Positions 1 through 64,000 of a stretch of 64,000 bases of DNA are shown here, one piece after another. A program made the translations under genes and the position numbers. The notes under the pieces are model-generated. The model ran no database searches. It was not told the DNA's origin and saw nothing but the letters and a program-made list of their open reading frames with translations. Within the stretch, counting starts at the first letter, position 1, and every line of letters starts with the position of its first letter. This DNA comes from Nitrospirota bacterium (GTDB taxonomy: Bacteria; Nitrospirota; Nitrospiria; SBBL01; JAADHI01), in contig JAJDBW010000024.1 in NCBI GenBank assembly GCA_029261155.1, positions 1-64,000 on the forward strand, in the 5' to 3' direction.

Positions 1-339
1 AACGACCTTTAAAGCCGACAAAAGAGCATCCTTGGAGAAAATCTTATTTAGAATTGAAAAAGTCAGGGCCTCACCTTTGAATCTGAAAAACCGGACATTT
101 CTATTTTGGTGACTTTAGGACATTTCTATTTTGCCTTGACAAGGAAATTCTTTTTTGTGGTATCTTTTTTTCTAATTCATTAAACTGGAGGCCGCGTTAG
201 GGCTCTGGCCCTGTTTTGGCGCAAGCGTCTTTATAACCCTATAACATCAACATCAGCGTCTTCAAAAACGCGGCTCAGATCGGTCCCGGTTAATAAATCA
301 CGGGTCTTGCATCAAACAAAATTAAAAAGGAAACAGACC
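1..339. other. Intergenic window start with insertion-sequence-end-like repeat
   Basis: No credible gene lies before the first dehydrogenase. The stretch holds a perfect 16-base direct repeat, GGACATTTCTATTTTG, at 93-108 and 118-133. A TTGACA-like hexamer at 136-141 follows it. Closely spaced terminal repeats of this kind are typical of insertion-sequence ends. The transposase, if any, would lie to the left of the window. The remaining bases up to 339 show nothing I can name. Confidence 0.4.
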
Positions 340-1623
340 ATGACGGATCAAGAAAAACAGAAGATCACCATTGGGATTATCGGCTTGGGCTATGTTGGCC
401 TCCCCCTTGCCGTCGCCTTTGGACGGCATTTCGAAACCCTCGGATTCGATACCGATCCGAAACGCGTCGACGCGCTGAAAAAAGGAATCGATAGTACCTT
501 AGAAATTTCCGAGGATGAATTAAAGAAAGCGACAGGGCTCCGGTATGTAAAAAAAAGCAGCGACCTCAAACCCTGCAATTTTTTTATTGTCACCGTTCCC
601 ACCCCCATCGACATCTATAAAAGACCGGATTTAAGGGCCGTTGTAAGATCCTCCGAGGCAATCGGCGCGGTCCTAAAAAAAGACGACATTGTTGTTTACG
701 AATCGACCGTCTTTCCCGGCGTTACAGAGGATGTCTGTGTTCCCATTTTAGAAAAACATTCCGGTCTTACTTTCAATCGAGATTTTTTCGTGGGTTATTC
801 TCCTGAGCGGATTAACCCCGGAGACAAAGAACACACCGTCAGCACCATCCTTAAAGTCGTTTCCGGCTCCACGGAAGAAACCCTGGATAAGATAGACGCA
901 ATCTACCGAACCGTCATTACTGCAGGGACCTATCGGGCCAAATCGATACGAGTCGCCGAAGCGGCGAAGGTAATCGAAAACACCCAGCGTGATGTAAATA
1001 TCGCGCTCGTCAACGAGCTCGCACTTCTATTCAACCGATTGGGCATCGATACACATGACGTCTTGGAAACGGCAGGAACGAAGTGGAATTTTTTACCCTT
1101 TACACCCGGACTTGTTGGCGGACACTGCATTGGCGTCGATCCATATTATTTGACCCACAAGGCGCAGGAGGTGGGCTACCATCCGGAAGTCATCCTGGCT
1201 GGAAGACGGATCAATGATAATATGGGAAACTATGTGGCCGGCGAAGTTGTGAAGTTGATGACCCGGAAAAAGATCCAAGTCGGTGGAAGCCGCATCTTGA
1301 TCTTGGGCATCACTTTCAAAGAAAACTGTCCCGACATCCGCAACACCCGCGTGACTGACATCGTCCATGAATTCGAGCGTTACGGCGCCGAGATTGATTT
1401 ATACGATCCCTGGGCGCACCCTCAAGAAGTTGCGCAGGAATACGGGATCACGCTGGTTGACCAACCGAAGGACGGACGCTACGATGCGATTATTCTTGCC
1501 GTCGCTCACGATCAATTTAAAAAGTTAAACCAAAATAAAATAAAACAGTTTGCGCGTTCTAATTACGTACTTTACGATATTAAACACATCCTTGATCGGA
1601 CCTGGGTCGATGGACGCCTATAG
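340..1623 (+). CDS. UDP-N-acetyl-sugar 6-dehydrogenase (nucleotide sugar dehydrogenase)
   Basis: It oxidises a UDP-sugar to the uronic acid with NAD, in the cytoplasm, for surface polysaccharide synthesis. The N-terminal Rossmann motif GLGYVGLP lies near residue 15. The catalytic cysteine is Cys263 in [11 protein letters not shown], followed by the C-terminal UDP-binding domain. The sequence is of the WbpA/TviB type (UDP-GlcNAc or UDP-GalNAc dehydrogenase) rather than UDP-glucose dehydrogenase, but the substrate is an inference. I use the ATG at 340, preceded by AAAAAGGAAACAG, instead of the TTG at 307 used by the ORF track. That gives 427 residues, normal for the family. The epimerase that follows 70 bases downstream is its likely pathway partner. 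Confidence 0.88.
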
Positions 1624-1693
1624 AATATGGTGGCAAAGTTCAAGTGCACCTTAGATTTGTGTGGGTAAAATTCATTTTTAAAGGAGCAAGGCT

Positions 1694-2701
1694 ATGAAAT
1701 ATTTAGTCACCGGCGCCGCCGGTTTCATCGGATACCATGTCGCGAAACGACTGCTTAATGCCGATCATGAAGTGACCGGCTTGGACTGCATGAGCGACTA
1801 CTACGATGTCCAACTCAAAGCGGATCGCTTAAAAACTTTGGAAGGCCGACCCGGGTTCCGCTTTTTAAAAGTTAGCTTGGAAGATCGCCAAGCAATGGAA
1901 CAAGTTTTCCAGCAAGGCTGGTACGACCGGGTTATTCATCTTGCGGCCCAGGCCGGTGTCCGCTACAGCCTCGAGAATCCACATGCCTATATCGACAGCA
2001 ACCTCGTTGGCTTTTTGCATGTTTTGGAAGGCTGTCGCAACGCCGAAGTGCCGCACCTGGTTTACGCCTCCTCCAGCTCCGTCTATGGCGCCAATACCCG
2101 CATGCCTTTCTCCGTTCATCACAATGTGGATCATCCGGTTTCTCTTTATGCGGCCACGAAAAAAGCCAATGAACTGATGGCCCATACCTATTCCCATCTT
2201 TATCAATTACCGACCACCGGTCTTCGCTTCTTCACGGTCTACGGCCCTTGGGGCCGACCCGATATGGCCCTCTTTATATTCACGAAGGCGATTTTGGAAG
2301 GAAAGCCGATCGATGTTTACAACTATGGCAAGATGCGACGCGACTTCACTTATATCGATGACATTGTCGAAGGGGTCATCCGTGTCGCCGACACGGTTCC
2401 GAGGCCCAATAAAGCATGGTCCGGCGATGCGCCGGATCCGGCGACCAGTGCCGCCCCCTACAAGATCTATAATATCGGCAACAACAACCCGATTGAACTA
2501 TTGAGCATGATTGAAGCACTCGAGAACGCCCTTGGTAAAAAAGCCGAACGACGGCTTCAGCCAATACAGCCCGGAGATGTTCCGGCCACCTATGCGGATG
2601 TCGATGATCTCATTAAGGATGTGGGCTTCAAGCCCTCCACGCCAATCGAAACAGGAATCGCAAAATTTGTGGAGTGGTACCGGAGTTACTACACACTTTA
2701 A
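1694..2701 (+). CDS. NAD-dependent nucleotide-sugar epimerase (UDP-glucuronate 4-epimerase-like)
   Basis: This extended short-chain dehydrogenase/reductase interconverts the C4 epimers of a UDP-sugar or UDP-uronate. The NAD site TGAAGFIG is at residues 6-13, and the catalytic YxxxK is in [10 protein letters not shown] near residue 153. The [15 protein letters not shown] stretch is typical of UDP-glucuronate 4-epimerases of capsule and LPS loci. The start has a strong AAGGAG ribosome site. At 335 residues the length is normal. Its position just after the dehydrogenase suggests the two act in sequence, making a galacturonate-type precursor for an extracellular polysaccharide whose transferases lie outside the window. 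Confidence 0.87.
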
Positions 2702-2776
2702 GTAAGAGACACACGGCTACGAAAAAGCGAAGGCCTGCCCTTAATTGCCTTGATAGAAATTGATTAAACTCGCCCC

Positions 2777-3259
2777 ATGAACCGTATTGTTCGCGCCATT
2801 CAATTCGATCCCACAGTCTATTCGGAAATTGCCGCCGACAAAGGCGGTCTGTTTCAAGCCCTTCTCATAGCGGTCCTATCGAGCGTGGCCACCGGTATCG
2901 GCAGTGCCAAAGGCGACCCCCAACAAATTCCCTACCTCATCATGACCGCATTTATCGGTTGGCTTATCTGGATGGTCACCACACTGGTTATCGGGACCCT
3001 GATTCCAGGCCCAGATAGCCAACCCAACCTTGGTACTATCATCCGCGTGGGCGGGATCGCCAGCGCACCCGGTCTGCTCCGCTTGATCGCCTACCTACCG
3101 CCCTTCTCTGTCATTGCTCCAGCCGGCGCCATGATTTGGATGTTCGCCACCACCGCCATCGCCTTCCAGCAAGCGTTTCAATTTAAAAATCTCTCCCGGG
3201 CTTTGGGTGTGACCCTCATCGGGTGGATCCTTTATCAATGGTTCTATTTTAAGATGTAA
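2777..3259 (+). CDS. YIP1-family small membrane protein
   Basis: This 160-residue integral membrane protein has about four to five hydrophobic segments. The opening RAIQFDPTVYSEIAADK and the glycine-rich membrane segments match the bacterial Yip1 family (PF04893), which has no settled function. There is no catalytic motif. It stands between the sugar genes and the ABC operon with modest gaps on both sides, so operon membership is unclear. No good ribosome site is visible, although the in-frame ATG agrees with the start of family similarity. Confidence 0.65.
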   Translation: MNRIVRAIQFDPTVYSEIAADKGGLFQALLIAVLSSVATGIGSAKGDPQQIPYLIMTAFIGWLIWMVTTLVIGTLIPGPDSQPNLGTIIRVGGIASAPGLLRLIAYLPPFSVIAPAGAMIWMFATTAIAFQQAFQFKNLSRALGVTLIGWILYQWFYFKM

Positions 3260-3340
3260 TTCAAGCTTCCGCCGTCTTCCCTTCCCCATCTGAATCGATC
3301 CGCCTTTACGCTCATCTGGCCTTTGTGCTAGGTTTCCGCC

Positions 3341-4021
3341 ATGATTGCGTTAAAGAAAGTCAGTAAAATCTATCCGCATTCGACACATCCGGTGAAGGCC
3401 TTAAACGAAATTTCCCTTTCGATCGACAAGGGATCATTTTGCCTTTTGATGGGACCGAGCGGTTGTGGAAAATCGACGCTCCTGAATCTGCTGGGCGGGC
3501 TCGACCTGCCGACTTCAGGAGAAATTCTTTTTAAGGGACAATCGACGATTGATTTCAAAGACAGCGATTGGACCGCATTGAGGCGATCTGAAATCGGCAT
3601 GATCTTTCAATTTTTCAACCTCCTTCCCATGCTCACCGCCGCAGAGAATGTGGCCCTCCCAATGCTCCTTCGAGGCAATCCGCCGGACCTCGCAAAACAA
3701 AAATCGATTGCGGCCTTAGACAAGGTCGGCTTGGCCCATCGTCTCGATCATCTACCGAGTGCACTTTCGGGCGGCGAGATGCAGCGGGTGGCTATCGCTC
3801 GCGCCATGGCCATTTCGCCCTTACTCCTTTTGGCCGACGAACCGACCGGCAATCTCGATTCGCATACAGGGAACGAAATCCTTTCTCTCTTGGCCGCACA
3901 AACGAAAGCCTTGGGCCTTACACTCCTCATGGCCACGCATAGCCAACAAGCCCGGAGCTTCGCCGATCGGATTATCTTTATGAAAGACAGTGAAATCGAG
4001 CGGATCGAAACGCGACCATGA
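3341..4021 (+). CDS. ABC transporter ATP-binding protein, LolD/MacB type
   Basis: It is the cytoplasmic ATPase subunit of an FtsX-type transporter. Walker A GPSGCGKST lies near residues 38-46. The Q-loop is IFQFFNLLPMLTAAENV. The signature is LSGGEMQRVAIARAMA and Walker B is LLLADEPTGNLD. At 226 residues it has the usual length of the LolD/MacB/FtsE group. Its stop overlaps the permease start by four bases, so the two are translationally coupled. Such pairs work by mechanotransmission across the envelope rather than by moving substrate through a membrane channel. The attH-like gene that follows is a recurring partner. Confidence 0.9.
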   Translation: MIALKKVSKIYPHSTHPVKALNEISLSIDKGSFCLLMGPSGCGKSTLLNLLGGLDLPTSGEILFKGQSTIDFKDSDWTALRRSEIGMIFQFFNLLPMLTAAENVALPMLLRGNPPDLAKQKSIAALDKVGLAHRLDHLPSALSGGEMQRVAIARAMAISPLLLLADEPTGNLDSHTGNEILSLLAAQTKALGLTLLMATHSQQARSFADRIIFMKDSEIERIETRP

Positions 4022-6594
4022 GCCAACAGATTCTTCTAAAATTCATCTCGCTTCGTCATCTCCTTCATGAAAAAAGAACCTGGCTAACCCTCATCGGCGT
4101 GGCCTTGGGCATATCCGTTTTCGTCTCCATACGGATCGCCAATCGAAGCGTGCTTCAAGCGTATCACCAATCCGTCGATGCCTTTGCTGGCGAGACCACA
4201 CTCGAAATCGTCGGCCGAAGCGGTCCATTTAACGAAAGACTGCTCATCGCATTGCGCAAGGAAGCGGCGATCGAAAAAATTTCTCCCCTCGTCCAAAGCG
4301 TGCTCCCCATCGTAGAACCCGCTTCGGCAGCCGAAGAGATGCTCTTACTCATGGGGATCGACCTCCTCCAAGAACAGGATTTCCGGGACTATGAAATTCA
4401 AGGTGAATCAGACGAGATCGAAATCACAAGCGCGTTTGAAAAGCTGCTCGATCCCGAGTCGATCTTTCTAACGGAGGCCTTTGCGGCAAGGCATCGCTTA
4501 AAAATTGGCGACGCGCTTTCGGTTCGAATGGGTGGCGACGTACTTTCATTTAAAGTGGCCGCCTTGCTTAAGGCAAAGGACATCGGTCAAATGCGGGATG
4601 GAAACATCGCCTTCCTCGATATTGCCACAGCGCAATGGCGTTTTGGCAAAATTGGACAGCTTGATCGAATCGACCTGATCAGCGACGTGCAGCTTGCGCT
4701 CGATGGGCTTATCACTCAACTCGAAAATCGGCTGGGCGATGGGGTCCTTGTCCGACGACCCAAGCAACGTAACCGACATGTCGAAAAGATGCTCTTTTCC
4801 TTTCAGATGAACCTCACGGCCCTCAGTGCCATCTCGCTTTTTGTCGGATTGTTCCTCATCTACAATACGCTCTTGGTGTCTGTCGCACATCGCAAAAAAG
4901 AAATCGGCATGCTTCGCGCCCTGGGCGTGGATCGACCTCAGATCTTCCGCCTTTTCACGATAGAAGGGATTGCCATCGGCCTTTTCGGTGGTTTCTTCGG
5001 GGTCTTGATGGGGGCTTTACTTGCGCGTTGGGTCGTGCAGGTTTTGTCGACCACCGTTACCGCGCTCTATGTTCCCATCCCGCCCTCGCCTTTTTCGCTC
5101 CCGCTCCCGCTCTTTGTCGAAGGAATAGTCATCGGGGTGCTTGTTGCTGCCTTTTCTGCGATTTACCCGGCCTGGCAGGCGGCGCGACTCAAACCGCGCG
5201 AGGCCATGGAAGGAATTTACAGCTCGGAAGAAACGGGATTTAAGCACGGTAAGTTATGCGTCCTCGGAAGCGGCGCGGGGCTCTTGGCCTTTCTGCTTTC
5301 CCAAATGCCCATCCGATGGGGCATGTCCTGGAATGGCTATCTCGCGGCTGCCCTGCTCCTCGCCGCCTTTTCGTTCTTCGTCCCATCGACGATTCTAGCC
5401 TTTTCCAGGGGCATCCGTTATTTTGTCCGAAATCGTGCCCCTGCCTGGCGGCTGGCCCAGGGCCATTTGGAACAGGCCATCCGCCGTAATGCCCCGACAA
5501 TCTCCGCTTTTATGGGCGCATTGGCCATGATGGTCAGCGTGGTCATTATGATTGAGAGCTACCGAAAGACCGTCCTCATTTGGATCGATCAGACCATCCA
5601 GGCCGATGTTATTGGCTTCCCGGCGTCCTACATGACAAGTGACTCGGACGAATCCATGCCGGATATTATCCGAAGCGAAATCGCCGCGCTGGATACGGTA
5701 GAGGCGGTGGACGGCTACCGTTCGCGGATCATTCTTTTCCGAGACGCGCCGGTCGAATTGGCCGCGCGTGATTTGGCCGTTCATGCCGCCCACAGCGACT
5801 ATCTTTTTCGCAAGGGAAGCCGGGACCGTCTCTTTCAGGACGCCATTGGAGGCACAACCCTTTTCGTTTCTGAAGTCCTGGCCAATCGCTTAGAACTGAA
5901 TGAAGGCGATTCCATCCAGATTCCAACGCCGCAAGGACTGATCCCTTTTCAAATCGGGGGCATCTTTTACGACTATGGCACCGACGGCGGAAAGATGGTT
6001 ATCGACCGATCTCAGATTAAAAAATATTGGCAGGATCAACAAATCGACGCCCTCCTCGTTTACATCAAAGAAGGGGTCGATGTTGTAAGCCTAAGTCAAC
6101 AATTGCGTTCTCAATGGGGAACGCGGCAGGGCCTCAGCTTTACAACCCAGCGCGATTTTAAAACCGAAATCATGGCGATCTTCGATCAAACCTTCCTCAT
6201 CACCTATGCCCTGGAATGGATCGCCATCGTCGTCGCGCTCTTAGGTATTGCCAACACACTCTTCGTGTCCATCTTAGAACGGCAGCGCGAAATCGGCATT
6301 CTCCGGTCCATCGGGGCGTCCCAGCCGCAGGTCATTCGCATCGTCCTTGCCGAGGCCGTCTACATGGGCCTGATTGGGAACCTTATCGCTCTGGTCTGCG
6401 GTTTTTTTCTCTCCCTCCTGCTGATATTTGTCATCAACAAGGCCTCTTTTGGCTGGACGCTGCAATTCCATTTTCCGCCTGAAATTCTGTTGCATTCTTT
6501 CATCGTTGCCATAGGCACCGCATTACTTGCCGCCTTTCTCCCCGCGCGCAAGGCCGCACGGACCGATTTAAAAGAGGCGATTGCCTATGAATAA
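4018..6594 (+). CDS. FtsX-like ABC transporter permease, 858 aa
   Basis: The protein carries two FtsX/MacB-PCD units. Each has a periplasmic domain followed by membrane segments; the first set ends near residue 400 and the second near the C terminus. Motifs such as ERQREIGILRSIGASQPQ before the last helices are typical of FtsX. An N-terminal helix (TWLTLIGVALGISVFVSI) anchors the first periplasmic domain. The 858-residue length fits the large two-module permeases (COG0577) rather than single-module LolC/E. It is coupled to the ATPase upstream and overlaps the following gene by eight bases. The likely role is envelope export or lipid/lipoprotein handling, with the substrate unknown. Confidence 0.88.
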   Translation: MSQQILLKFISLRHLLHEKRTWLTLIGVALGISVFVSIRIANRSVLQAYHQSVDAFAGETTLEIVGRSGPFNERLLIALRKEAAIEKISPLVQSVLPIVEPASAAEEMLLLMGIDLLQEQDFRDYEIQGESDEIEITSAFEKLLDPESIFLTEAFAARHRLKIGDALSVRMGGDVLSFKVAALLKAKDIGQMRDGNIAFLDIATAQWRFGKIGQLDRIDLISDVQLALDGLITQLENRLGDGVLVRRPKQRNRHVEKMLFSFQMNLTALSAISLFVGLFLIYNTLLVSVAHRKKEIGMLRALGVDRPQIFRLFTIEGIAIGLFGGFFGVLMGALLARWVVQVLSTTVTALYVPIPPSPFSLPLPLFVEGIVIGVLVAAFSAIYPAWQAARLKPREAMEGIYSSEETGFKHGKLCVLGSGAGLLAFLLSQMPIRWGMSWNGYLAAALLLAAFSFFVPSTILAFSRGIRYFVRNRAPAWRLAQGHLEQAIRRNAPTISAFMGALAMMVSVVIMIESYRKTVLIWIDQTIQADVIGFPASYMTSDSDESMPDIIRSEIAALDTVEAVDGYRSRIILFRDAPVELAARDLAVHAAHSDYLFRKGSRDRLFQDAIGGTTLFVSEVLANRLELNEGDSIQIPTPQGLIPFQIGGIFYDYGTDGGKMVIDRSQIKKYWQDQQIDALLVYIKEGVDVVSLSQQLRSQWGTRQGLSFTTQRDFKTEIMAIFDQTFLITYALEWIAIVVALLGIANTLFVSILERQREIGILRSIGASQPQVIRIVLAEAVYMGLIGNLIALVCGFFLSLLLIFVINKASFGWTLQFHFPPEILLHSFIVAIGTALLAAFLPARKAARTDLKEAIAYE

Positions 6595-7711
6595 ATCGGC
6601 CTGTCTTCCCCTCATCTTGGCCATCCTTCTTTTTGCCGGTAGTGAGCTGTCACAGGCCGAACCCGCATCCGAACCGAGCCGCTTCAAAAAGGCGCTGCCC
6701 GGTTATGCCTTTTCTTTCCCCAGGGACCACGGAAACCATCCCGACTACCTTATCGAGTGGTGGTATTTTACCGGCAACCTCCAATCCCAAGAGGGCAGCG
6801 CCTATGGCTATGAGCTCACCTTTTTTCGACGCGGCATCGAAAACAAAGTGGCCGAGGAGAATCCATCCCATTGGGCCGTTCGTGATCTTTATCTCGCGCA
6901 CTTCGCCATTAGCGATCTTTCAAATAAAGGCTTTTTCTACGATGAAAAAATCAGCCGCGAAGCCATCGGAAAGGCCGGTGCAAAAATAGGCAAGATGGCG
7001 GTGTGGATCGACCGCTGGTCCGCCGTTCAAACGGGAGATGGCATACGCCTGCTTGCGGACAACGCGACGATGCATATCGATCTCAACTTAATTCCCGCTA
7101 AACCGCTCGTCGTTCATGGGGACCAAGGGATTAGCCGCAAAGGAGACGAGGCCGGAGAAGCAAGCCACTATTATTCCTACACGCGCCTTCGAACCCAAGG
7201 CACCGTGCGTGTTAAGGAAAAAGAAGCCACCGTTACAGGTTTGAGTTGGATGGATCATGAATTTGGCAGCAGTCTCCTCGGAGCAGGACAGGTCGGCTGG
7301 GATTGGTTTTCCATTCAACTCGATGACGGCAGCGAGTACATGTTTTATCAAATCCGCGAGGAAAATGGTTCGAACGATCCGGTCTCCAGCGCAACGGTGA
7401 TCGACACCGAAGGGAAGTCAAGGCATCTCAGCGCACAAGAATTTTCTCTAAAGCCGACGCGTAATTGGACAAGTCCGCACAGCGGTGCAAGCTATCCCGT
7501 CGCCTGGGAAATCGCAGTGCCTTCCGAGGGGCTTTCCCTCACTTCACGACCGGCCCTCGACGACCAGGAGTTAATGACCTCGCAGAGCACCCGAGTCACC
7601 TATTGGGAAGGGGCGACTCATTTTTCCGGTCAGAAAAAGGGTCGGCAGGTTCAAGGCAAGGGATATGTCGAACTAACAGGATACGCCCAGACCTTAAAGA
7701 CGCAAGACTAG
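6587..7711 (+). CDS. AttH/CrtC-like secreted hydrolase-family protein
   Basis: It begins with a Sec signal peptide (LPLILAILLFAGSELSQA). A lipocalin-like double domain of the AttH/CrtC type (COG5621, 'predicted secreted hydrolase') follows. Typical signatures are DHGNHPDYLIEWWYFTGNL near the start and GLSWMDHEFGSS mid-protein. The family is known from genomes to follow an ABC ATPase plus FtsX permease, exactly as here, but its reaction is not established for this branch. I use the ATG at 6587, within the permease stop region, rather than the TTG at 6581. The 374 residues fit the family. Confidence 0.8.
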   Translation: MNKSACLPLILAILLFAGSELSQAEPASEPSRFKKALPGYAFSFPRDHGNHPDYLIEWWYFTGNLQSQEGSAYGYELTFFRRGIENKVAEENPSHWAVRDLYLAHFAISDLSNKGFFYDEKISREAIGKAGAKIGKMAVWIDRWSAVQTGDGIRLLADNATMHIDLNLIPAKPLVVHGDQGISRKGDEAGEASHYYSYTRLRTQGTVRVKEKEATVTGLSWMDHEFGSSLLGAGQVGWDWFSIQLDDGSEYMFYQIREENGSNDPVSSATVIDTEGKSRHLSAQEFSLKPTRNWTSPHSGASYPVAWEIAVPSEGLSLTSRPALDDQELMTSQSTRVTYWEGATHFSGQKKGRQVQGKGYVELTGYAQTLKTQD

Positions 7712-7803
7712 CCCTTTCCAACCTCATGACTTTCATCGCACACCGCCTCACGTTTTCGACGCCATTTTTGTCGCACTCAATCCTTACTCAAGTCGGTTCA
7801 AAA

Positions 7804-7831
7804 TTGACAAAGCGCCTGTTTCGGCTAGAGT
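7804..7831 (+). promoter_or_regulatory. Possible sigma-70 promoter for the HEAT/HD-GYP pair
   Basis: TTGACA at 7804-7809 and TAGAGT at 7826-7831 are separated by 16 bases, about 80 bases upstream of the HEAT-repeat gene. The -35 is consensus, the -10 is partial and the spacer is one base short of ideal. It lies in the 200-base gap after the ABC operon, where a new transcription unit would be expected. Confidence 0.4.
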
Positions 7832-7912
7832 TATGGGGTAGCACTTTCTGTGCACACACTTTGATATGTGCCTAAAAATAGACCCCTTTTTTCAAGTAGG
7901 TGAAGCTGATAA

Positions 7913-10108
7913 ATGAAACCGTCCTCCACCAGTGTTCCGGTCGTGAGTCGCACGCGACTCACAGACCTTTTAATCGAGCTTCAGGTCGGCATTCGAAAAA
8001 TTTCCATGTATGGTCTGAATCATTCGGTGGCCCCAAAAACGGCTAAAAATCTACACTCGCAATTTTCGGAAATACTCACGACGGTCGATTCGCTTTCCTT
8101 CGTTATTGGTAAAGACGATATGCTCTATCAAGGGCAGGTTCTCGCCGAAGGCACGCAGGTTATTCAGAATTTGTCCCGTATGTTTCACGACCTCAATTTG
8201 ATCGGAATCACCTTTAAAAAAGGGCTCAGTGAAGCCGATCTTCTCACCTTTTTTACTTTCATTATCGAAAACCGGACAGCCGCCTTTACACAAGACGATC
8301 CGACGATTAGTCAATTTCACGAACAAGCGCTGGCGATTTCATTTCAATTGGTGAGTTTTGCGGGCGCATTAAAAGCACAAAACCCCGATTCACCCGAAGC
8401 GGAGATCTCTACCGAGAGCAAGGGAAACCCTTGGCAGGGCCTGCTGAACCGCTTGTCCGGAAAATCCTTTCCTGCAACGCTTCAATCAAAACTAGCGCAG
8501 GCTTCGGACGGGCCCTTCGACCCGGAAAAAATAGCCTGGGTCATCAATGCACTTTATTCTGCGGGACAGGCGGAAGCCCATATTCGAGCCACCGGGAACG
8601 TTCAAGATCTGGTTGATGAAGCCGGAAAAAGTGACTATGACACCGCAATTGTTCAAACACTCAAAGAGCAATTTCAACGCAATATCGGAGACGGAGAGCA
8701 AGGCGATCAGGTGAAACAAGAAATGGCGAAGCTGTTTACTATGATTCATCCCGAGGCCCGTCAGAAAATTTTTCGAAGTTCAATGGCAGAACAAGGGAAT
8801 CAAACCTTGCCGCTGGAGGATTTTTTGGACTTTGTGCCGCCCACCCTCTTGCCGGAAGTGTTGCACCAGATAACGATCTCCAAGGAATCCGTCTCGGGTC
8901 CAACCGTGAGCTTGCTCAAAAAAATGGTCCCACTTTCTGATTCGGATGACAAGCTGAAAAATCTCTTGGAAACAAAGGTCGAAAGCCACAAGGGCTTGTT
9001 CGACGAACTCTTTATTAATCGCGCCGACCGAGAATATTATCCTTCCGACTACCGATCCATCCTTGATAATGAGTTGATCGGAGACCCCTCAGCCTCTGAA
9101 AACGAGATCCCGGAAACCGAATCTAAGCTCTCGAATGCGGAAATCGATAGCCACCTTTCCCTCATCCTGCTCGAAATACTCGATGATCCAATAGGTGTGG
9201 AAGCCAAAACAGAGCGATGCCTGATGCTGCTCAAAAATCTATTGACTCAAGGCTTCGGAGAGGAAACCCCGGTTATATTGATCAAAACAATTCGTCTCCT
9301 CCTTAAGAAGTGCTCAGAAATAACCGAATCACAAGCCCTCTGGAAGCGCATGCTCAAGATGATGATCTCACCCGAAATTTTCCAGCAACTTCTCGCAGTA
9401 AACCAAAATAAATCGGATGCGGAAGACTCAGGTGAGGAAGACAATGTAGCCGATGAGTTGGTTCGTGTCGCGGGCGAAGAGCTGTTTCCGATTTTGCTCG
9501 ATATCCTGGCCTTCGAATCGAACTTATCGACACGGAAACAAATCATACAACTCATTGTCAAAGGCGGCCCCACCGTTGTCCCTCTCATCGTGGAACAGCT
9601 TTCGAATGACAAGTGGTTTATCGTTCGGAATATGTTGGTTATCCTACGGGACCTCAGAGCCGAAGAATCCATACCCGATATTCTGCCTTGTCTGGAACAT
9701 GCCTCAGAGAAAGTCCGCCTTGCTGCACTTCAGGCCCTCGGTACCCTGGCCCGAGAAAAAGAGATCCTGCTGACGCATGTACAGGAAGCGTTACGAGATC
9801 CGGATGAACGCGTTTCTAAAACAGCGGTATTGCTCCTGGCGTCCAGCCGCCACGAAAAAGCACGCGTTTTTTTTGAAGAACAGTTCATCAAGGTCGAAAA
9901 TGGCGGAAAGGATATCGAAATTCTTTTCGACGTTTTAAATACGATCGGCCGTTCCGGCCCACCCACCTGGCTCCCCGTTCTTCACCGCCTGAGAAAAGGG
10001 TTCTCTTTTTTGGTTTGGGGGCTGGGGCGGAAACGGTCCTTACAAAAAGTCCTTCATAAAGCCATCTCGGAAATAAATCATCGCGAGGAAACCGCACATG
10101 CCAAATGA
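7913..10108 (+). CDS. HEAT-repeat protein
   Basis: This 731-residue soluble protein has no signal peptide. The C-terminal part (about 540-690) shows HEAT-type helical repeats, for example WFIVRNMLVILRDLRAEESIPDILPCL and EKVRLAALQALGTLA. The N-terminal 170 residues resemble the region placed before HD-GYP domains in related proteins (IELQVGIRKISMYGLNH). No enzymatic motif is visible. It overlaps the HD-GYP gene by 11 bases, so the two are coupled, and the HEAT array is probably a scaffold or partner for cyclic-di-GMP signalling. That role is inferred from context. Confidence 0.75.
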   Translation: MKPSSTSVPVVSRTRLTDLLIELQVGIRKISMYGLNHSVAPKTAKNLHSQFSEILTTVDSLSFVIGKDDMLYQGQVLAEGTQVIQNLSRMFHDLNLIGITFKKGLSEADLLTFFTFIIENRTAAFTQDDPTISQFHEQALAISFQLVSFAGALKAQNPDSPEAEISTESKGNPWQGLLNRLSGKSFPATLQSKLAQASDGPFDPEKIAWVINALYSAGQAEAHIRATGNVQDLVDEAGKSDYDTAIVQTLKEQFQRNIGDGEQGDQVKQEMAKLFTMIHPEARQKIFRSSMAEQGNQTLPLEDFLDFVPPTLLPEVLHQITISKESVSGPTVSLLKKMVPLSDSDDKLKNLLETKVESHKGLFDELFINRADREYYPSDYRSILDNELIGDPSASENEIPETESKLSNAEIDSHLSLILLEILDDPIGVEAKTERCLMLLKNLLTQGFGEETPVILIKTIRLLLKKCSEITESQALWKRMLKMMISPEIFQQLLAVNQNKSDAEDSGEEDNVADELVRVAGEELFPILLDILAFESNLSTRKQIIQLIVKGGPTVVPLIVEQLSNDKWFIVRNMLVILRDLRAEESIPDILPCLEHASEKVRLAALQALGTLAREKEILLTHVQEALRDPDERVSKTAVLLLASSRHEKARVFFEEQFIKVENGGKDIEILFDVLNTIGRSGPPTWLPVLHRLRKGFSFLVWGLGRKRSLQKVLHKAISEINHREETAHAK

Positions 10109-11330
10109 AGATGCCCTGTTCTCCGAGTCGAAGACAAAAATCGGAACCCAGGAAACCGGGGAGAAAGAAACCAAAGGCCAAAAGGAAGATACAGCGATAC
10201 AATTCATTCGAGGATTCGCCAAACTCCTCAGGGACCGCGCTTTTTATCCCAAAGAACATCCGCAGATCATTCGGAGCATGGCGAACTTGGAGGATTGGGG
10301 CACACGCCTCTTTCTTAAACGGAAACAACGCATTTTCGTTTTTATCGACGACCAAGTCTACATTGACGACCTGCTCGTGAAAGAAGAATCTAATCCGGCC
10401 GAGATCGCCCGTCTTTTTATCGAAAAACAGGTTGAAGCGCTCAGCCTTCGCGCCGGATTAACCGCAAGCGAAATTCGGCAATTCGCCAATCATTTTTGTA
10501 ACTCAGACAATCAAGGCTCTAAATCGCCCTTTCAGACCCTTCATATCTCTGTTGGAAAGTTGGCTTTAGAAGATAACGGCGCAAAACAAATGCACCCGCA
10601 ATTCGACAACTTCGGAACAACCGCCTTAAAAAACGATCTGCATTACCGCCGATACGCGGAGGAAGTCAAAACGATACGAGACATATATGTCGATTGGAAA
10701 AGCATGAAAACCTCACTCATTCAAAACGTAGGCAACATCATGCAGAAACTCGAGAACTCGCTCTTTGCCAATGTTCATTCCTTTATCCCTTTAAGAGACC
10801 TCAAGGTCCACGACGAATATACTTATGTACACGCGATCAATCTTTCCATCTTAACCATGGCGCAAGCCGAGGCCCTCGGCTTTTCGAAAAAAGAGATTCA
10901 TGCCTTCGGCATCGGCGCAATGTTACACGATGTAGGAAAAACCCAGGTTGCAGTGGAGGTGCTTAATAAAAAGGGAAAGTTGAATGCGGAAGAGGCGGAG
11001 GCGATGAAAAGTCACCCTCGGCTTGGGGCCTTGCTTCTGCTCGAATACCCCGAGATCCCGAAGGTTGCGGCCATTGTGGCCTACGAACATCATTTAAAAT
11101 TCGACGGCTCAGGCTATCCGGACATGCGGCAGCATCGGCAACAGCACATTGCAAGCCGCCTGACCTCCATTTCGGATTATTTCGATGCGATGCGTGCCAA
11201 TCGCTCGTACAGGGCTGCGCTCGAACCCCAAGAAATTATCGTCCAGATGAAAAAAGAAAAAGGAAGCGGGCTCGATCCGGTCCTTTTTGATAAATTTCAC
11301 GCCCTCGTCAAATCAAGAAAGCTCGTTTAA
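10098..11330 (+). CDS. HD-GYP domain phosphodiesterase-like protein
   Basis: HD-GYP proteins hydrolyse cyclic-di-GMP. The C-terminal half has the metal-binding HD motif (AMLHDVGKTQ) and the diagnostic HHLKFDGSGYPD, so the site looks intact. The N-terminal 180 residues are a separate, unnamed sensory or partner region that resembles the start of the preceding HEAT protein. No membrane segment is visible, so the protein should be cytoplasmic. The 410-residue length is common for this architecture. Translation is coupled to the HEAT gene. Confidence 0.85.
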   Translation: MPNEDALFSESKTKIGTQETGEKETKGQKEDTAIQFIRGFAKLLRDRAFYPKEHPQIIRSMANLEDWGTRLFLKRKQRIFVFIDDQVYIDDLLVKEESNPAEIARLFIEKQVEALSLRAGLTASEIRQFANHFCNSDNQGSKSPFQTLHISVGKLALEDNGAKQMHPQFDNFGTTALKNDLHYRRYAEEVKTIRDIYVDWKSMKTSLIQNVGNIMQKLENSLFANVHSFIPLRDLKVHDEYTYVHAINLSILTMAQAEALGFSKKEIHAFGIGAMLHDVGKTQVAVEVLNKKGKLNAEEAEAMKSHPRLGALLLLEYPEIPKVAAIVAYEHHLKFDGSGYPDMRQHRQQHIASRLTSISDYFDAMRANRSYRAALEPQEIIVQMKKEKGSGLDPVLFDKFHALVKSRKLV

Positions 11331-11472
11331 AAACGCAGTGACGAACGCACCACGTTCCGGGAAGATGCCTCGGCGCCTCAACCCTTTTCTATCTAACGAA
11401 AGACCGACAAGGATCGAGACGCCACAGACTTTTGAGACTTATGTGCTGGATCGAATGTGCGCGTGCCTTCGA

Positions 11473-11973
11473 TTAAGAAAGGGTGGCCAAGGCTGCGTCG
11501 AAGTTCGGCTCTTGGGTGATTTCCGGAACCTGTTCGGTGTAGGACACATTGCCCGTTTTGTCGACAATAACAATGGCCCTCGACAAAACACCCGCAAGCG
11601 GTCCTGTGGAGATTAAGGCACCGTAGTTTTTACCGAAATCCGGGGCACGAAAAACCGAGAGCGGCACCACATTGTTTAAGCCTTCGGCACCACAAAATCG
11701 CCCGAGGGCAAAAGGCAAGTCCGCCGAAATACAGAGCACAACCGTATCGGCCAATTTAGAGGCCTCTTCATTAAAGCGTTTCACCGATCCGGCACAAACG
11801 GGTGTATCGATGCTAGGAAAGATATTAAGCACAACCCGCTTCCCGGCAAAATCGCCAAGCTTCACCTCGGACAAATCGTTCTTCACCAAGGTAAACGCGG
11901 GTGCCTTGCTTCCAACCGCGGGCAAATCGCCGACGGTTTCGATGGGATTCCCTTTGAGTGTGATTTTTGCCAT
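11473..11973 (-). CDS. tpx: Thiol peroxidase (Tpx, atypical 2-Cys peroxiredoxin)
   Basis: It reduces hydrogen peroxide and alkyl hydroperoxides with thioredoxin as donor. The peroxidatic cysteine is Cys60 in [16 protein letters not shown] and the resolving cysteine is Cys94 in [10 protein letters not shown], the Tpx arrangement. At 166 residues the length is standard. The ATG has a good AAAGGAGAGG ribosome site. It is a single gene converging on the HD-GYP gene, and no OxyR-like site was recognised upstream. Confidence 0.95.
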
Positions 11974-12308
11974 AGTTCCTCTCCTTTTTTTTGAAGTATG
12001 ATTTAAACGGGTCGGGCCGATACTAGAAAATGCAGGCCTCTCCCTGATGGTGGGTATTCGGTCTCCTTTGCGATTCTAACAGGCATATAGATACAGGAAG
12101 CGATGCCTACTGTGCAAGCGCTCTCTTTGAAACCATCCTATGACTCAGGATTTAGGGCTGAGCTTCATCGCGTTTCCCACATCGTCCAGGTCTCTGCCTT
12201 TAGGAAGCGCGTCGTCCGATGAGCGGCTTGAGCGTCCTTTTTCAATTCCGGTACGAAATGCTCTGAAATGGGCCCTTTATTTTATTTTAATTTTTTGTTG
12301 AATTTACT
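11974..12308. other. Gap between divergent tpx and HU genes
   Basis: This stretch carries the tpx ribosome site at its left edge and leads into the HU promoter at its right edge. I see no gene, tRNA or clear hairpin in between. Confidence 0.4.
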
Positions 12309-12337
12309 TTGACATTCCCAGATCGAATCGTTAGAAT
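12309..12337 (+). promoter_or_regulatory. Near-consensus sigma-70 promoter of the HU gene
   Basis: TTGACA (12309-12314), a 17-base spacer and TAGAAT (12332-12337) lie about 45 bases before the HU start. This is one of the best promoter matches in the window and suits a highly expressed nucleoid protein. An AGGAGG ribosome site at 12371-12376 follows. Confidence 0.8.
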
Positions 12338-12383
12338 TCACACCCAGTCTACCGATTAGGCCAATCCAATAGGAGGGAACATC

Positions 12384-12662
12384 ATGACCAAAGGGGAATT
12401 GATCGATCAACTATCGAAATCTGCATCCAAAAGTGGCGTCAGCAAAAAAACGGTCGAAGCGATCGTGTCGGAAACCTTCGAGACCATCGGAAAAACGATT
12501 AAGAAGGCTGGACGTTTCAGCTACCCGAGTTTTGGAACCTTTACCGTCACGAAGCGCGCCGCGCGTAAAGGCCGAAATCCTCAGACTGGAGAACCCATTA
12601 AGATCAAGGCATCCAAGTCGATCAAATTCAAACCCGCTCCCGTTTTAAAAGGAAAGCTATAA
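12384..12662 (+). CDS. HU-family DNA-binding protein
   Basis: This 92-residue histone-like protein has the N-terminal helices (MTKGELIDQLSK). It also has the RNPQTGEPIKIKASKSIKFKP arm and tail that bind and bend DNA. The GTFTVTKRAARKGRNP stretch is the usual HU/IHF family signature. It acts on the chromosome as a dimer. It is a lone gene with a strong promoter and an ideal AGGAGG ribosome site. HU is more likely than IHF, because there is no IHF-type partner and the sequence follows the HU consensus. Confidence 0.93.
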   Translation: MTKGELIDQLSKSASKSGVSKKTVEAIVSETFETIGKTIKKAGRFSYPSFGTFTVTKRAARKGRNPQTGEPIKIKASKSIKFKPAPVLKGKL

Positions 12663-12744
12663 TCTCTAAACGAATCAAACCTTAAGATCCCAGCACCGCT
12701 TAATTTAAAAAATTCAATTCAAAACGCAGTGTGTCTTCGCTTAT

Positions 12745-12787
12745 CAAGCGCATTGAGGGATTTTTAAACCTTCCCTCAATGCGCTTG
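12745..12787 (+). terminator. Long perfect hairpin downstream of the HU gene
   Basis: CAAGCGCATTGAGGGA at 12745-12760 pairs perfectly with TCCCTCAATGCGCTTG at 12772-12787 across an 11-base loop. It lies about 80 bases after the HU stop and has no U-tract, so it may end the HU message with help from another factor or stabilise its 3' end. Confidence 0.55.
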
Positions 12788-12927
12788 TGGAAGAAGGCTC
12801 CCTGGTTCACAAGGCAGCACAGTTTTTTGATCCCCTGTTCCAAGCCCTATCTCTAAACTTTAAAAAACCTCTTTCCTTTATAATTCGCAGAACCTTCGGA
12901 TCCGCTCTCCACATGAGTCATTCGCAC

Positions 12928-12952
12928 AAAAAAAAAGCCGCTTCGCAGCGGC
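12928..12952 (-). terminator. Rho-independent terminator of tRNA-fMet
   Basis: Read on the minus strand, GCCGCT, the loop GCGA and AGCGGC form a GC-rich stem followed by a run of nine T residues. It starts about 30 bases after the CCA end of the initiator tRNA, which is transcribed in this direction. Confidence 0.85.
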
Positions 12953-12980
12953 CTTAAACTAATCTATTTTTGTGAGATAT

Positions 12981-13057
<77 letters not shown>

Positions 13058-13062
13058 GACGC

Positions 13063-13091
13063 ATCGTAGCAAAAGGGGTGATTCAAGTCAA
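13063..13091 (-). promoter_or_regulatory. Promoter of tRNA-fMet
   Basis: On the minus strand TTGACT (13091-13086), a 17-base spacer and TACGAT (13068-13063) stand five bases from the first base of the tRNA. Spacing and position fit a stable-RNA sigma-70 promoter. Confidence 0.75.
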
Positions 13092-13169
13092 GGATAGTGT
13101 ATATCGAAACAGTGGATTCCATCGATTGTGATTCCGAATTTTTGAATACGACGCCGGGCGATCCTTTGC

Positions 13170-14615
13170 TTAAGTCCTCGGGGGCGAGTTCATAAAACAG
13201 AGCCTGAAGCACGATCCCTGAGAAACCTTGCTCTCGACAGAAATCTCTCCGCCATGGGCCTCTACAATTTTTTTCACAATCGAGAGGCCAAGGCCCGTTC
13301 CGCCGAGATCTCTTGATCGGCTGCGATCGGCGCGATAAAAACGTTCGAAGATGCGCGTCAAGTCGCGTTCCGGAATACCGATCCCATTATCTTCAATCTG
13401 TAGGACAACCGAACCTTCCCCGGCCTTCGCGCTAATCCGAATTTCCCCAGAGGCCTCGGTATACTTGATCGCATTGTCGAGGAGGTTCGTCAATACGACA
13501 TTAAGCTTTTCAGGATCGGCCATCAGTGTGAGATCAGGGGGAACCGACAGGCTCATGTGCTGTTTTTTCTGGTCGGCCCGAGGCTTAAACAACATCACAA
13601 CCCGCTCAAGCGCATCTAAAAGATCGAGTTTAACCGGTCGCGCCCGATCGAGTCCGGATTCAATTCGCGAGAGTTGCAAGAGGTCCTCGACAATCCGCTC
13701 CATGCGCGTACTATTTTTTTGCAGAATCTGCAGAAAGGCGATCGCCTGTTTCTGATCGGCAATGCCTCCATCGATGAGGGTTTCGATATAGCCCTTGATG
13801 ATAGAAATCGGCGTCCGCAGTTCGTGAGAGATATTGGCCACAAAATCGGATTGAATTTCCTCCTGCCGCTTCTTTTCGGTAATGTCGTGAAAAACCAGCA
13901 CCACCGATCCGTGCTCAAAGGGTTGAGCCACGGAAGCCTGAACCTCCAATGCCTGCCTGTGCGGAATGTCGAGGCGAATTTCGCAAGCCCGAGGCTCGCC
14001 GCTTTCAATCACCGCATCAACTAAAGCATTGAGCGAATGATGCCGCAGTTTTTCGTAATGGTATCCTCCAATCATCTCGTTTCGACTTTGACCAAAAAGC
14101 TTCTCGAAGGCTGGATTCACCAGCACAATCCGCCCCAAATCATCGAGAACCAAAACCCCCTCCACCATGTCAGAGAGAATCGAGAGGACCTTTAATCGCT
14201 CGTCCGAAAGAAATTGGATGCGAGATTCGAGGTGCTCGCTCATTTCGTTAAAACATTCTTCCAGGGGCTGGAAAATCTCCGATTCGAGGCGAAGCGGGTG
14301 TTCGAATTTTCCCTTTAAAATCTCTTCGATGGAGGCCGTCATATGAGAAATCGGTGCGACGATGCGCTTCGAGAAGGAAAGACCATAGAGGAGGGCGATA
14401 GAAACACTCGTGGCCGAAGCCGGAACAAAATAGAGAAAGAATAGGCCGAGATCCCGACCCAGATCGAAAAACCAAAAGGCGAGCCCTCCCATCAAAGAAA
14501 CAAGCAATAGAGACAAAAATAGAAAGGGATAGATGAGACGCCATTTTATACGGGCAAAAGAAAGCCCGAATCGGCGAATGGCTTCTCTTGGCTTAGGGTT
14601 TGACGATTTCACCAT
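13170..14615 (-). CDS. PhoR-like sensor histidine kinase
   Basis: It is an inner-membrane kinase of 481 residues. Two close transmembrane helices (about 28-50 and 57-80) leave almost no periplasmic sensor. A HAMP-like linker follows, then a PAS domain (about 140-245). HisKA carries His264 in NISHELRTPIS. The HATPase has NLLDNAIKYT, GIGIPERDLTRIFERFYR and GTGLGLSIVKKIV. The short outer loop and PAS domain match PhoR of phosphate control, where sensing runs through the transport apparatus. No pst genes are in the window, so phosphate is an inference. It lies 91 bases behind its response regulator in the same direction. Confidence 0.88.
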   Translation of the reverse strand: MVKSSNPKPREAIRRFGLSFARIKWRLIYPFLFLSLLLVSLMGGLAFWFFDLGRDLGLFFLYFVPASATSVSIALLYGLSFSKRIVAPISHMTASIEEILKGKFEHPLRLESEIFQPLEECFNEMSEHLESRIQFLSDERLKVLSILSDMVEGVLVLDDLGRIVLVNPAFEKLFGQSRNEMIGGYHYEKLRHHSLNALVDAVIESGEPRACEIRLDIPHRQALEVQASVAQPFEHGSVVLVFHDITEKKRQEEIQSDFVANISHELRTPISIIKGYIETLIDGGIADQKQAIAFLQILQKNSTRMERIVEDLLQLSRIESGLDRARPVKLDLLDALERVVMLFKPRADQKKQHMSLSVPPDLTLMADPEKLNVVLTNLLDNAIKYTEASGEIRISAKAGEGSVVLQIEDNGIGIPERDLTRIFERFYRADRSRSRDLGGTGLGLSIVKKIVEAHGGEISVESKVSQGSCFRLCFMNSPPRT

Positions 14616-14706
14616 AACAAATACCCTGGACCCGTGCTTGATGATCCGCCAAGGCCCGTCCGGTTAAACAAGGGTCTTTCGATAAATCTTGTGAATCCAT
14701 TCAGCC

Positions 14707-15387
14707 TTAAGGATCGAGCAGCTTATAACCCAGTGAGGGAAGCGTTTCGATCGCCGTGGCCAGGATTGGAATTTTCGTTCTCAAGCGACGGATGTGCACA
14801 TCCACCGTTCGCGTCGTCCCATAATATTCATAGCCCCACACCGATTGGAGAAGGGCATCGCGGGTTAACACCTTTCCTTTGTTAATAATGAACTGAGCCA
14901 ATAATGAGAATTCTTTTGCGCGTAAGACCACCGGAGACCCTTTGGCCCGAACTTCATGGCGATTCATGTCCAGCGTAATATCCCGATAGACATAAACGTG
15001 ATCGCTTTCTTCGTGGGTCGTCCGCCTTAAAAGCGCTTTAACCCGTGCGACCAACTCTTTCGGGGAAAAAGGCTTGGTCATATAATCGTCTGCCCCCAAT
15101 TCCAAGCCAAGCACCTTATCGCTTTCGTCATCCAGCGCGGTCAGCAGGATGATGGGGAGCGCGACCGTCTTTGCATTCTTCCGGATTTGTCTGCAGACCT
15201 GAAGGCCGTTTCCGCCCGGCATCATAATATCGAGAATCATCAGGGCGATCTCGCCCCCGCTGAGCCCCCTTAAAGCCTCGTTTCCGCTAGACGCACAGAC
15301 CGGCTCGAAACCCGCCTTTTTAAGATGATGGGCGATCAAACGAGTCAAATCGGGCTCGTCGTCAACCACCATGATTTTCTGAGACAT
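14707..15387 (-). CDS. PhoB/OmpR-family response regulator
   Basis: The receiver domain has the acidic pocket DDE, phosphoacceptor Asp53 in LMILDIMMPG and Lys in YMTKPFSPKEL. The C-terminal winged helix (about 130-226) ends in TVDVHIRRLRTKI and IETLPSLGYKL, the OmpR/PhoB DNA-binding form. I use the ATG at 15387 (MSQKIMVVDDE), not the upstream in-frame start of the ORF track. It is the first gene of the pair with the PhoR-like kinase and should be activated by it. Confidence 0.9.
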   Translation of the reverse strand: MSQKIMVVDDEPDLTRLIAHHLKKAGFEPVCASSGNEALRGLSGGEIALMILDIMMPGGNGLQVCRQIRKNAKTVALPIILLTALDDESDKVLGLELGADDYMTKPFSPKELVARVKALLRRTTHEESDHVYVYRDITLDMNRHEVRAKGSPVVLRAKEFSLLAQFIINKGKVLTRDALLQSVWGYEYYGTTRTVDVHIRRLRTKIPILATAIETLPSLGYKLLDP

Positions 15388-15531
15388 GATCCCATCCATA
15401 AAAAAATGATCTTAGCATAGCCGCATTATGAGGAACAAATAACCGCAAATGAATCGGAAAACGGCATCTCGATCATCTTGCGGCTTGGGACAATATATGC
15501 TACAAAATTAGAAAGACATGAAAATCGAAAA

Positions 15532-16041
15532 ATGAAAAAAGAAGAAGATCTTTTTTACGATCTGTTCGATTCACCCATCGGCCCCCTCTGGATAGTCTCT
15601 GTCCAAGCCGGCCTTGCCTACCTCCTCTGGCATCGGAGCGAAGCCGCGATGCGCGCTGAATTACGCGACCGCACCGGTCGCCACCCGAAAAAAAGCGCGC
15701 GTTACGCCAAACCATGGCGCTCAAGCTTAAAACGTTATTTTTCCGGCGAGCAAGTCGTTTTTCGAGAGGCCATCGCCTTCCTCGAAGGCACGCCCTTCCA
15801 ACATGCAGTGTGGCAAAATCTTATGCACATCCCCTATGGAAAAGTCAGCACGTATCGCTCAGTCTCCCAAAAACTAAACAAGCCGAGCGCCGCCCGCGCC
15901 GTAGGCAACGCCTGTGGAAAAAACCCGCTGCCCATCGTGGTGCCTTGTCACCGGGTCGTTCGGGAAGACGGCACCCTGGGGGGTTATACGGGAGGCATCG
16001 GCATTAAAACCCACTTGTTAAAAATTGAAGGCGTTCTATAG
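15532..16041 (+). CDS. ogt: Methylated-DNA--protein-cysteine methyltransferase
   Basis: It removes alkyl groups from O6-alkylguanine by suicidal transfer to Cys139 in the invariant IVVPCHRVV. The helix-turn-helix stretch (GKVSTYRSVSQKLNKPSAARAVGNACGKNP) and C-terminal GGYTGGIGIKTHLL are complete. There is no Ada regulatory domain. The ORF track starts at a TTG at 15478, but the ATG at 15532 starts where family similarity begins and gives 169 residues. It stands alone, 60 bases before the malic enzyme. Confidence 0.9.
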   Translation: MKKEEDLFYDLFDSPIGPLWIVSVQAGLAYLLWHRSEAAMRAELRDRTGRHPKKSARYAKPWRSSLKRYFSGEQVVFREAIAFLEGTPFQHAVWQNLMHIPYGKVSTYRSVSQKLNKPSAARAVGNACGKNPLPIVVPCHRVVREDGTLGGYTGGIGIKTHLLKIEGVL

Positions 16042-16101
16042 TCCCATTGACAGCAGATCCTATTCCCATCGTTCGCGCCGCATTACCGGAGGAAAAAAAA
16101 G

Positions 16102-17532
16102 ATGAGCCCATCCAACGCCAGCCGCAGTGTCACATTGAGGATCAGGTTTCCAAATCAAATCGGGATGCTTGGAAAAATCACATCGGCCATCGGAAAAACC
16201 GGTGGCGATATCGAGGCCATCGATATCGCAAATGCCGACCGCGGCATGATTATTCGGGACATTACCGTCAAGACACGAGACGATGACCACCTCAAAGAGA
16301 TTGAAACCGGGCTTAAAACCATCCCGGATGTGGAACTGGTTCACTTGTCCGATCGGACCTTTCTATTACACCTCGGCGGCAAGATCGCCATTCAAAACAA
16401 GGTGCCTTTAAAGACGCGGGACGACCTCTCCCGTGTTTATACGCCTGGCGTGGCACAAATCTGCCTGGCCATCCACGAGAACAAAAGCAAGGCCTTTTCC
16501 CTGACGATTAAAAAGAACAGCGTCTTGATTGTCTCCGACGGCTCGGCCGTGCTGGGGCTGGGAAATATCGGGCCGGAAGCGGCGATGCCGGTAATGGAAG
16601 GTAAGGCCATGCTGTTTAAGGAGTTTGGCAAGATCGACGCCTATCCCATCTGCCTGAAAACGCAAGACAGCGACGAAATCGTGGAAACCATCGAACGGAT
16701 TTCCACGGGCTTTGGCGGGGTGAATTTGGAAGACATCTCCTCGCCGCGCTGTTTCGAAATCGAGGCCCGGTTAAAAGAACGCCTCGACATCCCCGTCTTT
16801 CACGACGATCAGCACGGCACGGCCATCGTGGTACTGGGCGCGCTCTTAAACGCCGTCAAAGTCGTTAAAAAGGAAATCTCCGATTTAAAGGTGGTGATCA
16901 ACGGCGTCGGCGCAGCGGGCGTGGCCATCGCCGAAATCCTTTTGGCCTCCGGCGTGCGGGAGATTACCGGCTGCGACCGGGAAGGGATCATTTACAAAGG
17001 CCGCGAAAAGGGGATGAACGACATTAAGCTGCAGTTCGCGGAAAAGACCAACGCAAAACAGGCGAAGGGGAATTTAAGCGCCGCGCTCGAAGGCGCCGAT
17101 TTGTTCATCGGGGTCTCGTCCGCCGGGGTACTGACACAGGATGCCCTCAAAAAAATGGCGCGCGATCCGATCGTGTTCGCCTTGGCCAATCCCACGCCGG
17201 AAATCATGCCGGAAGAAACCGTCGGCCTGGTCCGGGTCATGGCGACGGGGCGTTCGGACTACTCGAACCAAATCAACAATGTACTGGTCTTCCCGGGCAT
17301 CTTCCGGGGCGCGCTCGATGTGAGGGCCTCCGTGATCAATACCGAAATGAAGCTGGCGGCCGCCCATGGCATCGCTTCGATTATTCCGGAAGAAGAACTT
17401 TCGGAAGATTACATTGTCCCTGGGGTCTTTAATAACCGGGTGGCTAAAATTGTATCGCAGAAAGTGGCCGAAGCGGCCATCGCCACCGGCGTCGCCCGTC
17501 GAATCAAGAAAACCACGACCAGGCAACTCTGA
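16102..17532 (+). CDS. NAD(P)-dependent malic enzyme with N-terminal ACT domain
   Basis: It decarboxylates malate to pyruvate. An ACT domain occupies about residues 8-85 (RIRFPNQIGMLGKITSAI). The malic N-terminal domain follows, including TRDDLSRVYTPGVAQIC and VSDGSAVLGLGNIGPEAAMP. The NAD-binding domain has VFHDDQHGTAIVVLGALLNA and INGVGAAGVAIAEILL. Metal and substrate residues look intact. The ACT domain suggests allosteric control by a small metabolite. A good GGAGGAAAAAAAAG ribosome site fixes the ATG. The 476 residues match the bacterial ACT-malic group, and cofactor preference cannot be decided by eye. Confidence 0.9.
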   Translation: MSPSNASRSVTLRIRFPNQIGMLGKITSAIGKTGGDIEAIDIANADRGMIIRDITVKTRDDDHLKEIETGLKTIPDVELVHLSDRTFLLHLGGKIAIQNKVPLKTRDDLSRVYTPGVAQICLAIHENKSKAFSLTIKKNSVLIVSDGSAVLGLGNIGPEAAMPVMEGKAMLFKEFGKIDAYPICLKTQDSDEIVETIERISTGFGGVNLEDISSPRCFEIEARLKERLDIPVFHDDQHGTAIVVLGALLNAVKVVKKEISDLKVVINGVGAAGVAIAEILLASGVREITGCDREGIIYKGREKGMNDIKLQFAEKTNAKQAKGNLSAALEGADLFIGVSSAGVLTQDALKKMARDPIVFALANPTPEIMPEETVGLVRVMATGRSDYSNQINNVLVFPGIFRGALDVRASVINTEMKLAAAHGIASIIPEEELSEDYIVPGVFNNRVAKIVSQKVAEAAIATGVARRIKKTTTRQL

Positions 17533-17556
17533 TCCCACAAACGCGCTGCGATTCGA

Positions 17557-18387
17557 TCAGGCCTTCTGTTTTTCTTCGCGCCGCCGCGGAATAAAAATCG
17601 AGAGTAATAAGACCACGGTCATCAGCAAGACGATTGTTGCCCCGGAAGGGATATCAAGCCAGTAAGACAGGAGAACCCCCAACCAAGAAGAACTCACCCC
17701 AATCCCCGCCGAATAAAACATCATCTCGCGCATGGTATGGGCCCATTGCCGCGCCGCCGCCGCCGGAATCACCAAGAGGGCAAAGACCAGAATGGAACCC
17801 ACCGCCTTTAGTGAAATCACCACCGTTAAGGCCAGGAGATAGAGAAAGACAAGCGACAAGCGCCGCGCCGGAATGCCGCTGGCCTCCGCCATATCCTGAT
17901 CGAAGGCAATGAAGTGGAATTCCTTGAAAAAGAGAAAAAAGACCGTCAGGATGGCGGCGGAGAGCAGCAAAATCATGCGGAGATCGGCCGTGGTTACCGA
18001 TAAGATGCTGCCGAATAGATAGCCATAGAGCTCGGGGCGATAGCCCTTCATTAAACCGATAAAAAGAATGGCCAAGGCCATGGTGGCGGTATAAAAAATC
18101 CCGATGGATACATCGGGTTTCATGCGGCCTTTTTCTTGAACCAGACCGGTAATCCATACCGTCCCCAATCCGAAGAGCACCGCCATCAAAAAAGGATCGC
18201 TCCCGATGAGATAGGCCAGGGCCACTCCGGCAAAGGCCGCATGCGCCGTTCCGGCCCCGACGAAGGTGAGTCCTTTTAAAACGGCAAAGACGCCGATGAG
18301 CGAGCAAACCAAGCCAATGAAAAAAGAGGCAAGAAAGGCCCGTTGCATAAAGCCGTAGGACAGAATTTCAATGATGGTGTGTGTCAT
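17557..18387 (-). CDS. znuB: Zinc/manganese ABC transporter permease (ZnuB-like)
   Basis: This ABC-3 family permease has 276 residues and about eight membrane helices. Typical stretches are FVGAGTAHAAFAGVALAY and DPFLMAVLFGLGTVWITG. It forms the channel for metal handed over by the binding protein. It overlaps the ATPase gene by 20 bases and is the last gene of the operon. The family also carries manganese and iron. Zinc is favoured by the His-rich binding protein in the same operon, but this is not certain. Confidence 0.87.
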   Translation of the reverse strand: MTHTIIEILSYGFMQRAFLASFFIGLVCSLIGVFAVLKGLTFVGAGTAHAAFAGVALAYLIGSDPFLMAVLFGLGTVWITGLVQEKGRMKPDVSIGIFYTATMALAILFIGLMKGYRPELYGYLFGSILSVTTADLRMILLLSAAILTVFFLFFKEFHFIAFDQDMAEASGIPARRLSLVFLYLLALTVVISLKAVGSILVFALLVIPAAAARQWAHTMREMMFYSAGIGVSSSWLGVLLSYWLDIPSGATIVLLMTVVLLLSIFIPRRREEKQKA

Positions 18388-19159
18388 GAACGATGGTGTA
18401 GGGCGTTCGCTCCCCCTCCGTAATAATGACCTCTTGCCCGTACACCGGCGCCAAGATCGCTTGGGTGAGAATCTCGGCAGGCGGGCCCTTGCCGTAGAGC
18501 CGCGTTTTCAAAAGGACGATGGTGTCAACGATAGGGCTAATGAGGTTGATGTCGTGCGTCACCAGCACAATGGTCAGGTGGTACTGCTGGTGAAGGCGAC
18601 GGACGAGCTGAATCAAACGGTGCTGGGCCTCGGCATCGATACCCGTCGTCGGCTCGTCCATGAGAAGCACTTGCGGCTTTTGTGCAAGCGCACGCGCGAT
18701 CAAGACCCGCTGCTGCTGCCCACCCGAAAGCTGACCAAAAGCATAGGATCGAAAATCCGCCATCCCCACCGCTTCGAGGGCCTCTTCGACAATCTTACGA
18801 TCCTCCGAGGACGGTCTTTTCAGAAGTCCGATCGCCCCGTAGCGGCCCATCATCGCCACTTCCCAGGCCGTAATTGGAAATTGGTCGTCGCTCCCTTCCA
18901 TCTGGGGAAGATAACCGATCCGCGCCCGATGATGGCAACGCATATCTTCGCAGGCGCAGTCGAATATTTGAAGGGTCCCTTTCACCGGGACGATCAGACC
19001 CAGCAGGCCCTTTAATAGGGTCGTCTTTCCCGAACCGTTGGGCCCAATTACTCCCACAAATTCGCCTTCGGCGATGTCGAGGCTGATGTCTTCGAGCGCC
19101 AGCTTGCCATTAAAGGCGAAGCTCGCATTTTTAATTTGAATAATCGGACTCTGCGCCAC
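18368..19159 (-). CDS. znuC: Zinc ABC transporter ATP-binding protein (ZnuC-like)
   Basis: The 263-residue ATPase has Walker A GPNGSGKTTLL, signature LSGGQQQRVLIARALA, Walker B VLLMDEPTTGID and a switch His in VLVTHDINLIS. A CEDMRCHH cluster after the Walker A region is typical of metal-uptake ATPases. It begins the base after the binding-protein stop, so translation should be tightly coupled. It energises the ZnuB channel from the cytoplasmic side. Confidence 0.88.
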   Translation of the reverse strand: MAQSPIIQIKNASFAFNGKLALEDISLDIAEGEFVGVIGPNGSGKTTLLKGLLGLIVPVKGTLQIFDCACEDMRCHHRARIGYLPQMEGSDDQFPITAWEVAMMGRYGAIGLLKRPSSEDRKIVEEALEAVGMADFRSYAFGQLSGGQQQRVLIARALAQKPQVLLMDEPTTGIDAEAQHRLIQLVRRLHQQYHLTIVLVTHDINLISPIVDTIVLLKTRLYGKGPPAEILTQAILAPVYGQEVIITEGERTPYTIVHDTHHH

Positions 19160-20101
19160 TTAAGCCCCCCCCAAGGCTGCAACCAAGGTTTCGATATTGT
19201 AGCGGATGAGATCGAGATAATGTTCCGTCCCCGGAATCGCGCCCGGCAAGGGCGACAGCGAAACGATGCGCACGCCCGTTTCCTGGGCCAAGATCTGGGG
19301 TATTTTTTGATTCAACTGCGGTTCCGACACGACGACCTTGATGCCTTCTTGTTTGATCAGCCGAATCAGTTGGCCCATCCGTTTCGGCGAAGGTTCGCTG
19401 CCGACCTGGCTCAAGATATTTCCTTTGATGACAAAACCGAAGCGCCGCGCAAAGTAGGGCCAAGCCGGGTGGTGGGTGATGATCGCCCTATCCTGAAGCC
19501 CATTCACCTTAGCCTGCAAGTTCTTTTGGAGGACGTCCAAGCGATCGATATAAGCCGCTGCGTTTTTCCGGTAATCCGCTTCGTGGATCGCATCCGCAGC
19601 GATGAGGCCCTTTGTGATGACGGCAATCATCATCTTCACATTTTCGGGGTCGAGCCAGATGTGTGGGTTGCCCTGTGCATGGTCGTCCCCGTGATCATCC
19701 GCATGGCCTTCGTCATCTTTTATTAAAGCCACGCCGTTGGAGGTCGTCACAATGGGCAGGTCGGGCCGGTTGGCGTTTTCGATCAGGGAAGCGGCCCAGA
19801 TCTCTAAGCCCAATCCGATTTTGATTAAGAGATCGGCATTTTGAATCGAGAGGATATCGCTCGGCTTTGGGCTGTAGGTATGTTCACTCTCGAAACCGGT
19901 AATCAGTGAAACAACCCGAACATGAGGCCCGCCCACCGCTTCCGTAAAATCCTTCAAAACGGGTAGCGTTGCCACCACGGCCAGAGGCTCTGCGGCTTGA
20001 GCGGCTCTCGGTAAAATTGTCCCGCAAAGAAGTGAGAAAACAATGAAAACGTGGGGTATTTTACTGGCAGTGAAAGGGAAAGACATCCAGGATAGATACA
20101 T
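19160..20101 (-). CDS. znuA: Periplasmic zinc-binding protein (ZnuA-like)
   Basis: It is a cluster A-I metal-binding protein. A signal peptide ends near RAAQA. The metal ligands are the His in SEHTYSPKPSD, the His in GNPHIWLDPEN, the His in ITHHPAWPYFA and an acidic residue near the C terminus. An acidic His loop (EGHADDHGDDHAQ) precedes the second ligand and is a hallmark of zinc rather than manganese binders. Three in-frame starts are possible (20122, 20101 and 20086). None has a good ribosome site, and I give the first ATG. I saw no convincing Zur box upstream. Confidence 0.87.
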   Translation of the reverse strand: MYLSWMSFPFTASKIPHVFIVFSLLCGTILPRAAQAAEPLAVVATLPVLKDFTEAVGGPHVRVVSLITGFESEHTYSPKPSDILSIQNADLLIKIGLGLEIWAASLIENANRPDLPIVTTSNGVALIKDDEGHADDHGDDHAQGNPHIWLDPENVKMMIAVITKGLIAADAIHEADYRKNAAAYIDRLDVLQKNLQAKVNGLQDRAIITHHPAWPYFARRFGFVIKGNILSQVGSEPSPKRMGQLIRLIKQEGIKVVVSEPQLNQKIPQILAQETGVRIVSLSPLPGAIPGTEHYLDLIRYNIETLVAALGGA

Positions 20102-20238
20102 GATATAGGGGGAGATGCGCAAGTCAATTCGATGGATGCTTAAGCGGTAAGACTTAAAATCACCCGAGCGGCGCCAAATCTTGCCCGGACCATCCCCAAA
20201 GTTCTCCTTCCGAATATTGTCGATCTCGAGAATTCCTT

Positions 20239-21774
20239 TCAGGGAAGCATCGGTCCAGAGGGCCTCGATATGGGATTCTTTTCTTCTAGGTTTTTGCGCC
20301 GTTGACGGGCGCCGCCGTATTCGAAAACCAGCCCGGCGAGCGCGGGCGAGCGTGTGGCCCGAAGGACGACAGCGCTTGCCCTCAGGGGACGCGTCGGACG
20401 GACTTCTTTAATCCGCGATAGAAAAGCGGCGAAGACGATAAAACGCCCAAGCGTCGAAATGAGGAAAATCGTATAAAAGGCATCGTGCGAACTGAAGTGC
20501 GGTCGACCGACGGCCAAGGCTGATTCGATAAAAGACACCAGCCATCCACCAAAACTAATCCCTAAAAACACACCCAGGGCAGCCAAAACATTGTGGACAG
20601 CCAAATAGGTCACCCGCTTGCTCGCGGGCACCAAATCGTAAAGAAAATTGGCGGCGCTTAAATTAAATCCCGCCCAAAAAAAACCAGTCAAGGCCTGGAT
20701 GACGATGAGATAGGCCAGGTTTTCCGAAAAAACCCAGGCCGCCGGTACAAAGGAGACAATGCAGCCCGTCACCACTAGAATCAGCCGGTTACCGAAGGCG
20801 TCCCCCAACCTGCCCCAACTATTAAAGGTGAGGAACTGTGCCAGCATGGAGGCGGCGATTACGGTCATAAAAGCGAAATAAGAAAACTGCAGGTCGCGTA
20901 AGAGATAGACTGCAAAATAGGGCGAGGCAATACCGACCATGCAGTTCATCAGCGCAATAAAGAGAGCGAATTTAAAAAAAGGCGATCCGGAGATGCGCTT
21001 CCAGCCTTCCTTTCCGAGCTTCCATTCGAGCGTGGCCACATGTCCCGGCGGGTCCACCATCCGAGAGAGGAAGTAAACGGAAACGAGGCGGGCGGCGATG
21101 GCGGCAATAAAAACCAGCGCATAGCCGGTAAGGGTTTCACCGCCTTGCTCGAAATAATGGAGCAGGGCCCCCGCCCCGATCAAGGCAATAAAATGAGAGA
21201 TACTCATCAAGCGGTTGCGGAGGGCGAAATAGCGTCCGCGTTGCTTTTCGTCAACCAGGTCGCCCATGAGACTGCTCCACTGCGGGACCGCGAGATTGCC
21301 CACGGCAAAATAGAGGGTAAGGCAGAGGGTGAGCAAAAAAACGGCATAATCTGGAAAAACAAGCGGCAGGACGAAGAGCGGAATCCAAGACAGCGCCTGC
21401 AGCGAGACACCCATGAGGATAATCTGGCGGCGGCTGCCGACAATGTGTCCCAGCCAGGCGGAGAACAATTGGACAAAGGAACCGATTAGCGGCGGCAAGG
21501 CAGATAAGAAGCCCACCTGCTGAGTCGTCGCCTTTAAAAAGAGGGCGAAGGCGGAAAAATAGGTTTCCCCCGCCCCCATCATCACCGAATAGGCCACGCC
21601 ATCCCGTACCGAGGAGCGGAGCGAATCCGCGATTTCCTTCTCACTCGGCCGGGTACTCGCTCCCTTTTCTAGAGTATCGGCCTGTTTGTTCTCCAAAACA
21701 CCCCCACATGCGACACAAAGCGGTTGGTCCCCGCCGAACTCAGAGCCCTTATTGGGCCGAGAGGCAGAATCCAA
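20239..21774 (-). CDS. Major facilitator superfamily transporter
   Basis: It is a 12-helix MFS permease, with the loop motif DEKQRGRYFALRNRL between helices and paired six-helix halves. The closest class by feel is the BtlA/AmpG-like general MFS group; the substrate is unknown. The N-terminal 50 residues (with CVACGG) and the last 40 residues are hydrophilic and unusual. The open frame begins at a TTG without a ribosome site, so the true start may be later, for example before RDGVAYSVMMGAGE. A segment DTLEKGAST near the N terminus has a near copy in AddA. Confidence 0.75.
   Translation of the reverse strand: MDSASRPNKGSEFGGDQPLCVACGGVLENKQADTLEKGASTRPSEKEIADSLRSSVRDGVAYSVMMGAGETYFSAFALFLKATTQQVGFLSALPPLIGSFVQLFSAWLGHIVGSRRQIILMGVSLQALSWIPLFVLPLVFPDYAVFLLTLCLTLYFAVGNLAVPQWSSLMGDLVDEKQRGRYFALRNRLMSISHFIALIGAGALLHYFEQGGETLTGYALVFIAAIAARLVSVYFLSRMVDPPGHVATLEWKLGKEGWKRISGSPFFKFALFIALMNCMVGIASPYFAVYLLRDLQFSYFAFMTVIAASMLAQFLTFNSWGRLGDAFGNRLILVVTGCIVSFVPAAWVFSENLAYLIVIQALTGFFWAGFNLSAANFLYDLVPASKRVTYLAVHNVLAALGVFLGISFGGWLVSFIESALAVGRPHFSSHDAFYTIFLISTLGRFIVFAAFLSRIKEVRPTRPLRASAVVLRATRSPALAGLVFEYGGARQRRKNLEEKNPISRPSGPMLP
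21652..21678 (-). repeat. 27-base in-gene repeat, copy 1 (MFS gene)
   Basis: On the minus strand this 27-base segment encodes DTLEKGAST. It differs at only three positions from a segment inside addA at 34330-34356 that encodes DTLGNGAST in the same frame. The shared ends are GATAC-CTAG and GGAGCGAGTACC. The two host proteins are unrelated, so this looks like a small inserted repeat rather than homology. Confidence 0.45.
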
Positions 21775-22038
21775 CTAAAATTAATCTGAAAACCGAAAGA
21801 AGACAGTATGATCGTTAGGCTTTATTTTCCGGAAGGCTGAAGGCATTCTACGGTGGCAAAAAAATCTCTCTTCACTCTTGCAATCAGTCTAGCACCCTTT
21901 TGAGGAAGGCGCAGCGTGTTCTAGCATCATCCTATTCCAGTTACGGTTTTATAAACAAGAGGGCGAGGCAAGCTCTGAGCCTAAAATTTAGATCTGCAAG
22001 CCAATCTGGGTTTTATGGTGTGATTTAAGCCTATCTTT

Positions 22039-22830
22039 TTATCCCTGGGCTTTCCAGGCGGACAGCGTACAGCGAAGGGCAAAGAGGGGCAGGAAGCTGT
22101 CGATGTCGTTTGAAACCGTGGTCATCACCTCGTTTGCAAGTACTGGGTCTTCGAAGCATTCGTAGGCATCCTCCAAAAATCCACCGCGCAGAAGCGGGTG
22201 ATAGAGGAAAGCCGGTCCAGAACCGGTGGGGATTTCGAGCGGGTCTTCTTGAACGACAATGTTTTCCATGCGCAGGGCTTCGAGCCATTCCTTGACTTCT
22301 TGGGCCGATGGACGCTCGGCAATATAGTCGGCCAGGGCCCGGCGCTCGCGGACCAGTTGCCGATCCGCCATTTCGCGGTCGATGCGCTGCCAGAGTGAAT
22401 CGAAGGTGCCGAGGGAGGGAAAGGTCAGTACAATTTGCCCTCCGGGTTTGAGGTGAGCGATCAAGTTTTGGAGGGCCTCGAAGCGCTTGGGACGAAAGAA
22501 CATAAAACTCAAGTTCCCGGTAATACGGTCGAATGACGGAAAATCGGGCGGCAAGGCCCGCACATCCATGCAGGCAAATGTAAGCCAAGGGAGGGCCTTG
22601 CCTTTGCGCGCCCGCGCACGTGCAATTTGACCGGGGCTGAGATCAATCCCCAAAACTCGCCCACTCGGTCCGATTTGTTCAGCCAGATAAAAAGCCGGAA
22701 TCCCCGCGCCACCGCAGGCCACATCGAGCAAGCTGAGTCCGGCTTGCACGTCTAATTGCGACAGCAGGGACTCGGCGAAGGGCGTGGACCAGGGATCGTT
22801 AAAGGGGAGTGCCCAAGATTCATTCATCAT
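22039..22830 (-). CDS. Class I SAM-dependent methyltransferase
   Basis: The Rossmann-like SAM domain has motif I LLDVACGGAGIPAFYLAEQ, the acidic end of strand 2 in VLGIDLSPGQIA and the motif IV region DRITGNLSFMFF. LIAHLKPGGQIVLTF is the family post-motif. It is a 263-residue cytoplasmic protein. The C-terminal 80 residues are less conserved and probably bind substrate, which could be a small molecule of the UbiE/quinone kind. It is a lone gene downstream of a gap, and nothing nearby indicates a pathway. Confidence 0.78.
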   Translation of the reverse strand: MMNESWALPFNDPWSTPFAESLLSQLDVQAGLSLLDVACGGAGIPAFYLAEQIGPSGRVLGIDLSPGQIARARARKGKALPWLTFACMDVRALPPDFPSFDRITGNLSFMFFRPKRFEALQNLIAHLKPGGQIVLTFPSLGTFDSLWQRIDREMADRQLVRERRALADYIAERPSAQEVKEWLEALRMENIVVQEDPLEIPTGSGPAFLYHPLLRGGFLEDAYECFEDPVLANEVMTTVSNDIDSFLPLFALRCTLSAWKAQG

Positions 22831-22997
22831 GGAATCGGTCTATTTTTACGGTCCTCACTTTACCACTTAGAGCCATTCATCTTAGGAGATACATTGCACC
22901 CTTACAAGCCCCTATTTCGGATTCGTTGTAGATATATTACCGGCAACGTGCAAAGAAAAGGCGCTTGCGAACAGAAAATCAAACATCGAACAGGTCT

Positions 22998-23243
22998 TTA
23001 ATGACTGAGTCCGCTCCCTTGAACACTGGATAAGGCATCCTCCCAGTCTTCCTTTTTCAAATTCTCGCTGACCTCAGCCACTCCCCTTGATAACCCGATA
23101 AACTCTTGATGCGATAAATGCAAGGTCGTCCTGCCAAAAAAAGAGAGTTGAACCCCGCCGCATTTGCACACGCGGATATCGATCTCTTTTTCTTTGGACT
23201 TTCCGCCACGATGCTTTTCATCCCAGGCATTGCCGTGTGTCAT
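22998..23243 (-). CDS. Small CxCG protein, 81 aa
   Basis: I do not recognise a named family. The protein has a charged N terminus, then VCKCGGVQLSFFGRTTLHLSHQEFIGLSRGVAEV. The same pattern, CxCG followed by TTLHxxxxxF, occurs in the 95-residue protein encoded just upstream. The two are therefore diverged paralogues, and the paired cysteines suggest metal binding. The ATG has a good AAGAGGAGAA ribosome site. The two genes run in the same direction, and a Fur-like box lies before the first. Confidence 0.6.
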   Translation of the reverse strand: MTHGNAWDEKHRGGKSKEKEIDIRVCKCGGVQLSFFGRTTLHLSHQEFIGLSRGVAEVSENLKKEDWEDALSSVQGSGLSH

Positions 23244-23349
23244 TTGATTCTCCTCTTCTTAAGGTTTCGATTAATTTGATGAACGCACGCGCCTCAGTTC
23301 TTTTGCCCAAGCCATGTGCCCCTTTGTTTCCCTGGCCGAATCAAAGGCC

Positions 23350-23637
23350 TCAGAAGCAAGGGCGGCGGCCCGCCAAAATCCCGAAGGCGAGCTTAAAGAG
23401 CCGCGCAGCGGCGTAAAATTGGGTTTCGGTCATATGGAGTGTGGTCGTGTCGATTCGCACATGGTAGGTTCCGCAGCGGCAGAGGGAAATGTCTCCGTTC
23501 AATGTCGAAAGCAGCGCCTCCTTCTGACAATCATGCGTATTCTTCAATATACGTTTTATCATGCGCTTATCCGCCTTTAAAAGCGCGTCCATCTCATCCG
23601 TCTTTTTTCTCTCCCGAATACCCGCCTTGCTTCCCAT
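23350..23637 (-). CDS. Small CxCG protein, 95 aa
   Basis: This is an unrecognised small cytoplasmic protein. Residues near the middle read LCRCGTYHVRIDTTTLHMTETQFYAAARLF, matching the paralogue downstream in CxCG and TTLH positions. The N-terminal 50 residues are basic (KTDEMDALLKADKRMIKRILK). I place the start at the ATG at 23637, with GGGAGAAGAG before it, instead of the upstream in-frame start of the ORF track. It is the first gene after the Fur-like box. An iron- or metal-responsive role is an inference from that box and the cysteines. Confidence 0.6.
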   Translation of the reverse strand: MGSKAGIRERKKTDEMDALLKADKRMIKRILKNTHDCQKEALLSTLNGDISLCRCGTYHVRIDTTTLHMTETQFYAAARLFKLAFGILAGRRPCF

Positions 23638-23755
23638 AGCTCTTCTCCCTTCGTTTGCGCGATTTGCCCGCCACAAATAGAACGCGTGGCGATAGAGTGT
23701 TTGCTATGGGCTTCTAGGTGCTAAAAAACCTCGACCTCAAGCCGCTACCTTAAAT

Positions 23756-23774
23756 AATATTGAGAATCATTATC
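23756..23774. promoter_or_regulatory. Fur-box-like operator
   Basis: AATATTGAGAATCATTATC matches 16 of 19 positions of the classical Fur consensus (GATAATGATAATCATTATC). It lies about 120 bases upstream of the 95-residue CxCG protein. On the minus strand TTGATA overlaps its upstream side, so binding would block a promoter there. Ferric-iron repression of the small-protein pair is inferred. Confidence 0.5.
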
Positions 23775-23976
23775 AATTAATGGAATTCTACACAGAGCGA
23801 CCGGCGGTGTCAAGACTTCGCAGCGTTTGAAATGGGGAAATAAGTTGCGGAGGGCTTCGACTTCATTCGGATAAAACCTAAAGTCCGGGCGATTTGGTCG
23901 GAGGAGCCTAGAAATTGTCTTGGTGAAATCAGTAGGTCCCATCGAAGGCTTCGATGATTTGAGGTGAGACCGATTG

Positions 23977-24243
23977 CTACGCCACCCTTCTTTGTTTTTC
24001 TGCGCGATCCAAATCGTAGGTGGCCTGAAAATTCATCCATAGCTTCGCGGAAGTCTTTAAGGCCTTTGCCAAATCCAAGGCCGAATCCGCAGTGATGCCG
24101 CGTTTCCCTTTAATAAGCTCATTTAATTTTGCTTTGGTCCAACCCAGTTTTCTAGCAAAGCTGACTTGCGTCATACCCTGTGGATTCAAGAACTCCTCCA
24201 ACAAAATTTCTCCAGGGTGAAACGGGTTTTTAGGTTGTTTCAT
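23977..24243 (-). CDS. higA: HigA-family antitoxin (XRE helix-turn-helix)
   Basis: This 88-residue antitoxin binds its toxin and represses its own operon. The sequence NPFHPGEILLEEFLNPQGMTQVSFARKLGW is the HigA/VapI signature and includes the helix-turn-helix, with KLNELIKGKRGITADSALDLAKAL after it. It follows the toxin gene by 18 bases, the toxin-first order of higBA. A broken copy lies at 26733-26995. Confidence 0.9.
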   Translation of the reverse strand: MKQPKNPFHPGEILLEEFLNPQGMTQVSFARKLGWTKAKLNELIKGKRGITADSALDLAKALKTSAKLWMNFQATYDLDRAEKQRRVA

Positions 24244-24261
24244 TTTTCTTCGTATCCTTTC

Positions 24262-24552
24262 TTAGTGATAATCAATGACTTGGGCCATATAGGCACTCCC
24301 GTCTTTCCATCGAAAAACGACACGCCATTGATCATTGATCCGGATGGAATAAAAACCTTTCCATTTTCCCTTTAGGGGCTCAAGACGATTTCCGGGAGGG
24401 GCACTCAAATCATTTAGCTCAGCCGCTTCGTGGAGATACAGTAGTTTTCTTCTGGCCGAACGCCTCAGCGTTTCCGGAAAACCTCTTACCGCTTTGGACC
24501 TTCTATCTTCAAATAAATCTTCCGCAAGACGATTTCCAAAGCTTTCAATCAT
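24262..24552 (-). CDS. higB: HigB/RelE-family toxin
   Basis: It is predicted to be a ribosome-dependent mRNA interferase of 96 residues. The FEDRRSKAVRGFPETLRRSARRKL start, LNDLSAPPGNRLEPLKG and GFYSIRINDQWRVVFRW are typical of HigB (RelE superfamily). The basic and aromatic residues of the active groove appear present. The ATG has no ribosome site, and the promoter places the transcript start at or next to it, so the message may be leaderless. Confidence 0.9.
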   Translation of the reverse strand: MIESFGNRLAEDLFEDRRSKAVRGFPETLRRSARRKLLYLHEAAELNDLSAPPGNRLEPLKGKWKGFYSIRINDQWRVVFRWKDGSAYMAQVIDYH

Positions 24553-24558
24553 GCTTAG

Positions 24559-24587
24559 ATATTATCGGAAATCGATAACGATCGCAA
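24559..24587 (-). promoter_or_regulatory. Promoter of higBA
   Basis: On the minus strand TTGCGA, a 17-base spacer and TAATAT end seven bases from the higB ATG. The spacer contains TATCG-N5-CGATA, a short inverted repeat that could be the HigA operator. Confidence 0.6.
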
Positions 24588-24638
24588 GGGCCTAAAAAAG
24601 TGCCAACAACAACTCATGCTCTCATCGACACAATCCGC

Positions 24639-25541
24639 TTAAGCCTCGCCTGCGCCTCCATCGGGCTTCAGGGCATTCTTTTGAACGATCTGCGTATAGA
24701 GATCCGAGGCCCGGAATTTTTTCAATTCGAAGATCCGCTTAAGGATGTAGGGATGGGTCGACATCTTTTCCGAAAGGCGGGAGAAGAGGTCGCTGTCTAA
24801 GTCTTCCTTTTGCGAAAGCAAGGCCTCGAGGTCGAGTTGTTTAAAAAGATGTTCCCCAACCGAGAGTTTAATCAGCGCCGTCATCGAGGCCTGGAGATTG
24901 CCGCTGGCGATGAGGCCGCCCCGGTCGCAGGTGTATTCCGCCTTGCGCGTCCAGAGTAAAAAAATAAAATTCAGCACCATCGACACCAGCGGAACCCGCA
25001 CAAGCTGGGAGGTGCTGGTCAGGGCAATCCATTGGGTGTGGCCGCAGAGGATATGCGAAAATTCGTGGCCCAGTATCGAAACCAATTCTTCTTGTTCCAT
25101 GCATTCGATGGTTTTAGAATGCACCACCACGGTTTTCTTTCCGAACACGCCCATGGCGTAGGCATTAATCTCTTGATTTTGAATGACGTAGACATCGGGG
25201 ATGTCCATCCCCAAACGCATGGCCGCCGTTTCCACCGCCGCATGCACCTTTGGCAACTGCGCTTCCGTCACGCGTATGCCCTGCCCCAACAACTGGCTCT
25301 GCTTGAGTTTCACCATCGCCACGGCACCCACAACGCCCAGTAAAATCAGTCCGAAGGTCACACGCAGCAACACCAACAACACAAAAATGGAAACACCGAT
25401 GGAGAAAAGGAGGTTCAGCGTTTCACCGGGCACGCGGAAGGCATCGGGCGGGAGGCGATTGGGTTTGGAAGGGTAGAATGTGGTTTTGATGAGGTAGAGA
25501 ACCAGCCCGATAAGCAGGGCGATGAGGATTAAGCGCGGCAT
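24639..25541 (-). CDS. M48-family (HtpX-like) zinc metalloprotease
   Basis: This is a membrane-bound peptidase of 300 residues. Two hydrophobic segments (about 3-18 and 44-77) precede the catalytic domain. The zinc site is HEFSH at 159-163 in ILGHEFSHILCGH, with the third ligand Glu in AEYTCDRGG near 208. HtpX-type enzymes degrade damaged membrane proteins, but the family also includes other functions, so the role is inferred. It starts 87 bases before the higBA promoter region. A 79-base fragment of a second, related gene lies at about 26338. Confidence 0.85.
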   Translation of the reverse strand: MPRLILIALLIGLVLYLIKTTFYPSKPNRLPPDAFRVPGETLNLLFSIGVSIFVLLVLLRVTFGLILLGVVGAVAMVKLKQSQLLGQGIRVTEAQLPKVHAAVETAAMRLGMDIPDVYVIQNQEINAYAMGVFGKKTVVVHSKTIECMEQEELVSILGHEFSHILCGHTQWIALTSTSQLVRVPLVSMVLNFIFLLWTRKAEYTCDRGGLIASGNLQASMTALIKLSVGEHLFKQLDLEALLSQKEDLDSDLFSRLSEKMSTHPYILKRIFELKKFRASDLYTQIVQKNALKPDGGAGEA

Positions 25542-25709
25542 GCTTGTTTTCTCTGAAAATTCGAGAAATGTCTAAAGGCGTTCAAACTGTGGATTAAACG
25601 CTGCTTTGAGAAAAAATATTCGTGTGATTGTCGCCCCGCGACAATGCTTCTTGAAGCGCGGGGATTCTTTTTCGGTAGGTTTGCGGGGATAAGGAGTGCG
25701 CCTGGAACA

Positions 25710-26051
25710 TTACTGTGCATCGCTCAGTTCAATCAGTGGTTCGCCTTTTCCTAGCAGTTGTAGAGCCACAGGAAAACTTTTTGCCAGAACGTCTTTCAAT
25801 CGGTCATTGGATGTGTTTCCACAAGTGACCCACAAAATTTGTGGTGGCGGTCCATGTTGCTCCAGCAAGTGGAGAAAGTCGCGATCCTTTGTCATAAACA
25901 CCACTCCGTCGTCTCGCGCTGCATTAAAAATTTCCAGATCCTTTGCGTCGCGAAGACCTAAATCACGAACAGCGTGTGCTTGAATATCAAAAGTAAGATT
26001 GATCCAAGGCGCGATGGCCGGCGGTAGCTGCGCATCGATCCAGATGATCAA
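25710..26051 (-). CDS. DUF5615 PIN-like toxin
   Basis: This 113-residue PIN-like domain protein has acidic residues in IWIDAQLPP, AKDLEIFNAAR and VFMTKDRDFLHLL, the set expected for a metal-dependent RNase site. HGPPPQILWVTCGNTSN is characteristic of DUF5615. It overlaps the DUF433 gene by four bases (ATGA), the usual antitoxin-then-toxin pairing. RNase activity is inferred from the family. Confidence 0.82.
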   Translation of the reverse strand: MIIWIDAQLPPAIAPWINLTFDIQAHAVRDLGLRDAKDLEIFNAARDDGVVFMTKDRDFLHLLEQHGPPPQILWVTCGNTSNDRLKDVLAKSFPVALQLLGKGEPLIELSDAQ

Positions 26052-26272
26052 GTCGCGACCACAGGATGGTCAAAGCGATGACTCGCAAACCGAAGGCACG
26101 CTCGGATATCCTCGATTTTCAAGTCCGGTAACTCCTCAATCACTTGTTCATGGCTTAAGCCATTTGCAAGAAGGTCCAACACATCGCTCACGCGGATTCG
26201 CATGCCGCGAATGCAGGGACGCCCCCCGCATTGTTCCGGATCGACCGTAATCCCTTCTTCAAGATTTGGCAT
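26048..26272 (-). CDS. DUF433 antitoxin
   Basis: This 74-residue DUF433 protein (VapB-like helix-turn-helix) contains ITVDPEQCGGRPCIRGMRIRVSDVLDLLANGLSHEQVIEELPDL, the family core almost in full. The ORF track extends the frame to 26578, but the ATG at 26272 has GGAGG nine bases upstream and starts where similarity begins. The upstream extension instead runs through a broken htpX fragment. A TATAAT hexamer on the minus strand at 26300-26295 may be its -10 element, though the -35 is poor. Confidence 0.85.
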   Translation of the reverse strand: MPNLEEGITVDPEQCGGRPCIRGMRIRVSDVLDLLANGLSHEQVIEELPDLKIEDIRACLRFASHRFDHPVVAT

Positions 26273-26337
26273 TTTCCATAACCTCCATCTGTGAATTATA
26301 CTACAACTGCTTGTGGCCGCCCATAGAAAAAGACGCA

Positions 26338-26416
26338 CATAACAGCCACTGCGCCGACCAGATATAGTAAAATCAGGCCGATGGTCACGCGGAGCAACAC
26401 CACCAAAATAAAAAAA
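26338..26416 (-). pseudogene. Fragment of a second htpX-like gene
   Basis: About 79 bases match the part of the M48 protease gene at 25312-25390. They encode VVLLRVTIGLILLYLVGAVAVM against VLLRVTFGLILLGVVGAVAMV in the intact gene. Nothing else of that gene is present, so this is a relic of a duplication or recombination. Confidence 0.75.
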
Positions 26417-26563
26417 AGAAATGAGGAACAGGTACCATTTGGTGATGACTTGGGTTTTCCCTTTTGCAAAACAGTGATTGCTCGATCGATTTCTTGAATT
26501 GTTTCCGAATCGTTGTTCGACGACAATAAATAGTGTCTGTCCCTCTTTTTTTGGGATTGCGAC

Positions 26564-26662
26564 AATGTGTGATTGCAAGACGAGACCCTATTATTGCAGC
26601 CGACTTTGTTATCTTTTTTCTGAAGTGCGGACGCTATAATGTGTTATTTCAAGACGAGACCC
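26564..26662. repeat. Pair of 25-base near-identical direct repeats
   Basis: Copies at 26564-26588 and 26638-26662 agree at 23 of 25 positions (AATGTGT-N-ATT-N-CAAGACGAGACCC). They resemble half-sites of the REP-like palindromes near 27.0 and 28.6 kb. No gene was found between them. Confidence 0.55.
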
Positions 26663-26732
26663 GATCACGCGACACAACATTGAGGTCGGCCTCATTAACG
26701 GCTTCGATGAATTGAGCCATGATTGGTTGTTT

Positions 26733-26995
26733 CGCCTCCCTTCATTGTTGTTCCACGCGATCCAGATCGTAGGTCACCTGGAGATTCATCCATAACTTCG
26801 CGGAGGTTATTAAGGCCTTTGCCAAATCCAAAGCCGAATCGGCAGTGATGCCGCGCTTTCCTTAATGAGATCGTTTAATTTTGCTTAGGTCCAACCCAGT
26901 TTTTTAGCAAAGGCGACTTGCGTCATGCCCTGTGGATTCAAAAATTCTTCTATTAAGATTTCCCCTGAGTGGAACGGATTTTTAGGTTGTCTCAT
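26733..26995 (-). pseudogene. higA: Broken second copy of higA
   Basis: From the ATG at 26995 the frame reads MRQPKNPFHSGEILIEEFLN, closely matching the intact HigA at 23977-24243. It meets a TAA stop at the codon for Lys after GWT, and a base is missing shortly after, shifting the frame. Similarity continues to the original C terminus and past the stop. Upstream it ends where a palindromic repeat begins at 27028, so the partner higB copy is gone. Confidence 0.88.
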
Positions 26996-27027
26996 TTTTC
27001 TTCGCATCCTTTATTGGTAGAATATCG

Positions 27028-27088
27028 AGGCCATGTTTACAAAATGAACTGTGAGAACTCTAACACACAATTTGTAGGCATGACCCTG
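27028..27088. repeat. REP-like palindromic repeat, copy A
   Basis: The element is about 60 bases long. The arms CATGTTTACAAA and TTTGTAGGCATG pair at 10 of 12 positions, and the core includes GAACTCTAACAC. It aligns along its whole length, in the same orientation, with copy B at 28635-28694. The two copies bracket the winged-helix gene. Confidence 0.7.
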
Positions 27089-27140
27089 TTTTTTCTGTTT
27101 TATAATAGTGGATGTTCCCGGAATTGGTCTCCCAAAATAG

Positions 27141-28502
27141 TTAGTTGGACTTTTCATATTTCTTAGCCAGAATAAAGCGAATCAGTCCTTCACCAGTCCG
27201 CAGTAGAGCTATAAGACTCTCTTCATGTTTTTGATTTTGATGTGTGTATTTGTTAAGTTGATTGTAAGAACTGAAGACGGCTTGGACAACAGCTTCGATG
27301 AATTCAGTATCGCTTTTGCTCGTCTCCAATACTATCCTGACGCGAGCTTTTATTTGAGGACCTTGGCGCTGGCCCTCAGGTAAGTGAATATCTGGCACCA
27401 ATAGTTGCAACAGTTGCCTTATTAATTCTCGTTGTGAAGTTGCGGCTTGACGTAAACGATCTGGGCTACCTATTTGTAATACAGACCAAGAACCTCGACG
27501 CATATCGACAAAATCTGGACTATGTTCACAGAGCAACGTGTCTAGGGCTTGATCGCCTACTTCCTCATGCCCTTGATCAGGTAGTGGAGGTATATCGGCT
27601 TCCGTTTCGGCTTCAACAAGATCCCGTAAAGAGTCAGAATAATAATTTACCGTTGCAGCCGGTAATATTATTTCCTCAGCTAATGAAAGTGAAATTGTTG
27701 GTACATTTGGAATTTCAATTTTCTCCAAATAATCGCGAAATAGATGCCCAAAAGATTGGTTTACATTTATAAGATGAGTTGATATCCACGAGAAATCGAT
27801 AGAGCTTTGTACTTGAGTAGCAACCTTGGCCATTTCGGCTTGGTGAATGGTTAAAATATTATCAATGGCACCTGTTAAATATAGATTATTTTGTTTTACA
27901 ATCTTATCGATACCAGCCAGATACGTTTGAGCTGTGAGATTACCCAACAAAATACTATTCCTCTCTTGTGCCTCAATTAATGGTCTCACGACCTCTCCAA
28001 ATATCTTCTTTGTATCGAATCTCGTAAGAATATCGTCAACAGTTGGAATTATCTTATTAATGGCATTTGCTGTAATAGGTGCTAATGCAGCATCGTTAAG
28101 TAATTTCATAGTCTTTGGTGCCAGCATATTCTTACTAATTATTTTTATTGAATCATTCAATGGTATTAGCCTATCAAAGTTCTTTGTTATATTCGCCAAG
28201 ACATCCATACGACCAAATATCTCGTTGGTGCGCATGGATATACTTTTTATTTTTTTGCTGGTTTCAAAAAGTGAGATCCTTGCTGCTGCTGACTCATCTT
28301 TACCGTCTTTGGTAAGTTGCCACCCTTTTCGATCTCGGGACACCATCCCTTGGTCTCTGAGAAGGCGCAGTGAACGACTTATAGATGGGCGTTGTGCACC
28401 CATCCGTTCAGCAAGGTCAGTGACTGTCTTAGCTGGTTTTTCTTCTAACTGCATTAATATTTCTGCTTGGCGTAGCGAACGCCTATATTGTTTTTCTTTC
28501 AT
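27141..28502 (-). CDS. Winged-helix protein with unknown C-terminal effector-like domain
   Basis: This 453-residue protein is not clearly named. Residues 1-70 form a MarR-like winged helix (AKTVTDLAERMGAQRPSISR, then LLRDQGMVSRDRKGWQLT). Residues about 80-290 are helical and may be coiled coil. The C-terminal 160 residues include SVLQIGSPDRLRQAATSQRE and LIRQLLQLLVPD and end YTHQNQKHEESLIALLRTGE. To my recollection this resembles domains described as predicted pPIWI-associated nucleases, but that is uncertain. The gene is clearly richer in A and T than its neighbours. It has its own promoter and a perfect palindrome at the start site, and it lies between two palindromic repeats, all suggesting recent transfer. 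Confidence 0.6.
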   Translation of the reverse strand: MKEKQYRRSLRQAEILMQLEEKPAKTVTDLAERMGAQRPSISRSLRLLRDQGMVSRDRKGWQLTKDGKDESAAARISLFETSKKIKSISMRTNEIFGRMDVLANITKNFDRLIPLNDSIKIISKNMLAPKTMKLLNDAALAPITANAINKIIPTVDDILTRFDTKKIFGEVVRPLIEAQERNSILLGNLTAQTYLAGIDKIVKQNNLYLTGAIDNILTIHQAEMAKVATQVQSSIDFSWISTHLINVNQSFGHLFRDYLEKIEIPNVPTISLSLAEEIILPAATVNYYSDSLRDLVEAETEADIPPLPDQGHEEVGDQALDTLLCEHSPDFVDMRRGSWSVLQIGSPDRLRQAATSQRELIRQLLQLLVPDIHLPEGQRQGPQIKARVRIVLETSKSDTEFIEAVVQAVFSSYNQLNKYTHQNQKHEESLIALLRTGEGLIRFILAKKYEKSN

Positions 28503-28510
28503 GGCTCACT

Positions 28511-28534
28511 CGTAACAATAGAATTATTGTTACG
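28511..28534. promoter_or_regulatory. Palindromic operator of the winged-helix gene
   Basis: CGTAACAATA-N4-TATTGTTACG is a perfect 10-base inverted repeat. It sits between the -10 element and the ATG, eight bases before the start. The position, over the transcription start, fits autorepression by the winged-helix product. Confidence 0.7.
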
Positions 28535-28536
28535 AT

Positions 28537-28565
28537 AATCTAGCCGATTCATGACCATTTGTCAA
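28537..28565 (-). promoter_or_regulatory. Promoter of the winged-helix gene
   Basis: On the minus strand TTGACA, a 17-base spacer and TAGATT stand about 35 bases before the ATG. The palindromic operator begins two bases downstream of the -10 element. Confidence 0.75.
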
Positions 28566-28634
28566 GATATAAGGTGATTTTTTACATACCTGAATACATA
28601 GCATAATTCGAAAAAATCAGGGGTATAAACTTTC

Positions 28635-28694
28635 AGGGCCAGGTCTACAAATTTGACTATAGAACTCTAATACGTAACTTGTAGACCTGGCCCT
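28635..28694. repeat. REP-like palindromic repeat, copy B
   Basis: AGGGCCAGGTCTACAA and TTGTAGACCTGGCCCT form a perfect 16-base inverted repeat around a 28-base centre containing GAACTCTAATAC. It aligns with copy A in the same orientation. Palindromes of this kind are typical of REP elements mobilised by REP-associated (Y1) transposases, though none is encoded in the window. Confidence 0.78.
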
Positions 28695-28725
28695 TAAGCT
28701 TTGTTCGGTCACTTTATATTCGGCT

Positions 28726-29172
28726 TCAGTCTTCCCCCAATGCCTCCAAATCCGCCAAATCTTTCTTTCTTCCGGTGGCTTTTTTGTTCGCGATAAAAGC
28801 GTTTAGTCCAATAAAATAAACGGGCACATCCCCAAACATCCCCTTCATTTTGTGGAGATGGGCTTCTTCCCATGTAACGCCGGTGAGCGAAGTGATCAGG
28901 TCCACGCGGACAGGCGGAACACCCAGTTGAACGATCTTGTCGGGGGAAGCAAAATCTTCTGCTTGAAGCCCAAGATCTCCAAAGCCAAATTCGCGAAGCG
29001 CCTCGACCACTTGCATGGCATTTTCGATGTCGGGACTCACGAGAATATCCAAGTCGCCCGTAAAACGCGGCGCGCCGTGGAAGGCCAATGCATAACCGCC
29101 GACGATCAAATAATCAACGTGGTGTGCGTTGAATAACGCGAGCAATTCTTTGAAGTCGCGCTGAATCTCCAT
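28726..29172 (-). CDS. DUF6036-type nucleotidyltransferase
   Basis: The nucleotidyltransferase fold core YLIVGGYALAFHGAPRFTGDLDILV includes the GG and D-x-D metal-binding residues. KATGRKKDLADLEAL ends the protein, as in AbiEii/DUF6036 families that act as toxin-like or resistance proteins. I start at the ATG at 29172 (MEIQRDFKELLALFN), giving 148 residues. It overlaps the 62-residue gene upstream by 59 bases. Together they look like a two-gene toxin-antitoxin-type module, but the activity is unproven. Confidence 0.78.
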   Translation of the reverse strand: MEIQRDFKELLALFNAHHVDYLIVGGYALAFHGAPRFTGDLDILVSPDIENAMQVVEALREFGFGDLGLQAEDFASPDKIVQLGVPPVRVDLITSLTGVTWEEAHLHKMKGMFGDVPVYFIGLNAFIANKKATGRKKDLADLEALGED

Positions 29173-29302
29173 AATATTGCCTTCTGAGGTCTTCGACCGC
29201 TTCGATGCGTTTTTCGACACTTTGACTGCGCCAATAGTCCAAATCTTCTTGAATCGTATTTTTATCCTTTAAAGCATGCCGCGCAATCACTTTTTTGATC
29301 AT
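29114..29302 (-). CDS. Small partner protein of the nucleotidyltransferase
   Basis: This 62-residue protein includes LDYWRSQSVEKRIEAVEDLRRQYYG and ARLQRIARVIQR. The pattern 'YWRSQSxExRIxAVExLRRQYYG' is common in small proteins encoded just ahead of AbiEii/DUF6036-like nucleotidyltransferases. It has an AAGGGAGAG ribosome site. Its 3' end overlaps the next gene, so the two are coupled. It is the likely antitoxin-like member, by context only. Confidence 0.72.
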   Translation of the reverse strand: MIKKVIARHALKDKNTIQEDLDYWRSQSVEKRIEAVEDLRRQYYGDSARLQRIARVIQRTPR

Positions 29303-29448
29303 CGGTGCTTCTCTCCCTTATTGTTGCTCATTAAATAAGGATTCCGTTTCCGGATAGTACCTAATTAATCCGCGAGATAGCAATCTTCTCACAGTAGATT
29401 GGAAAGGGCTCAAAAATCTGAGCGGGCCCGAAGCCTATGCACCCTTCG

Positions 29449-29608
29449 CTTCAACAGTTCATCCAACGTAATCGAACACCCTTTTAACTCTGCATCAGAC
29501 GCCCGCCCGAGAAAATCAAATTTATCTCCGACCTGCCTTCCCAAATCCTCCGTTAAAATCGCGGCGGCGTATCGCAGTTCGCCAGATCAAAATGCCCGTG
29601 GATGCCGC
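29449..29608 (-). pseudogene. Fragment of the 3' end of the LuxE-like gene
   Basis: About 160 bases align with 30392-30560, the C-terminal coding part of the LuxE-like gene (SITLDELLKR and preceding residues), with scattered changes and indels. It lies just beyond the antitoxin at 29628. The toxin-antitoxin pair is therefore bounded by two copies of this segment in the same orientation. The 29303-29448 stretch before it holds nothing I recognise. Confidence 0.82.
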
Positions 29609-29627
29609 CAATGTTCTCCATATCTCC

Positions 29628-29969
29628 TCAACGGCTTTGTCGGGCCGTAGTAGTTTTGATCTGAACCGCTACGGCGTGGAATTTTAAACCGAGCGCGTTT
29701 AATACTTTCAGGATGGTATCGAAACCTGGGCTCCGTTCCCCGGAAAGTGCTTTGTAAAGACTTTCGCGAGACAAGCCGGCATCTCGCGCGACTTGAGACA
29801 TTCCCTTGGCCCGCGCGATATCGCCCAAAGTTTTTGCAATAAAGGCCGCATCGCCATCCGCTTCTTCTAGGCAGGCTTCAAGGTAAGCAGCCATTTCCTC
29901 TGGGCTGCGAAGATGTTCAGCGACATCGTATTTTGTCGTCTTGGTTTTAGGCATGGTTTTAGCCATCAT
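29628..29969 (-). CDS. Addiction-module antidote, HTH type
   Basis: This 113-residue antitoxin contains EMAAYLEACLEEADGDAAFIAKTLGDIARAKGMSQVARDAGL and SRESLYKALSGERSPGFDTILKVLNALGLKF, the signature of the 'putative addiction module antidote protein' family. The helix-turn-helix should bind the palindrome in the promoter upstream of the toxin. It follows the toxin by six bases. Confidence 0.9.
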   Translation of the reverse strand: MMAKTMPKTKTTKYDVAEHLRSPEEMAAYLEACLEEADGDAAFIAKTLGDIARAKGMSQVARDAGLSRESLYKALSGERSPGFDTILKVLNALGLKFHAVAVQIKTTTARQSR

Positions 29970-29975
29970 TCACTC

Positions 29976-30266
29976 CTATAGATTTCGTGCGAGACTTGAG
30001 GCGGATTTAATATCCTTGGCTTGGGTCCGTTTGTCGCCACCCGCCAACAAAATAATAATCTGACGTCCTACCTTTTTGTAATACACCCGATAACCGGGTC
30101 CATAATCGATGCGCAACTCCGAAATGCCTTCACCAAGGGCTTTCACATCCCCAGGATTTCCAGATGCCAATCGTTCAATCCGGACAAGAATGCGAGCGCG
30201 TGCACGTCGGTCATGTAATCCATCAAGCCAGTGAGTAAAAACATCCGTTTTGCGAATTTCAAGCAT
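29976..30266 (-). CDS. RelE/ParE-type addiction-module killer protein
   Basis: This 96-residue toxin contains FTHWLDGLHDRRARARILVRIERLASGNPGD and GISELRIDYGPGYRVYYKKVGRQIIILLAGGDKRTQ, typical of the HigB-like 'addiction module killer' family that inhibits translation or gyrase. There is no ribosome site before its ATG. The -10 element ends seven bases upstream, so the message is probably leaderless. Confidence 0.92.
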   Translation of the reverse strand: MLEIRKTDVFTHWLDGLHDRRARARILVRIERLASGNPGDVKALGEGISELRIDYGPGYRVYYKKVGRQIIILLAGGDKRTQAKDIKSASSLARNL

Positions 30267-30272
30267 AGCTAT

Positions 30273-30301
30273 AGTGTAGCCTTGTGGCTACGCCATGTCA
30301 A
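30273..30301 (-). promoter_or_regulatory. Promoter and operator of the second toxin-antitoxin pair
   Basis: On the minus strand TTGACA, a 17-base spacer and TACACT precede the toxin ATG. Within the spacer GTAGCC-TTGT-GGCTAC (30277-30292) is a perfect inverted repeat, the likely binding site of the HTH antitoxin. Confidence 0.78.
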
Positions 30302-30363
30302 CGAATATTGCGTGGTGGAGGAATGGGAGGAACACCCAGATGAGAATCGATAATCCAGCCGGG

Positions 30364-31446
30364 CTAAGTGGACAGATCTCCACTAATTGAACCGCTTCTT
30401 TTCAACAACTCATCCAGCGTAATCGAACAACCCTTTAACTCCGCATCCGAAGCCCGCCCCAACAAAACAAAATGATCCCCGACCTGCCTCCCCAAATCCT
30501 CCGTTAAAATCGCGGCGGCCGTTTCGCAGTTCGCCAAGTCATAATGGGCGAGGATGCCGAGTTCGCCTTCTTTCACCGGTTTTAAGGTTTCGGGATTAAG
30601 GAAGCGGGTGCGGATTTGCGGCGGGGCGACGTATTGGCGCGGGCTGGTTTCCCCGGCAACGCGGTCGTAGAATTGCGAGGTCATCTCGGCCATGCCGTAT
30701 TCGTTCACGCAATAGGCATCGGGAATGCCAAGCCGGTCCGCAGCCTGCGCGTAAACCCAGCCTTCCGGCACCTCGCGGGCCTTTCCTTTTAAGCCCCCCG
30801 TGTCCATCAAGCGGCTCTCTGCGGGGAGTTGAAGCGCTATCCCTTTTTCTTCGCAAGTGTCGAAAAAATGAACAAAGGAAAAAGTCGTGCCCAAGAGGGC
30901 AACCGGCTCGTCCGCTTCGGCCAAGTCCTTTGCCAAGCGCGCGCTTTCCAAGACGCCATTTTTGATGTAGGTGTCGCTCTTTTCCGATCCAAAAATTTCC
31001 CGGACAATGGACATCATGTACGAGAGGGAGGCATGGGGCGCTTCTTCAGGCGAGGGGCAAAGGATCATCATGCGGATCTGGTCGCGGTCATGGATCATAT
31101 GTCGTTTAAAATGCGTGAGAATCGCGCCGCGCGCCATCCAGTCGTCATATAAAAAGTGGCGGCTCTTTTCGCCTTGGGTGGTTCCGCTGGAATGAAAGGT
31201 CCGCACCGCTTCGGCAATCGGGCGGCAAGAAATCTCCGCCCACTTAAAAGCCGTCACCGGCAAGGCCGGAATCTGCTCCCAGCTTTGAACCGTGTCGGGG
31301 CTTTGCTTGTTGATTTCGCAAAAACGGCGGTAGGGCTCATTATGTTCGTATTGATAGCGGAAGAGCTGAAGGGCTAAGGCATTGAACGTTTGCTCCGGGT
31401 TCTCTCCCAACCGCCCCGCAAGAAAATGAAAAATGTCGTCTTTCAT
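30364..31446 (-). CDS. LuxE-like acyl-protein synthetase
   Basis: This 360-residue member of the LuxE family (PF04443) activates a fatty acid as acyl-AMP and transfers it to a protein thiol. The HSSGTTQGEKSRHFLYD loop and YGMAEMTSQFYD are the adenylation signatures. Such genes occur outside bioluminescence, usually next to a LuxC-type acyl-CoA reductase or polysaccharide genes, but no LuxC is present here. The 3' end has been duplicated as the fragment at 29449-29608. The substrate is unknown. Confidence 0.8.
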   Translation of the reverse strand: MKDDIFHFLAGRLGENPEQTFNALALQLFRYQYEHNEPYRRFCEINKQSPDTVQSWEQIPALPVTAFKWAEISCRPIAEAVRTFHSSGTTQGEKSRHFLYDDWMARGAILTHFKRHMIHDRDQIRMMILCPSPEEAPHASLSYMMSIVREIFGSEKSDTYIKNGVLESARLAKDLAEADEPVALLGTTFSFVHFFDTCEEKGIALQLPAESRLMDTGGLKGKAREVPEGWVYAQAADRLGIPDAYCVNEYGMAEMTSQFYDRVAGETSPRQYVAPPQIRTRFLNPETLKPVKEGELGILAHYDLANCETAAAILTEDLGRQVGDHFVLLGRASDAELKGCSITLDELLKRSGSISGDLST

Positions 31447-31530
31447 TGTTTTATGAGATAGCGCATGACAGACCTACAAGTCAATCGAGCAAAGGCCTGC
31501 CCGCTAATAATTTCCATCTCTTTCTTTGTT

Positions 31531-31628
31531 ATCCCCCACTTAGAAAAAGGGGGGCAAGGGGGGATTTAAACGGGTTTGGATTGGGGAAGGCATAAATCCC
31601 CCTCAATCCCCCTTTGTTAAAGGGGGAG
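31531..31628. repeat. G/C-run inverted-repeat element at the addA 3' end
   Basis: Runs of C and G (CCCCCACTTAGAAAAAGGGG, GGGGGGATTTA, TAAATCCCCC, CCCCCTTTGTTAAAGGGGG) form nested inverted repeats over about 100 bases. This resembles small mobile palindromic elements. The right end supplies the last codons of addA (PPPLTKGD and stop). Confidence 0.65.
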
Positions 31629-34600
31629 GTGTTATGACGCTAACACTTTCCCCCAGCCTTAAAAAAATCAACTCCATGGCGGCCACATCTCTTTTCAGCG
31701 CCCGCCGGAGGGCCTCGGGATAGACTATACATTGGTGACGATATTTTTCGGCGGCCTGGGCCAGATCCGCATGGCTCACTCGGTCCGTCTTGTAGTCGCC
31801 GACATAGAGTGCACCCTCGCTTTCGTAGGCGATGTCGATAACGCCCTCCATCACCTGCCCTTCCCAGGGCATGACAAAAGGAATCTCCCGTCCAAGGATC
31901 TTGGCCCCAGAGAGCCTGCGATAAACCGGGGACTTCAAAAAAGTGTCGAAAATTGCGCCCAGCTCCGAGGCCATTTCCTCTCCTGAAAAACCTTCCATCG
32001 GCGGGACCTGTGCCTTTACAAAACCGGTAAGTATTTCGCCCAGGCCTTCGACCGGTTTCGAAAAATCCCAGCCTTCAAGAAAAAGATGGGCAAGCCGCCC
32101 GATCCACTTCCCTCGCTCGGCGGCCTCTCCGCCAAGCCCGCTCGACGGCGCGGGAGCCGCGGCCTTCATCTCTTTCAAAAGCGCCGGCGCATCCATTCTT
32201 TTCAAAACACTGGGGTTGATAAACAAGCGGCGGCCTTCAATGGCCTCGCAACTTTTTTTCCGAAGCGCCCATTGCGCCGCCCAATCCCCCCAATCCACCT
32301 TGGGCGTATTTTTCTTCTCCGCCGCTTTGCGATGCAGATGATTCATGTCGATGCTCAGGTTTTGTATTTCAATGGTGCCTTTGCCCACAGTGAGACTCTC
32401 TGCCGCCGCGTCGGAAAAAGAGTGCCCCGTCCCTTCCGCCAAAAGAGAGAAAAAGCTTCCCCGCCGAAATCGCCCCGCCCCAAAAAAACTCAGATGTTCG
32501 CGTGCCCGCGTCATGGCGACATAGAGCACGCGCTTTTCTTCTTCTATTTCGCGAAGCCGCTCTTTTTCGGCCAAATAAACCGAGGCCAAATCCGAGACTT
32601 CCCCCACCCGCAGGCCGCTTAAGCCGCTGAACCAATCGTGCCGCGCCAAAACGCGGCCTTGCGGCGGATGATCGCTTCCGGCATGGCTGCCCGCCAAAAC
32701 CACGACGGGAAATTCGAGGCCCTTCGCCTTGTGAATGCTAAAGACCTTCACCGCATCCACGCCCGCTTCCGCCAAGGGCGACTCCGCCGCCTCGCGCCCC
32801 TCGGAAACCGCCTGGGCCAAGGCAGCCGCCACTTCGCGAAAGGTCCCCGTGGCCTCCAGGCCTAACAATTCAGCATCGCGCCGGATTTTTTCGAGATTGG
32901 CCAGGGCCTGTTCCCGATGCGTCGCACTGGCGGCAAGCAAGGCGATGCCCGTTTCGTCGAAGATGCGGGTCACCGCTGCGCCCACCGGAAGGCGGAAGGC
33001 CAAAGCGTGCAGGCGATCAAGCATGCCGTAAAGTGCGCGAAGCGTCGGGGCCAGTTCGGCATCGTCCTTCGCCTTTCGATAATGCAAGCGGCCTTCCCGA
33101 TGCAAACGCAGAATGTCGGTATCGGGCAAGCCCCCCACCGGGGAACGCAAGACCCCGACCAAGGCCATCCGATCGTTCGGGTCGGCGACCGCGCAGAGCA
33201 GGTTGACGGCGTCGCGGACCTCCTGGCTGCGGTAAAAGCGCCGCTCGCCCTCCACCACGTAACGGATGCCCCAGCGCCGAAGCGGTTCGAGATAAAAATG
33301 CACGCCGGTTAAGCGCCGCATCAAAATGGCGACATCGCCCCGCCGCACCCTTCGGGCTGCGCCGTCCCGATCATGGATGATGGCCTTGCCGATGACGGTT
33401 TCACTCAACCAACGGGCCAGGGCCTCGCCTTCGGCGCGTCGGGCTTCTTCGGCCTTCATGGGCTCCGCGCCGCTTCCGGTCCGCCTATCCTCACCTAGGG
33501 TATCGACGAAGCGGCAAACCACGGCCCGGAAAAGATTGGGTCCGGCTTCGGCTTCAAGGGTCTCCACTTTTGCGGCCGAGTGGATGCCGATATAGTCCGG
33601 CTGAAGTCCGTCTTTCGGCAGCATCAATTTTCGAAAGATGCCGTTCACCGGTTCGAGGAGGGCGGTGTGGCTTCTAAAATTCGTCGTCAAGCGGCACTCG
33701 ATGCCGCCCTGATCGAGGATCGTCTGACGGATGGCTTGCGTGGCGGCGATGTCCGCGCGGCGGAAGCCATAGATGGATTGCTTCGGATCGCCCACGACAA
33801 AAAGTTTGCCTGGCGCGAGCCGCACCTCCCGCCAGTTTTTTGCAGACCTGTCGGGTCGCTCGGCGGGCCCTTCGGACAGATAGAGGAGGATCTCGTATTG
33901 CACCGGATCGGTGTCTTGAAACTCGTCGATCAAGATCGCCCGGTAGCGGGCCTTCAAGGCCTCGCGGACGCCAGGGCAATCGCGCAAGAGGTTCCGTGCC
34001 CGGACGAGCAGGCCGTCGAAAGACACCCAAGCCTGTTTCGTTTGAATCTTCCGCAGCCGCCGCACAAAGGGGCCAAGGAGCGCCAGCAGGTTTTCGAGCG
34101 CCGCAGCGTCGATGCGGAGCAGGCCCTGGGCGATGCGGATCAAGCCCTTCGCCGCTTCAATGTCTTCGTCCGTCCAGCCCTTGACCTTGGCCGCCTGCTT
34201 TCCCGAGGCGAGCAGGGCGTATCCTGCCGCGTCTTCGCCCGAAGCCGCGTCCCCCACCTCGCCTGAAGCGAGCACGGATTCAAAGACCGCCTTCGCGGCC
34301 GCGATCATCTTTTCGACATTGCGCGACCTGGTACTCGCTCCATTTCCTAGCGTATCGGGATGCCCTTCCAAAAGCAGGTCGGTCGCGGCGATCAGCCCCC
34401 GCAGCCATTGCGCCACCGTCTTCGGCGGTCGCGCTTCATCGATTTGCTTTTTTAAATCGTCGATGTCCACTGTCTCCGAGGCCAGAGCTCCCGCCGTCTC
34501 CCTGAGCTCGCCCAGCGAAAATTGCCGGAGGGCCGCCTGCCAGCGCGTCTTGTTGGGACTCTGCGCCGAAAGTTCCCCCTCGAGCCAAGCCGACCAGCAC

Positions 34601-35085
34601 TCGTCGAAGAGATGTTCTGCGGCCTGCGCTCCCGTATCGACGCGAAACTGCGGGTCCACCCCGGCCTCGATGGGATAGCGCCGCAAGAGGCTGGTCGCGA
34701 AATGATGGAGGGTGCCGATCTCGGCGCGTTCCAATTGTCGGAGTGCGGCCTCCGCGCGCACATCAATGTCCCGCCGCGACAGGGTGTAGCGATCCATGAG
34801 CACCGCCGCCTTCTCCGGCAGGTCCTCCGCGTGCCGCAGAGCCTCTAAAGCCTCGCCAAGCCGGAGCTTCATTTCATTGGCGGCCTTGTTGGTAAAGGTG
34901 AGGGCGACGATCTCGGTAATCGCAAGCGGTTCCGGTTCGCGCATCAAGAGGTGAATCAATCGATCGACGAGCAAGGTCGTTTTGCCCGTGCCCGCCCCGG
35001 CGGTGACGATCACATTCCGGTCAAAGGTGCACACGGCGCATTCTCGCTCGCTTTGATCCTCCGGCGGCTTGAAGGCGGCACTCAC
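31603..35085 (-). CDS. addA: AddA-type helicase-nuclease
   Basis: It processes double-strand DNA ends for recombination together with AddB. UvrD-type helicase motifs are in order: Walker A GAGTGKTT at 30-37, IDEFQDTDPVQ, DPKQSIYGFRRADI, FSIHKAKGLEFPVVVL and LYVAMTRAREHL. The C-terminal nuclease has EGVIDIAY and YVGDYKTD, an intact PD-(D/E)XK site. The GTG at 35085 overlaps the addB stop (GTGA) and has AAAGGAG before it. The ORF track's extension to 35793 is a shadow of addB. The protein has 1160 residues. A DTLGNGAST insert near residue 250 recurs in the MFS gene. Confidence 0.9.
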   Translation of the reverse strand: MSAAFKPPEDQSERECAVCTFDRNVIVTAGAGTGKTTLLVDRLIHLLMREPEPLAITEIVALTFTNKAANEMKLRLGEALEALRHAEDLPEKAAVLMDRYTLSRRDIDVRAEAALRQLERAEIGTLHHFATSLLRRYPIEAGVDPQFRVDTGAQAAEHLFDECWSAWLEGELSAQSPNKTRWQAALRQFSLGELRETAGALASETVDIDDLKKQIDEARPPKTVAQWLRGLIAATDLLLEGHPDTLGNGASTRSRNVEKMIAAAKAVFESVLASGEVGDAASGEDAAGYALLASGKQAAKVKGWTDEDIEAAKGLIRIAQGLLRIDAAALENLLALLGPFVRRLRKIQTKQAWVSFDGLLVRARNLLRDCPGVREALKARYRAILIDEFQDTDPVQYEILLYLSEGPAERPDRSAKNWREVRLAPGKLFVVGDPKQSIYGFRRADIAATQAIRQTILDQGGIECRLTTNFRSHTALLEPVNGIFRKLMLPKDGLQPDYIGIHSAAKVETLEAEAGPNLFRAVVCRFVDTLGEDRRTGSGAEPMKAEEARRAEGEALARWLSETVIGKAIIHDRDGAARRVRRGDVAILMRRLTGVHFYLEPLRRWGIRYVVEGERRFYRSQEVRDAVNLLCAVADPNDRMALVGVLRSPVGGLPDTDILRLHREGRLHYRKAKDDAELAPTLRALYGMLDRLHALAFRLPVGAAVTRIFDETGIALLAASATHREQALANLEKIRRDAELLGLEATGTFREVAAALAQAVSEGREAAESPLAEAGVDAVKVFSIHKAKGLEFPVVVLAGSHAGSDHPPQGRVLARHDWFSGLSGLRVGEVSDLASVYLAEKERLREIEEEKRVLYVAMTRAREHLSFFGAGRFRRGSFFSLLAEGTGHSFSDAAAESLTVGKGTIEIQNLSIDMNHLHRKAAEKKNTPKVDWGDWAAQWALRKKSCEAIEGRRLFINPSVLKRMDAPALLKEMKAAAPAPSSGLGGEAAERGKWIGRLAHLFLEGWDFSKPVEGLGEILTGFVKAQVPPMEGFSGEEMASELGAIFDTFLKSPVYRRLSGAKILGREIPFVMPWEGQVMEGVIDIAYESEGALYVGDYKTDRVSHADLAQAAEKYRHQCIVYPEALRRALKRDVAAMELIFLRLGESVSVITPPPLTKGD
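34330..34356 (-). repeat. 27-base in-gene repeat, copy 2 (addA)
   Basis: This segment encodes DTLGNGAST inside AddA, between helicase motifs, and differs at three of 27 positions from the copy in the MFS gene at 21652-21678. Both copies are read in the same frame. Confidence 0.45.
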
Positions 35086-38000
35086 GAACCCGGCTCCTTT
35101 TTTTTCGAAGGCACATCGCTTTGACGCAGCAGCCGATGACGCGCCCAGAGGGGATCGCGCTCCAAGCGCCGACGCGAAGGCAGGTGCTCTTTGCGGCAAA
35201 GGGCCGCAATCGGACAATATCGGCAGTGCGCACCCGGATCGATAAAAAAGTGTCCCGACGCCATGCCGGAAAGGAGTCCCCCAATCGTCGCCTTCAAGCG
35301 CGCGCCGGTCTCGCCGGCCCAGGCGTCCTGCGGAAATTCGCGCGGCACGAGCGGTCCTTCGGGCCAATTCGGCGCAAGAAAATAAAAGGCCGATTGGAGC
35401 GGGGCGTTTTCTTCGCCGTAGGGCGCGGCGAGTTTTTGATACAAGGGCGGCTGCAAGCGTTCGCCGCGAAGCGCGGCGCGCAGGAGGTTTTTTTCGACCG
35501 ATCCGGCCTGCCTGCGAAAGGTGATCTTGTAATCGATGGCCCGGACGGTCTTCGTCTCCGGATGTACATCGAGGCGGTCTATGCGTCCCGAAAACTCGGG
35601 CCAGTCCGCTTCGATCTTTCCACGGCATTTCAGTTCGAAGGCGGTGGGACGAAAACCGGAGGCCGAGAGTTGTTTTAAATCGATGGCGATGGCCTCTGAT
35701 AAGAAGGCCGCGATCTGCATCTTTATCTCCTCCCAAAACAGCGGATAGGCCACGGGATGCTCCGATTCGAAGCGGACAAAGGCCTCGGCACAAATCCGAT
35801 TAAAATCCCGCATCGGATCGTCGGCGGCATCGCCCTCGAAATAGTCTGCCCGGAACAAGCCCGCATAGAAACGATGCAAGATCTCATGGCAAAGCGTTCC
35901 AATCTCCGAGGCCGGCAATTCGAGACGGTCTTCCGGCCGTTCGACCGGGGCCAGCTTCAGAAGATCGGCGGCAAAATATTGAAAGGGGCAAAGCGCATAA
36001 CGTTCGAGCCCGGTCGGGCTCAAAACGCCATGCCTATCGAAGGCGGCAGTGCTTGGATCGATGAGGCCGTCATGGGCCGTCAGCGCGCCGCCGGATTCCA
36101 GCCGCCGCAAGGCCGCACGGCCCTGCCGGTACAAGGCGGCAGAAAGCGGGAGCGTGTCTAAAACCGGGGCCGGATCGAGGCCGAGAAAAGCGGCCCGCAA
36201 GGCCGCCTCTTCGGGTGGAAGCAGGGCGAAATCTTTAAAGGGCGCACGGGCGTAGCGCTCGCGAAGGCCACGCGGCATCACGTGCGTGAGGGACCCGCTT
36301 TGCCCAGGGGCAAGGCATTGCGCAATCCGCCGCAAGGCCCAGGAGGGGCTGGCGGCGCTGCCTTCGGCATCGACCCGATGTGAGAAAACACGGAGGCGGT
36401 GTTGCGTGCTGTCGACCAATAAGGTCAAGAGCAGGCGTTCTTCGTCGTAGGCGGCCAGGTTTTCCCCGACCTTGTAGCCCAGCACGGTTTCGAGGACGCG
36501 GCGATGGCCGTCCGGCAAAAAGGGATCTTCGCGGATACTCCGGGGAAAGCGGCCCTCGTTCATGCCCAGGATGAAGAGATGGGAAAAGGCCAGGCCGCGT
36601 GCCGCCATTGCACCCATGACTGATACGCCCGCGTTCGCGGGACCGGCCGCAGGGATCGTCTCCCGCGCCATCCAGCGGCTGAAGGTCTCGACGAAGGTTT
36701 CAAGCGGAATGCGCGGGGCAATTCGATCGAGGCCGGAGATCGCTTCGAAGAGCCCGGCCAGCGCGCCCTGCACCCGCGCGTCTTGCGTCAGCGTTTCTTC
36801 GTGTATCCTTTCTTCCTGCTCTTCTTCGGTCGCCGCCGGACCGAGCGCATCCCTTTCGATTGCATCCAGGGTGTGTCCCTCGGGCGGCGAAAAACCCAGA
36901 GTGTGCTGCAGCAAGGCTTGGAAACGCGCGGCGTAGTCCGACCAGGCTGCCTTCGGCGGCAGGGCCTCGAGCTCGGCGGCGAGGGTCGACACACAGTCGA
37001 AAAGCAGGGCCGCTTGGGTCGAGGACGCGTCCCGCGGGTGCCCTAAGGCCTCCCATGCGGAAAGCCCCTTGCTCACACCCGCTTGGCGCGACAAGGTCTC
37101 CCACTCGTCCTTTACAACTTCAGCCCCCTGCACGCAAAAGCGCTCGGCCTGGAAGTCGGGCGAGGCGAGGAGATCGATCATGGGTCCACGGGCATAGTCC
37201 TTAAGCCTGAGGTTCAGTAAAAGGAGGACGCTTTTTGCAAAGGGATATTGGATCAAAGCCTCCTCCCCCTGCGTGGTTATCGGAAGGGCATGGCTTTTAA
37301 AGAGGGCCTTGATGTCGGGCAGGTAGGTTTCGATCTCGCGGGCCACGAGGCCGATGTCCTGAAAGGCCAGGCCTTCGTCCTTCACCAAGCGCAGGATTTC
37401 TTTTGCCGCCGTCGAGACCTCATCCCGCGCATCGTAGCAATCAAAAATTTCGAGAGCCGGTCCAAGATGGGGGTCTTCCGCCTCGCCGTCGTCGAATAGA
37501 TTGTGGCCGCGCGGGCCTTTAGTGCAGAGATCGACCACTTGGGACGCATGGCCCACCAGGCCCTCAACGTGCCGTTCGTAGAAGCGCCTCGCGTAGTCCC
37601 AACCGGAATTCTTAGGCGCGAGAGGAAAAAACAGGGTGGCGTCGTGGTGCCGCGCAACGGACTGAAAGAGATCTACTTGCACTTGCGTGAGATCGTAGAA
37701 ACCGTAATAGAATATCCGACCGAAGGTTTTGAGAAAAATCGATTCCGGTACCAGCGGCGTGGCGATGGCGGCCAAATCGCCATAAGACAGCTGACTTTTT
37801 GCCCGGTCCTCGGTTTCGATACGGCGATGGAGTTCGAAAAGCGGACGCAAGTTTTGGGCGGCACCTTTGCCAAACTGCCCTTCGCTCAGCGCAGCAAGGG
37901 CCAGATCCGGATCGACCAGACCGTCTTTTAAATCGCGCAGACTACGCCACAAAGCGGCAACCCCGCCTTCCGTTTTTTCCACTTGGGACAAAAAGGCATC

Positions 38001-38312
38001 GGCAGACGCATTTTGCCGAAGGACGAGACGCAGACGCTCCTGAAAAAAAAGCCCGCTTTCCGTAGAAAAATCATCTGCTGGATGGCCTTCCACACAAAGG
38101 CGTTTGGAGAGCTGATGAAAGGTGAGTATGGAGATCGCAAGCAGGCTGAAGCCCTGCTCAAGGGCCAAGAGAACCTGAAGACGCCTTCGGATTTGCTCGG
38201 AAGGCACCAAGAGGAGAAGCGGATACAGGGGATCTGCGGCCTTGAGTCGCTGGACCTCCGCGACCAAGGCCTCTTCGAGATGCGGATGAAAGGGACCGAG
38301 AAAAATCTGCAC
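35082..38312 (-). CDS. addB: AddB-type nuclease/Chi-recognition subunit
   Basis: This 1076-residue protein has a degraded helicase fold without a GKT Walker A. A C-terminal RecB-like nuclease carries FSGRIDRLDVH and RAIDYKITF. Four cysteines for an iron-sulphur cluster are likely: one in RYALCPFQYF and three in HCRYCPIAALC. This is the proteobacterial-type AddB. The start is a GTG three bases from the DUF4864 stop, and its own stop overlaps the addA start, so DUF4864-addB-addA is one coupled operon. Confidence 0.88.
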   Translation of the reverse strand: MQIFLGPFHPHLEEALVAEVQRLKAADPLYPLLLLVPSEQIRRRLQVLLALEQGFSLLAISILTFHQLSKRLCVEGHPADDFSTESGLFFQERLRLVLRQNASADAFLSQVEKTEGGVAALWRSLRDLKDGLVDPDLALAALSEGQFGKGAAQNLRPLFELHRRIETEDRAKSQLSYGDLAAIATPLVPESIFLKTFGRIFYYGFYDLTQVQVDLFQSVARHHDATLFFPLAPKNSGWDYARRFYERHVEGLVGHASQVVDLCTKGPRGHNLFDDGEAEDPHLGPALEIFDCYDARDEVSTAAKEILRLVKDEGLAFQDIGLVAREIETYLPDIKALFKSHALPITTQGEEALIQYPFAKSVLLLLNLRLKDYARGPMIDLLASPDFQAERFCVQGAEVVKDEWETLSRQAGVSKGLSAWEALGHPRDASSTQAALLFDCVSTLAAELEALPPKAAWSDYAARFQALLQHTLGFSPPEGHTLDAIERDALGPAATEEEQEERIHEETLTQDARVQGALAGLFEAISGLDRIAPRIPLETFVETFSRWMARETIPAAGPANAGVSVMGAMAARGLAFSHLFILGMNEGRFPRSIREDPFLPDGHRRVLETVLGYKVGENLAAYDEERLLLTLLVDSTQHRLRVFSHRVDAEGSAASPSWALRRIAQCLAPGQSGSLTHVMPRGLRERYARAPFKDFALLPPEEAALRAAFLGLDPAPVLDTLPLSAALYRQGRAALRRLESGGALTAHDGLIDPSTAAFDRHGVLSPTGLERYALCPFQYFAADLLKLAPVERPEDRLELPASEIGTLCHEILHRFYAGLFRADYFEGDAADDPMRDFNRICAEAFVRFESEHPVAYPLFWEEIKMQIAAFLSEAIAIDLKQLSASGFRPTAFELKCRGKIEADWPEFSGRIDRLDVHPETKTVRAIDYKITFRRQAGSVEKNLLRAALRGERLQPPLYQKLAAPYGEENAPLQSAFYFLAPNWPEGPLVPREFPQDAWAGETGARLKATIGGLLSGMASGHFFIDPGAHCRYCPIAALCRKEHLPSRRRLERDPLWARHRLLRQSDVPSKKKEPGS

Positions 38313-38313
38313 G

Positions 38314-38937
38314 TTATATTGGCGGAAAAAGGCTTCGACCGAAGCGATTCAAGGCATTTACAAATCGATCCAAAACAGGACCTCTCTTTTTGCTAGGCCA
38401 GGATTGAATTGGGATCGATTCAATCACGTCCAAATTCACGACCCCATTGTTCTTCCAGGCCCCACCTTCCAAAATCATTTGATATTGGGTCCTTAGGGTC
38501 GAGTGATCCATCCCCGTAATACGCACTTTGGCGAGGGCTTGATTTAAATCCTCCGACAAAAGGATTTCGCCAAAGTCCACTTTGCGCGATTTGTCGATTT
38601 GTGGATAGCCGCTTCGAACCATGGTTTCGAATTCAACAAGAGAAAAAACAGATTGGATCGCTTTCGAGGCGTATCGGTAAGCCGCTTTGTAGTCGTTATT
38701 ATTGAAGGCCATTAACTGTTGCTTGATGGCCTTTTGAATGCCTTCGATCTGTGTTTCGCCGCTTTGCGCGGAAACGGTCGAAAAAGTGAGGAGCAAAACC
38801 GCAAGGCAGAAACAGGCGATTCGAGGCGACCTTTGCCCTGTCAATCCAGACCCTCCGCCACGGGGTATCCAGCCCAATCTCTTTTTAACAAAAAACGTCG
38901 TAAGATAAAACCCTTCTGCTATGGATGCGTTCTTCAT
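38314..38937 (-). CDS. DUF4864 exported protein
   Basis: This 207-residue protein contains an internal signal or anchor segment (IACFCLAVLLLTFSTVSA) after about 40 residues. A DUF4864 domain follows (AIKQQLMAFNNNDYKAAYRYAS, and FETMVRSGYPQI). The domain has an NTF2/cystatin-like fold with no known reaction. The long N terminus before the signal peptide may mean the true start is downstream. It lies between the VOC protein and addB with 12-base and one-base gaps, so it is co-transcribed with the repair genes. Confidence 0.7.
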   Translation of the reverse strand: MKNASIAEGFYLTTFFVKKRLGWIPRGGGSGLTGQRSPRIACFCLAVLLLTFSTVSAQSGETQIEGIQKAIKQQLMAFNNNDYKAAYRYASKAIQSVFSLVEFETMVRSGYPQIDKSRKVDFGEILLSEDLNQALAKVRITGMDHSTLRTQYQMILEGGAWKNNGVVNLDVIESIPIQSWPSKKRGPVLDRFVNALNRFGRSLFPPI

Positions 38938-38949
38938 AGATCGAAGCCT

Positions 38950-39390
38950 CTAATCCACGTCCTCTGTATCGCCCACTTGCCCTATGTGGTGTTCCCCGAA
39001 AATAGCAGATTCTCGCCGATAGTGTTTGAATTCCAGGAGGTTTCCCGAAGGGTCTTGAAGGAAAAAGGTGAGGTGTTCGAGTGGGCTGCCCGGAAATCGG
39101 GACCGAGGTTGTTGATAAAAATTAAGGCGGCGCGCCTTGGCACGATCGGCCAAGGCCTGCCAATCGGCTTCCGATCGAAACAATAAACCGAAGTGCCGGG
39201 GATAGACCCCTTTTTGAGAAGACGCGGAATCCGCGTCGAGATGCGCAATGATTTGATGCCCCCCCAAAGATAAGGTGAGCGCTTTTGAAGAGGTCCGCCC
39301 CAGCTGGCATCCAAGGCCCTCCACATAAAAGGTATGGGCGGCCTCCAAATCTTTAACCGGAAAGGCGAGGTGAAATAAGATGTCGTCCAT
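38950..39390 (-). CDS. VOC-family (glyoxalase/dioxygenase-like) protein
   Basis: This 146-residue vicinal-oxygen-chelate protein has two beta-alpha-beta-beta-beta modules. LFHLAFPVKDLEAAHTFYVEGLGC opens the first and LEHLTFFLQDPSGNLLEFKHY ends the second, with His and Glu as likely metal ligands. The sequence resembles dioxygenase-superfamily proteins of unknown substrate. It heads the operon with DUF4864 and addBA. Confidence 0.8.
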   Translation of the reverse strand: MDDILFHLAFPVKDLEAAHTFYVEGLGCQLGRTSSKALTLSLGGHQIIAHLDADSASSQKGVYPRHFGLLFRSEADWQALADRAKARRLNFYQQPRSRFPGSPLEHLTFFLQDPSGNLLEFKHYRRESAIFGEHHIGQVGDTEDVD

Positions 39391-39477
39391 TACAATCTCC
39401 CAGTCATAGGCCCCTATTCTAACACCAGTATTTTCCGAAATAAAACAGATTCGAACCCTCGTTTAAGGACACAGCGA

Positions 39478-40572
39478 TTAGGCCAAATACTGAAGCGCCC
39501 CCTTCCGCTTTCCCTGTATGCCTTTATGAATCACCAGGGTAAGGCCTTGTGCGACGCCGGAACGATAGGCACTATGACTACTTTTGGAATATCTTGAAGC
39601 CGTATGCACCCGTTTTGGATTTCTTTTCCGAAAAAAAGCCTGCAACGCAGGATCGCCCTTCCAAACCAAATTCTTGCTTTGATTCTCGACCCATCGACGA
39701 TCCAATTGGACATGGAAACCGTTTAAAAGACCGTAGATAAAACTTCTCCGATGGCGATTTCCCTGGATCGCCTCCTGACGTTTATAGTTTTGCCACAAGC
39801 CCTCAGAAATATGGCGCAGCGTGTCGTGGATATATTCGGCGATCTCGACGTTTTCAGCTGTGCCGTAGAGCTCCAAAACCCGCCCGCGCTTATCTCGCTT
39901 CGCATCGTAACCGAATGTCCAGATTGTCTCCACGAAAAAAAATTTAGATAGGATCGCGCTCAAAATTGACTTGGCCGGGCTCCTCCTTCCAACTTCACCA
40001 ATTTGCTTGTGGATATAGTGACTTCTGTTTTTAAGATCCAACACGCTCAAGTTGTGCTTCAGGAGCAAGGTGTGCGCCTTACTCATGGCGCTTTCGGCTT
40101 CATGTATGTTGGCACTTTCGGCCAAGGCCAAGAGCTTATTCACTTTGTCCATCATCTTATGATCTTGCGATTGCACAAGGCCTTTATTTCTTCGACCTGT
40201 TATCCATTCCATCACCTCACCTCTTGCGCCGGAATCAATCTCATGTTCGAAACACAGTTGTTTAAATGCCGGCCCGTGAGGTGCTTCGTCCAAGATCCCA
40301 AGGACTTCCTCTACATACTGGTGTGCCATTTCATGATAGAGTACCTCTTGTACATATTCCCAAGGGGCGCTTTGAATCAGTGGGATACTCATTGAAATAC
40401 ATCGAAGCCTGCCGCCTTGCCAGTGACCCAAGACACCTTCGGAGGCCGAAAGCGTCAGCTGCGGAAAGCGCATTTTGTTTTTAAAAAAATTATAATTGGC
40501 CGTGTGCCAATCTTCCCGTAACTGGCGGATCCAGGCGTTTTTTATTTTGTCATCGAACACGTTTAGGATCAT
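39478..40572 (-). CDS. SprT-like metalloprotease with DUF2786 domain
   Basis: The N-terminal region is a SprT-like zinc peptidase with HEMAH at 80-84 in EVLYHEMAHQYVEEVLG. The middle has a DUF2786 domain (VNKLLALAESANIHEAESAM). The C terminus is basic and unrecognised. SprT homologues in eukaryotes cut DNA-protein crosslinks, but the bacterial role is not settled. The protein has 364 residues with no signal peptide, so it is cytoplasmic. A divergent VOC gene lies 190 bases away. Confidence 0.75.
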   Translation of the reverse strand: MILNVFDDKIKNAWIRQLREDWHTANYNFFKNKMRFPQLTLSASEGVLGHWQGGRLRCISMSIPLIQSAPWEYVQEVLYHEMAHQYVEEVLGILDEAPHGPAFKQLCFEHEIDSGARGEVMEWITGRRNKGLVQSQDHKMMDKVNKLLALAESANIHEAESAMSKAHTLLLKHNLSVLDLKNRSHYIHKQIGEVGRRSPAKSILSAILSKFFFVETIWTFGYDAKRDKRGRVLELYGTAENVEIAEYIHDTLRHISEGLWQNYKRQEAIQGNRHRRSFIYGLLNGFHVQLDRRWVENQSKNLVWKGDPALQAFFRKRNPKRVHTASRYSKSSHSAYRSGVAQGLTLVIHKGIQGKRKGALQYLA

Positions 40573-40764
40573 TCTATGCCTTAAAAGAACTGAGCTGTAT
40601 TACCTTATCAGGATGGCAATCCGACCGCAATCCAGATCAGACCATCTATAAACGCAGGCCAATCAGCCATCCTCTTTTTATAGACTCTTTTTCCTGAAAG
40701 GGCTATATTGAATGCGCGCGGGCACATCGACAAAGGATTCTTTTCCACTATTAAAGGAGAAAAA

Positions 40765-41139
40765 ATGGCAGCGATCATTGCAGATTCTTGGGTCAAGGCC
40801 GATGTCGGCAACATGAAAAAATCCCTGGCTTTTTATGCAAAGCTCGGATTGAAACCCTCGATGCAAGTCCCCTCTTATTCGGAAATCACCTTTCCAGGGG
40901 GCACGGTTTTGGGCTTGCACCAGGTAAAAAAGAAGACCCCGGTTCAAGCCAAAAGGCCCTCTAAAAAAGGCTTCGGGATCATGGTTCGCGTTCACAACCT
41001 CAAGAAGGTTGTCTCTGAATTGAAACGAAAACGGATTCCAGCTGCCACAATCGCCCATGCCCCCGGCGGCGCCGATTTCTCTTCCATCTACGATCCTGAC
41101 GGCAACCGCCTGATCTTGGTCGAAATGGCTAAGGCATAA
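40765..41139 (+). CDS. VOC-family protein
   Basis: This 124-residue VOC protein contains WVKADVGNMKKSLAFYAKLGLKP, IMVRVHNLKKVVSELKRKRI and YDPDGNRLILVEMA, the two repeated modules. The ATG at 40765 has AAAGGAG immediately upstream, so the ORF-track start at 40708 is too early. It is a lone plus-strand gene among minus-strand neighbours. The substrate is unknown; glyoxalase and antibiotic-resistance forms share this fold. Confidence 0.78.
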   Translation: MAAIIADSWVKADVGNMKKSLAFYAKLGLKPSMQVPSYSEITFPGGTVLGLHQVKKKTPVQAKRPSKKGFGIMVRVHNLKKVVSELKRKRIPAATIAHAPGGADFSSIYDPDGNRLILVEMAKA

Positions 41140-41217
41140 GCCTAAGGAATATGGCGTGGGATTTCATTTTCAGCTCTTCGGCAATAGAATCAGAGGTAAC
41201 GCATGCGTAATGCGTTC

Positions 41218-41766
41218 TCACGCAAGGGCGCCTTTTTTTAAAGCATAGACGACATGCCGTACTGTCGCGCTCGCCTGATTAACAACCTTGTCGTAGGTCT
41301 TCCTTTTTTTCATACCCATCTTCTCAGCAACACGAATAGAAGCGGCATTCTCAAGCGAAGTATGAATGAACAGTTCCGGTAACCCGACTTTTAAAAAACC
41401 ATAATCCAAAGAGGCCTTCGCGGCTTCGGAGGCATAGCCTCTTCGCCAATATTTTTTATGAATATGGTAACCAATTTCAGGGAGCGTTTTACCGTCGATC
41501 TCTTGTAAGCTAATTCCGCACTGCCCGATAAATTGATCTTCCTTCTTTAGGATCACCGCCCAGAGGCCGAAATTTTTGTCACGATAACTTAACATCGACC
41601 GCGCAATCCAAGCTTCGGTTTCCTCCCGCGTATAGGGCCTTGGATAATAGCGCATCGTTTCTAGGTCGGATAATATTTCAAACAAACTTTGACAGTCGGC
41701 TAAGCTTAAAGCCCTTAAACCCAACCTTTCTGTTTCGATAAAAAAAGTGCTTGTGTCTTCACGCAT
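41218..41766 (-). CDS. GNAT-family N-acetyltransferase (RimJ/RimL type)
   Basis: The 182-residue protein transfers an acetyl group from acetyl-CoA. TERLGLRALSLADCQSLFEIL and GYHIHKKYWRRGYASEAAKASLDYGF include the acetyl-CoA-binding RRGYA loop, and NAASIRVAEKMGMKKR is the closing motif. This is the class that acts on ribosomal protein N termini, antibiotics or small amines, and the target here is not predictable. Confidence 0.85.
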   Translation of the reverse strand: MREDTSTFFIETERLGLRALSLADCQSLFEILSDLETMRYYPRPYTREETEAWIARSMLSYRDKNFGLWAVILKKEDQFIGQCGISLQEIDGKTLPEIGYHIHKKYWRRGYASEAAKASLDYGFLKVGLPELFIHTSLENAASIRVAEKMGMKKRKTYDKVVNQASATVRHVVYALKKGALA

Positions 41767-41814
41767 CGTTCGTAACGAGGACTAAAAAATGAGGCGCTCT
41801 TTCTCCCAACCGCC

Positions 41815-42120
41815 TCACTTCTTAAACACGCCAAACCACTTATCCACCATGCCTTGCTCTAACTGTGAAACCGCTTCCAGTTCACCGGCGTCGAGCCACA
41901 CCCCTTCGCAAGCCGAACATTTATCCACGGCAATGTCTTTATAATTGATTTCGATCAGCGGCATACCGCACTTCGGACAGTGCATAAAATGCAAGGCCTT
42001 CAGCCGGTTTTTCTCTTCGCCCTCCAGTTTCGCACGCGTCTCGTCCTCCGCCTTCTTGCGTCGCTCAAATTCCATACGGGCAAAATATTCATCTTCCTTC
42101 TCACTTGGCTTCATTGACAT
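41815..42120 (-). CDS. TFIIB-type zinc-ribbon protein
   Basis: This 101-residue protein has an N-terminal charged helix, then one zinc ribbon, CPKCGMPLIEINYKDIAVDK and CSACEGVWLDAGELE, of the zf-TFIIB family (PF13453). I use the ATG at 42120 because it has AAGGAG five bases upstream; the ORF track uses a GTG two codons earlier. The function is unknown. Confidence 0.82.
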   Translation of the reverse strand: MSMKPSEKEDEYFARMEFERRKKAEDETRAKLEGEEKNRLKALHFMHCPKCGMPLIEINYKDIAVDKCSACEGVWLDAGELEAVSQLEQGMVDKWFGVFKK

Positions 42121-42155
42121 ACGCACTCCTTTTTTAAGGTGATTTCATTTTTCAA

Positions 42156-43643
42156 TCAGTGTACCTCCCTCACCAAACGAATGCCGATGAACTGATTGAT
42201 CTTATTACTGTTGCTAAATTCTTCGAATAAAAAGCCGTCCAGGGTCGCGCCCGTCTGCCAACCGCCGTCCCAAGTCATACTCTTTGCAAGAGAACCCCCG
42301 GCGTGAATTCGATGGTGGCGATTAAAATCCCAGCAGTCGGTCACCGCGCCGCCGTTTTTCGTCTGCGTCTGAAAACCTTCTTGATCCTTGGGCGGGCAAT
42401 CCAAAGTCCATTCCGACACATTGCCCACCATGTCGTAAAGCCCCCAGGGATTAGGCGGATATTGACCGATGGGCCTTAAATCGTCCACGTAACAACTGTG
42501 GTTTTTATAGGTCGGCAATTCCGTGCAGAGGTTTCCCATGTGATAAATATTTTTATAAATTTTATTGTCGTACAAAATATTGCTGAAACCGCGCTCCCAA
42601 TAGAAATCGCCATTTTCCCCCGCCAAGGCCGCATACTGCCATTCGGCGTGGCTGGGCAAGCGGTAATTGACCCCCGTGACTTCGGAGATCCATTCCGCAT
42701 AGTGTTGTGCGTCTTCGAAAGACACCCAAAAAACCGGCAGGACTATACCCTCTTGATAGCGACGCGGCGTCGGACAGGGATTCTCATCGGCACCCCAACT
42801 CAATCGATAAGCCGGTCGGTCCGTCGGCAAACAGCCCTTGAATTTTTCTTCCCGCCCTGTACTGCGGGCGAATAGATTATATTGCTCGAAGGAAATCTCG
42901 TATTTCGAAATTGAAAAGCGCTTCACGTGAATTTTATGCCGCACACGATGGTTGCCCTTTGAATCGCGCTTTTGATTGCCGTAAAGAAAATCCCCATCGG
43001 GAACAGGAACCATAACAATCCCCTCGCTGCCGTCGATCAAAACATCTTTGAATTCCCTGAGATCACTGATCATGCGAGAGCGGTTGTTGTTGATGATCAT
43101 TTGTTTTTGAATGGCATCGACCTTGCCGATAATAATCTTCGATCGCTCCGCGCCAAGCGTCGCTTGCTTTTCGACCGCCTCGACCTGGCCCATCATTTCC
43201 TGATGCTGGGCCAGCAACTGCGTCCGTAATTGAGCGATATTGGCCTCGACTGATTTCCTGAGACCCTTAATCTGCCCATAAAGCTGAGACTGCTGCTGCG
43301 CGTTGAGCTGCTCGATGTGCCGAAAAAATTCCTGCTGAACCCTTGGGTTTTCGGCGACCAGTTTCGCGGCAAGCTGGGCTTGAATGTCGTCGGGCTTTTC
43401 TTTTTCTTCCTTCAAGGCGATGAGCTCAGGGGCCTGCTTGATCACGGCATCAATAAGGGGGGCGCAGATCAATTTCAACACGACCTCTCCGCCGATTTCC
43501 TTGCAAAGCCGTTTGGGCCCGAGTTCCGCGCTGTTTTTTAAAATCTCTTTCCCGACATCCAAAGCGAATTGTTCTAATGAAAAAGCCGCCGAGGCGCGGG
43601 CCGGGAAAAGAAAGAGCAATAGGACGATGAGGTAGCGTACCAT
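42156..43643 (-). CDS. Exported SUMF1-domain protein with coiled coil
   Basis: This 495-residue protein has a signal peptide ending at ARASA. A long coiled coil follows (about 90-185, KLVAENPRVQQEFFRHIEQL and further heptads). The C-terminal formylglycine-generating-enzyme-like domain (about 210-495) has VPVPDGDFLYGN, YRLPSHAEWQYAALAG, LYDMVGNVSEWTLD and FIGIRLVREV. SUMF1 domains either make formylglycine or serve as C-type-lectin-like binding folds. The coiled coil and missing recognised partner favour a binding or scaffolding role outside the membrane. Confidence 0.8.
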   Translation of the reverse strand: MVRYLIVLLLFLFPARASAAFSLEQFALDVGKEILKNSAELGPKRLCKEIGGEVVLKLICAPLIDAVIKQAPELIALKEEKEKPDDIQAQLAAKLVAENPRVQQEFFRHIEQLNAQQQSQLYGQIKGLRKSVEANIAQLRTQLLAQHQEMMGQVEAVEKQATLGAERSKIIIGKVDAIQKQMIINNNRSRMISDLREFKDVLIDGSEGIVMVPVPDGDFLYGNQKRDSKGNHRVRHKIHVKRFSISKYEISFEQYNLFARSTGREEKFKGCLPTDRPAYRLSWGADENPCPTPRRYQEGIVLPVFWVSFEDAQHYAEWISEVTGVNYRLPSHAEWQYAALAGENGDFYWERGFSNILYDNKIYKNIYHMGNLCTELPTYKNHSCYVDDLRPIGQYPPNPWGLYDMVGNVSEWTLDCPPKDQEGFQTQTKNGGAVTDCWDFNRHHRIHAGGSLAKSMTWDGGWQTGATLDGFLFEEFSNSNKINQFIGIRLVREVH

Positions 43644-44026
43644 TTTAATTTAAGAGGACTCCCAAGACATTCACGAATCACAACAAAGGTCTTTAATGAT
43701 GCATCGTAACGAATCGGATGCAGATTGGCAAGACAGGATTTCACCGCCCACAATATCGCCACAATCACTCACATACAGACCGTTTAGACCTTCGGAGCAG
43801 ATCCTTAAAAAGGAGGTGGTTTAGATCGACTGCGGTTCGACGGCCCGAGTCTTTTCCACATCGATGAGGAATTCATCCCCGCCGAGCGCACCGTGGAAGG
43901 ACCGACAAAAGAGGCGGAAGGAGGGGACACGACAACACAGGTATTACGCGGGAGAACGGGAAAAATAAAAATCTTAGAACCGAGACCATAATAATTGAAG
44001 CGGTTTACTGGAAATGGCTTGTAATT
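43644..44026. other. Gap between the SUMF1-domain gene and metH
   Basis: No convincing gene, RNA or hairpin is seen. An AAAAAGGAGGTGG stretch near 43806 is not followed by a good open frame. The metH 3' end shows no U-rich hairpin. Confidence 0.4.
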
Positions 44027-47000
44027 TTATTTGCCGTCGGCCCTAAAATATTTCGCCTCTGGATGATGAAAGGCCAGGGCAGAAACCGAGGCTTCGGGGT
44101 CCATCATGTGGCCTTCGGTAAGGGACACACCAATTTGTTCGGTCTCTTTCAAAAGTGCGAAAAGTTTTTCCTGATCGGCCATGTCGGGACAAGCGGGATA
44201 ACCGAAGCTCACGCGGATGCCTTGGTATTTGTTTTTGAGAACCTCACGAATGCTCAATCCTGCTGGGTCGGCAATACCCCAGTCCGCGCGGATCTTTTTG
44301 TGCAGCCATTCGGCCATACCCTCGGCCCCTTCTATGGCAATCGCCTGCAACATGTGGGAGCGGAGATAATCGCCCGCCTCTTTCCACTGCTGCGAAAGAT
44401 CGCGCACGCCCCGCCCGAACGTAACGACGAAGAGGGCGACCGAATCCCTCTCTCCGGAGGACACATCGCGGCAATAGTCGGATAAGCACAAATGCTCGCC
44501 ACCCGCCTGCCGCGGAAAGTGAAAGGTTTTAATCACGCGATCCAAGTGTTCGGGATCGTAAATCAGCAGATCGTTTCCCTGCGACTGGCAAGGGAAATAA
44601 CGATAGAGACCTTCGGCCACAAGCAGATTTTTTTGGACGATCTCCAACTGCATCGCCTCGACTTGTTCGTGAAGTTTTTTCGCCTTTTCATCACCGTCTT
44701 TAAGCAGCCGTTCCAGGTTGCCTTTTAAACCCAAATGATTGCCATATAACATCGACGGATTGATGAAGGAAAAGATTTCCTTCAAGGGACCGGATTGAAT
44801 CAAGTGCGGAGAGAAATCGGGCGGCTTTGGCAGCGGAACATCGCGGCGAACGGCCGAGCGTTCTATTGGACCGGACGTTATCACTGCCGTCTTCTTTTCC
44901 TTTTCCGCACGCGCCTTGGCAGACTTTTCAACCTCGACCGCAAGCTTTTTGATGAGATCGGCACGGGCTTCGGGATCAGTCAGTTGGTTGGCCAAGCGCA
45001 GGCCGTCCATGGCATCCTTCGCATAAAGGACGGGCCCGCTGTATTCGGCGGCGATCTTCGTGTCGGTGAAACGCCGGGTGAGGGCAGCGCCACCGACCAG
45101 AATGGGCAGGGTTATTCCGGCATGTTTAAAATCCTTGGCCGTAATCACCATCTCCTGGGCTGATTTTACGAGCAGACCGCTCAGGCCGATCATGTCCGGC
45201 ATTTCCTTGCGCGCGGCTTCGATCAAGATCTCCGGCCGGACCTTGATGCCCAAATTCACGACTTCGAAGCCGTTGTTCGAGAGAATGATCTCGACGAGAT
45301 TTTTTCCAATATCGTGGACGTCGCCCTTCACCGTCGCCAAGATGATCTTGCCCCGGTTGGCGGTCTCGGATTTTTTCATGAATTGCTCAAGGTGGCGCAC
45401 GGCCGCCTTCATCGCCTCTGCCGACTGGAGTACCTCGGCGACGATCAGTTCGTTCAAATTAAAAAGCCGGCCGACCTCCGCCATGCCCTTCATTAACGGC
45501 CCGTTGATAATCTCGATGGGTCCTGCCGCTTTTCGCTTTAATTCCAAGTCGTCGATCAGGCCGTCTTTACTGCCTTCGATGATGTAGGTCGCCAGGCGCT
45601 CGTCGAGCGGTGGCCTTGGACCTTCTTTTTTAGGTACAACCTTTTTTTCGCGGAAATGCGCGGCGAAGGCGGCAATGGGATCCTCGCCCCGCCAATACAG
45701 CAAATCTTCGGACAACTTGCGTTCCGCTGCCGGGATGGAGGGATAGCGCTCCAACTTTTCGGCGTTGACAATGGCATAATCGAGCCCGGCCTGAACGCAA
45801 TGATAAAGAAAGACGGCATTGAGCACCTCGCGTCCCGCCGGGGGCAAACCGAAGGACACATTGCTGATGCCGAGAATGGTCTTCACGCCCGGCAAGGCCG
45901 CTTTGACGAGACGGATACCTTCGATGGTTTCGGGCGCCGAACCGATGTAATTCGCGTCGCCCGTGCCCACGGGAAAGACGAGTAAGTCGAAGATGAGATC
46001 CTCAGGCTGAATCCCGTACTTGTTCACGAGTAAGTCGTAGGACCGTTTGGCGATTTCGAGTTTGCGCTGGCGCGTCACGCCCATGCCCTGATCGGGGTCT
46101 TCGTCGATGCAACCGACGACGACCGCGCCGCCGTATTTTTTGAGCAGCGGGACAACATCCTCAAAGCGCTTCTCGCCCTCTTCAAGATTAATCGAATTGA
46201 TAATCGACTTGCCTTGGCAACGCTTGAGCGCGGCCTCCGTCACTTGGTAATCCGTCGAGTCGATCATGATGGGGGCCTGGATCTTTTTGTTAAGCAAAGC
46301 GAGGAAGACATCGATGTCTTCGACTTCCTCGCGGTCAGGATTGGCCATGCACACGTCGATAACCTGTGCGCCGTTTTTCACCTGCGCCCGTCCGATCTCC
46401 GCGCCTTCCTCGATCTTACCGTTGACGATCATCTCCTTGAACTTGCGGCTGCCAATGACGTTGGTCCGCTCACCGACGATGATGGGACGGTTTTCTTCCT
46501 CGACCAAGAGATATTCGATGCCCGAAACAGCCGTCCGTTTTTGGGGCTTCGGCACACGGGGCTTGCGGCCCGCGACCATCTTGGCGATGGCGGCGATATG
46601 CGCAGGCGTCGTGCCGCAGCAACCGCCGATAATATTCACCCAGCCTTCTTCTACAAAATGGTCGAGTTTCGTGGACAAGGATTCGGGCGTTTCCTCGTAA
46701 AGCCCTTCTTCGTTGGGCAGCCCTGCGTTCGGATAAACGCTCACCAAGCAGGCAGCCATCTTCGAAATCGAACGGATGTGATCGGTCATAAACTCCGGCC
46801 CGGTCGCACAATTCAGACCGATAGACAACAAAGGAAGATGTTCGACCGCCGTGTAGAGGGCCTCCACGCCTTGGCCCGCCAGCATCGTCCCCGTCGGCTC
46901 GATCGTTGCGGAAAGCATGATGGGCACGGAAACGCCGAGGGCCTCTTGGGCTTGAATGAGGCCGATGGCTGCCGCCTTAACGTTAATCGTATCCTGCGCG

Positions 47001-47494
47001 GTTTCGAGCAGGAGCAGATCGACGCCGCCTTCGATCAGGCCCTGGGCCTGCAAGGAAAAGTTGTCGACCAATTGATCGAAGGTCACGCCGCCGGTCACAG
47101 TAATGGCCTTAGTGGTCGGCCCCATCGAACCCGCGACGAAACGGGGTTTGTCCGGTGTGCTGAATTTTGCCGCCGCCGCCCGCGCCACCTGCGCGCCGGC
47201 CTTGTTGATTTCGACAACCTGATTTTCGAGGTCGTATTCCGCCAAGACAAGGCCCGTACCCCCGAAGGTGTTGGTTTCGACGATGTCGGCCCCGGCCTCG
47301 TAATAGGTTTCGTGAATGGCTTGAATGACATCAGGCCGAGTAAGATTCAAATTCTCATTGCAGCCCTCGAGCGCCTCGCCCCCGAAATCCGCTGCGTTGA
47401 GTTCCCGCGCCTGAATCATCGTCCCCATTGCCCCATCCATCACGAGGATGCGTTCACGCAGGAGCGAAATTAATTTATTATCCTCATCGGGCAT
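44027..47494 (-). CDS. metH: Cobalamin-dependent methionine synthase
   Basis: It transfers a methyl group from methyl-tetrahydrofolate to homocysteine through methylcobalamin. Domains are in the standard order. The homocysteine domain has zinc cysteines in IGGCCGTTPAHI. The folate-binding domain has GERTNVIGSRKFKEM. The B12 cap and Rossmann domain have DVHDIGKN with the cobalt-ligating His. The C-terminal reactivation domain has FGYPACPD. The protein has 1155 residues, slightly shorter than E. coli MetH. It appears intact. I looked for a cobalamin or SAH riboswitch in the 200 bases upstream and recognised none. Confidence 0.96.
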   Translation of the reverse strand: MPDEDNKLISLLRERILVMDGAMGTMIQARELNAADFGGEALEGCNENLNLTRPDVIQAIHETYYEAGADIVETNTFGGTGLVLAEYDLENQVVEINKAGAQVARAAAAKFSTPDKPRFVAGSMGPTTKAITVTGGVTFDQLVDNFSLQAQGLIEGGVDLLLLETAQDTINVKAAAIGLIQAQEALGVSVPIMLSATIEPTGTMLAGQGVEALYTAVEHLPLLSIGLNCATGPEFMTDHIRSISKMAACLVSVYPNAGLPNEEGLYEETPESLSTKLDHFVEEGWVNIIGGCCGTTPAHIAAIAKMVAGRKPRVPKPQKRTAVSGIEYLLVEEENRPIIVGERTNVIGSRKFKEMIVNGKIEEGAEIGRAQVKNGAQVIDVCMANPDREEVEDIDVFLALLNKKIQAPIMIDSTDYQVTEAALKRCQGKSIINSINLEEGEKRFEDVVPLLKKYGGAVVVGCIDEDPDQGMGVTRQRKLEIAKRSYDLLVNKYGIQPEDLIFDLLVFPVGTGDANYIGSAPETIEGIRLVKAALPGVKTILGISNVSFGLPPAGREVLNAVFLYHCVQAGLDYAIVNAEKLERYPSIPAAERKLSEDLLYWRGEDPIAAFAAHFREKKVVPKKEGPRPPLDERLATYIIEGSKDGLIDDLELKRKAAGPIEIINGPLMKGMAEVGRLFNLNELIVAEVLQSAEAMKAAVRHLEQFMKKSETANRGKIILATVKGDVHDIGKNLVEIILSNNGFEVVNLGIKVRPEILIEAARKEMPDMIGLSGLLVKSAQEMVITAKDFKHAGITLPILVGGAALTRRFTDTKIAAEYSGPVLYAKDAMDGLRLANQLTDPEARADLIKKLAVEVEKSAKARAEKEKKTAVITSGPIERSAVRRDVPLPKPPDFSPHLIQSGPLKEIFSFINPSMLYGNHLGLKGNLERLLKDGDEKAKKLHEQVEAMQLEIVQKNLLVAEGLYRYFPCQSQGNDLLIYDPEHLDRVIKTFHFPRQAGGEHLCLSDYCRDVSSGERDSVALFVVTFGRGVRDLSQQWKEAGDYLRSHMLQAIAIEGAEGMAEWLHKKIRADWGIADPAGLSIREVLKNKYQGIRVSFGYPACPDMADQEKLFALLKETEQIGVSLTEGHMMDPEASVSALAFHHPEAKYFRADGK

Positions 47495-47654
47495 TCTTTT
47501 TCTCTCTTATTTTCAAATGATCGGTCTGATTAAACATTGTCTATCGACAACGCCCTTTTCCTGGGAAAGGCAGATTCGCCTTTTATTATCGGGCGGAAAA
47601 ATTTTTATCATTGTAGCAGAGGATCGGATGCTGTGCACTTCTTTTTCAATTCTT

Positions 47655-47683
47655 GACTTTCGAGGTGGGTGCGGATAAAATCG
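47655..47683 (+). promoter_or_regulatory. Promoter of tRNA-Asn
   Basis: TTGACT, a 17-base spacer and TAAAAT end eight bases before the mature tRNA. Spacing and position fit a sigma-70 promoter for a stable RNA. Confidence 0.75.
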
Positions 47684-47691
47684 TGCGACTT

Positions 47692-47767
47692 TCCCCAGTA
47701 GCTCAGCTGGCAGAGCAGACGGCTGTTAACCGTCGGGTCGCTGGTTCGAATCCGGCCTGGGGAGCCA
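47692..47767 (+). tRNA. tRNA-Asn (GTT), CCA encoded
   Basis: The 76-base gene has anticodon GTT in CTGTTAA, a TTCGAAT T-loop, acceptor arms TCCCCAG and CTGGGGA, discriminator G and an encoded CCA. All four stems pair. It is divergent from metH and has its own promoter and terminator. Confidence 0.96.
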
Positions 47768-47773
47768 TAATTT

Positions 47774-47809
47774 AAAAGGCTGTCTTCCAAAGGGGAGACA
47801 GCCTTTTTT
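47774..47809 (+). terminator. Terminator of tRNA-Asn, possibly bidirectional
   Basis: AAAAGGCTGTCT and AGACAGCCTTTT form a 12-base stem with a ten-base loop, followed by T residues. The A-rich left arm would give a U-tract on the other strand too, so it may also end the chemoreceptor message arriving from the right. Confidence 0.88.
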
Positions 47810-47928
47810 ATTCTTGTTTCATTGGGGGATTAATATGGCTTCTCGGAAGTGAGGCGAGCTAGGCTTGTCTGATTTGAGGGATGAGACCGAATCGGGTCGC
47901 CCTTCACTCGGCTCCAGCTTTCAAGCGC

Positions 47929-49374
47929 TTAAATCCGATATTTCTGGACAAATTCGTTTAGTTTCGCGGCCATCTCGGATAAACTGGAAGCCGCTTCCTC
48001 AGTGCCGGAGGCCCCCTGGACGACATCCGTCGCCGCGAGGTTCACTTGGCCGATTTTTTCGGTAATTTCGACCGAACTAATGTTTCCGATACAACGAACG
48101 GCTTTTTCGGTATCTTCCTGAATTAAGGCGATCTTTTCCGTAATCGTTTCTGCAGCGTGCGTGGTTTCCTTAGAAAGGGTTTTTACCTCGTTTGCAACCA
48201 CCGCAAAACCTTTGCCCGCCTCTCCAGCTCGTGCGGCTTCGATGGTCGCATTCAAGGCCAACAGGTTGGTCTGGTCGGCCAGGGAGGTAATAAGCTGTGT
48301 CACCTCGTTAATTTCGTTGCTGTTTTGACTCAGTTTCAGCATGATCGCATTGGTTTCGTCGCTCATCTTCTTGGCCGAATCGGCCACACCACTCACCCTC
48401 TCGGAGGAAACCTTCGCGTTGTTCCCCATTTCCCGGCTGATTGCGGTGAGCTCTTCCGAGGAACTGGCCAGTGAATTCGAATAGCGGCCGATGGTCTGTA
48501 TATTTTCTTTCAGATCCATAAAAAAGCGAGATAAGCCCTCACCGAGCAGGCCGATGGCACTCTCCCCCTTCACCTCAATCTCTTGGTTCAGATCGCCTTT
48601 GGCCGCAGCATTTACCACTTCGAGTATGCTATCCACCTTTTGGCTCAGTTCCCAGGACTCCGCCATTTCTTTCTCTCCGGCGTAGCGGATTTTTTCGAGG
48701 GCTTCTTCCATCTTCTCCGTCGCCGTGTTTAAGGCAGCCGATATGCGTCCGGTTTCGTCCTTGGAATTGATATCCAGCCGTTGAGAAAGATCGCCCTCCG
48801 CAACGCGCTCTAGCACGCCCACAACCTGTCCAAGCGGTTTTAGCATGCGGTTCACCCTAAAAATCGAAAGGCAAAGGACGGGAAGGAAGACAAGAATGCC
48901 TGCAGACATCGCATAAACAAGACCATCCTCAATGGCCGTTTCCACCGGTGTGAAGGTAAACGCGATCAGAAGATACCCTATCCCTTCTCCATCTTCATCT
49001 CTTAATATCCTTCTTTCATAAGAAATGTTTTCGACCACGACCATGTTCCCATTTCGGAGTGCGGTTTCCACCGTGGAGGGAATTTCAAAAGACTCCGGGA
49101 TGGAAAGGAGGGCGGTATTGTCTTCGTCGTAGACGATCGATCCTGCAACGATGGAATAGTGTCGATGTTGCTGAAGGGTCTTTTGAACGGCATCCATCCT
49201 GCCCGTCGAAAGACCCAGCTCCACATTATCGACGGAAAACTCCATAAGGCTCGATTTCTGTTCCGTAAAGGAGCGAAGCGTTTCCTCTTTTTGTGCTTTG
49301 GTCAGGACGACCACAACGACAACAACAGTTGTTATGAGTGCGGCCATCAAAACAACGAGAAACTTTCTAAGAAT
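47929..49374 (-). CDS. Methyl-accepting chemotaxis protein
   Basis: This inner-membrane receptor has about 481 residues. Transmembrane helix 1 is at the N terminus ([13 protein letters not shown]) and helix 2 near 150 ([16 protein letters not shown]). A short periplasmic sensor lies between them. HAMP follows, then the signalling hairpin with [21 protein letters not shown] and [16 protein letters not shown]. The open frame has no ATG, GTG or TTG near a ribosome site. An ATT at 49374 has AAAGGAGG six bases before it and gives the expected basic N terminus (LRKFL). The TTG at 49350 is 30 bases from that site. The ligand is unknown, and no che genes are nearby. Confidence 0.82.
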
Positions 49375-49756
49375 GATCTCCCTCCTTTGCCAAAACGATG
49401 TTCCTGCTAACCGATGTATTGCTCAGCAGGTGCTTAAAAATGCTGTTTTTTTTGATCGAATCAAATAATTGAGCTCAAAAAAGTCCAAAGGTTTGATTAC
49501 GGCCCTGAGGTAACATTACCTTTGCCTCAAATCAATCAAAGCAAAAAAAAAAGAAAAACCTTTCGCGCGCAGGGGCGACGCACTTTTAGACCCATCAATA
49601 TAGAGGACTATTCCATTCATCGGAACCGGACCTAAATTCTTGAGTCCGAACCTGTGATTTGCTAATTATTATAACACTTTATTTGAATTCGCTTGGGCAG
49701 GCTTAGCTTAAAATCAAGATTACTTGAGTATGATCTGAGAATGATCTGAGGATTTA
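49375..49756. other. Gap between the chemoreceptor and the molybdoenzyme gene
   Basis: It holds the AAAGGAGG ribosome site of the chemoreceptor at its left edge and a 14-base palindrome, AGGTAACATTACCT. I see no gene and no recognised riboswitch. A cyclic-di-GMP aptamer was considered, but the conserved core is absent. Confidence 0.4.
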
Positions 49757-50491
49757 TTAGTCGAAGATTTCTCCCCCGCTGATTTTTCTCCGTTTTTTCT
49801 CCCGATCGAGCGGGTGATCATAGCCGGGCAAGATGGTCCCATCGACAGAGTAGGGCCCAATACGGTTCCATGTCCCTCGCTCGGCCTGGCTGAGATACTC
49901 CATTTCCAAAATCGCCTTAGGGCTTTTGTAGCCGTATTTATAGGGAATGATCATTCTTAAGGGAAATCCATGCTCGTCACTCAGCGGCGCGGCGTTCATA
50001 CTGTGCACCAGGAGGCTGCGCGTGTGGTGAAGATCATCCAAGGGAAGGTATTCGATGTAGGTATCGGCGCAACGGAAAAGAACGCCAACGGCATCGGGCA
50101 GGGGTCGAACAATCGCATCGAGCGCGGCAAGACGAAAACCCTCCCACTCCGCCTTGGCCGACCAGCATTCAACGCATTTTATACGGGAAACTTGCGTTTG
50201 CCTTGGGAGTTTTTTAAGGACCTCCAGGCTAAAGTTTTGTGGGTTTTCGCAGGCGCCGCTCACTTTCAATCGCCAGGATTCGCCCTCTATTCTTTTAAAC
50301 GATTTATAGTATTGGATGTAGAAATGCTTATACTTCCCCTCGCGAGTTTTCCCGACATACTCCGAACCCCGCCAAAAATTGAAGCCCGCAAGTGCCTTAG
50401 TCGGCCGAAACCAAGAAACACCGAGAGCCGCCAGGGCGATAATAATACGTCGGATAAAACTTCGACGTCCCATTTTATTTAACGGACGCAT
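49757..50491 (-). CDS. MsrP/YedY-like sulfite oxidase-fold molybdoenzyme
   Basis: This Tat-exported protein of 244 residues starts GRRSFIRRIIIALAALGVSW, a twin-arginine signal. The oxidoreductase molybdopterin-binding fold has the molybdenum ligand Cys106 in SRIKCVECWSAKAEW, matching the RMRCVEAWS site of MsrP. GFPLRMIIPYKYGYKSPKAI is a family signature. MsrP repairs periplasmic methionine sulfoxide with electrons from a membrane haem partner (MsrQ). No MsrQ is in the window, so its donor is unknown. It overlaps the SUMF1-domain gene upstream by 13 bases. Confidence 0.85.
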   Translation of the reverse strand: MRPLNKMGRRSFIRRIIIALAALGVSWFRPTKALAGFNFWRGSEYVGKTREGKYKHFYIQYYKSFKRIEGESWRLKVSGACENPQNFSLEVLKKLPRQTQVSRIKCVECWSAKAEWEGFRLAALDAIVRPLPDAVGVLFRCADTYIEYLPLDDLHHTRSLLVHSMNAAPLSDEHGFPLRMIIPYKYGYKSPKAILEMEYLSQAERGTWNRIGPYSVDGTILPGYDHPLDREKKRRKISGGEIFD

Positions 50492-51225
50492 CGAAAGCCC
50501 AGGAAGATATATCGCCGGTCCGCATCCACTTCAATCTGATCGGTGGTCCGACTGTATTCGTAATCCAGGTGCTGGTTCCACACCCCGCCCCGCGCGATTT
50601 TTTTACCCTTTGCCTCATCGGCAGTCCACTCCCAAACGGAAGCGGCCATGTCGCGCACACCAAAGGGTGAAACGTCTTTTTTGTTGAAGCCGACGACGCG
50701 CTTCACCATACCGGAAAAAGGGGGGTGGGGTTTATTTCGGTTCCGCTTTTCACCCCAGGGATAAACCCTGCCATCCGTGCCACGGGCTGCCTTTTCCCAC
50801 TCTGCCGCCGAGGGAAGTCTTTTGCCCAGGGCTTCGCAATAGCCCTGGGCTTCGCGCCAGCGAATGAAACTCACAGGATGTCGTTCTTTTCCCGCAGGAT
50901 AGACATAGGCAGGAAAAACGATTTTGAATTCCGCGTTCGACACTTCAAAGCGGTCAATCGTGTAGCGCTCGAGCACGACGATATTGTGATCACCCGACTC
51001 TGCTTTCTCCCCCATCAAAAAAGGACCTTCAGGGATTTCAATCATCTCTTCCGATATGGGAACAGGCAGCATGTCCGCCAAGGCAGGGCTCAAGTATGGG
51101 AAGTAACATAAGAACAAAGCGAGGGTGATCAAACATAAACCCGCCTTCACAACCGTTCTTTGACATACGGGTGAGAGACTCAAGTGATTATTTTTATATT
51201 TAAATAAAATGGCGTGGGATTGCAT
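50479..51225 (-). CDS. Exported SUMF1-domain protein
   Basis: The protein has 248 residues. A hydrophobic signal segment (AGLCLITLALFLCYFPYLSPALA) precedes a single formylglycine-generating-enzyme-like domain. That domain has IEIPEGPFLMGEK, YTIDRFEVSNAEF, GKRLPSAAEWEKAARG, GVRDMAASVWEWTAD and FLGFRCVR. It sits just ahead of the molybdoenzyme and overlaps it, so the two are made together, recalling the NirV-type accessory proteins beside copper and molybdenum enzymes. The exact role is inferred. Whether it has oxidase activity depends on copper-binding cysteines that I cannot confirm. Confidence 0.82.
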   Translation of the reverse strand: MQSHAILFKYKNNHLSLSPVCQRTVVKAGLCLITLALFLCYFPYLSPALADMLPVPISEEMIEIPEGPFLMGEKAESGDHNIVVLERYTIDRFEVSNAEFKIVFPAYVYPAGKERHPVSFIRWREAQGYCEALGKRLPSAAEWEKAARGTDGRVYPWGEKRNRNKPHPPFSGMVKRVVGFNKKDVSPFGVRDMAASVWEWTADEAKGKKIARGGVWNQHLDYEYSRTTDQIEVDADRRYIFLGFRCVR

Positions 51226-51252
51226 GAACGATCACTCATTCCTGCTGTGCGA

Positions 51253-51789
51253 TTAAAACTCCGAAGATTGTTCAGTCGGCAATCTCGGTTCCGTAGGTGA
51301 GAAAGGGTCCTCGCTGAATTGCGAAAAGATCACCAGGTAGGCCATCACCAGGCAGACAATCAACGCGATTAAGAGCGGATTGTCCCTCAAAAAATGAATC
51401 TGCGCGCCGCCGCAGGCTGGGCATTTGTTGCCGTGTTCATCTCGCAAAGCTTCATTGCACCATCGGCAAAACTTTTCTTTGCCTGGCGCGGGCTTGGCCG
51501 TGTCAACCGACTGAGGTCCAGAGCTTGCTTGAAGTGTGGCACCGCAGTGCCGACAAATAGGCTGATCGGCTTTTACCATTTTACCGCATGACGAACAGGC
51601 CACAAAGCCCATCTTCTCCAACTCTTGGACCTCGTACTTCCGATCACCGAGGGCTGCGAGGTGAATAATGGCAATAAAAAACAAGAGAAAACCATAGACC
51701 GCCCAAGGGAAAAACGGACGGTTCTTCTGCTCTGCGATGACTCCGACGATGGCCCCGCTAATGATGCCGACAATGAGAGGGACAAGCAT
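51253..51789 (-). CDS. Membrane protein with double zinc ribbon
   Basis: This 178-residue protein has two N-terminal membrane helices (about 3-45). Two zinc ribbons follow, CSSCGKMVKADQPICRHCG and CRWCNEALRDEHGNKCPACG, then one C-terminal helix (LLIALIVCLVMAYLVIF). The family is unnamed, with DUF-type zinc-ribbon membrane proteins of unknown function. It lies 27 bases upstream of the SUMF1-domain gene in the same direction and may be co-transcribed. Confidence 0.7.
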   Translation of the reverse strand: MLVPLIVGIISGAIVGVIAEQKNRPFFPWAVYGFLLFFIAIIHLAALGDRKYEVQELEKMGFVACSSCGKMVKADQPICRHCGATLQASSGPQSVDTAKPAPGKEKFCRWCNEALRDEHGNKCPACGGAQIHFLRDNPLLIALIVCLVMAYLVIFSQFSEDPFSPTEPRLPTEQSSEF

Positions 51790-52069
51790 TTTTTATCTAT
51801 ATCCTTTCAGTTAAAAAAAAGTTCGGTCGAAAAAGAGGACGAAAAACCTCCTTAGGCTTCAAAAAGTGGTTCCGATACAATAAACGGACCCAGATTTAAT
51901 TCTATAACAAGCCCAGGGGGCAAACAAGTTTAATTAATAAAAATAAGCCTAAGGCCATGAAAGAATAGGAAGCGCTTCGCTTAGGCTTGATAAACTGGAT
52001 CGCAAACGAGAGCACACAGCGGGACATATGCGTGAGGCGCGAAGGCGGACCCACCTAATTTAGCCTAGT

Positions 52070-52927
52070 TTAGTGGGTTTGCAATTCGACCGCCGGCGTC
52101 TCAAAGTGACGCGGTTCCAAGGGTGTATTGAGGCGATAGTTCAATTGAAGATCGTGAAGGGGAATTTTAACTTGTTTCGAATCGAAGGCGAAGGAAATGG
52201 AAACGGTCTTTTCAGGATTGATACTCACCTCCTGCGCTTGAATCTTCATATGCGGATGCCAAGCGATAACATAGTAAGTTCCGGGCGGTACATCAGAAAT
52301 ACGAAAGCCACCTTCGGCGTCTGTGACGGCAAAGTAGGGATTGCCTACGGCCATGCCCCAGGACTGCATGTAGTCATGCACACCGCACTGCGTTCGGAAA
52401 AGATAGTGGCTTTTTCTAAACTGAATCATTCGCATGACATTCGCCATAGGCGTGGTCGGCTTATTGAACATGGGGAAGGTGTATTCGCCCTTCATGGTGT
52501 AACCTTGAATGTCGTGGGCCACGGGATCCTTACTCGATATGGCAATGGGATGATGATTTCGAACGGGTGTCACAAAGGGTGTAATTTGACAATTTTCAAT
52601 ATCGATACGCGGGGTAAAATCAAAGGGCTTTCCTCGTTTTACGCCCACAATCGCAACGATCGCATTTTGTAAACCGCCGTCTTGGGAAACCTCAAATTCT
52701 TTTAATAAGCGGTTCCCCTTCCCATCCGAAATACGCATGCAATAATCAATATTCGGTGAGAAGATCAGATGAAAAATGCGAGTCGGAGGAGTCGTTCCCT
52801 CCAAAAAAATACGACCAGTCAAGGTGCCGCCGGAGGAGACCGGACCTTCTTCATAAGTCCAGCCCCTTGATTGATTGACGCAGATCGAAAGCACGATCCA
52901 TATGCCAATAAAAACTTTTCTAAACAT
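52070..52927 (-). CDS. Exported cupredoxin / carboxypeptidase-regulatory-like fusion (third copy)
   Basis: This 285-residue exported protein (signal peptide ending near SRG) has three parts. Residues 30-100 are a beta domain with Cys63. Residues 110-195 are cupredoxin-like, with His138 in DPVAHDIQG, Cys181, His184 and Met187 in CGVHDYM. Residues 200-250 form a carboxypeptidase-regulatory-like domain (EGGFRISDVPPGTYYVIAWHP). The C-x2-H-x2-M loop is that of amicyanin, so a type 1 copper site is predicted. It is the most diverged of three paralogues and has a GGAGG ribosome site. The function, probably small-scale electron transfer with the large oxidase, is inferred from order. Confidence 0.72.
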   Translation of the reverse strand: MFRKVFIGIWIVLSICVNQSRGWTYEEGPVSSGGTLTGRIFLEGTTPPTRIFHLIFSPNIDYCMRISDGKGNRLLKEFEVSQDGGLQNAIVAIVGVKRGKPFDFTPRIDIENCQITPFVTPVRNHHPIAISSKDPVAHDIQGYTMKGEYTFPMFNKPTTPMANVMRMIQFRKSHYLFRTQCGVHDYMQSWGMAVGNPYFAVTDAEGGFRISDVPPGTYYVIAWHPHMKIQAQEVSINPEKTVSISFAFDSKQVKIPLHDLQLNYRLNTPLEPRHFETPAVELQTH

Positions 52928-53057
52928 TCAAAGGCCTCCAAAGGTATATATTAAACCATAGCACTTTTCATTGAAAGGGTTTAAAGATCGCGCTTCGATC
53001 GCTTGAAATAAGACATTAGGGGCATGAATCGCTTGGATCACTACACGCCGGTTGAAT

Positions 53058-53993
53058 TCAATCGATAATAATTCGATCTTCGCCCTCGTGAAGTCGGTGA
53101 TCCTCTGGGGTCGCCGGGCTGATTCGAAATTGTTTCTGTGTCTCGTAGGGCGGTCGCCTGACGAGTGCCCCGTCAAATTCGAAATCGAGACGCGTAACCT
53201 GCCCGCTATCCACGGTAATGCTTTTCTCATAGACCTTATAATGCGGATGCCAAATGCTTACGGTATAGTCGCCCGGCAACAAATCCGAAATTTTGTAGCG
53301 ACCATCTTTCGCGGTTTTTGCGTAATAAGGACTGTCTACGACAAAGCCCCAGCTCTGCATAAATTCATGCATCCCGCAGATCATCTGCGAAATGCGCTTG
53401 CCTTCCTGAAAATGAAGTCCCCCGCCCCTCGGTTCATCCGAGATGGGGAGCGGTGTATTCAATATAATATTACCTTTTTCGTTTTGAAAAACCTGTATAT
53501 TGTGAACGATGGGATCCTTGTTGATCATGGAGATGGGCTGGTGATTTTCTAAAATCGCCACATTCGGGTGTTCATGGTGAACGTGTCCATTTTCATCCAC
53601 AAAAAACTGTTCGTTTGCCGCCACATCGGCCGGGTGAAACATGCAATCGACCGCAACGAATTCTCTTTGAATCACCGGGAAGGGTTTGCCCTTCTCTACT
53701 TCCTGAACAAATACGACGGCTTCCCATAAACCACGATCTTTATCTACAATAAATTCATTGAGAAGCACATTGCCTTGACCATCGGATATTTTTTTACAAA
53801 ACGAACCGAAGGGATAGAGCACCAAGGCAAATACCCGAGGTTCCGGGATTGGCCCCCGCAAAGTCACTTTTCCCTCGATCGAACCGCCTCGACTCACATC
53901 CACCTCCTCGTAACTATAAACGAGCGCTGGAAGTGTGAAGAACAGTCCCACCAAAAGAAAAGAGGCGACTCCCTTCAGAAAAAAAGGCTTCAT
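53058..53993 (-). CDS. Exported cupredoxin / carboxypeptidase-regulatory-like fusion (second copy)
   Basis: This close paralogue of the protein encoded at 54210 has 311 residues from the ATG at 53993. That ATG has GGGAGG before it; the ORF-track start at 54044 lacks one and lies in a terminator. After the signal peptide come the first beta domain (RGGSIEGKVTLRG), CMFHPADVA, then DPIVHNIQVF and MICGMHEFM, giving the His, Cys, His, Met type 1 copper set. A C-terminal DGRYKISDLLPGDYTVSIWHP domain follows. It ends FRISPATPEDHRL as its neighbour does. A hairpin separates it from the first copy. Confidence 0.74.
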   Translation of the reverse strand: MKPFFLKGVASFLLVGLFFTLPALVYSYEEVDVSRGGSIEGKVTLRGPIPEPRVFALVLYPFGSFCKKISDGQGNVLLNEFIVDKDRGLWEAVVFVQEVEKGKPFPVIQREFVAVDCMFHPADVAANEQFFVDENGHVHHEHPNVAILENHQPISMINKDPIVHNIQVFQNEKGNIILNTPLPISDEPRGGGLHFQEGKRISQMICGMHEFMQSWGFVVDSPYYAKTAKDGRYKISDLLPGDYTVSIWHPHYKVYEKSITVDSGQVTRLDFEFDGALVRRPPYETQKQFRISPATPEDHRLHEGEDRIIID

Positions 53994-54043
53994 TGAATCG
54001 CCTCCCTTCATCCGAATAGATATAAAGTTCAAGCGAATAAACA

Positions 54044-54079
54044 AGACGGGGCAGGCGTCAAAAGCCTCCTGCCCCGTCT
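54044..54079 (-). terminator. GC-rich hairpin between cupredoxin genes
   Basis: AGACGGGGCAGG and CCTGCCCCGTCT form a 12-base stem around a 12-base loop. On the minus strand TTGTTTATT follows, so it should end or attenuate the message coming from the first cupredoxin gene. Confidence 0.75.
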
Positions 54080-54209
54080 AAAAAAATAATACCGAATTCG
54101 TTTTAGAACCTAAGAATGAATATCGAGATAAGTGACAAGGCCGCTTTAGCCTCATTAAATCATTGTAATTTTTCTTCGTGACGCCTGAACCGAAAGAAGT
54201 CGTTTTGCT

Positions 54210-55178
54210 TTAATCGATGATGAGCCTGTCGTCTCCTTCTTTCAGTTTATGGTCTTCCGGCGTTGCAGGACTAATACGAAATTGTTTTTGTTTTTCGTAC
54301 TCTGGGCGTTTAACCAGATCGGCATTAAACTCGAAATTGACTCGAGTCTCTTTATTGGCTTTGATCGTCACCTCTTTCTCAAAAACCTTAAACTGTGGAT
54401 GCCAAAAAGCAACCGTGTAGGTTCCAGGCAAGAGTCCGTCGATAGTGAAGGTGCCATCTTTTGCCGTCTTTGCGTAATAGGGATTATCGACGACAAATCC
54501 CCAACTTTGCATAAACTCGTGCATGCCGCAAATCATCTGAGAAATTCGTTTCCCTTTTTTATAGTGCAAAACACCGCCTCGGGGTTCGTAGGCGACAGTC
54601 GCGACGCCCGGCTTGGTTTTTTTTGCCGGTGGCAGCGGTGTATTCAAAATAATATTTCCTCTTTCGTTCTGAAAGACCTGAATATTGTGAATGATGGGAT
54701 CCCGGTTCACCATGTTCATCTTCTGGTGATTGTGCAAGATAGAAACATTTGGATGCTCATGTCGCATTTGCCCTTGCTCGTCAACCATGAACATTTCATT
54801 ATCCGCCACATCGGCGGGATGGAACATGCAATCTGTCGCGACAAAATCGGCGACTTGGGGGCGATAAGGCTTTCCCTTTTCTACGGCCTTTACGGCAACA
54901 ACAGCCTCCCAGAGTCCTCTGTCTTTTGATACGATAAATTCCTTCAGACGAACATTCCCCTCGCCATCCGATATCTTCTTACAAAAAGGCCCAAAAGGAT
55001 AGAGCACCAGGGCAAAAACCCTTGCGGAAGGTTTTTCACCCCTTAAGGTGACTTTTCCGGTAATGGCGCCGCCTTCACTCACATCAACCGTTTCGTATGC
55101 CTCAGCCACTGAAAGCAAAAACAAGCCAAGCAGACCGATGAGCAGAAGTCCTAGGCTTAATCTTCTCCGCTTTTTCAT
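54210..55178 (-). CDS. Exported cupredoxin / carboxypeptidase-regulatory-like fusion (first copy)
   Basis: This 322-residue exported protein has a signal peptide ending near VAEA. The first beta domain (27-95) has Cys66. CMFHPADVA (117-125) and HEHPNVSILHNH (140-151) add more Cys and His. The copper site is His164 in DPIIHNIQV and CGMHEFM at 217-223. A carboxypeptidase-regulatory-like domain (240-275, DGTFTIDGLLPGTYTVAFWHP) follows. The loop C-x2-H-x2-M matches amicyanin. It lies 100 bases behind the large multicopper oxidase, separated from it by a terminator, and has an AAGGAGGAA ribosome site. Extra His and Cys residues suggest more than one metal site. Confidence 0.76.
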   Translation of the reverse strand: MKKRRRLSLGLLLIGLLGLFLLSVAEAYETVDVSEGGAITGKVTLRGEKPSARVFALVLYPFGPFCKKISDGEGNVRLKEFIVSKDRGLWEAVVAVKAVEKGKPYRPQVADFVATDCMFHPADVADNEMFMVDEQGQMRHEHPNVSILHNHQKMNMVNRDPIIHNIQVFQNERGNIILNTPLPPAKKTKPGVATVAYEPRGGVLHYKKGKRISQMICGMHEFMQSWGFVVDNPYYAKTAKDGTFTIDGLLPGTYTVAFWHPQFKVFEKEVTIKANKETRVNFEFNADLVKRPEYEKQKQFRISPATPEDHKLKEGDDRLIID

Positions 55179-55209
55179 TGGTTCCTCCTTACTTTACTTC
55201 AGGTGATTC

Positions 55210-55256
55210 AAAAAAAATCGGGGCGAAGGACAAGTTTGCACTCACCCTTGCCCCGA
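55210..55256 (-). terminator. Terminator after the multicopper oxidase gene
   Basis: On the minus strand TCGGGGC-AAGG pairs with CCTT-C-GCCCCGA (one bulged base), followed by eight T residues. It would end most oxidase transcripts and leave the cupredoxin genes to read-through or their own promoter. Confidence 0.82.
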
Positions 55257-55278
55257 CATCTTTAAAATAAAACTTCGC

Positions 55279-58200
55279 TTATTTTTCGAGCATCGATAAG
55301 GGCCCGGGCAATTCATCCAAGCCCGAGAGAACTTCCGGAAGTTCTACTTGAGGAAGTTCAGCTGTTCGGCTCCCGACACTGCCACCCCGGTTCAAGGGCA
55401 GGATACGCTGATCTCCGGCTGGGAGGACTCGGAGATAGCCCCACTGGCCCGCCGCAGTATAGGGTAGCCGGTGATTCTGCCAGACATAGTCTCCCACTAA
55501 ACCGAAAGGACCACCGGCACCTTGCTTGATGTAGACATCCAGGTATTCCCCACCGCCAAACTGGAGACTGCTCAACATATCGGCACCCACCATGTTCGGT
55601 TTAAAGGGCCACTCGTGACCTTCGATGCTGAAAACCTGATTCTGTTCGCTGAATGCACCGAAGACGTGCATGCGAACAGGATCGCCGGCATGCGCCATAA
55701 CCGTCGGGGTGTACAATCCCTTTGCATCGGCGACACAGGGCGTAAACATGGTGGCCAGCTCGCAGCCATTTTCTTCACGATACATCCAGGGCTCGCTCCG
55801 GTAATTCACACCCGCTAGTCCAGCAATCTGCTGGATGTAGGGCATAAAAGACGTCCCGATAATATTGTCTTCATCCTGGAAGAAAAGCGAGGCATCGCGA
55901 TAATCCGAACGTCCGCGATTCTCCGGCATTGTTTGATCGAGAATAACATCGACCATCCAGGCATTCTTTAAGGAGACATCATCACCGGTAATCGGATCGC
56001 GATATTTCGATCCCTTTGGCCCGACGATGATCGCTCCAAAAAGACCATCTCGAACGTTATTAATGAAGTTCCCCCAATCCCAAATCAAAGAGGCAAATTC
56101 GCCATGATGTGGATGGGCATAAAAGGTGTACGTACGGCTTTTACCCGGAGGAACCGTCTGATTGGTCGGATTGTTGCCGACGTTAACACCATGAGAATCG
56201 CGTGGATCAAAGGACATCATATCGGAACTGAAAGATGCATGTCCTTCTTTTAATTGATTCTTGAGATTCACTTTCACACAATCTCCAGAGTTGACGTGCA
56301 GGACCAAGGGGTGTGGCTGATCGCCCGTTGCCACTTTGGCCTTGTCGCCTTCAAGCATGAAGATCTTACCCTCCGGATTTGAAATTTGAAGCTTACGGTC
56401 AAAATCAACCTCTATGACATCCGGGGCATTCGGATTAAACTTTAATGCCCGGTCGGCCGCAATGACATTAAACATTTTTACCGGTGCGTCCGAAGGACAG
56501 ATCGACTTGCTGGACACAGGAATCACGCCTGTCCCATTGCCGGTTCCCGGAAGTTTTTGAAGATCTTTAACTTCCTTATCCAAGACACGGAGAATACCCC
56601 ACGATCCCTCGGAAAGATGCGAGGCGCGACCGTTATAATGAAGGTAATCGCCAGCCATCATCTGCGGTCCACCGGCCTTAAAGACCAAGTCATAACGTTC
56701 CGCAATACCCACGTGATGCGCATTCCTAAAATCGGAGTGTTCCGCATAACGCTCTGTCCGGAAGGCATGGCCTGCCACCTTCCACACATGGCTCTCGTTC
56801 ATCAAGCTGTGGAGCAAGCGAACCGTAATGGTGTCGCCCAGATAGGCACGAACCATGATGGTGCTCGGATCCTGATGCGTTTTGCTTGAGAAGATAAGCG
56901 TCGGGTCCGGATTGATCTTTAAGCGACGCGCAACCGATTCGGCTCGGAAATTAAATCCGCCGCCCGTGGTGTGCGTTCCGCCGTTGAGGTCCGTCGCTGC
57001 AACCAGATCCAAATCATAAGGCATTTGGAAAGAAAGCGTCTGACCCGCATCAATGGCCACCTGTATCGACTGCCCCGGCGGATTACCCTTGGTCACAACC
57101 TGTGCGGTGGTCGGCACGGTATCGTGCGGCATCACCACAATTTCACGGAAGCTTCCGTTGATCCCATAACCGATCGGCTCGGTTGAGCGAATATCGGCGA
57201 CGGTTCCGCTTCGAATGGGTTCACCGGTGGTTGGATCGTGGTAGGTCGAACCCGCGGGCTCGACAATCATTGCACCCACACCGCCGTGCGCCCAAGTTGT
57301 CGCGCCGAAGGCATGGTCATGCCAGAAAACCGCGCCGGTGTCTGCATCAACCCAATAGCGATACCGCACCCATTCAACGGAGGCGATCTCGCCTTTTTTA
57401 TGGTCGTGCTTCAGAGGTTCGGACAGGATCATCGTGTCGCCTTTGATGTCCTTAATCCACCGGACTTCACCCGTATTCACTTGATCCATCCCGATCAAGA
57501 TGTCGGTTCCGACATGGAATTTACTCGCCTCTTCCGGCATCTTGAACTTAATGCGATCAGAACCGGCTTTAGCATCCGCGGTCACGTGCGCGTTCATTGG
57601 AACCGGAAGCCCTTTGTGTTTATCTTTTTTGAATTGTGTAAAGGGCCGAACCGATTGGTCATAGGAAAAACCACTGATTACGCCGTCGGAAGCCTGATTG
57701 TCGAACTGAATGAAATGAATGTGGATATTGATTTTCGACATCTGAAAATTCGTCGTGTCGTTATCCAACCACTCGCTCTTGAGCAAGACATCAACACAGT
57801 CGTAAACGCTGGATCGATAAACCAAGGGGATGGCTTTCGGTCCACCCGGATTCGCTCGAACCTCTTCTTCTTCCTCATGAAGAACGTAAATCAATCCCCC
57901 TTTATCGACCACGGCCTTTTCACTTCCGAGCTTCTTTGAAAGCTCGATCGGCGTTTCGATAAAGTGGATGGTGTATTGTTTACGACCGGCATTCTCCGGG
58001 CAAAGGCTCCAGCGGCCCTGCTCACCCGGACGGGGAGGCTGGGTCGTTTCTTGGCCGGGCACCCCGACGCTTCCGGGATCGGTACCGGGTATGCCGGTGT
58101 TTTTGTCCATATGGATCGGTTCCAACCAGGGTGCCCCGCCATGATGACGTGCGAAAGGCGGACGCTTACCGAAATGCGGTTTAAAGTGAGGCCAAGCCAA

Positions 58201-60240
58201 TTTTCCGGTTCTCGCGTCAAATAATAAGGGCGGACGTTTTCCCGGCATCGGCGATTTGTATTTCGGCCAAGGAAATTTACCCGTGGCTTCTTTTTCGCCC
58301 ATCGCCTTATTGCCATCCCACACCCAGTCAAATACGGTTGCATCATAGGCCGCAATCTGACCTTTTTCATCGGATGTGTGACCGGGTTCACCGGCTGGGG
58401 GCAGCATCATCTTGACCCAATCTTTAATGGAAACATCGGGAATTGGTTTTGACCAATCGCTGCTGGCCTTGGTCACATTCCATTTTTTGTCAAACCAGTC
58501 CATCGTTTTTCCGACCAGTTTGTCGGAGGTGACAGCCGGTTTGATGCGCCCTTTTCTATCGGGTAATTCTTGAAGCGGCGGCATCACATCGGTGCTCATC
58601 ATGGGATAGTCCCCGCCTTGAAGCGTATTGTATACCCGCCAGTATCCCCACATACCTGCAACATAGTGGTGGGCCACATGGCAGTGGAAAAGAAAATCTC
58701 CGGCCAGTTGTTGGCAAAGCCCCGATCCGCACTCGGTCTGAAGATCCAGTACCTCGGAGGGCCCAATCACCTGCACATCGACACGGTCGGAAGTGGTTCG
58801 AATTTCAGGGAACTTTACTGGACCGTTCTCTGCTGCAGTTAACAAAAATTCTGCTTTTCCGTCGGCTTTGGGCTGACGGAGCCAGCGAATGGTGCCACCG
58901 TGCGGATGGTGGGAGTGGAAAACTTCTCCGCCACCATGGACAAGGCGGTACTTTGCTGGATCACCCATGTAGGATCGTGGAATCGTCGTGGGCGGATCGC
59001 CAAAGGTGTAGGCGCTGTACCCCTGCGACTCGTCTTCAAAGTGAAAATATTTTTCCTGAACGGCCAGGTTATTCACGCCGAAAGGCTCGCTCCGGAAGTT
59101 CAGCGCACGCGCCGAAGGCCGATAGGCATCGGTATTCGGATCGCGCTGAGGAATCATCTCGCCAAAACGGTTCAAAGGACGGAAGGACTCATCACCAATC
59201 TCGTGATAAATCAGAACGAACTCTCGGAAATCCCGAGAAGAGGGATGTAGAGACTTGTCGCTGGCAATCATCATCTGCCAACCGCTCTTTCCATCTTTGC
59301 CGGTAAGTGGATCGATATAAGTTGAACCCATGGGTTCAACCACGAAAGTGCCGATCATCCCCAAGCTGGCTTGTTCACGGCCCACATGACTGTGAAATGT
59401 ATGGGCGCCTTCTTGCTCGTCAGGAAGGATATACCACTCGTAAACCTGGCTGGCGTCTTGATCGATAATCGTCGAATCGGGATTGGAGATAACCGCCGCC
59501 TTACCCGTTGATTTAATAATGGTGCTCGAACCGTGAATGTGGAGGCTGACTTCTTCACCATCCAGCTTGTTGTGTAGTGTGATATTGACGCAATCGCCCT
59601 GATTCGCACGGATCACTAGAGGTTGAATCTTATCGCCCTGAAGTCCGTTGGAAACCGCGCCGGGATCGTAACCTTCCTTTTCGCGGGCTTCAGCATTAAT
59701 GCGTTCTTCTTCTCGAACGGCTTCGAGATCTTGCGTGAGTACGTACATGTAGCCCGGATGAAAATCCAACCACTGGTTCAAGGTAATTTCGACATTGATT
59801 GCAGCGATGTCGAAATTCTTCATTGGCGCGCCTTTCGGACAATGTCCGCCGCCGCTGACGGTTTCAGAAGCCCCGCTCGGTCCGAGAAAGAAGCTGCGAT
59901 CCATCTGCTGCATCGCGCCCATTTCTCCGAAAGCACCGGGGTCACCGCCGCTTCGTTCCGATAGTTTCTGGGTGCCCACCATAATATCGTCCATTAAGGT
60001 CTTCATGGCGGCGTTAACTTGTTCGTCGCGTCCGGCACGGCCCTCGGCCTGTTCTTCTCTCTTAATTTGGGCGTTGAACTTTTCCTTCCAATTCTCTGCA
60101 TCGGCGGAAGCAAGCATTTGTGAATCGGAATGGCCCGAATGCTCATGATCTGACTCTCCTGCCATGACCTTTCCATGCACAGAGAAAACCAGCATGAACG
60201 CGAAGAACAACTTTAAGGCATTTCCTCCAGTAACATTCAT
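55279..60240 (-). CDS. Giant six-domain multicopper oxidase
   Basis: The 1653-residue exported protein has a signal peptide ending near KVMA. Six cupredoxin-like domains are visible. Domain 1 has HIHG 234-237 and HSH 283-285. Domain 2 has HSHHPH 442-447 and HCHVAHHYVAGM 519-530, the complete HCHx3Hx4M type 1 set. Domain 3 has HIH 840-842 and HDH 974-976. Domains 4 to 6 keep the fold (GHAFRTE, GSWGILRV, GHEWPF, GQWGYLRV) but have lost most copper ligands. A 200-residue linker (about 545-745) separates domains 2 and 3. Typical oxidases have 450-650 residues, so this is a fused triplication like ceruloplasmin or MnxG. The substrate is unknown; metal or phenol oxidation with oxygen is inferred. 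Confidence 0.85.
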   Translation of the reverse strand: MNVTGGNALKLFFAFMLVFSVHGKVMAGESDHEHSGHSDSQMLASADAENWKEKFNAQIKREEQAEGRAGRDEQVNAAMKTLMDDIMVGTQKLSERSGGDPGAFGEMGAMQQMDRSFFLGPSGASETVSGGGHCPKGAPMKNFDIAAINVEITLNQWLDFHPGYMYVLTQDLEAVREEERINAEAREKEGYDPGAVSNGLQGDKIQPLVIRANQGDCVNITLHNKLDGEEVSLHIHGSSTIIKSTGKAAVISNPDSTIIDQDASQVYEWYILPDEQEGAHTFHSHVGREQASLGMIGTFVVEPMGSTYIDPLTGKDGKSGWQMMIASDKSLHPSSRDFREFVLIYHEIGDESFRPLNRFGEMIPQRDPNTDAYRPSARALNFRSEPFGVNNLAVQEKYFHFEDESQGYSAYTFGDPPTTIPRSYMGDPAKYRLVHGGGEVFHSHHPHGGTIRWLRQPKADGKAEFLLTAAENGPVKFPEIRTTSDRVDVQVIGPSEVLDLQTECGSGLCQQLAGDFLFHCHVAHHYVAGMWGYWRVYNTLQGGDYPMMSTDVMPPLQELPDRKGRIKPAVTSDKLVGKTMDWFDKKWNVTKASSDWSKPIPDVSIKDWVKMMLPPAGEPGHTSDEKGQIAAYDATVFDWVWDGNKAMGEKEATGKFPWPKYKSPMPGKRPPLLFDARTGKLAWPHFKPHFGKRPPFARHHGGAPWLEPIHMDKNTGIPGTDPGSVGVPGQETTQPPRPGEQGRWSLCPENAGRKQYTIHFIETPIELSKKLGSEKAVVDKGGLIYVLHEEEEEVRANPGGPKAIPLVYRSSVYDCVDVLLKSEWLDNDTTNFQMSKINIHIHFIQFDNQASDGVISGFSYDQSVRPFTQFKKDKHKGLPVPMNAHVTADAKAGSDRIKFKMPEEASKFHVGTDILIGMDQVNTGEVRWIKDIKGDTMILSEPLKHDHKKGEIASVEWVRYRYWVDADTGAVFWHDHAFGATTWAHGGVGAMIVEPAGSTYHDPTTGEPIRSGTVADIRSTEPIGYGINGSFREIVVMPHDTVPTTAQVVTKGNPPGQSIQVAIDAGQTLSFQMPYDLDLVAATDLNGGTHTTGGGFNFRAESVARRLKINPDPTLIFSSKTHQDPSTIMVRAYLGDTITVRLLHSLMNESHVWKVAGHAFRTERYAEHSDFRNAHHVGIAERYDLVFKAGGPQMMAGDYLHYNGRASHLSEGSWGILRVLDKEVKDLQKLPGTGNGTGVIPVSSKSICPSDAPVKMFNVIAADRALKFNPNAPDVIEVDFDRKLQISNPEGKIFMLEGDKAKVATGDQPHPLVLHVNSGDCVKVNLKNQLKEGHASFSSDMMSFDPRDSHGVNVGNNPTNQTVPPGKSRTYTFYAHPHHGEFASLIWDWGNFINNVRDGLFGAIIVGPKGSKYRDPITGDDVSLKNAWMVDVILDQTMPENRGRSDYRDASLFFQDEDNIIGTSFMPYIQQIAGLAGVNYRSEPWMYREENGCELATMFTPCVADAKGLYTPTVMAHAGDPVRMHVFGAFSEQNQVFSIEGHEWPFKPNMVGADMLSSLQFGGGEYLDVYIKQGAGGPFGLVGDYVWQNHRLPYTAAGQWGYLRVLPAGDQRILPLNRGGSVGSRTAELPQVELPEVLSGLDELPGPLSMLEK

Positions 60241-60434
60241 TATATTCTCCTTCTCATCTTCATTATTTATGGGGGTTTCGGTCTTAATTAAAATAACTCG
60301 GTTGCCTTGAATGTAAAAATAGATTCCGTATCGACTTTTTGATTGCGATGCTCAAAACAAAATATCGACAACATAAGTTCACTCGTACGAATTTTACGCA
60401 AATCTAACCGCGAAAAACATGAGAAATTTTGGCA
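60241..60434 (-). other. Long 5' leader of the multicopper oxidase gene
   Basis: About 190 bases separate the promoter from the ATG, which has an AGAAGGAG site. The leader is AT-rich and could hold a regulatory structure, but I recognise no named riboswitch. Confidence 0.4.
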
Positions 60435-60463
60435 AAAATAGCACTTACAAAATAAAGTGTCAA
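60435..60463 (-). promoter_or_regulatory. Strong promoter of the multicopper oxidase gene
   Basis: On the minus strand TTGACA (60463-60458), a 17-base spacer and TATTTT (60440-60435) form a near-consensus sigma-70 promoter. The rest of the gap up to 60676 shows nothing I can name. Confidence 0.7.
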
Positions 60464-60676
60464 GAACTTTATTGCGAGCTTAATCCTTTTCATTCTTGTT
60501 TATATCGATTCGAGCGACCATTCGCATAACATAGCGGCAAATAATAGATGCTGACCCTAAGCCTGTCTATTGGAATTTGTCAGGAACTCGCCAAATTTAT
60601 AAAGGACAAGCTGTGAATTATGGGTCGGCGTATTCTTATTTTTTGGATATGCTGTATTCAAATATAGAAATATGAT

Positions 60677-61690
60677 TCAGGGCATGCGAACAGCGTACAA
60701 TCGGACATGTCGATCTCCACCTCCGGAAGCGAGTGTCTTTCCATCCGGGGAAAAAGCAAGAGAGGCAACATATAGGGCATGCCCCGAGTGCAAGGTCATT
60801 CTGCTTTCTCCTGTTTCAAGATCCCAAAGAAGAATTGAGGCATCCGCGCCACCAGAAGCAAGCGTTGTTCCATCGGGTGAAAAAGACAATGTATTGACGG
60901 CGCCTTTATGACCAATGAGTTGTTTCTTTTCATTGAGTGTTGCCATGTCCCATAACCGTATCGTTTGATCTCCGCTGCCTGAGGCCAGCGTTGCACCATC
61001 CGGAGAAAAGGCGAGCGAAAAAACCGGCTTTTCGTGCCCGACCAAAACCGCAATCTCTTCTCCGGAGGCCCAATCCCAAAGTCGAATGCGTCGATCGGTG
61101 CTTCCAGAGGCCAAGAACCGACCGTCGGGAGAAAAGGCCAGCGCATTGATCGATTTTTTATGCCCCTTAAGCATTTTTTTCTGCCTTCCCGTTCTGACGC
61201 TCCAAAGACGGACCTTGTTATCGGAGCTGCCCGAAACCAAGATCTGTCCGTCCGGAGAAAAGGCGACTGCACGGACCAATTTGGAATGCCCCAGGATCAC
61301 CATCCGCTTTCCCGTCTGGGCATCCCAAAGATCCACGGATTTACTATAATTTCCCGAAGCCACAATATTTCCATCGGGAGAAAAGGTCACCGCGCGGACC
61401 AAGTTCGGGTGGCGCATCGAAAAGACCTGCTTCCCTTCTTCGAGGTCCCAGATCCGAACAGTCTTGTCATAACTGCCGGTCGCCAAACGCTTACCGTCGG
61501 GAGAAAAGGCCAGCGAGCGAACAATATCAAGATGCCCTTCCAGTACCGCTTTCACCTTGAGCTGCTGCGATCCGGCCGAGTCGGCATCGGCGGTGTACGC
61601 GATGAGCGGAAGGAGGGCGACCCAAAGGGCGATGAAGCCAAACCCATTTCGCCGGTTGTTTCTTTTTTTATGATTCAGAGGTCGATACAA
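60677..61690 (-). CDS. Exported seven-bladed WD40 propeller protein
   Basis: The protein has 337 residues. A signal peptide (FGFIALWVALLPLIAYTADA) precedes seven WD40 repeats, each with a form of VxxLAFSPDGxxLASGSxDxxIRLWD. The blades fill the whole protein, so it is a plain propeller with no enzymatic domain, a likely binding scaffold in the periplasm. The start is a TTG with GGAGGGG six bases before it, and there is no in-frame ATG. The repeats are very alike, suggesting recent blade amplification. It is the last gene of an operon of exported proteins. Confidence 0.85.
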   Translation of the reverse strand: MYRPLNHKKRNNRRNGFGFIALWVALLPLIAYTADADSAGSQQLKVKAVLEGHLDIVRSLAFSPDGKRLATGSYDKTVRIWDLEEGKQVFSMRHPNLVRAVTFSPDGNIVASGNYSKSVDLWDAQTGKRMVILGHSKLVRAVAFSPDGQILVSGSSDNKVRLWSVRTGRQKKMLKGHKKSINALAFSPDGRFLASGSTDRRIRLWDWASGEEIAVLVGHEKPVFSLAFSPDGATLASGSGDQTIRLWDMATLNEKKQLIGHKGAVNTLSFSPDGTTLASGGADASILLWDLETGESRMTLHSGHALYVASLAFSPDGKTLASGGGDRHVRLYAVRMP

Positions 61691-61814
61691 TTCACCCCTC
61701 CGAGATAAGCACTCACTTGAGCCGCCCCATTACGAGATGTCTATATTGGAAGAATGGGGGGCGAGGATGAGAAACAAGAGCTGAGACTTCGGAAACCTTC
61801 TGCTCAGGCTTCCC

Positions 61815-62237
61815 TTAATGGGCGACGCCCACTTTTACAGTAACACGACTTCCCGTGACCCGAGGCAGGTCCACGGTCATAATATAGGAATCGGCAACAA
61901 TTTTGAGCGTTTCTTGAGGATCGACATATTTATTGGCGACGTTTCGAGCAAGGGGCACGTTGTCCGCATCGAGCAGGTCGTAATAAAGATAAACCCGTTT
62001 CCTCACGTCTGAATGGTTTCGAACCGTTGCATTCCAAAAAAATTGCGTTTTGCCAATCCGATCCCAGACTTCGCCTGGATGCCAAGCATGCCCGATCACT
62101 TCGATCTTAGAGGCATCCCGATCCACAGCCTTGGCTTCGCTTGGGAAAATAGCGCTCATGGATACTAGCGCAACGAAGAGAAGCAGAAGACATGAGGGCA
62201 AAAAACAAAATCGATTTCGATGGAGATAACGGCTCAT
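61815..62237 (-). CDS. Exported beta-sandwich protein
   Basis: This 140-residue protein has a long basic N terminus and a signal segment (LPSCLLLLFVALVSMSA). One beta domain follows, with FFWNATVRNHSDVRKRVYLYYDLLDADNVPLARN and ETLKIVADSYIM, resembling FxLYD-type Ig-like folds. No catalytic residues are apparent. Its start overlaps the upstream stop by four bases. The function is unknown, and a role at the envelope with the WD40 protein is inferred from the operon. Confidence 0.65.
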   Translation of the reverse strand: MSRYLHRNRFCFLPSCLLLLFVALVSMSAIFPSEAKAVDRDASKIEVIGHAWHPGEVWDRIGKTQFFWNATVRNHSDVRKRVYLYYDLLDADNVPLARNVANKYVDPQETLKIVADSYIMTVDLPRVTGSRVTVKVGVAH

Positions 62238-62815
62238 TTCCCCTCTGCCGCTTCGATCTGCTTGGTCCCCATGCCGAAGGGTAATTTCCGTTCTTTCAAG
62301 GTTGCAAGCTCCCGATAAACGGATTGGAAGGCTTCAGTGGAAAGCGCCGGGTCGCTTAGACGCGCCATGTCTTCAGGCGCCACCGGGACCCAGGCCAGCT
62401 CGGCTAAATCGGTCAATCCGATCCGAACCCAGTGGTGCGGTAAAAGTTCCTGCATCACTAAAAAACCGACACCGCGGTTATAGGTCGTCGCCGTCTTGAT
62501 GGCCAACCGTCCCTCTTCTGCCGAAACACACTTTCCAATGGCAAGGTTCATCGGTGGATCCAAAAAAGGAAAGAAGGCCAGCCGAACTTTCATCGTTTCA
62601 TTCGATGCCTTCACTTCCTCTCGGATCTCCGCCTTTTGCTTCTTATACTTTTTTGAGAGTTTCAGATCAATTGTCGTAAGCACCTCGCGGTTTCCCGCCG
62701 CATTACAATCGTAAACTTCTTTTTCAAAAGCGCCGGCCACCTCGCTGAAGAGCGCGAAAAAGCTTATGCTTAGTATTAGGATTCGACCCCACTGGGGACG
62801 GGATAAGGACATCAT
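62234..62815 (-). CDS. Exported protein of unknown family, 193 aa
   Basis: I do not recognise it. A signal peptide (ILILSISFFALFSEVAGA) precedes about 165 residues that contain only two cysteines, in YDCNAAGNREV and IGKCVSAEEG, which could form a disulphide. The rest is mixed helix and strand, with a Lys/Glu-rich stretch (KKYKKQKAEIREEVKASN). It couples to the next gene by an ATGA overlap and lies 57 bases behind the TPR gene. Confidence 0.6.
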   Translation of the reverse strand: MMSLSRPQWGRILILSISFFALFSEVAGAFEKEVYDCNAAGNREVLTTIDLKLSKKYKKQKAEIREEVKASNETMKVRLAFFPFLDPPMNLAIGKCVSAEEGRLAIKTATTYNRGVGFLVMQELLPHHWVRIGLTDLAELAWVPVAPEDMARLSDPALSTEAFQSVYRELATLKERKLPFGMGTKQIEAAEGK

Positions 62816-62872
62816 GTTCTCTTTACTCCTTGCGATTCCATCGCGTTAAAACTTTTACTGTTCGCATCCAGA

Positions 62873-63889
62873 TCACGATCCCTTCCGGGATGGCGCCATG
62901 GCCTTCAAACGATTCAGGTAATCTTGTGCCGCCTTGTTTTTGGGGTCGAGTTCCAACACCCGCTCAAAGCTTTCCCGCGCGCGCATCTTGAGGGTCGCGC
63001 GGTCTTCGGCGTTTGAAAGTTCCGCCGCCAACAGAATCTGGGCCTCTCCAAGCGCGAAATAAAGTTCCGGATCGTCTAATCGTACCTTTGAAAGGGTGAC
63101 GTACTCTTTGACCGCATCCATGTAGAGCTTTGCGCGAAAATAAAGCTTGGCCAAACGCTCACGGGCATCCGATTCATTCGGATCGGCTTCGAGCATCATC
63201 TTCCACTGCTCGGCGGCCTCGCCAAATTTCCCTTTTTTTTCGTAAATCAATCCCAGATTATAGCGAGCCTCCAAGTAAGACGTGTCTTTTTCGAGGGCGA
63301 TCTCATAAGCCCGTTCGGCCTCATCGTTTTTTCCCATCGCGAAGTATATATTCCCTATGCCGACCTTCACGATGGGAATATCAGGAACCAATGCATCCGC
63401 CTGCAAATAGGCATCTAAAGCCTCTTTCCTTTTTTCCAAGCGAACATAAGCATGCCCTAGAGAAATAAAACCATGTTCATCCTTCGGCGCCAACACCGTG
63501 ACTCTCTGGAACTCCCGAACCGCCGAGTCCAGATCATTACTTGCGAGATAGAATCGCCCCAACCAATAATGAACCGTCGGGTTTTTTGGGTGTTCCCGAA
63601 CCAAGCCTTTATAAAACGAAATGCCAAGGCGCCCTCTGCGCATCGCCAAATAAGTGCGGTGGAGGGCAAGATGGTATTTATGGTTATCGATGCTCAGCTT
63701 CACGGCCTGGGCCAATTCAACAACGGCATCGTTGAAACGGCGTTGCTTATTCAGGTCCAGTCCCGCTTCGAAAAAGGCCTGGGCCTGTTCTTCAGGCGTC
63801 GCCGCATGTGAGGTGCCCGAAATAGAAAAACAAACCACGATCAATACGACCAAGCCGATCTGAGCAAAAAGAGCGCGCGCTTTTCTCAT
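62873..63889 (-). CDS. Exported TPR-repeat protein
   Basis: This 338-residue protein has a signal peptide ending near TSHA. Tetratricopeptide repeats fill the rest: NPTVHYWLGRFYLASNDLDSA, EAERAYEIALEKDTSYLEARYNLG and EAAEQWKMMLEADPNESDAR. It is a protein-binding scaffold in the periplasm. An AAGG site lies near the ATG. It is the first gene of the TPR, 193 aa, 140 aa and WD40 operon. Confidence 0.82.
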   Translation of the reverse strand: MRKARALFAQIGLVVLIVVCFSISGTSHAATPEEQAQAFFEAGLDLNKQRRFNDAVVELAQAVKLSIDNHKYHLALHRTYLAMRRGRLGISFYKGLVREHPKNPTVHYWLGRFYLASNDLDSAVREFQRVTVLAPKDEHGFISLGHAYVRLEKRKEALDAYLQADALVPDIPIVKVGIGNIYFAMGKNDEAERAYEIALEKDTSYLEARYNLGLIYEKKGKFGEAAEQWKMMLEADPNESDARERLAKLYFRAKLYMDAVKEYVTLSKVRLDDPELYFALGEAQILLAAELSNAEDRATLKMRARESFERVLELDPKNKAAQDYLNRLKAMAPSRKGS

Positions 63890-64000
63890 AAAAAGCCTTT
63901 TGAATATGAATAATTGATCCTAAGCGCATCTTAACATCGGGATGAAAAAAACACAATAATAGATCGATTTTAGCCTCTGGATAGTGCTACACTTTTCGGA

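Follow-up and report, generated by a model that had tools for sequence, protein, structure and literature searches.

Do the three small exported proteins encoded beside a giant exported multicopper oxidase (MCO) in a Nitrospirota genome serve that oxidase as redox partners, and do the four genes together form a system that has not been described before? The genes lie on the minus strand of the window (the whole 64,000-nucleotide stretch of contig JAJDBW010000024.1 analysed here), where the oxidase gene (55279..60240, 1653 aa) is followed by those of F1 (54210..55178, 322 aa), F2 (53058..54044, 328 aa counted from a TTG, the ATG at 53993 being the likelier start) and F3 (52070..52927, 285 aa). 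Within Nitrospirota, the genome probably falls in the order Troglogloeales, among the relatives of Manganitrophus. The initial annotation had described a 1653-residue exported MCO and three exported paralogues on one strand, and all four reading frames were recovered in the places it gave; judged by eye, each begins with a signal-peptide-like N-terminus. The region 5' of the oxidase (60241..60676, minus strand) contains promoter-like sites, the best of which (60463-60435, TTGACA-17-TATTTT) was picked out by consensus match only. An exported protein resembling FGE/sulfatase-modifying factors is encoded on the same strand (50479..51225) and is possibly an associated gene. An MsrP-like gene also lies close to the module within the window.

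The oxidase and its copper ligands

The oxidase, identified from its open reading frame and domain matches, hit Cu-oxidase_3 and Cu-oxidase_2 in a domain profile search, and its similarity to the solved MnxG of Bacillus sp. PL-12 (PDB 9bxa) was detected both by phmmer (E 3.6e-80, in four stretches) and by profile comparison (E 2.6e-117). The 12 MCO ligand positions are invariant across 83 aligned oxidases. They fall into four motifs, all encoded on the minus strand and each conserved in 83/83: HSHHPH (HxxHxH; residues 442-447, 58900..58917), with the assigned type 1 ligand His442 and the trinuclear-centre ligands His445 and His447; HCHVAHHYVAGM (HCHx3Hx4M; residues 519-530, 58651..58686), with type 1 Cys520, His525 and Met530 and trinuclear-centre His519 and His521; and the pairs HIH (residues 840-842, 57715..57723) and HDH (residues 974-976, 57313..57321), assigned as domain 3 trinuclear-centre ligands and matched by HIH and HDH in MnxG. 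The motifs run in the same permuted order as in 9bxa; bacterial six-domain MCOs with a copper centre in domains 2 and 3 and a permuted ligand order were described in 2013 (PMC3600357). A copper site contained wholly within the N-terminal 550 residues was also considered and was rejected because the HxH motifs found there (234/236 and 283/285) are not conserved across the same 83-sequence alignment. Structure prediction of residues 130-1225 was poor (pLDDT 58), and the placement of the site in domains 2/3 therefore rests on sequence and homology.

By these criteria the oxidase is a MnxG-type six-domain MCO, with a predicted type 1 site in domain 2 and a predicted trinuclear site between domains 2 and 3. 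It is nevertheless distant in sequence from MnxG and longer (1653 aa vs 1227 aa), and it scored 133.5 bits against the NCBIfam MnxG equivalog (NF041487), below the curated cut-off of 3100. As a three-domain MCO of the CueO, CopA or laccase type it likewise scored below the cut-offs of the NCBIfam models for CueO, CopA, laccase and ascorbase (18.8 to 27 bits; cut-offs 479 to 615).

The small proteins

F1, F2 and F3 exceeded the curated cut-off of CarboxypepD_reg (PF13620; 39.3, 40.7 and 34.1 bits; cut-off 32.3), with matches that in the intact proteins cover only profile positions 29-80. Each also carries a candidate type 1 copper loop on the minus strand (CGMHEFM in F1, 54510..54530, corresponding to C217-x2-H220-x2-M223; CGMHEFM in F2, 53358-53378; CGVHDYM in F3, 52367-52387), preceded by a histidine in the motif DPxxH(N/D)IQ (His164 in F1, 54687-54689). 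The pairing of a His...C-x2-H-x2-M motif with a carboxypeptidase-regulatory-like domain in each paralogue, as first annotated, is thus confirmed. All 51 aligned members of the family have His164, Cys217, His220 and Met223, so the motif is not a chance occurrence. An AlphaFold2 model of F1 was confident (pLDDT 87, pTM 0.83), and Foldseek matched it to amicyanin and a purple cupredoxin (probability up to 1.00, but E only ~1e-3 to 5e-3; probability 1.00 at E about 5e-3 against 5fc9 and 1sf3) and to a rhamnogalacturonan lyase domain. The invariant ligands and the confident cupredoxin fold support the prediction, already made in the initial annotation, that these are type-1-like copper proteins: F1 would consist of a signal peptide, a cupredoxin and a CarboxypepD_reg-like domain. 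The cupredoxin may sit within the carboxypeptidase-like domain and so divide it; in a nested-domain test, two of the three proteins gained about 4 bits over the control together with full CarboxypepD_reg coverage, and the third gained none. F2 is 70% identical to F1 and lies near it in the tree, and F3 falls in an older paralogue clade.

The small proteins share the C-x2-H-x2-M loop and the cupredoxin fold with amicyanin and plastocyanin-like cupredoxins, but differ from them by the extra transthyretin/CarboxypepD-like domain, by invariant cysteines at positions 66 and 117, and by a mature length of about 260-300 aa. Amicyanin itself is a single cupredoxin domain of ~105 aa that partners methylamine dehydrogenase, whereas the proteins of the window have the additional domain and are linked to an MCO.

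Distribution of the oxidase and linkage to the small proteins

The oxidase was present in all 77 Nitrospiria genomes tested and in none of 120 Nitrospirota genomes outside that class; nearly all members of the class carry it, in up to seven copies per genome, and it is also found in Nitrospinota. Copies from Manganitrophus GAC4 are 77-79% identical to the window oxidase (two of them adjoin genes of the small-protein family), those of N. defluvii and Nitrospina relatives are ~58-59% identical, and a Streptomyces relative with 33% identity adjoins a CopC gene.

Seventy oxidase copies of Nitrospirota and Nitrospinota have sufficient sequence on their downstream side; 58 of these are followed on the same strand by a partner gene within 3 kb, and 52 within 500 bp. 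The association noticed in the window is thus conserved throughout the class and extends to a second phylum, Nitrospinota; within the window genome, each of the two oxidase copies has its own partners. Twelve near-complete genomes contain 41 core members of the partner family, of which 33 are linked to an oxidase; chance would give 0.13 linked among all 69 copies. Nine of the 33 oxidase copies in this set of genomes lack a partner within 6 kb. The initial annotation had named, as an observation that would speak against it, a family occurring mostly without such oxidases. This does not describe the core members, and it describes the divergent ones in part, since the family occurs in 21 of the 120 genomes outside the class and the oxidase in 0 of 120. 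Distances between oxidases and first partners are correlated (Mantel r 0.79; 0/999 permutations), a correlation that is confounded by shared descent and that we do not take as proof, because common ancestry explains it.

Around the oxidase, an FGE-like neighbour recurs in 17 of 79 loci. N. defluvii has two such neighbours, and its cluster continues in the same orientation into genes for a cytochrome bd-like oxidase and c-type cytochromes. In several Nitrospira, genes of the partner family adjoin a Hyf-like membrane complex, away from the oxidase. No copper pump or copper regulator was found among the annotated recurrent neighbour families of the oxidase loci. Confinement of the module to NXR clusters was likewise considered and is unsupported, as those families include no NXR-type protein.

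Discussion

The oxidase is not of a new kind, as its family is already on record in nitrite- and manganese-oxidizing bacteria. To that extent the initial annotation, which knew of no described system with exactly these parts, has to be corrected: beyond the six-domain MCOs of 2013 (PMC3600357), the available text of PMC3578206, from the same year, records an MCO of Nitrospina gracilis and Nitrospira defluvii that by its description belongs to the same family, and the "two novel MCOs" of Ca. Manganitrophaceae, reported in 2022, are, going by the portion of PMC9040806 at hand, very probably the same oxidases. What appears to be unreported so far is the conserved pairing. In the text available, PMC3578206 describes the oxidase and not the partner family, though the "cupredoxin-like" genes behind its Figure 6 may be the same genes, and PMC9040806 states that the Manganitrophaceae MCOs would need a periplasmic electron carrier and names no partner. 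MofA of Leptothrix and OmpB of Geobacter are also large exported MCOs encoded beside putative redox partners, but in the available part of PMC5566968 these are MofC-type cytochromes, a PPIase or an SCO1-type chaperone, and a fusion of cupredoxin and CarboxypepD_reg is not among them. A close parallel is MnxG, which requires the copper-binding MnxE and MnxF encoded next to it (PMC5622069) and so shares with the window the presence of putative or known copper-binding accessory proteins; MnxE and MnxF are, however, proteins of about 12 kDa without characterised relatives (PMC5622069), whereas the window partners are predicted type-1 cupredoxins with a CarboxypepD_reg-like domain. The PDB matches of F1 include no MnxE or MnxF chain, in a library for which the presence of such chains is not established.

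The linkage, the invariant ligands, the predicted fold of F1, the precedent of MnxE/MnxF and the respiratory neighbours in N. defluvii together lead us to consider it probable, though well short of certain, that the genes encode a conserved periplasmic module of Nitrospiria and Nitrospinota, composed of an O2-reducing MnxG-type MCO and dedicated type-1 copper redox partners. The genes, the conserved ligands and the class-wide pairing were observed directly, and the fold of the small proteins was obtained by prediction; from these we infer that the proteins are loaded with copper and that oxidase and partners exchange electrons, in line with the role of electron carriers proposed in the initial annotation. 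The type 1 copper of domain 2 would accept electrons singly, and these would cross the His-Cys-His bridge to the trinuclear centre between domains 2 and 3, where O2 would be reduced to water. Each partner would hold one type-1-like copper and ferry electrons to or from the oxidase, the direction of flow being part of what is inferred; alternatively, the partners might be docked copper-containing accessory subunits, as MnxE and MnxF are to MnxG. As to the substrate, we consider a phenol less likely than a respiratory donor or one of the metal ions Mn(II), Fe(II) and Cu(I).

MCOs such as CueO act in copper homeostasis, and the oxidase could be a periplasmic detoxifier of cuprous or ferrous ions that the small proteins load as copper carriers or stores rather than supply with electrons. 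The conserved Cys and Met of the small proteins would bind Cu(I) too, and the CopC gene beside the Streptomyces relative points in the same direction. We nevertheless regard this as unlikely, since a cupredoxin fold with all of the His-Cys-His-Met ligands typically serves electron transfer rather than storage, since an oxidase that is nearly class-wide, present in up to seven copies and accompanied by respiratory genes in N. defluvii fits simple detoxification poorly, and since neither a pump nor a regulator for copper recurs among its annotated neighbours. That the small proteins are instead general periplasmic copper redox proteins serving several enzymes, with their adjacency to the oxidase a matter of history, would agree with the members that occur without the oxidase and beside the Hyf-like complex; it is, in our judgement, very improbable in view of a linkage far above chance that spans two phyla and the oxidase paralogues, and of the separate partners of both copies in the window genome.

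A role in oxidative-stress defence was proposed in 2013 for the Nitrospina/Nitrospira homologue (PMC3578206, in the text available), on which reading the oxidase would yield Mn(III) that destroys superoxide and the small proteins would be accessory. The part of that paper at hand adduces the missing superoxide dismutase and catalase, the similarity to MnxG and the lack of the gene in the anaerobic Kuenenia; the restriction of the oxidase to Nitrospiria within Nitrospirota (77/77 vs 0/120) and the MsrP-like gene of the window also speak for it. Manganese oxidation has, on the other hand, been shown for no member of the nitrite-oxidizing families studied (PMC11995701), and dedicated type-1 copper partners are left unexplained, so that we hold this role to be rather improbable.

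Within the module of oxidase and dedicated partners that we favour, electrons might also flow outwards: the partners would accept them from the type 1 copper of the oxidase and pass them to the respiratory chain, and the oxidase would be an energy-conserving Mn(II)/Fe(II) dehydrogenase in relatives of Manganitrophus. We give this only a slim chance; if it is true, the partners would be the periplasmic carrier called for in the available text of PMC9040806, and nitrite- and manganese-oxidizing bacteria would have a copper-based respiratory branch in common. Nearly all Nitrospiria carry the oxidase and Nitrospinota have it as well; among these lineages are major nitrite oxidizers and Manganitrophus, a manganese lithotroph. 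The conserved partner of the oxidase provides a concrete protein pair for expression, which bears on whether electrons are burned with O2 or used to conserve energy.

Results

Four genes lie on the minus strand of the window at the positions given in the initial annotation, and checking the reading frames bore this out: an exported multicopper oxidase of 1653 residues (55279-60240) is followed by three exported paralogues, F1 (54210-55178), F2 (53058-54044) and F3 (52070-52927), here called the F family. The gaps in this run measure about 100 to 170 bases, a search of their coding strand found no terminator-like sites, and promoter-like sites, based on consensus matches only, are present upstream of the oxidase gene. 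The F2 frame begins with TTG, the ATG at 53993 being the better start. At another locus, the same genome has a second oxidase copy, which shares 73% identity with the first and is accompanied by its own two F genes. Directly upstream of that copy is a gene (locus L048, 5347-6063) for a regulator that resembles Crp/FNR and has a Cys cluster at its N-terminus, and a PAS/sigma-54 activator is encoded further upstream.

The oxidase matched Cu-oxidase_3 and Cu-oxidase_2 (Pfam), and its best solved relative is MnxG of Bacillus sp. PL-12 (9bxa; E 4e-80, with a profile 3e-117). Twelve residues never varied in 83 oxidase sequences (H442, H445, H447, H519, C520, H521, H525, M530, H840, H842, H974 and H976), and they are predicted from sequence to be the complete type 1 and trinuclear ligand set. 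Domain 2 holds HxxHxH and HCHx3Hx4M, and domain 3 both invariant HxH motifs; MnxG has its copper motifs in the same order, and a 2013 study found a domain 2/3 trinuclear centre in all bacterial six-domain multicopper oxidases that it analysed (PMC3600357). Further HxH motifs at 234/236 and 283/285 are present in the window oxidase but variable across the family, and were therefore not counted in the core site. The AlphaFold2 model of residues 130-1225 was poor, so the copper-centre geometry rests on homology.

All three F proteins matched CarboxypepD_reg and carry a C-x2-H-x2-M loop, preceded in the sequence by a His. In F1 numbering, His164, Cys217, His220 and Met223 are invariant in 51 family members, as are Cys66 and Cys117. 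An earlier HMM-based alignment placed the first ligand His in 57/73, a difference which reflects loop alignment and a different sequence set; this first ligand is therefore slightly less secure than Cys217, His220 and Met223. The F1 structure model is good (pLDDT 87, pTM 0.83) and matched amicyanin and the Nitrosopumilus purple cupredoxin with a Foldseek probability of 1.00 and weak E-values (about 5e-3). A rhamnogalacturonan lyase domain matched the model over a 53-column stretch, and the C-terminal part of F1 by sequence as well. The first strand of CarboxypepD_reg is absent from the match and may be supplied by the N-terminal GGxIxGxV stretch; the cupredoxin would then be an insert, and a test of this arrangement gave it slight support. 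In the tree, F1 and F2 are close paralogues, and F3 falls in an older clade that also includes Manganitrophus sequences.

Loci of named genomes contained 86 oxidase copies, 70 of them with at least 1.5 kb downstream; a same-strand F gene follows within 3 kb in 58 of these 70, and within 500 bp in 52. The F family is the commonest oxidase neighbour (64 loci; 97/99 on the same strand). In 12 genomes that are complete or nearly so, 33 of the 41 core F genes (threshold E below 1e-100) are found downstream of an oxidase at a distance of no more than 6 kb, as are 44 of all 69 F genes against 0.13 expected; 9 of 33 oxidases have no F gene within that distance. Whole-genome searches recovered the oxidase in 77/77 Nitrospiria and in none of 120 other Nitrospirota; the F family is present in 77/77 and 21/120, respectively. 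The pairing also occurs in Nitrospinota, and distant F relatives were found on rhizobial plasmids. Some unlinked F genes (L151-L153 and L155, from N. defluvii and other Nitrospira) by eye adjoin a Hyf/group-4-type-like membrane complex, which suggests that the copper protein is also used in another context.

Sigma-54 activators recur upstream of the oxidases (28 loci) and FGE-like proteins downstream (17 loci). The FGE-sulfatase-family protein of the window (50479-51225) appears by eye to be missing the usual C-terminal active-site Cys pair; since it is also exported and such proteins recur near oxidases, it may have another role. Its gene overlaps one for a molybdopterin protein that is MsrP/SUOX-like and bears a Tat-like signal (49757-50491). 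Further away, the window has a possible defence gene (27144-28502), encoding an HTH protein whose C-terminal part holds a predicted pPIWI-associating nuclease domain, and a UvrD-type helicase and PD-(D/E)XK nuclease pair (31603-38312), likely an AddAB-like recombination system. In N. defluvii the oxidase gene is followed by two F genes, then by genes for a 201-aa protein and for a 473-aa protein in the position of the HEAT-repeat protein of other loci, and by a third F gene; beyond these the cluster encodes a cytochrome bd-like oxidase, two proteins of the FGE-like kind and c-type cytochromes, of which one carries an ethylbenzene-dehydrogenase-like heme domain.

The assembly (3.56 Mb, 90 contigs, completeness 95.6%) probably represents a member of the order Troglogloeales (Nitrospirota), because the nearest named oxidases belong to Candidatus Manganitrophus GAC4 (79% identical) and to Nitrospirota genomes including OFTM211, OFTM244 (same genus) and a Candidatus Troglogloeales genome. 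In a genome of the same genus, one internal TAA interrupts the oxidase frame (G001:C39:32875-37791); it is either genuine or the product of faulty assembly. The oxidase also occurs, at 58% identity, on a contig (L100) that bears the label Candidatus Poseidoniales archaeon and is possibly mis-binned from Nitrospinota or Nitrospirota.

Discussion

The oxidase family is already known, whereas the partner family conserved beside it seems unreported: searches of open-licence full texts found no report of the combination. Luecker et al. (PMC3578206) describe a periplasmic multicopper protein resembling the manganese oxidase of Bacillus SG-1, highly conserved between Nitrospina and N. defluvii and located within the NXR gene cluster, for which Mn(III)-based defence against oxidative stress was proposed; we infer that this is the N. 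defluvii cluster described here. According to Yu et al. (PMC9040806), every Manganitrophaceae genome has two novel multicopper oxidases, which would depend on a periplasmic electron carrier for a role in lithotrophy.

Ligands, partner fold and pairing are shown for this module, and we propose the following as its most probable mode of action. Electrons would enter the periplasmic MnxG-type oxidase at the type 1 copper of domain 2, and O2 would be reduced at the domain 2/3 centre. The F proteins might swap electrons with the oxidase, or they may stay bound as copper subunits, analogous to MnxE and MnxF, the bound copper subunits of MnxG (PMC5622069).
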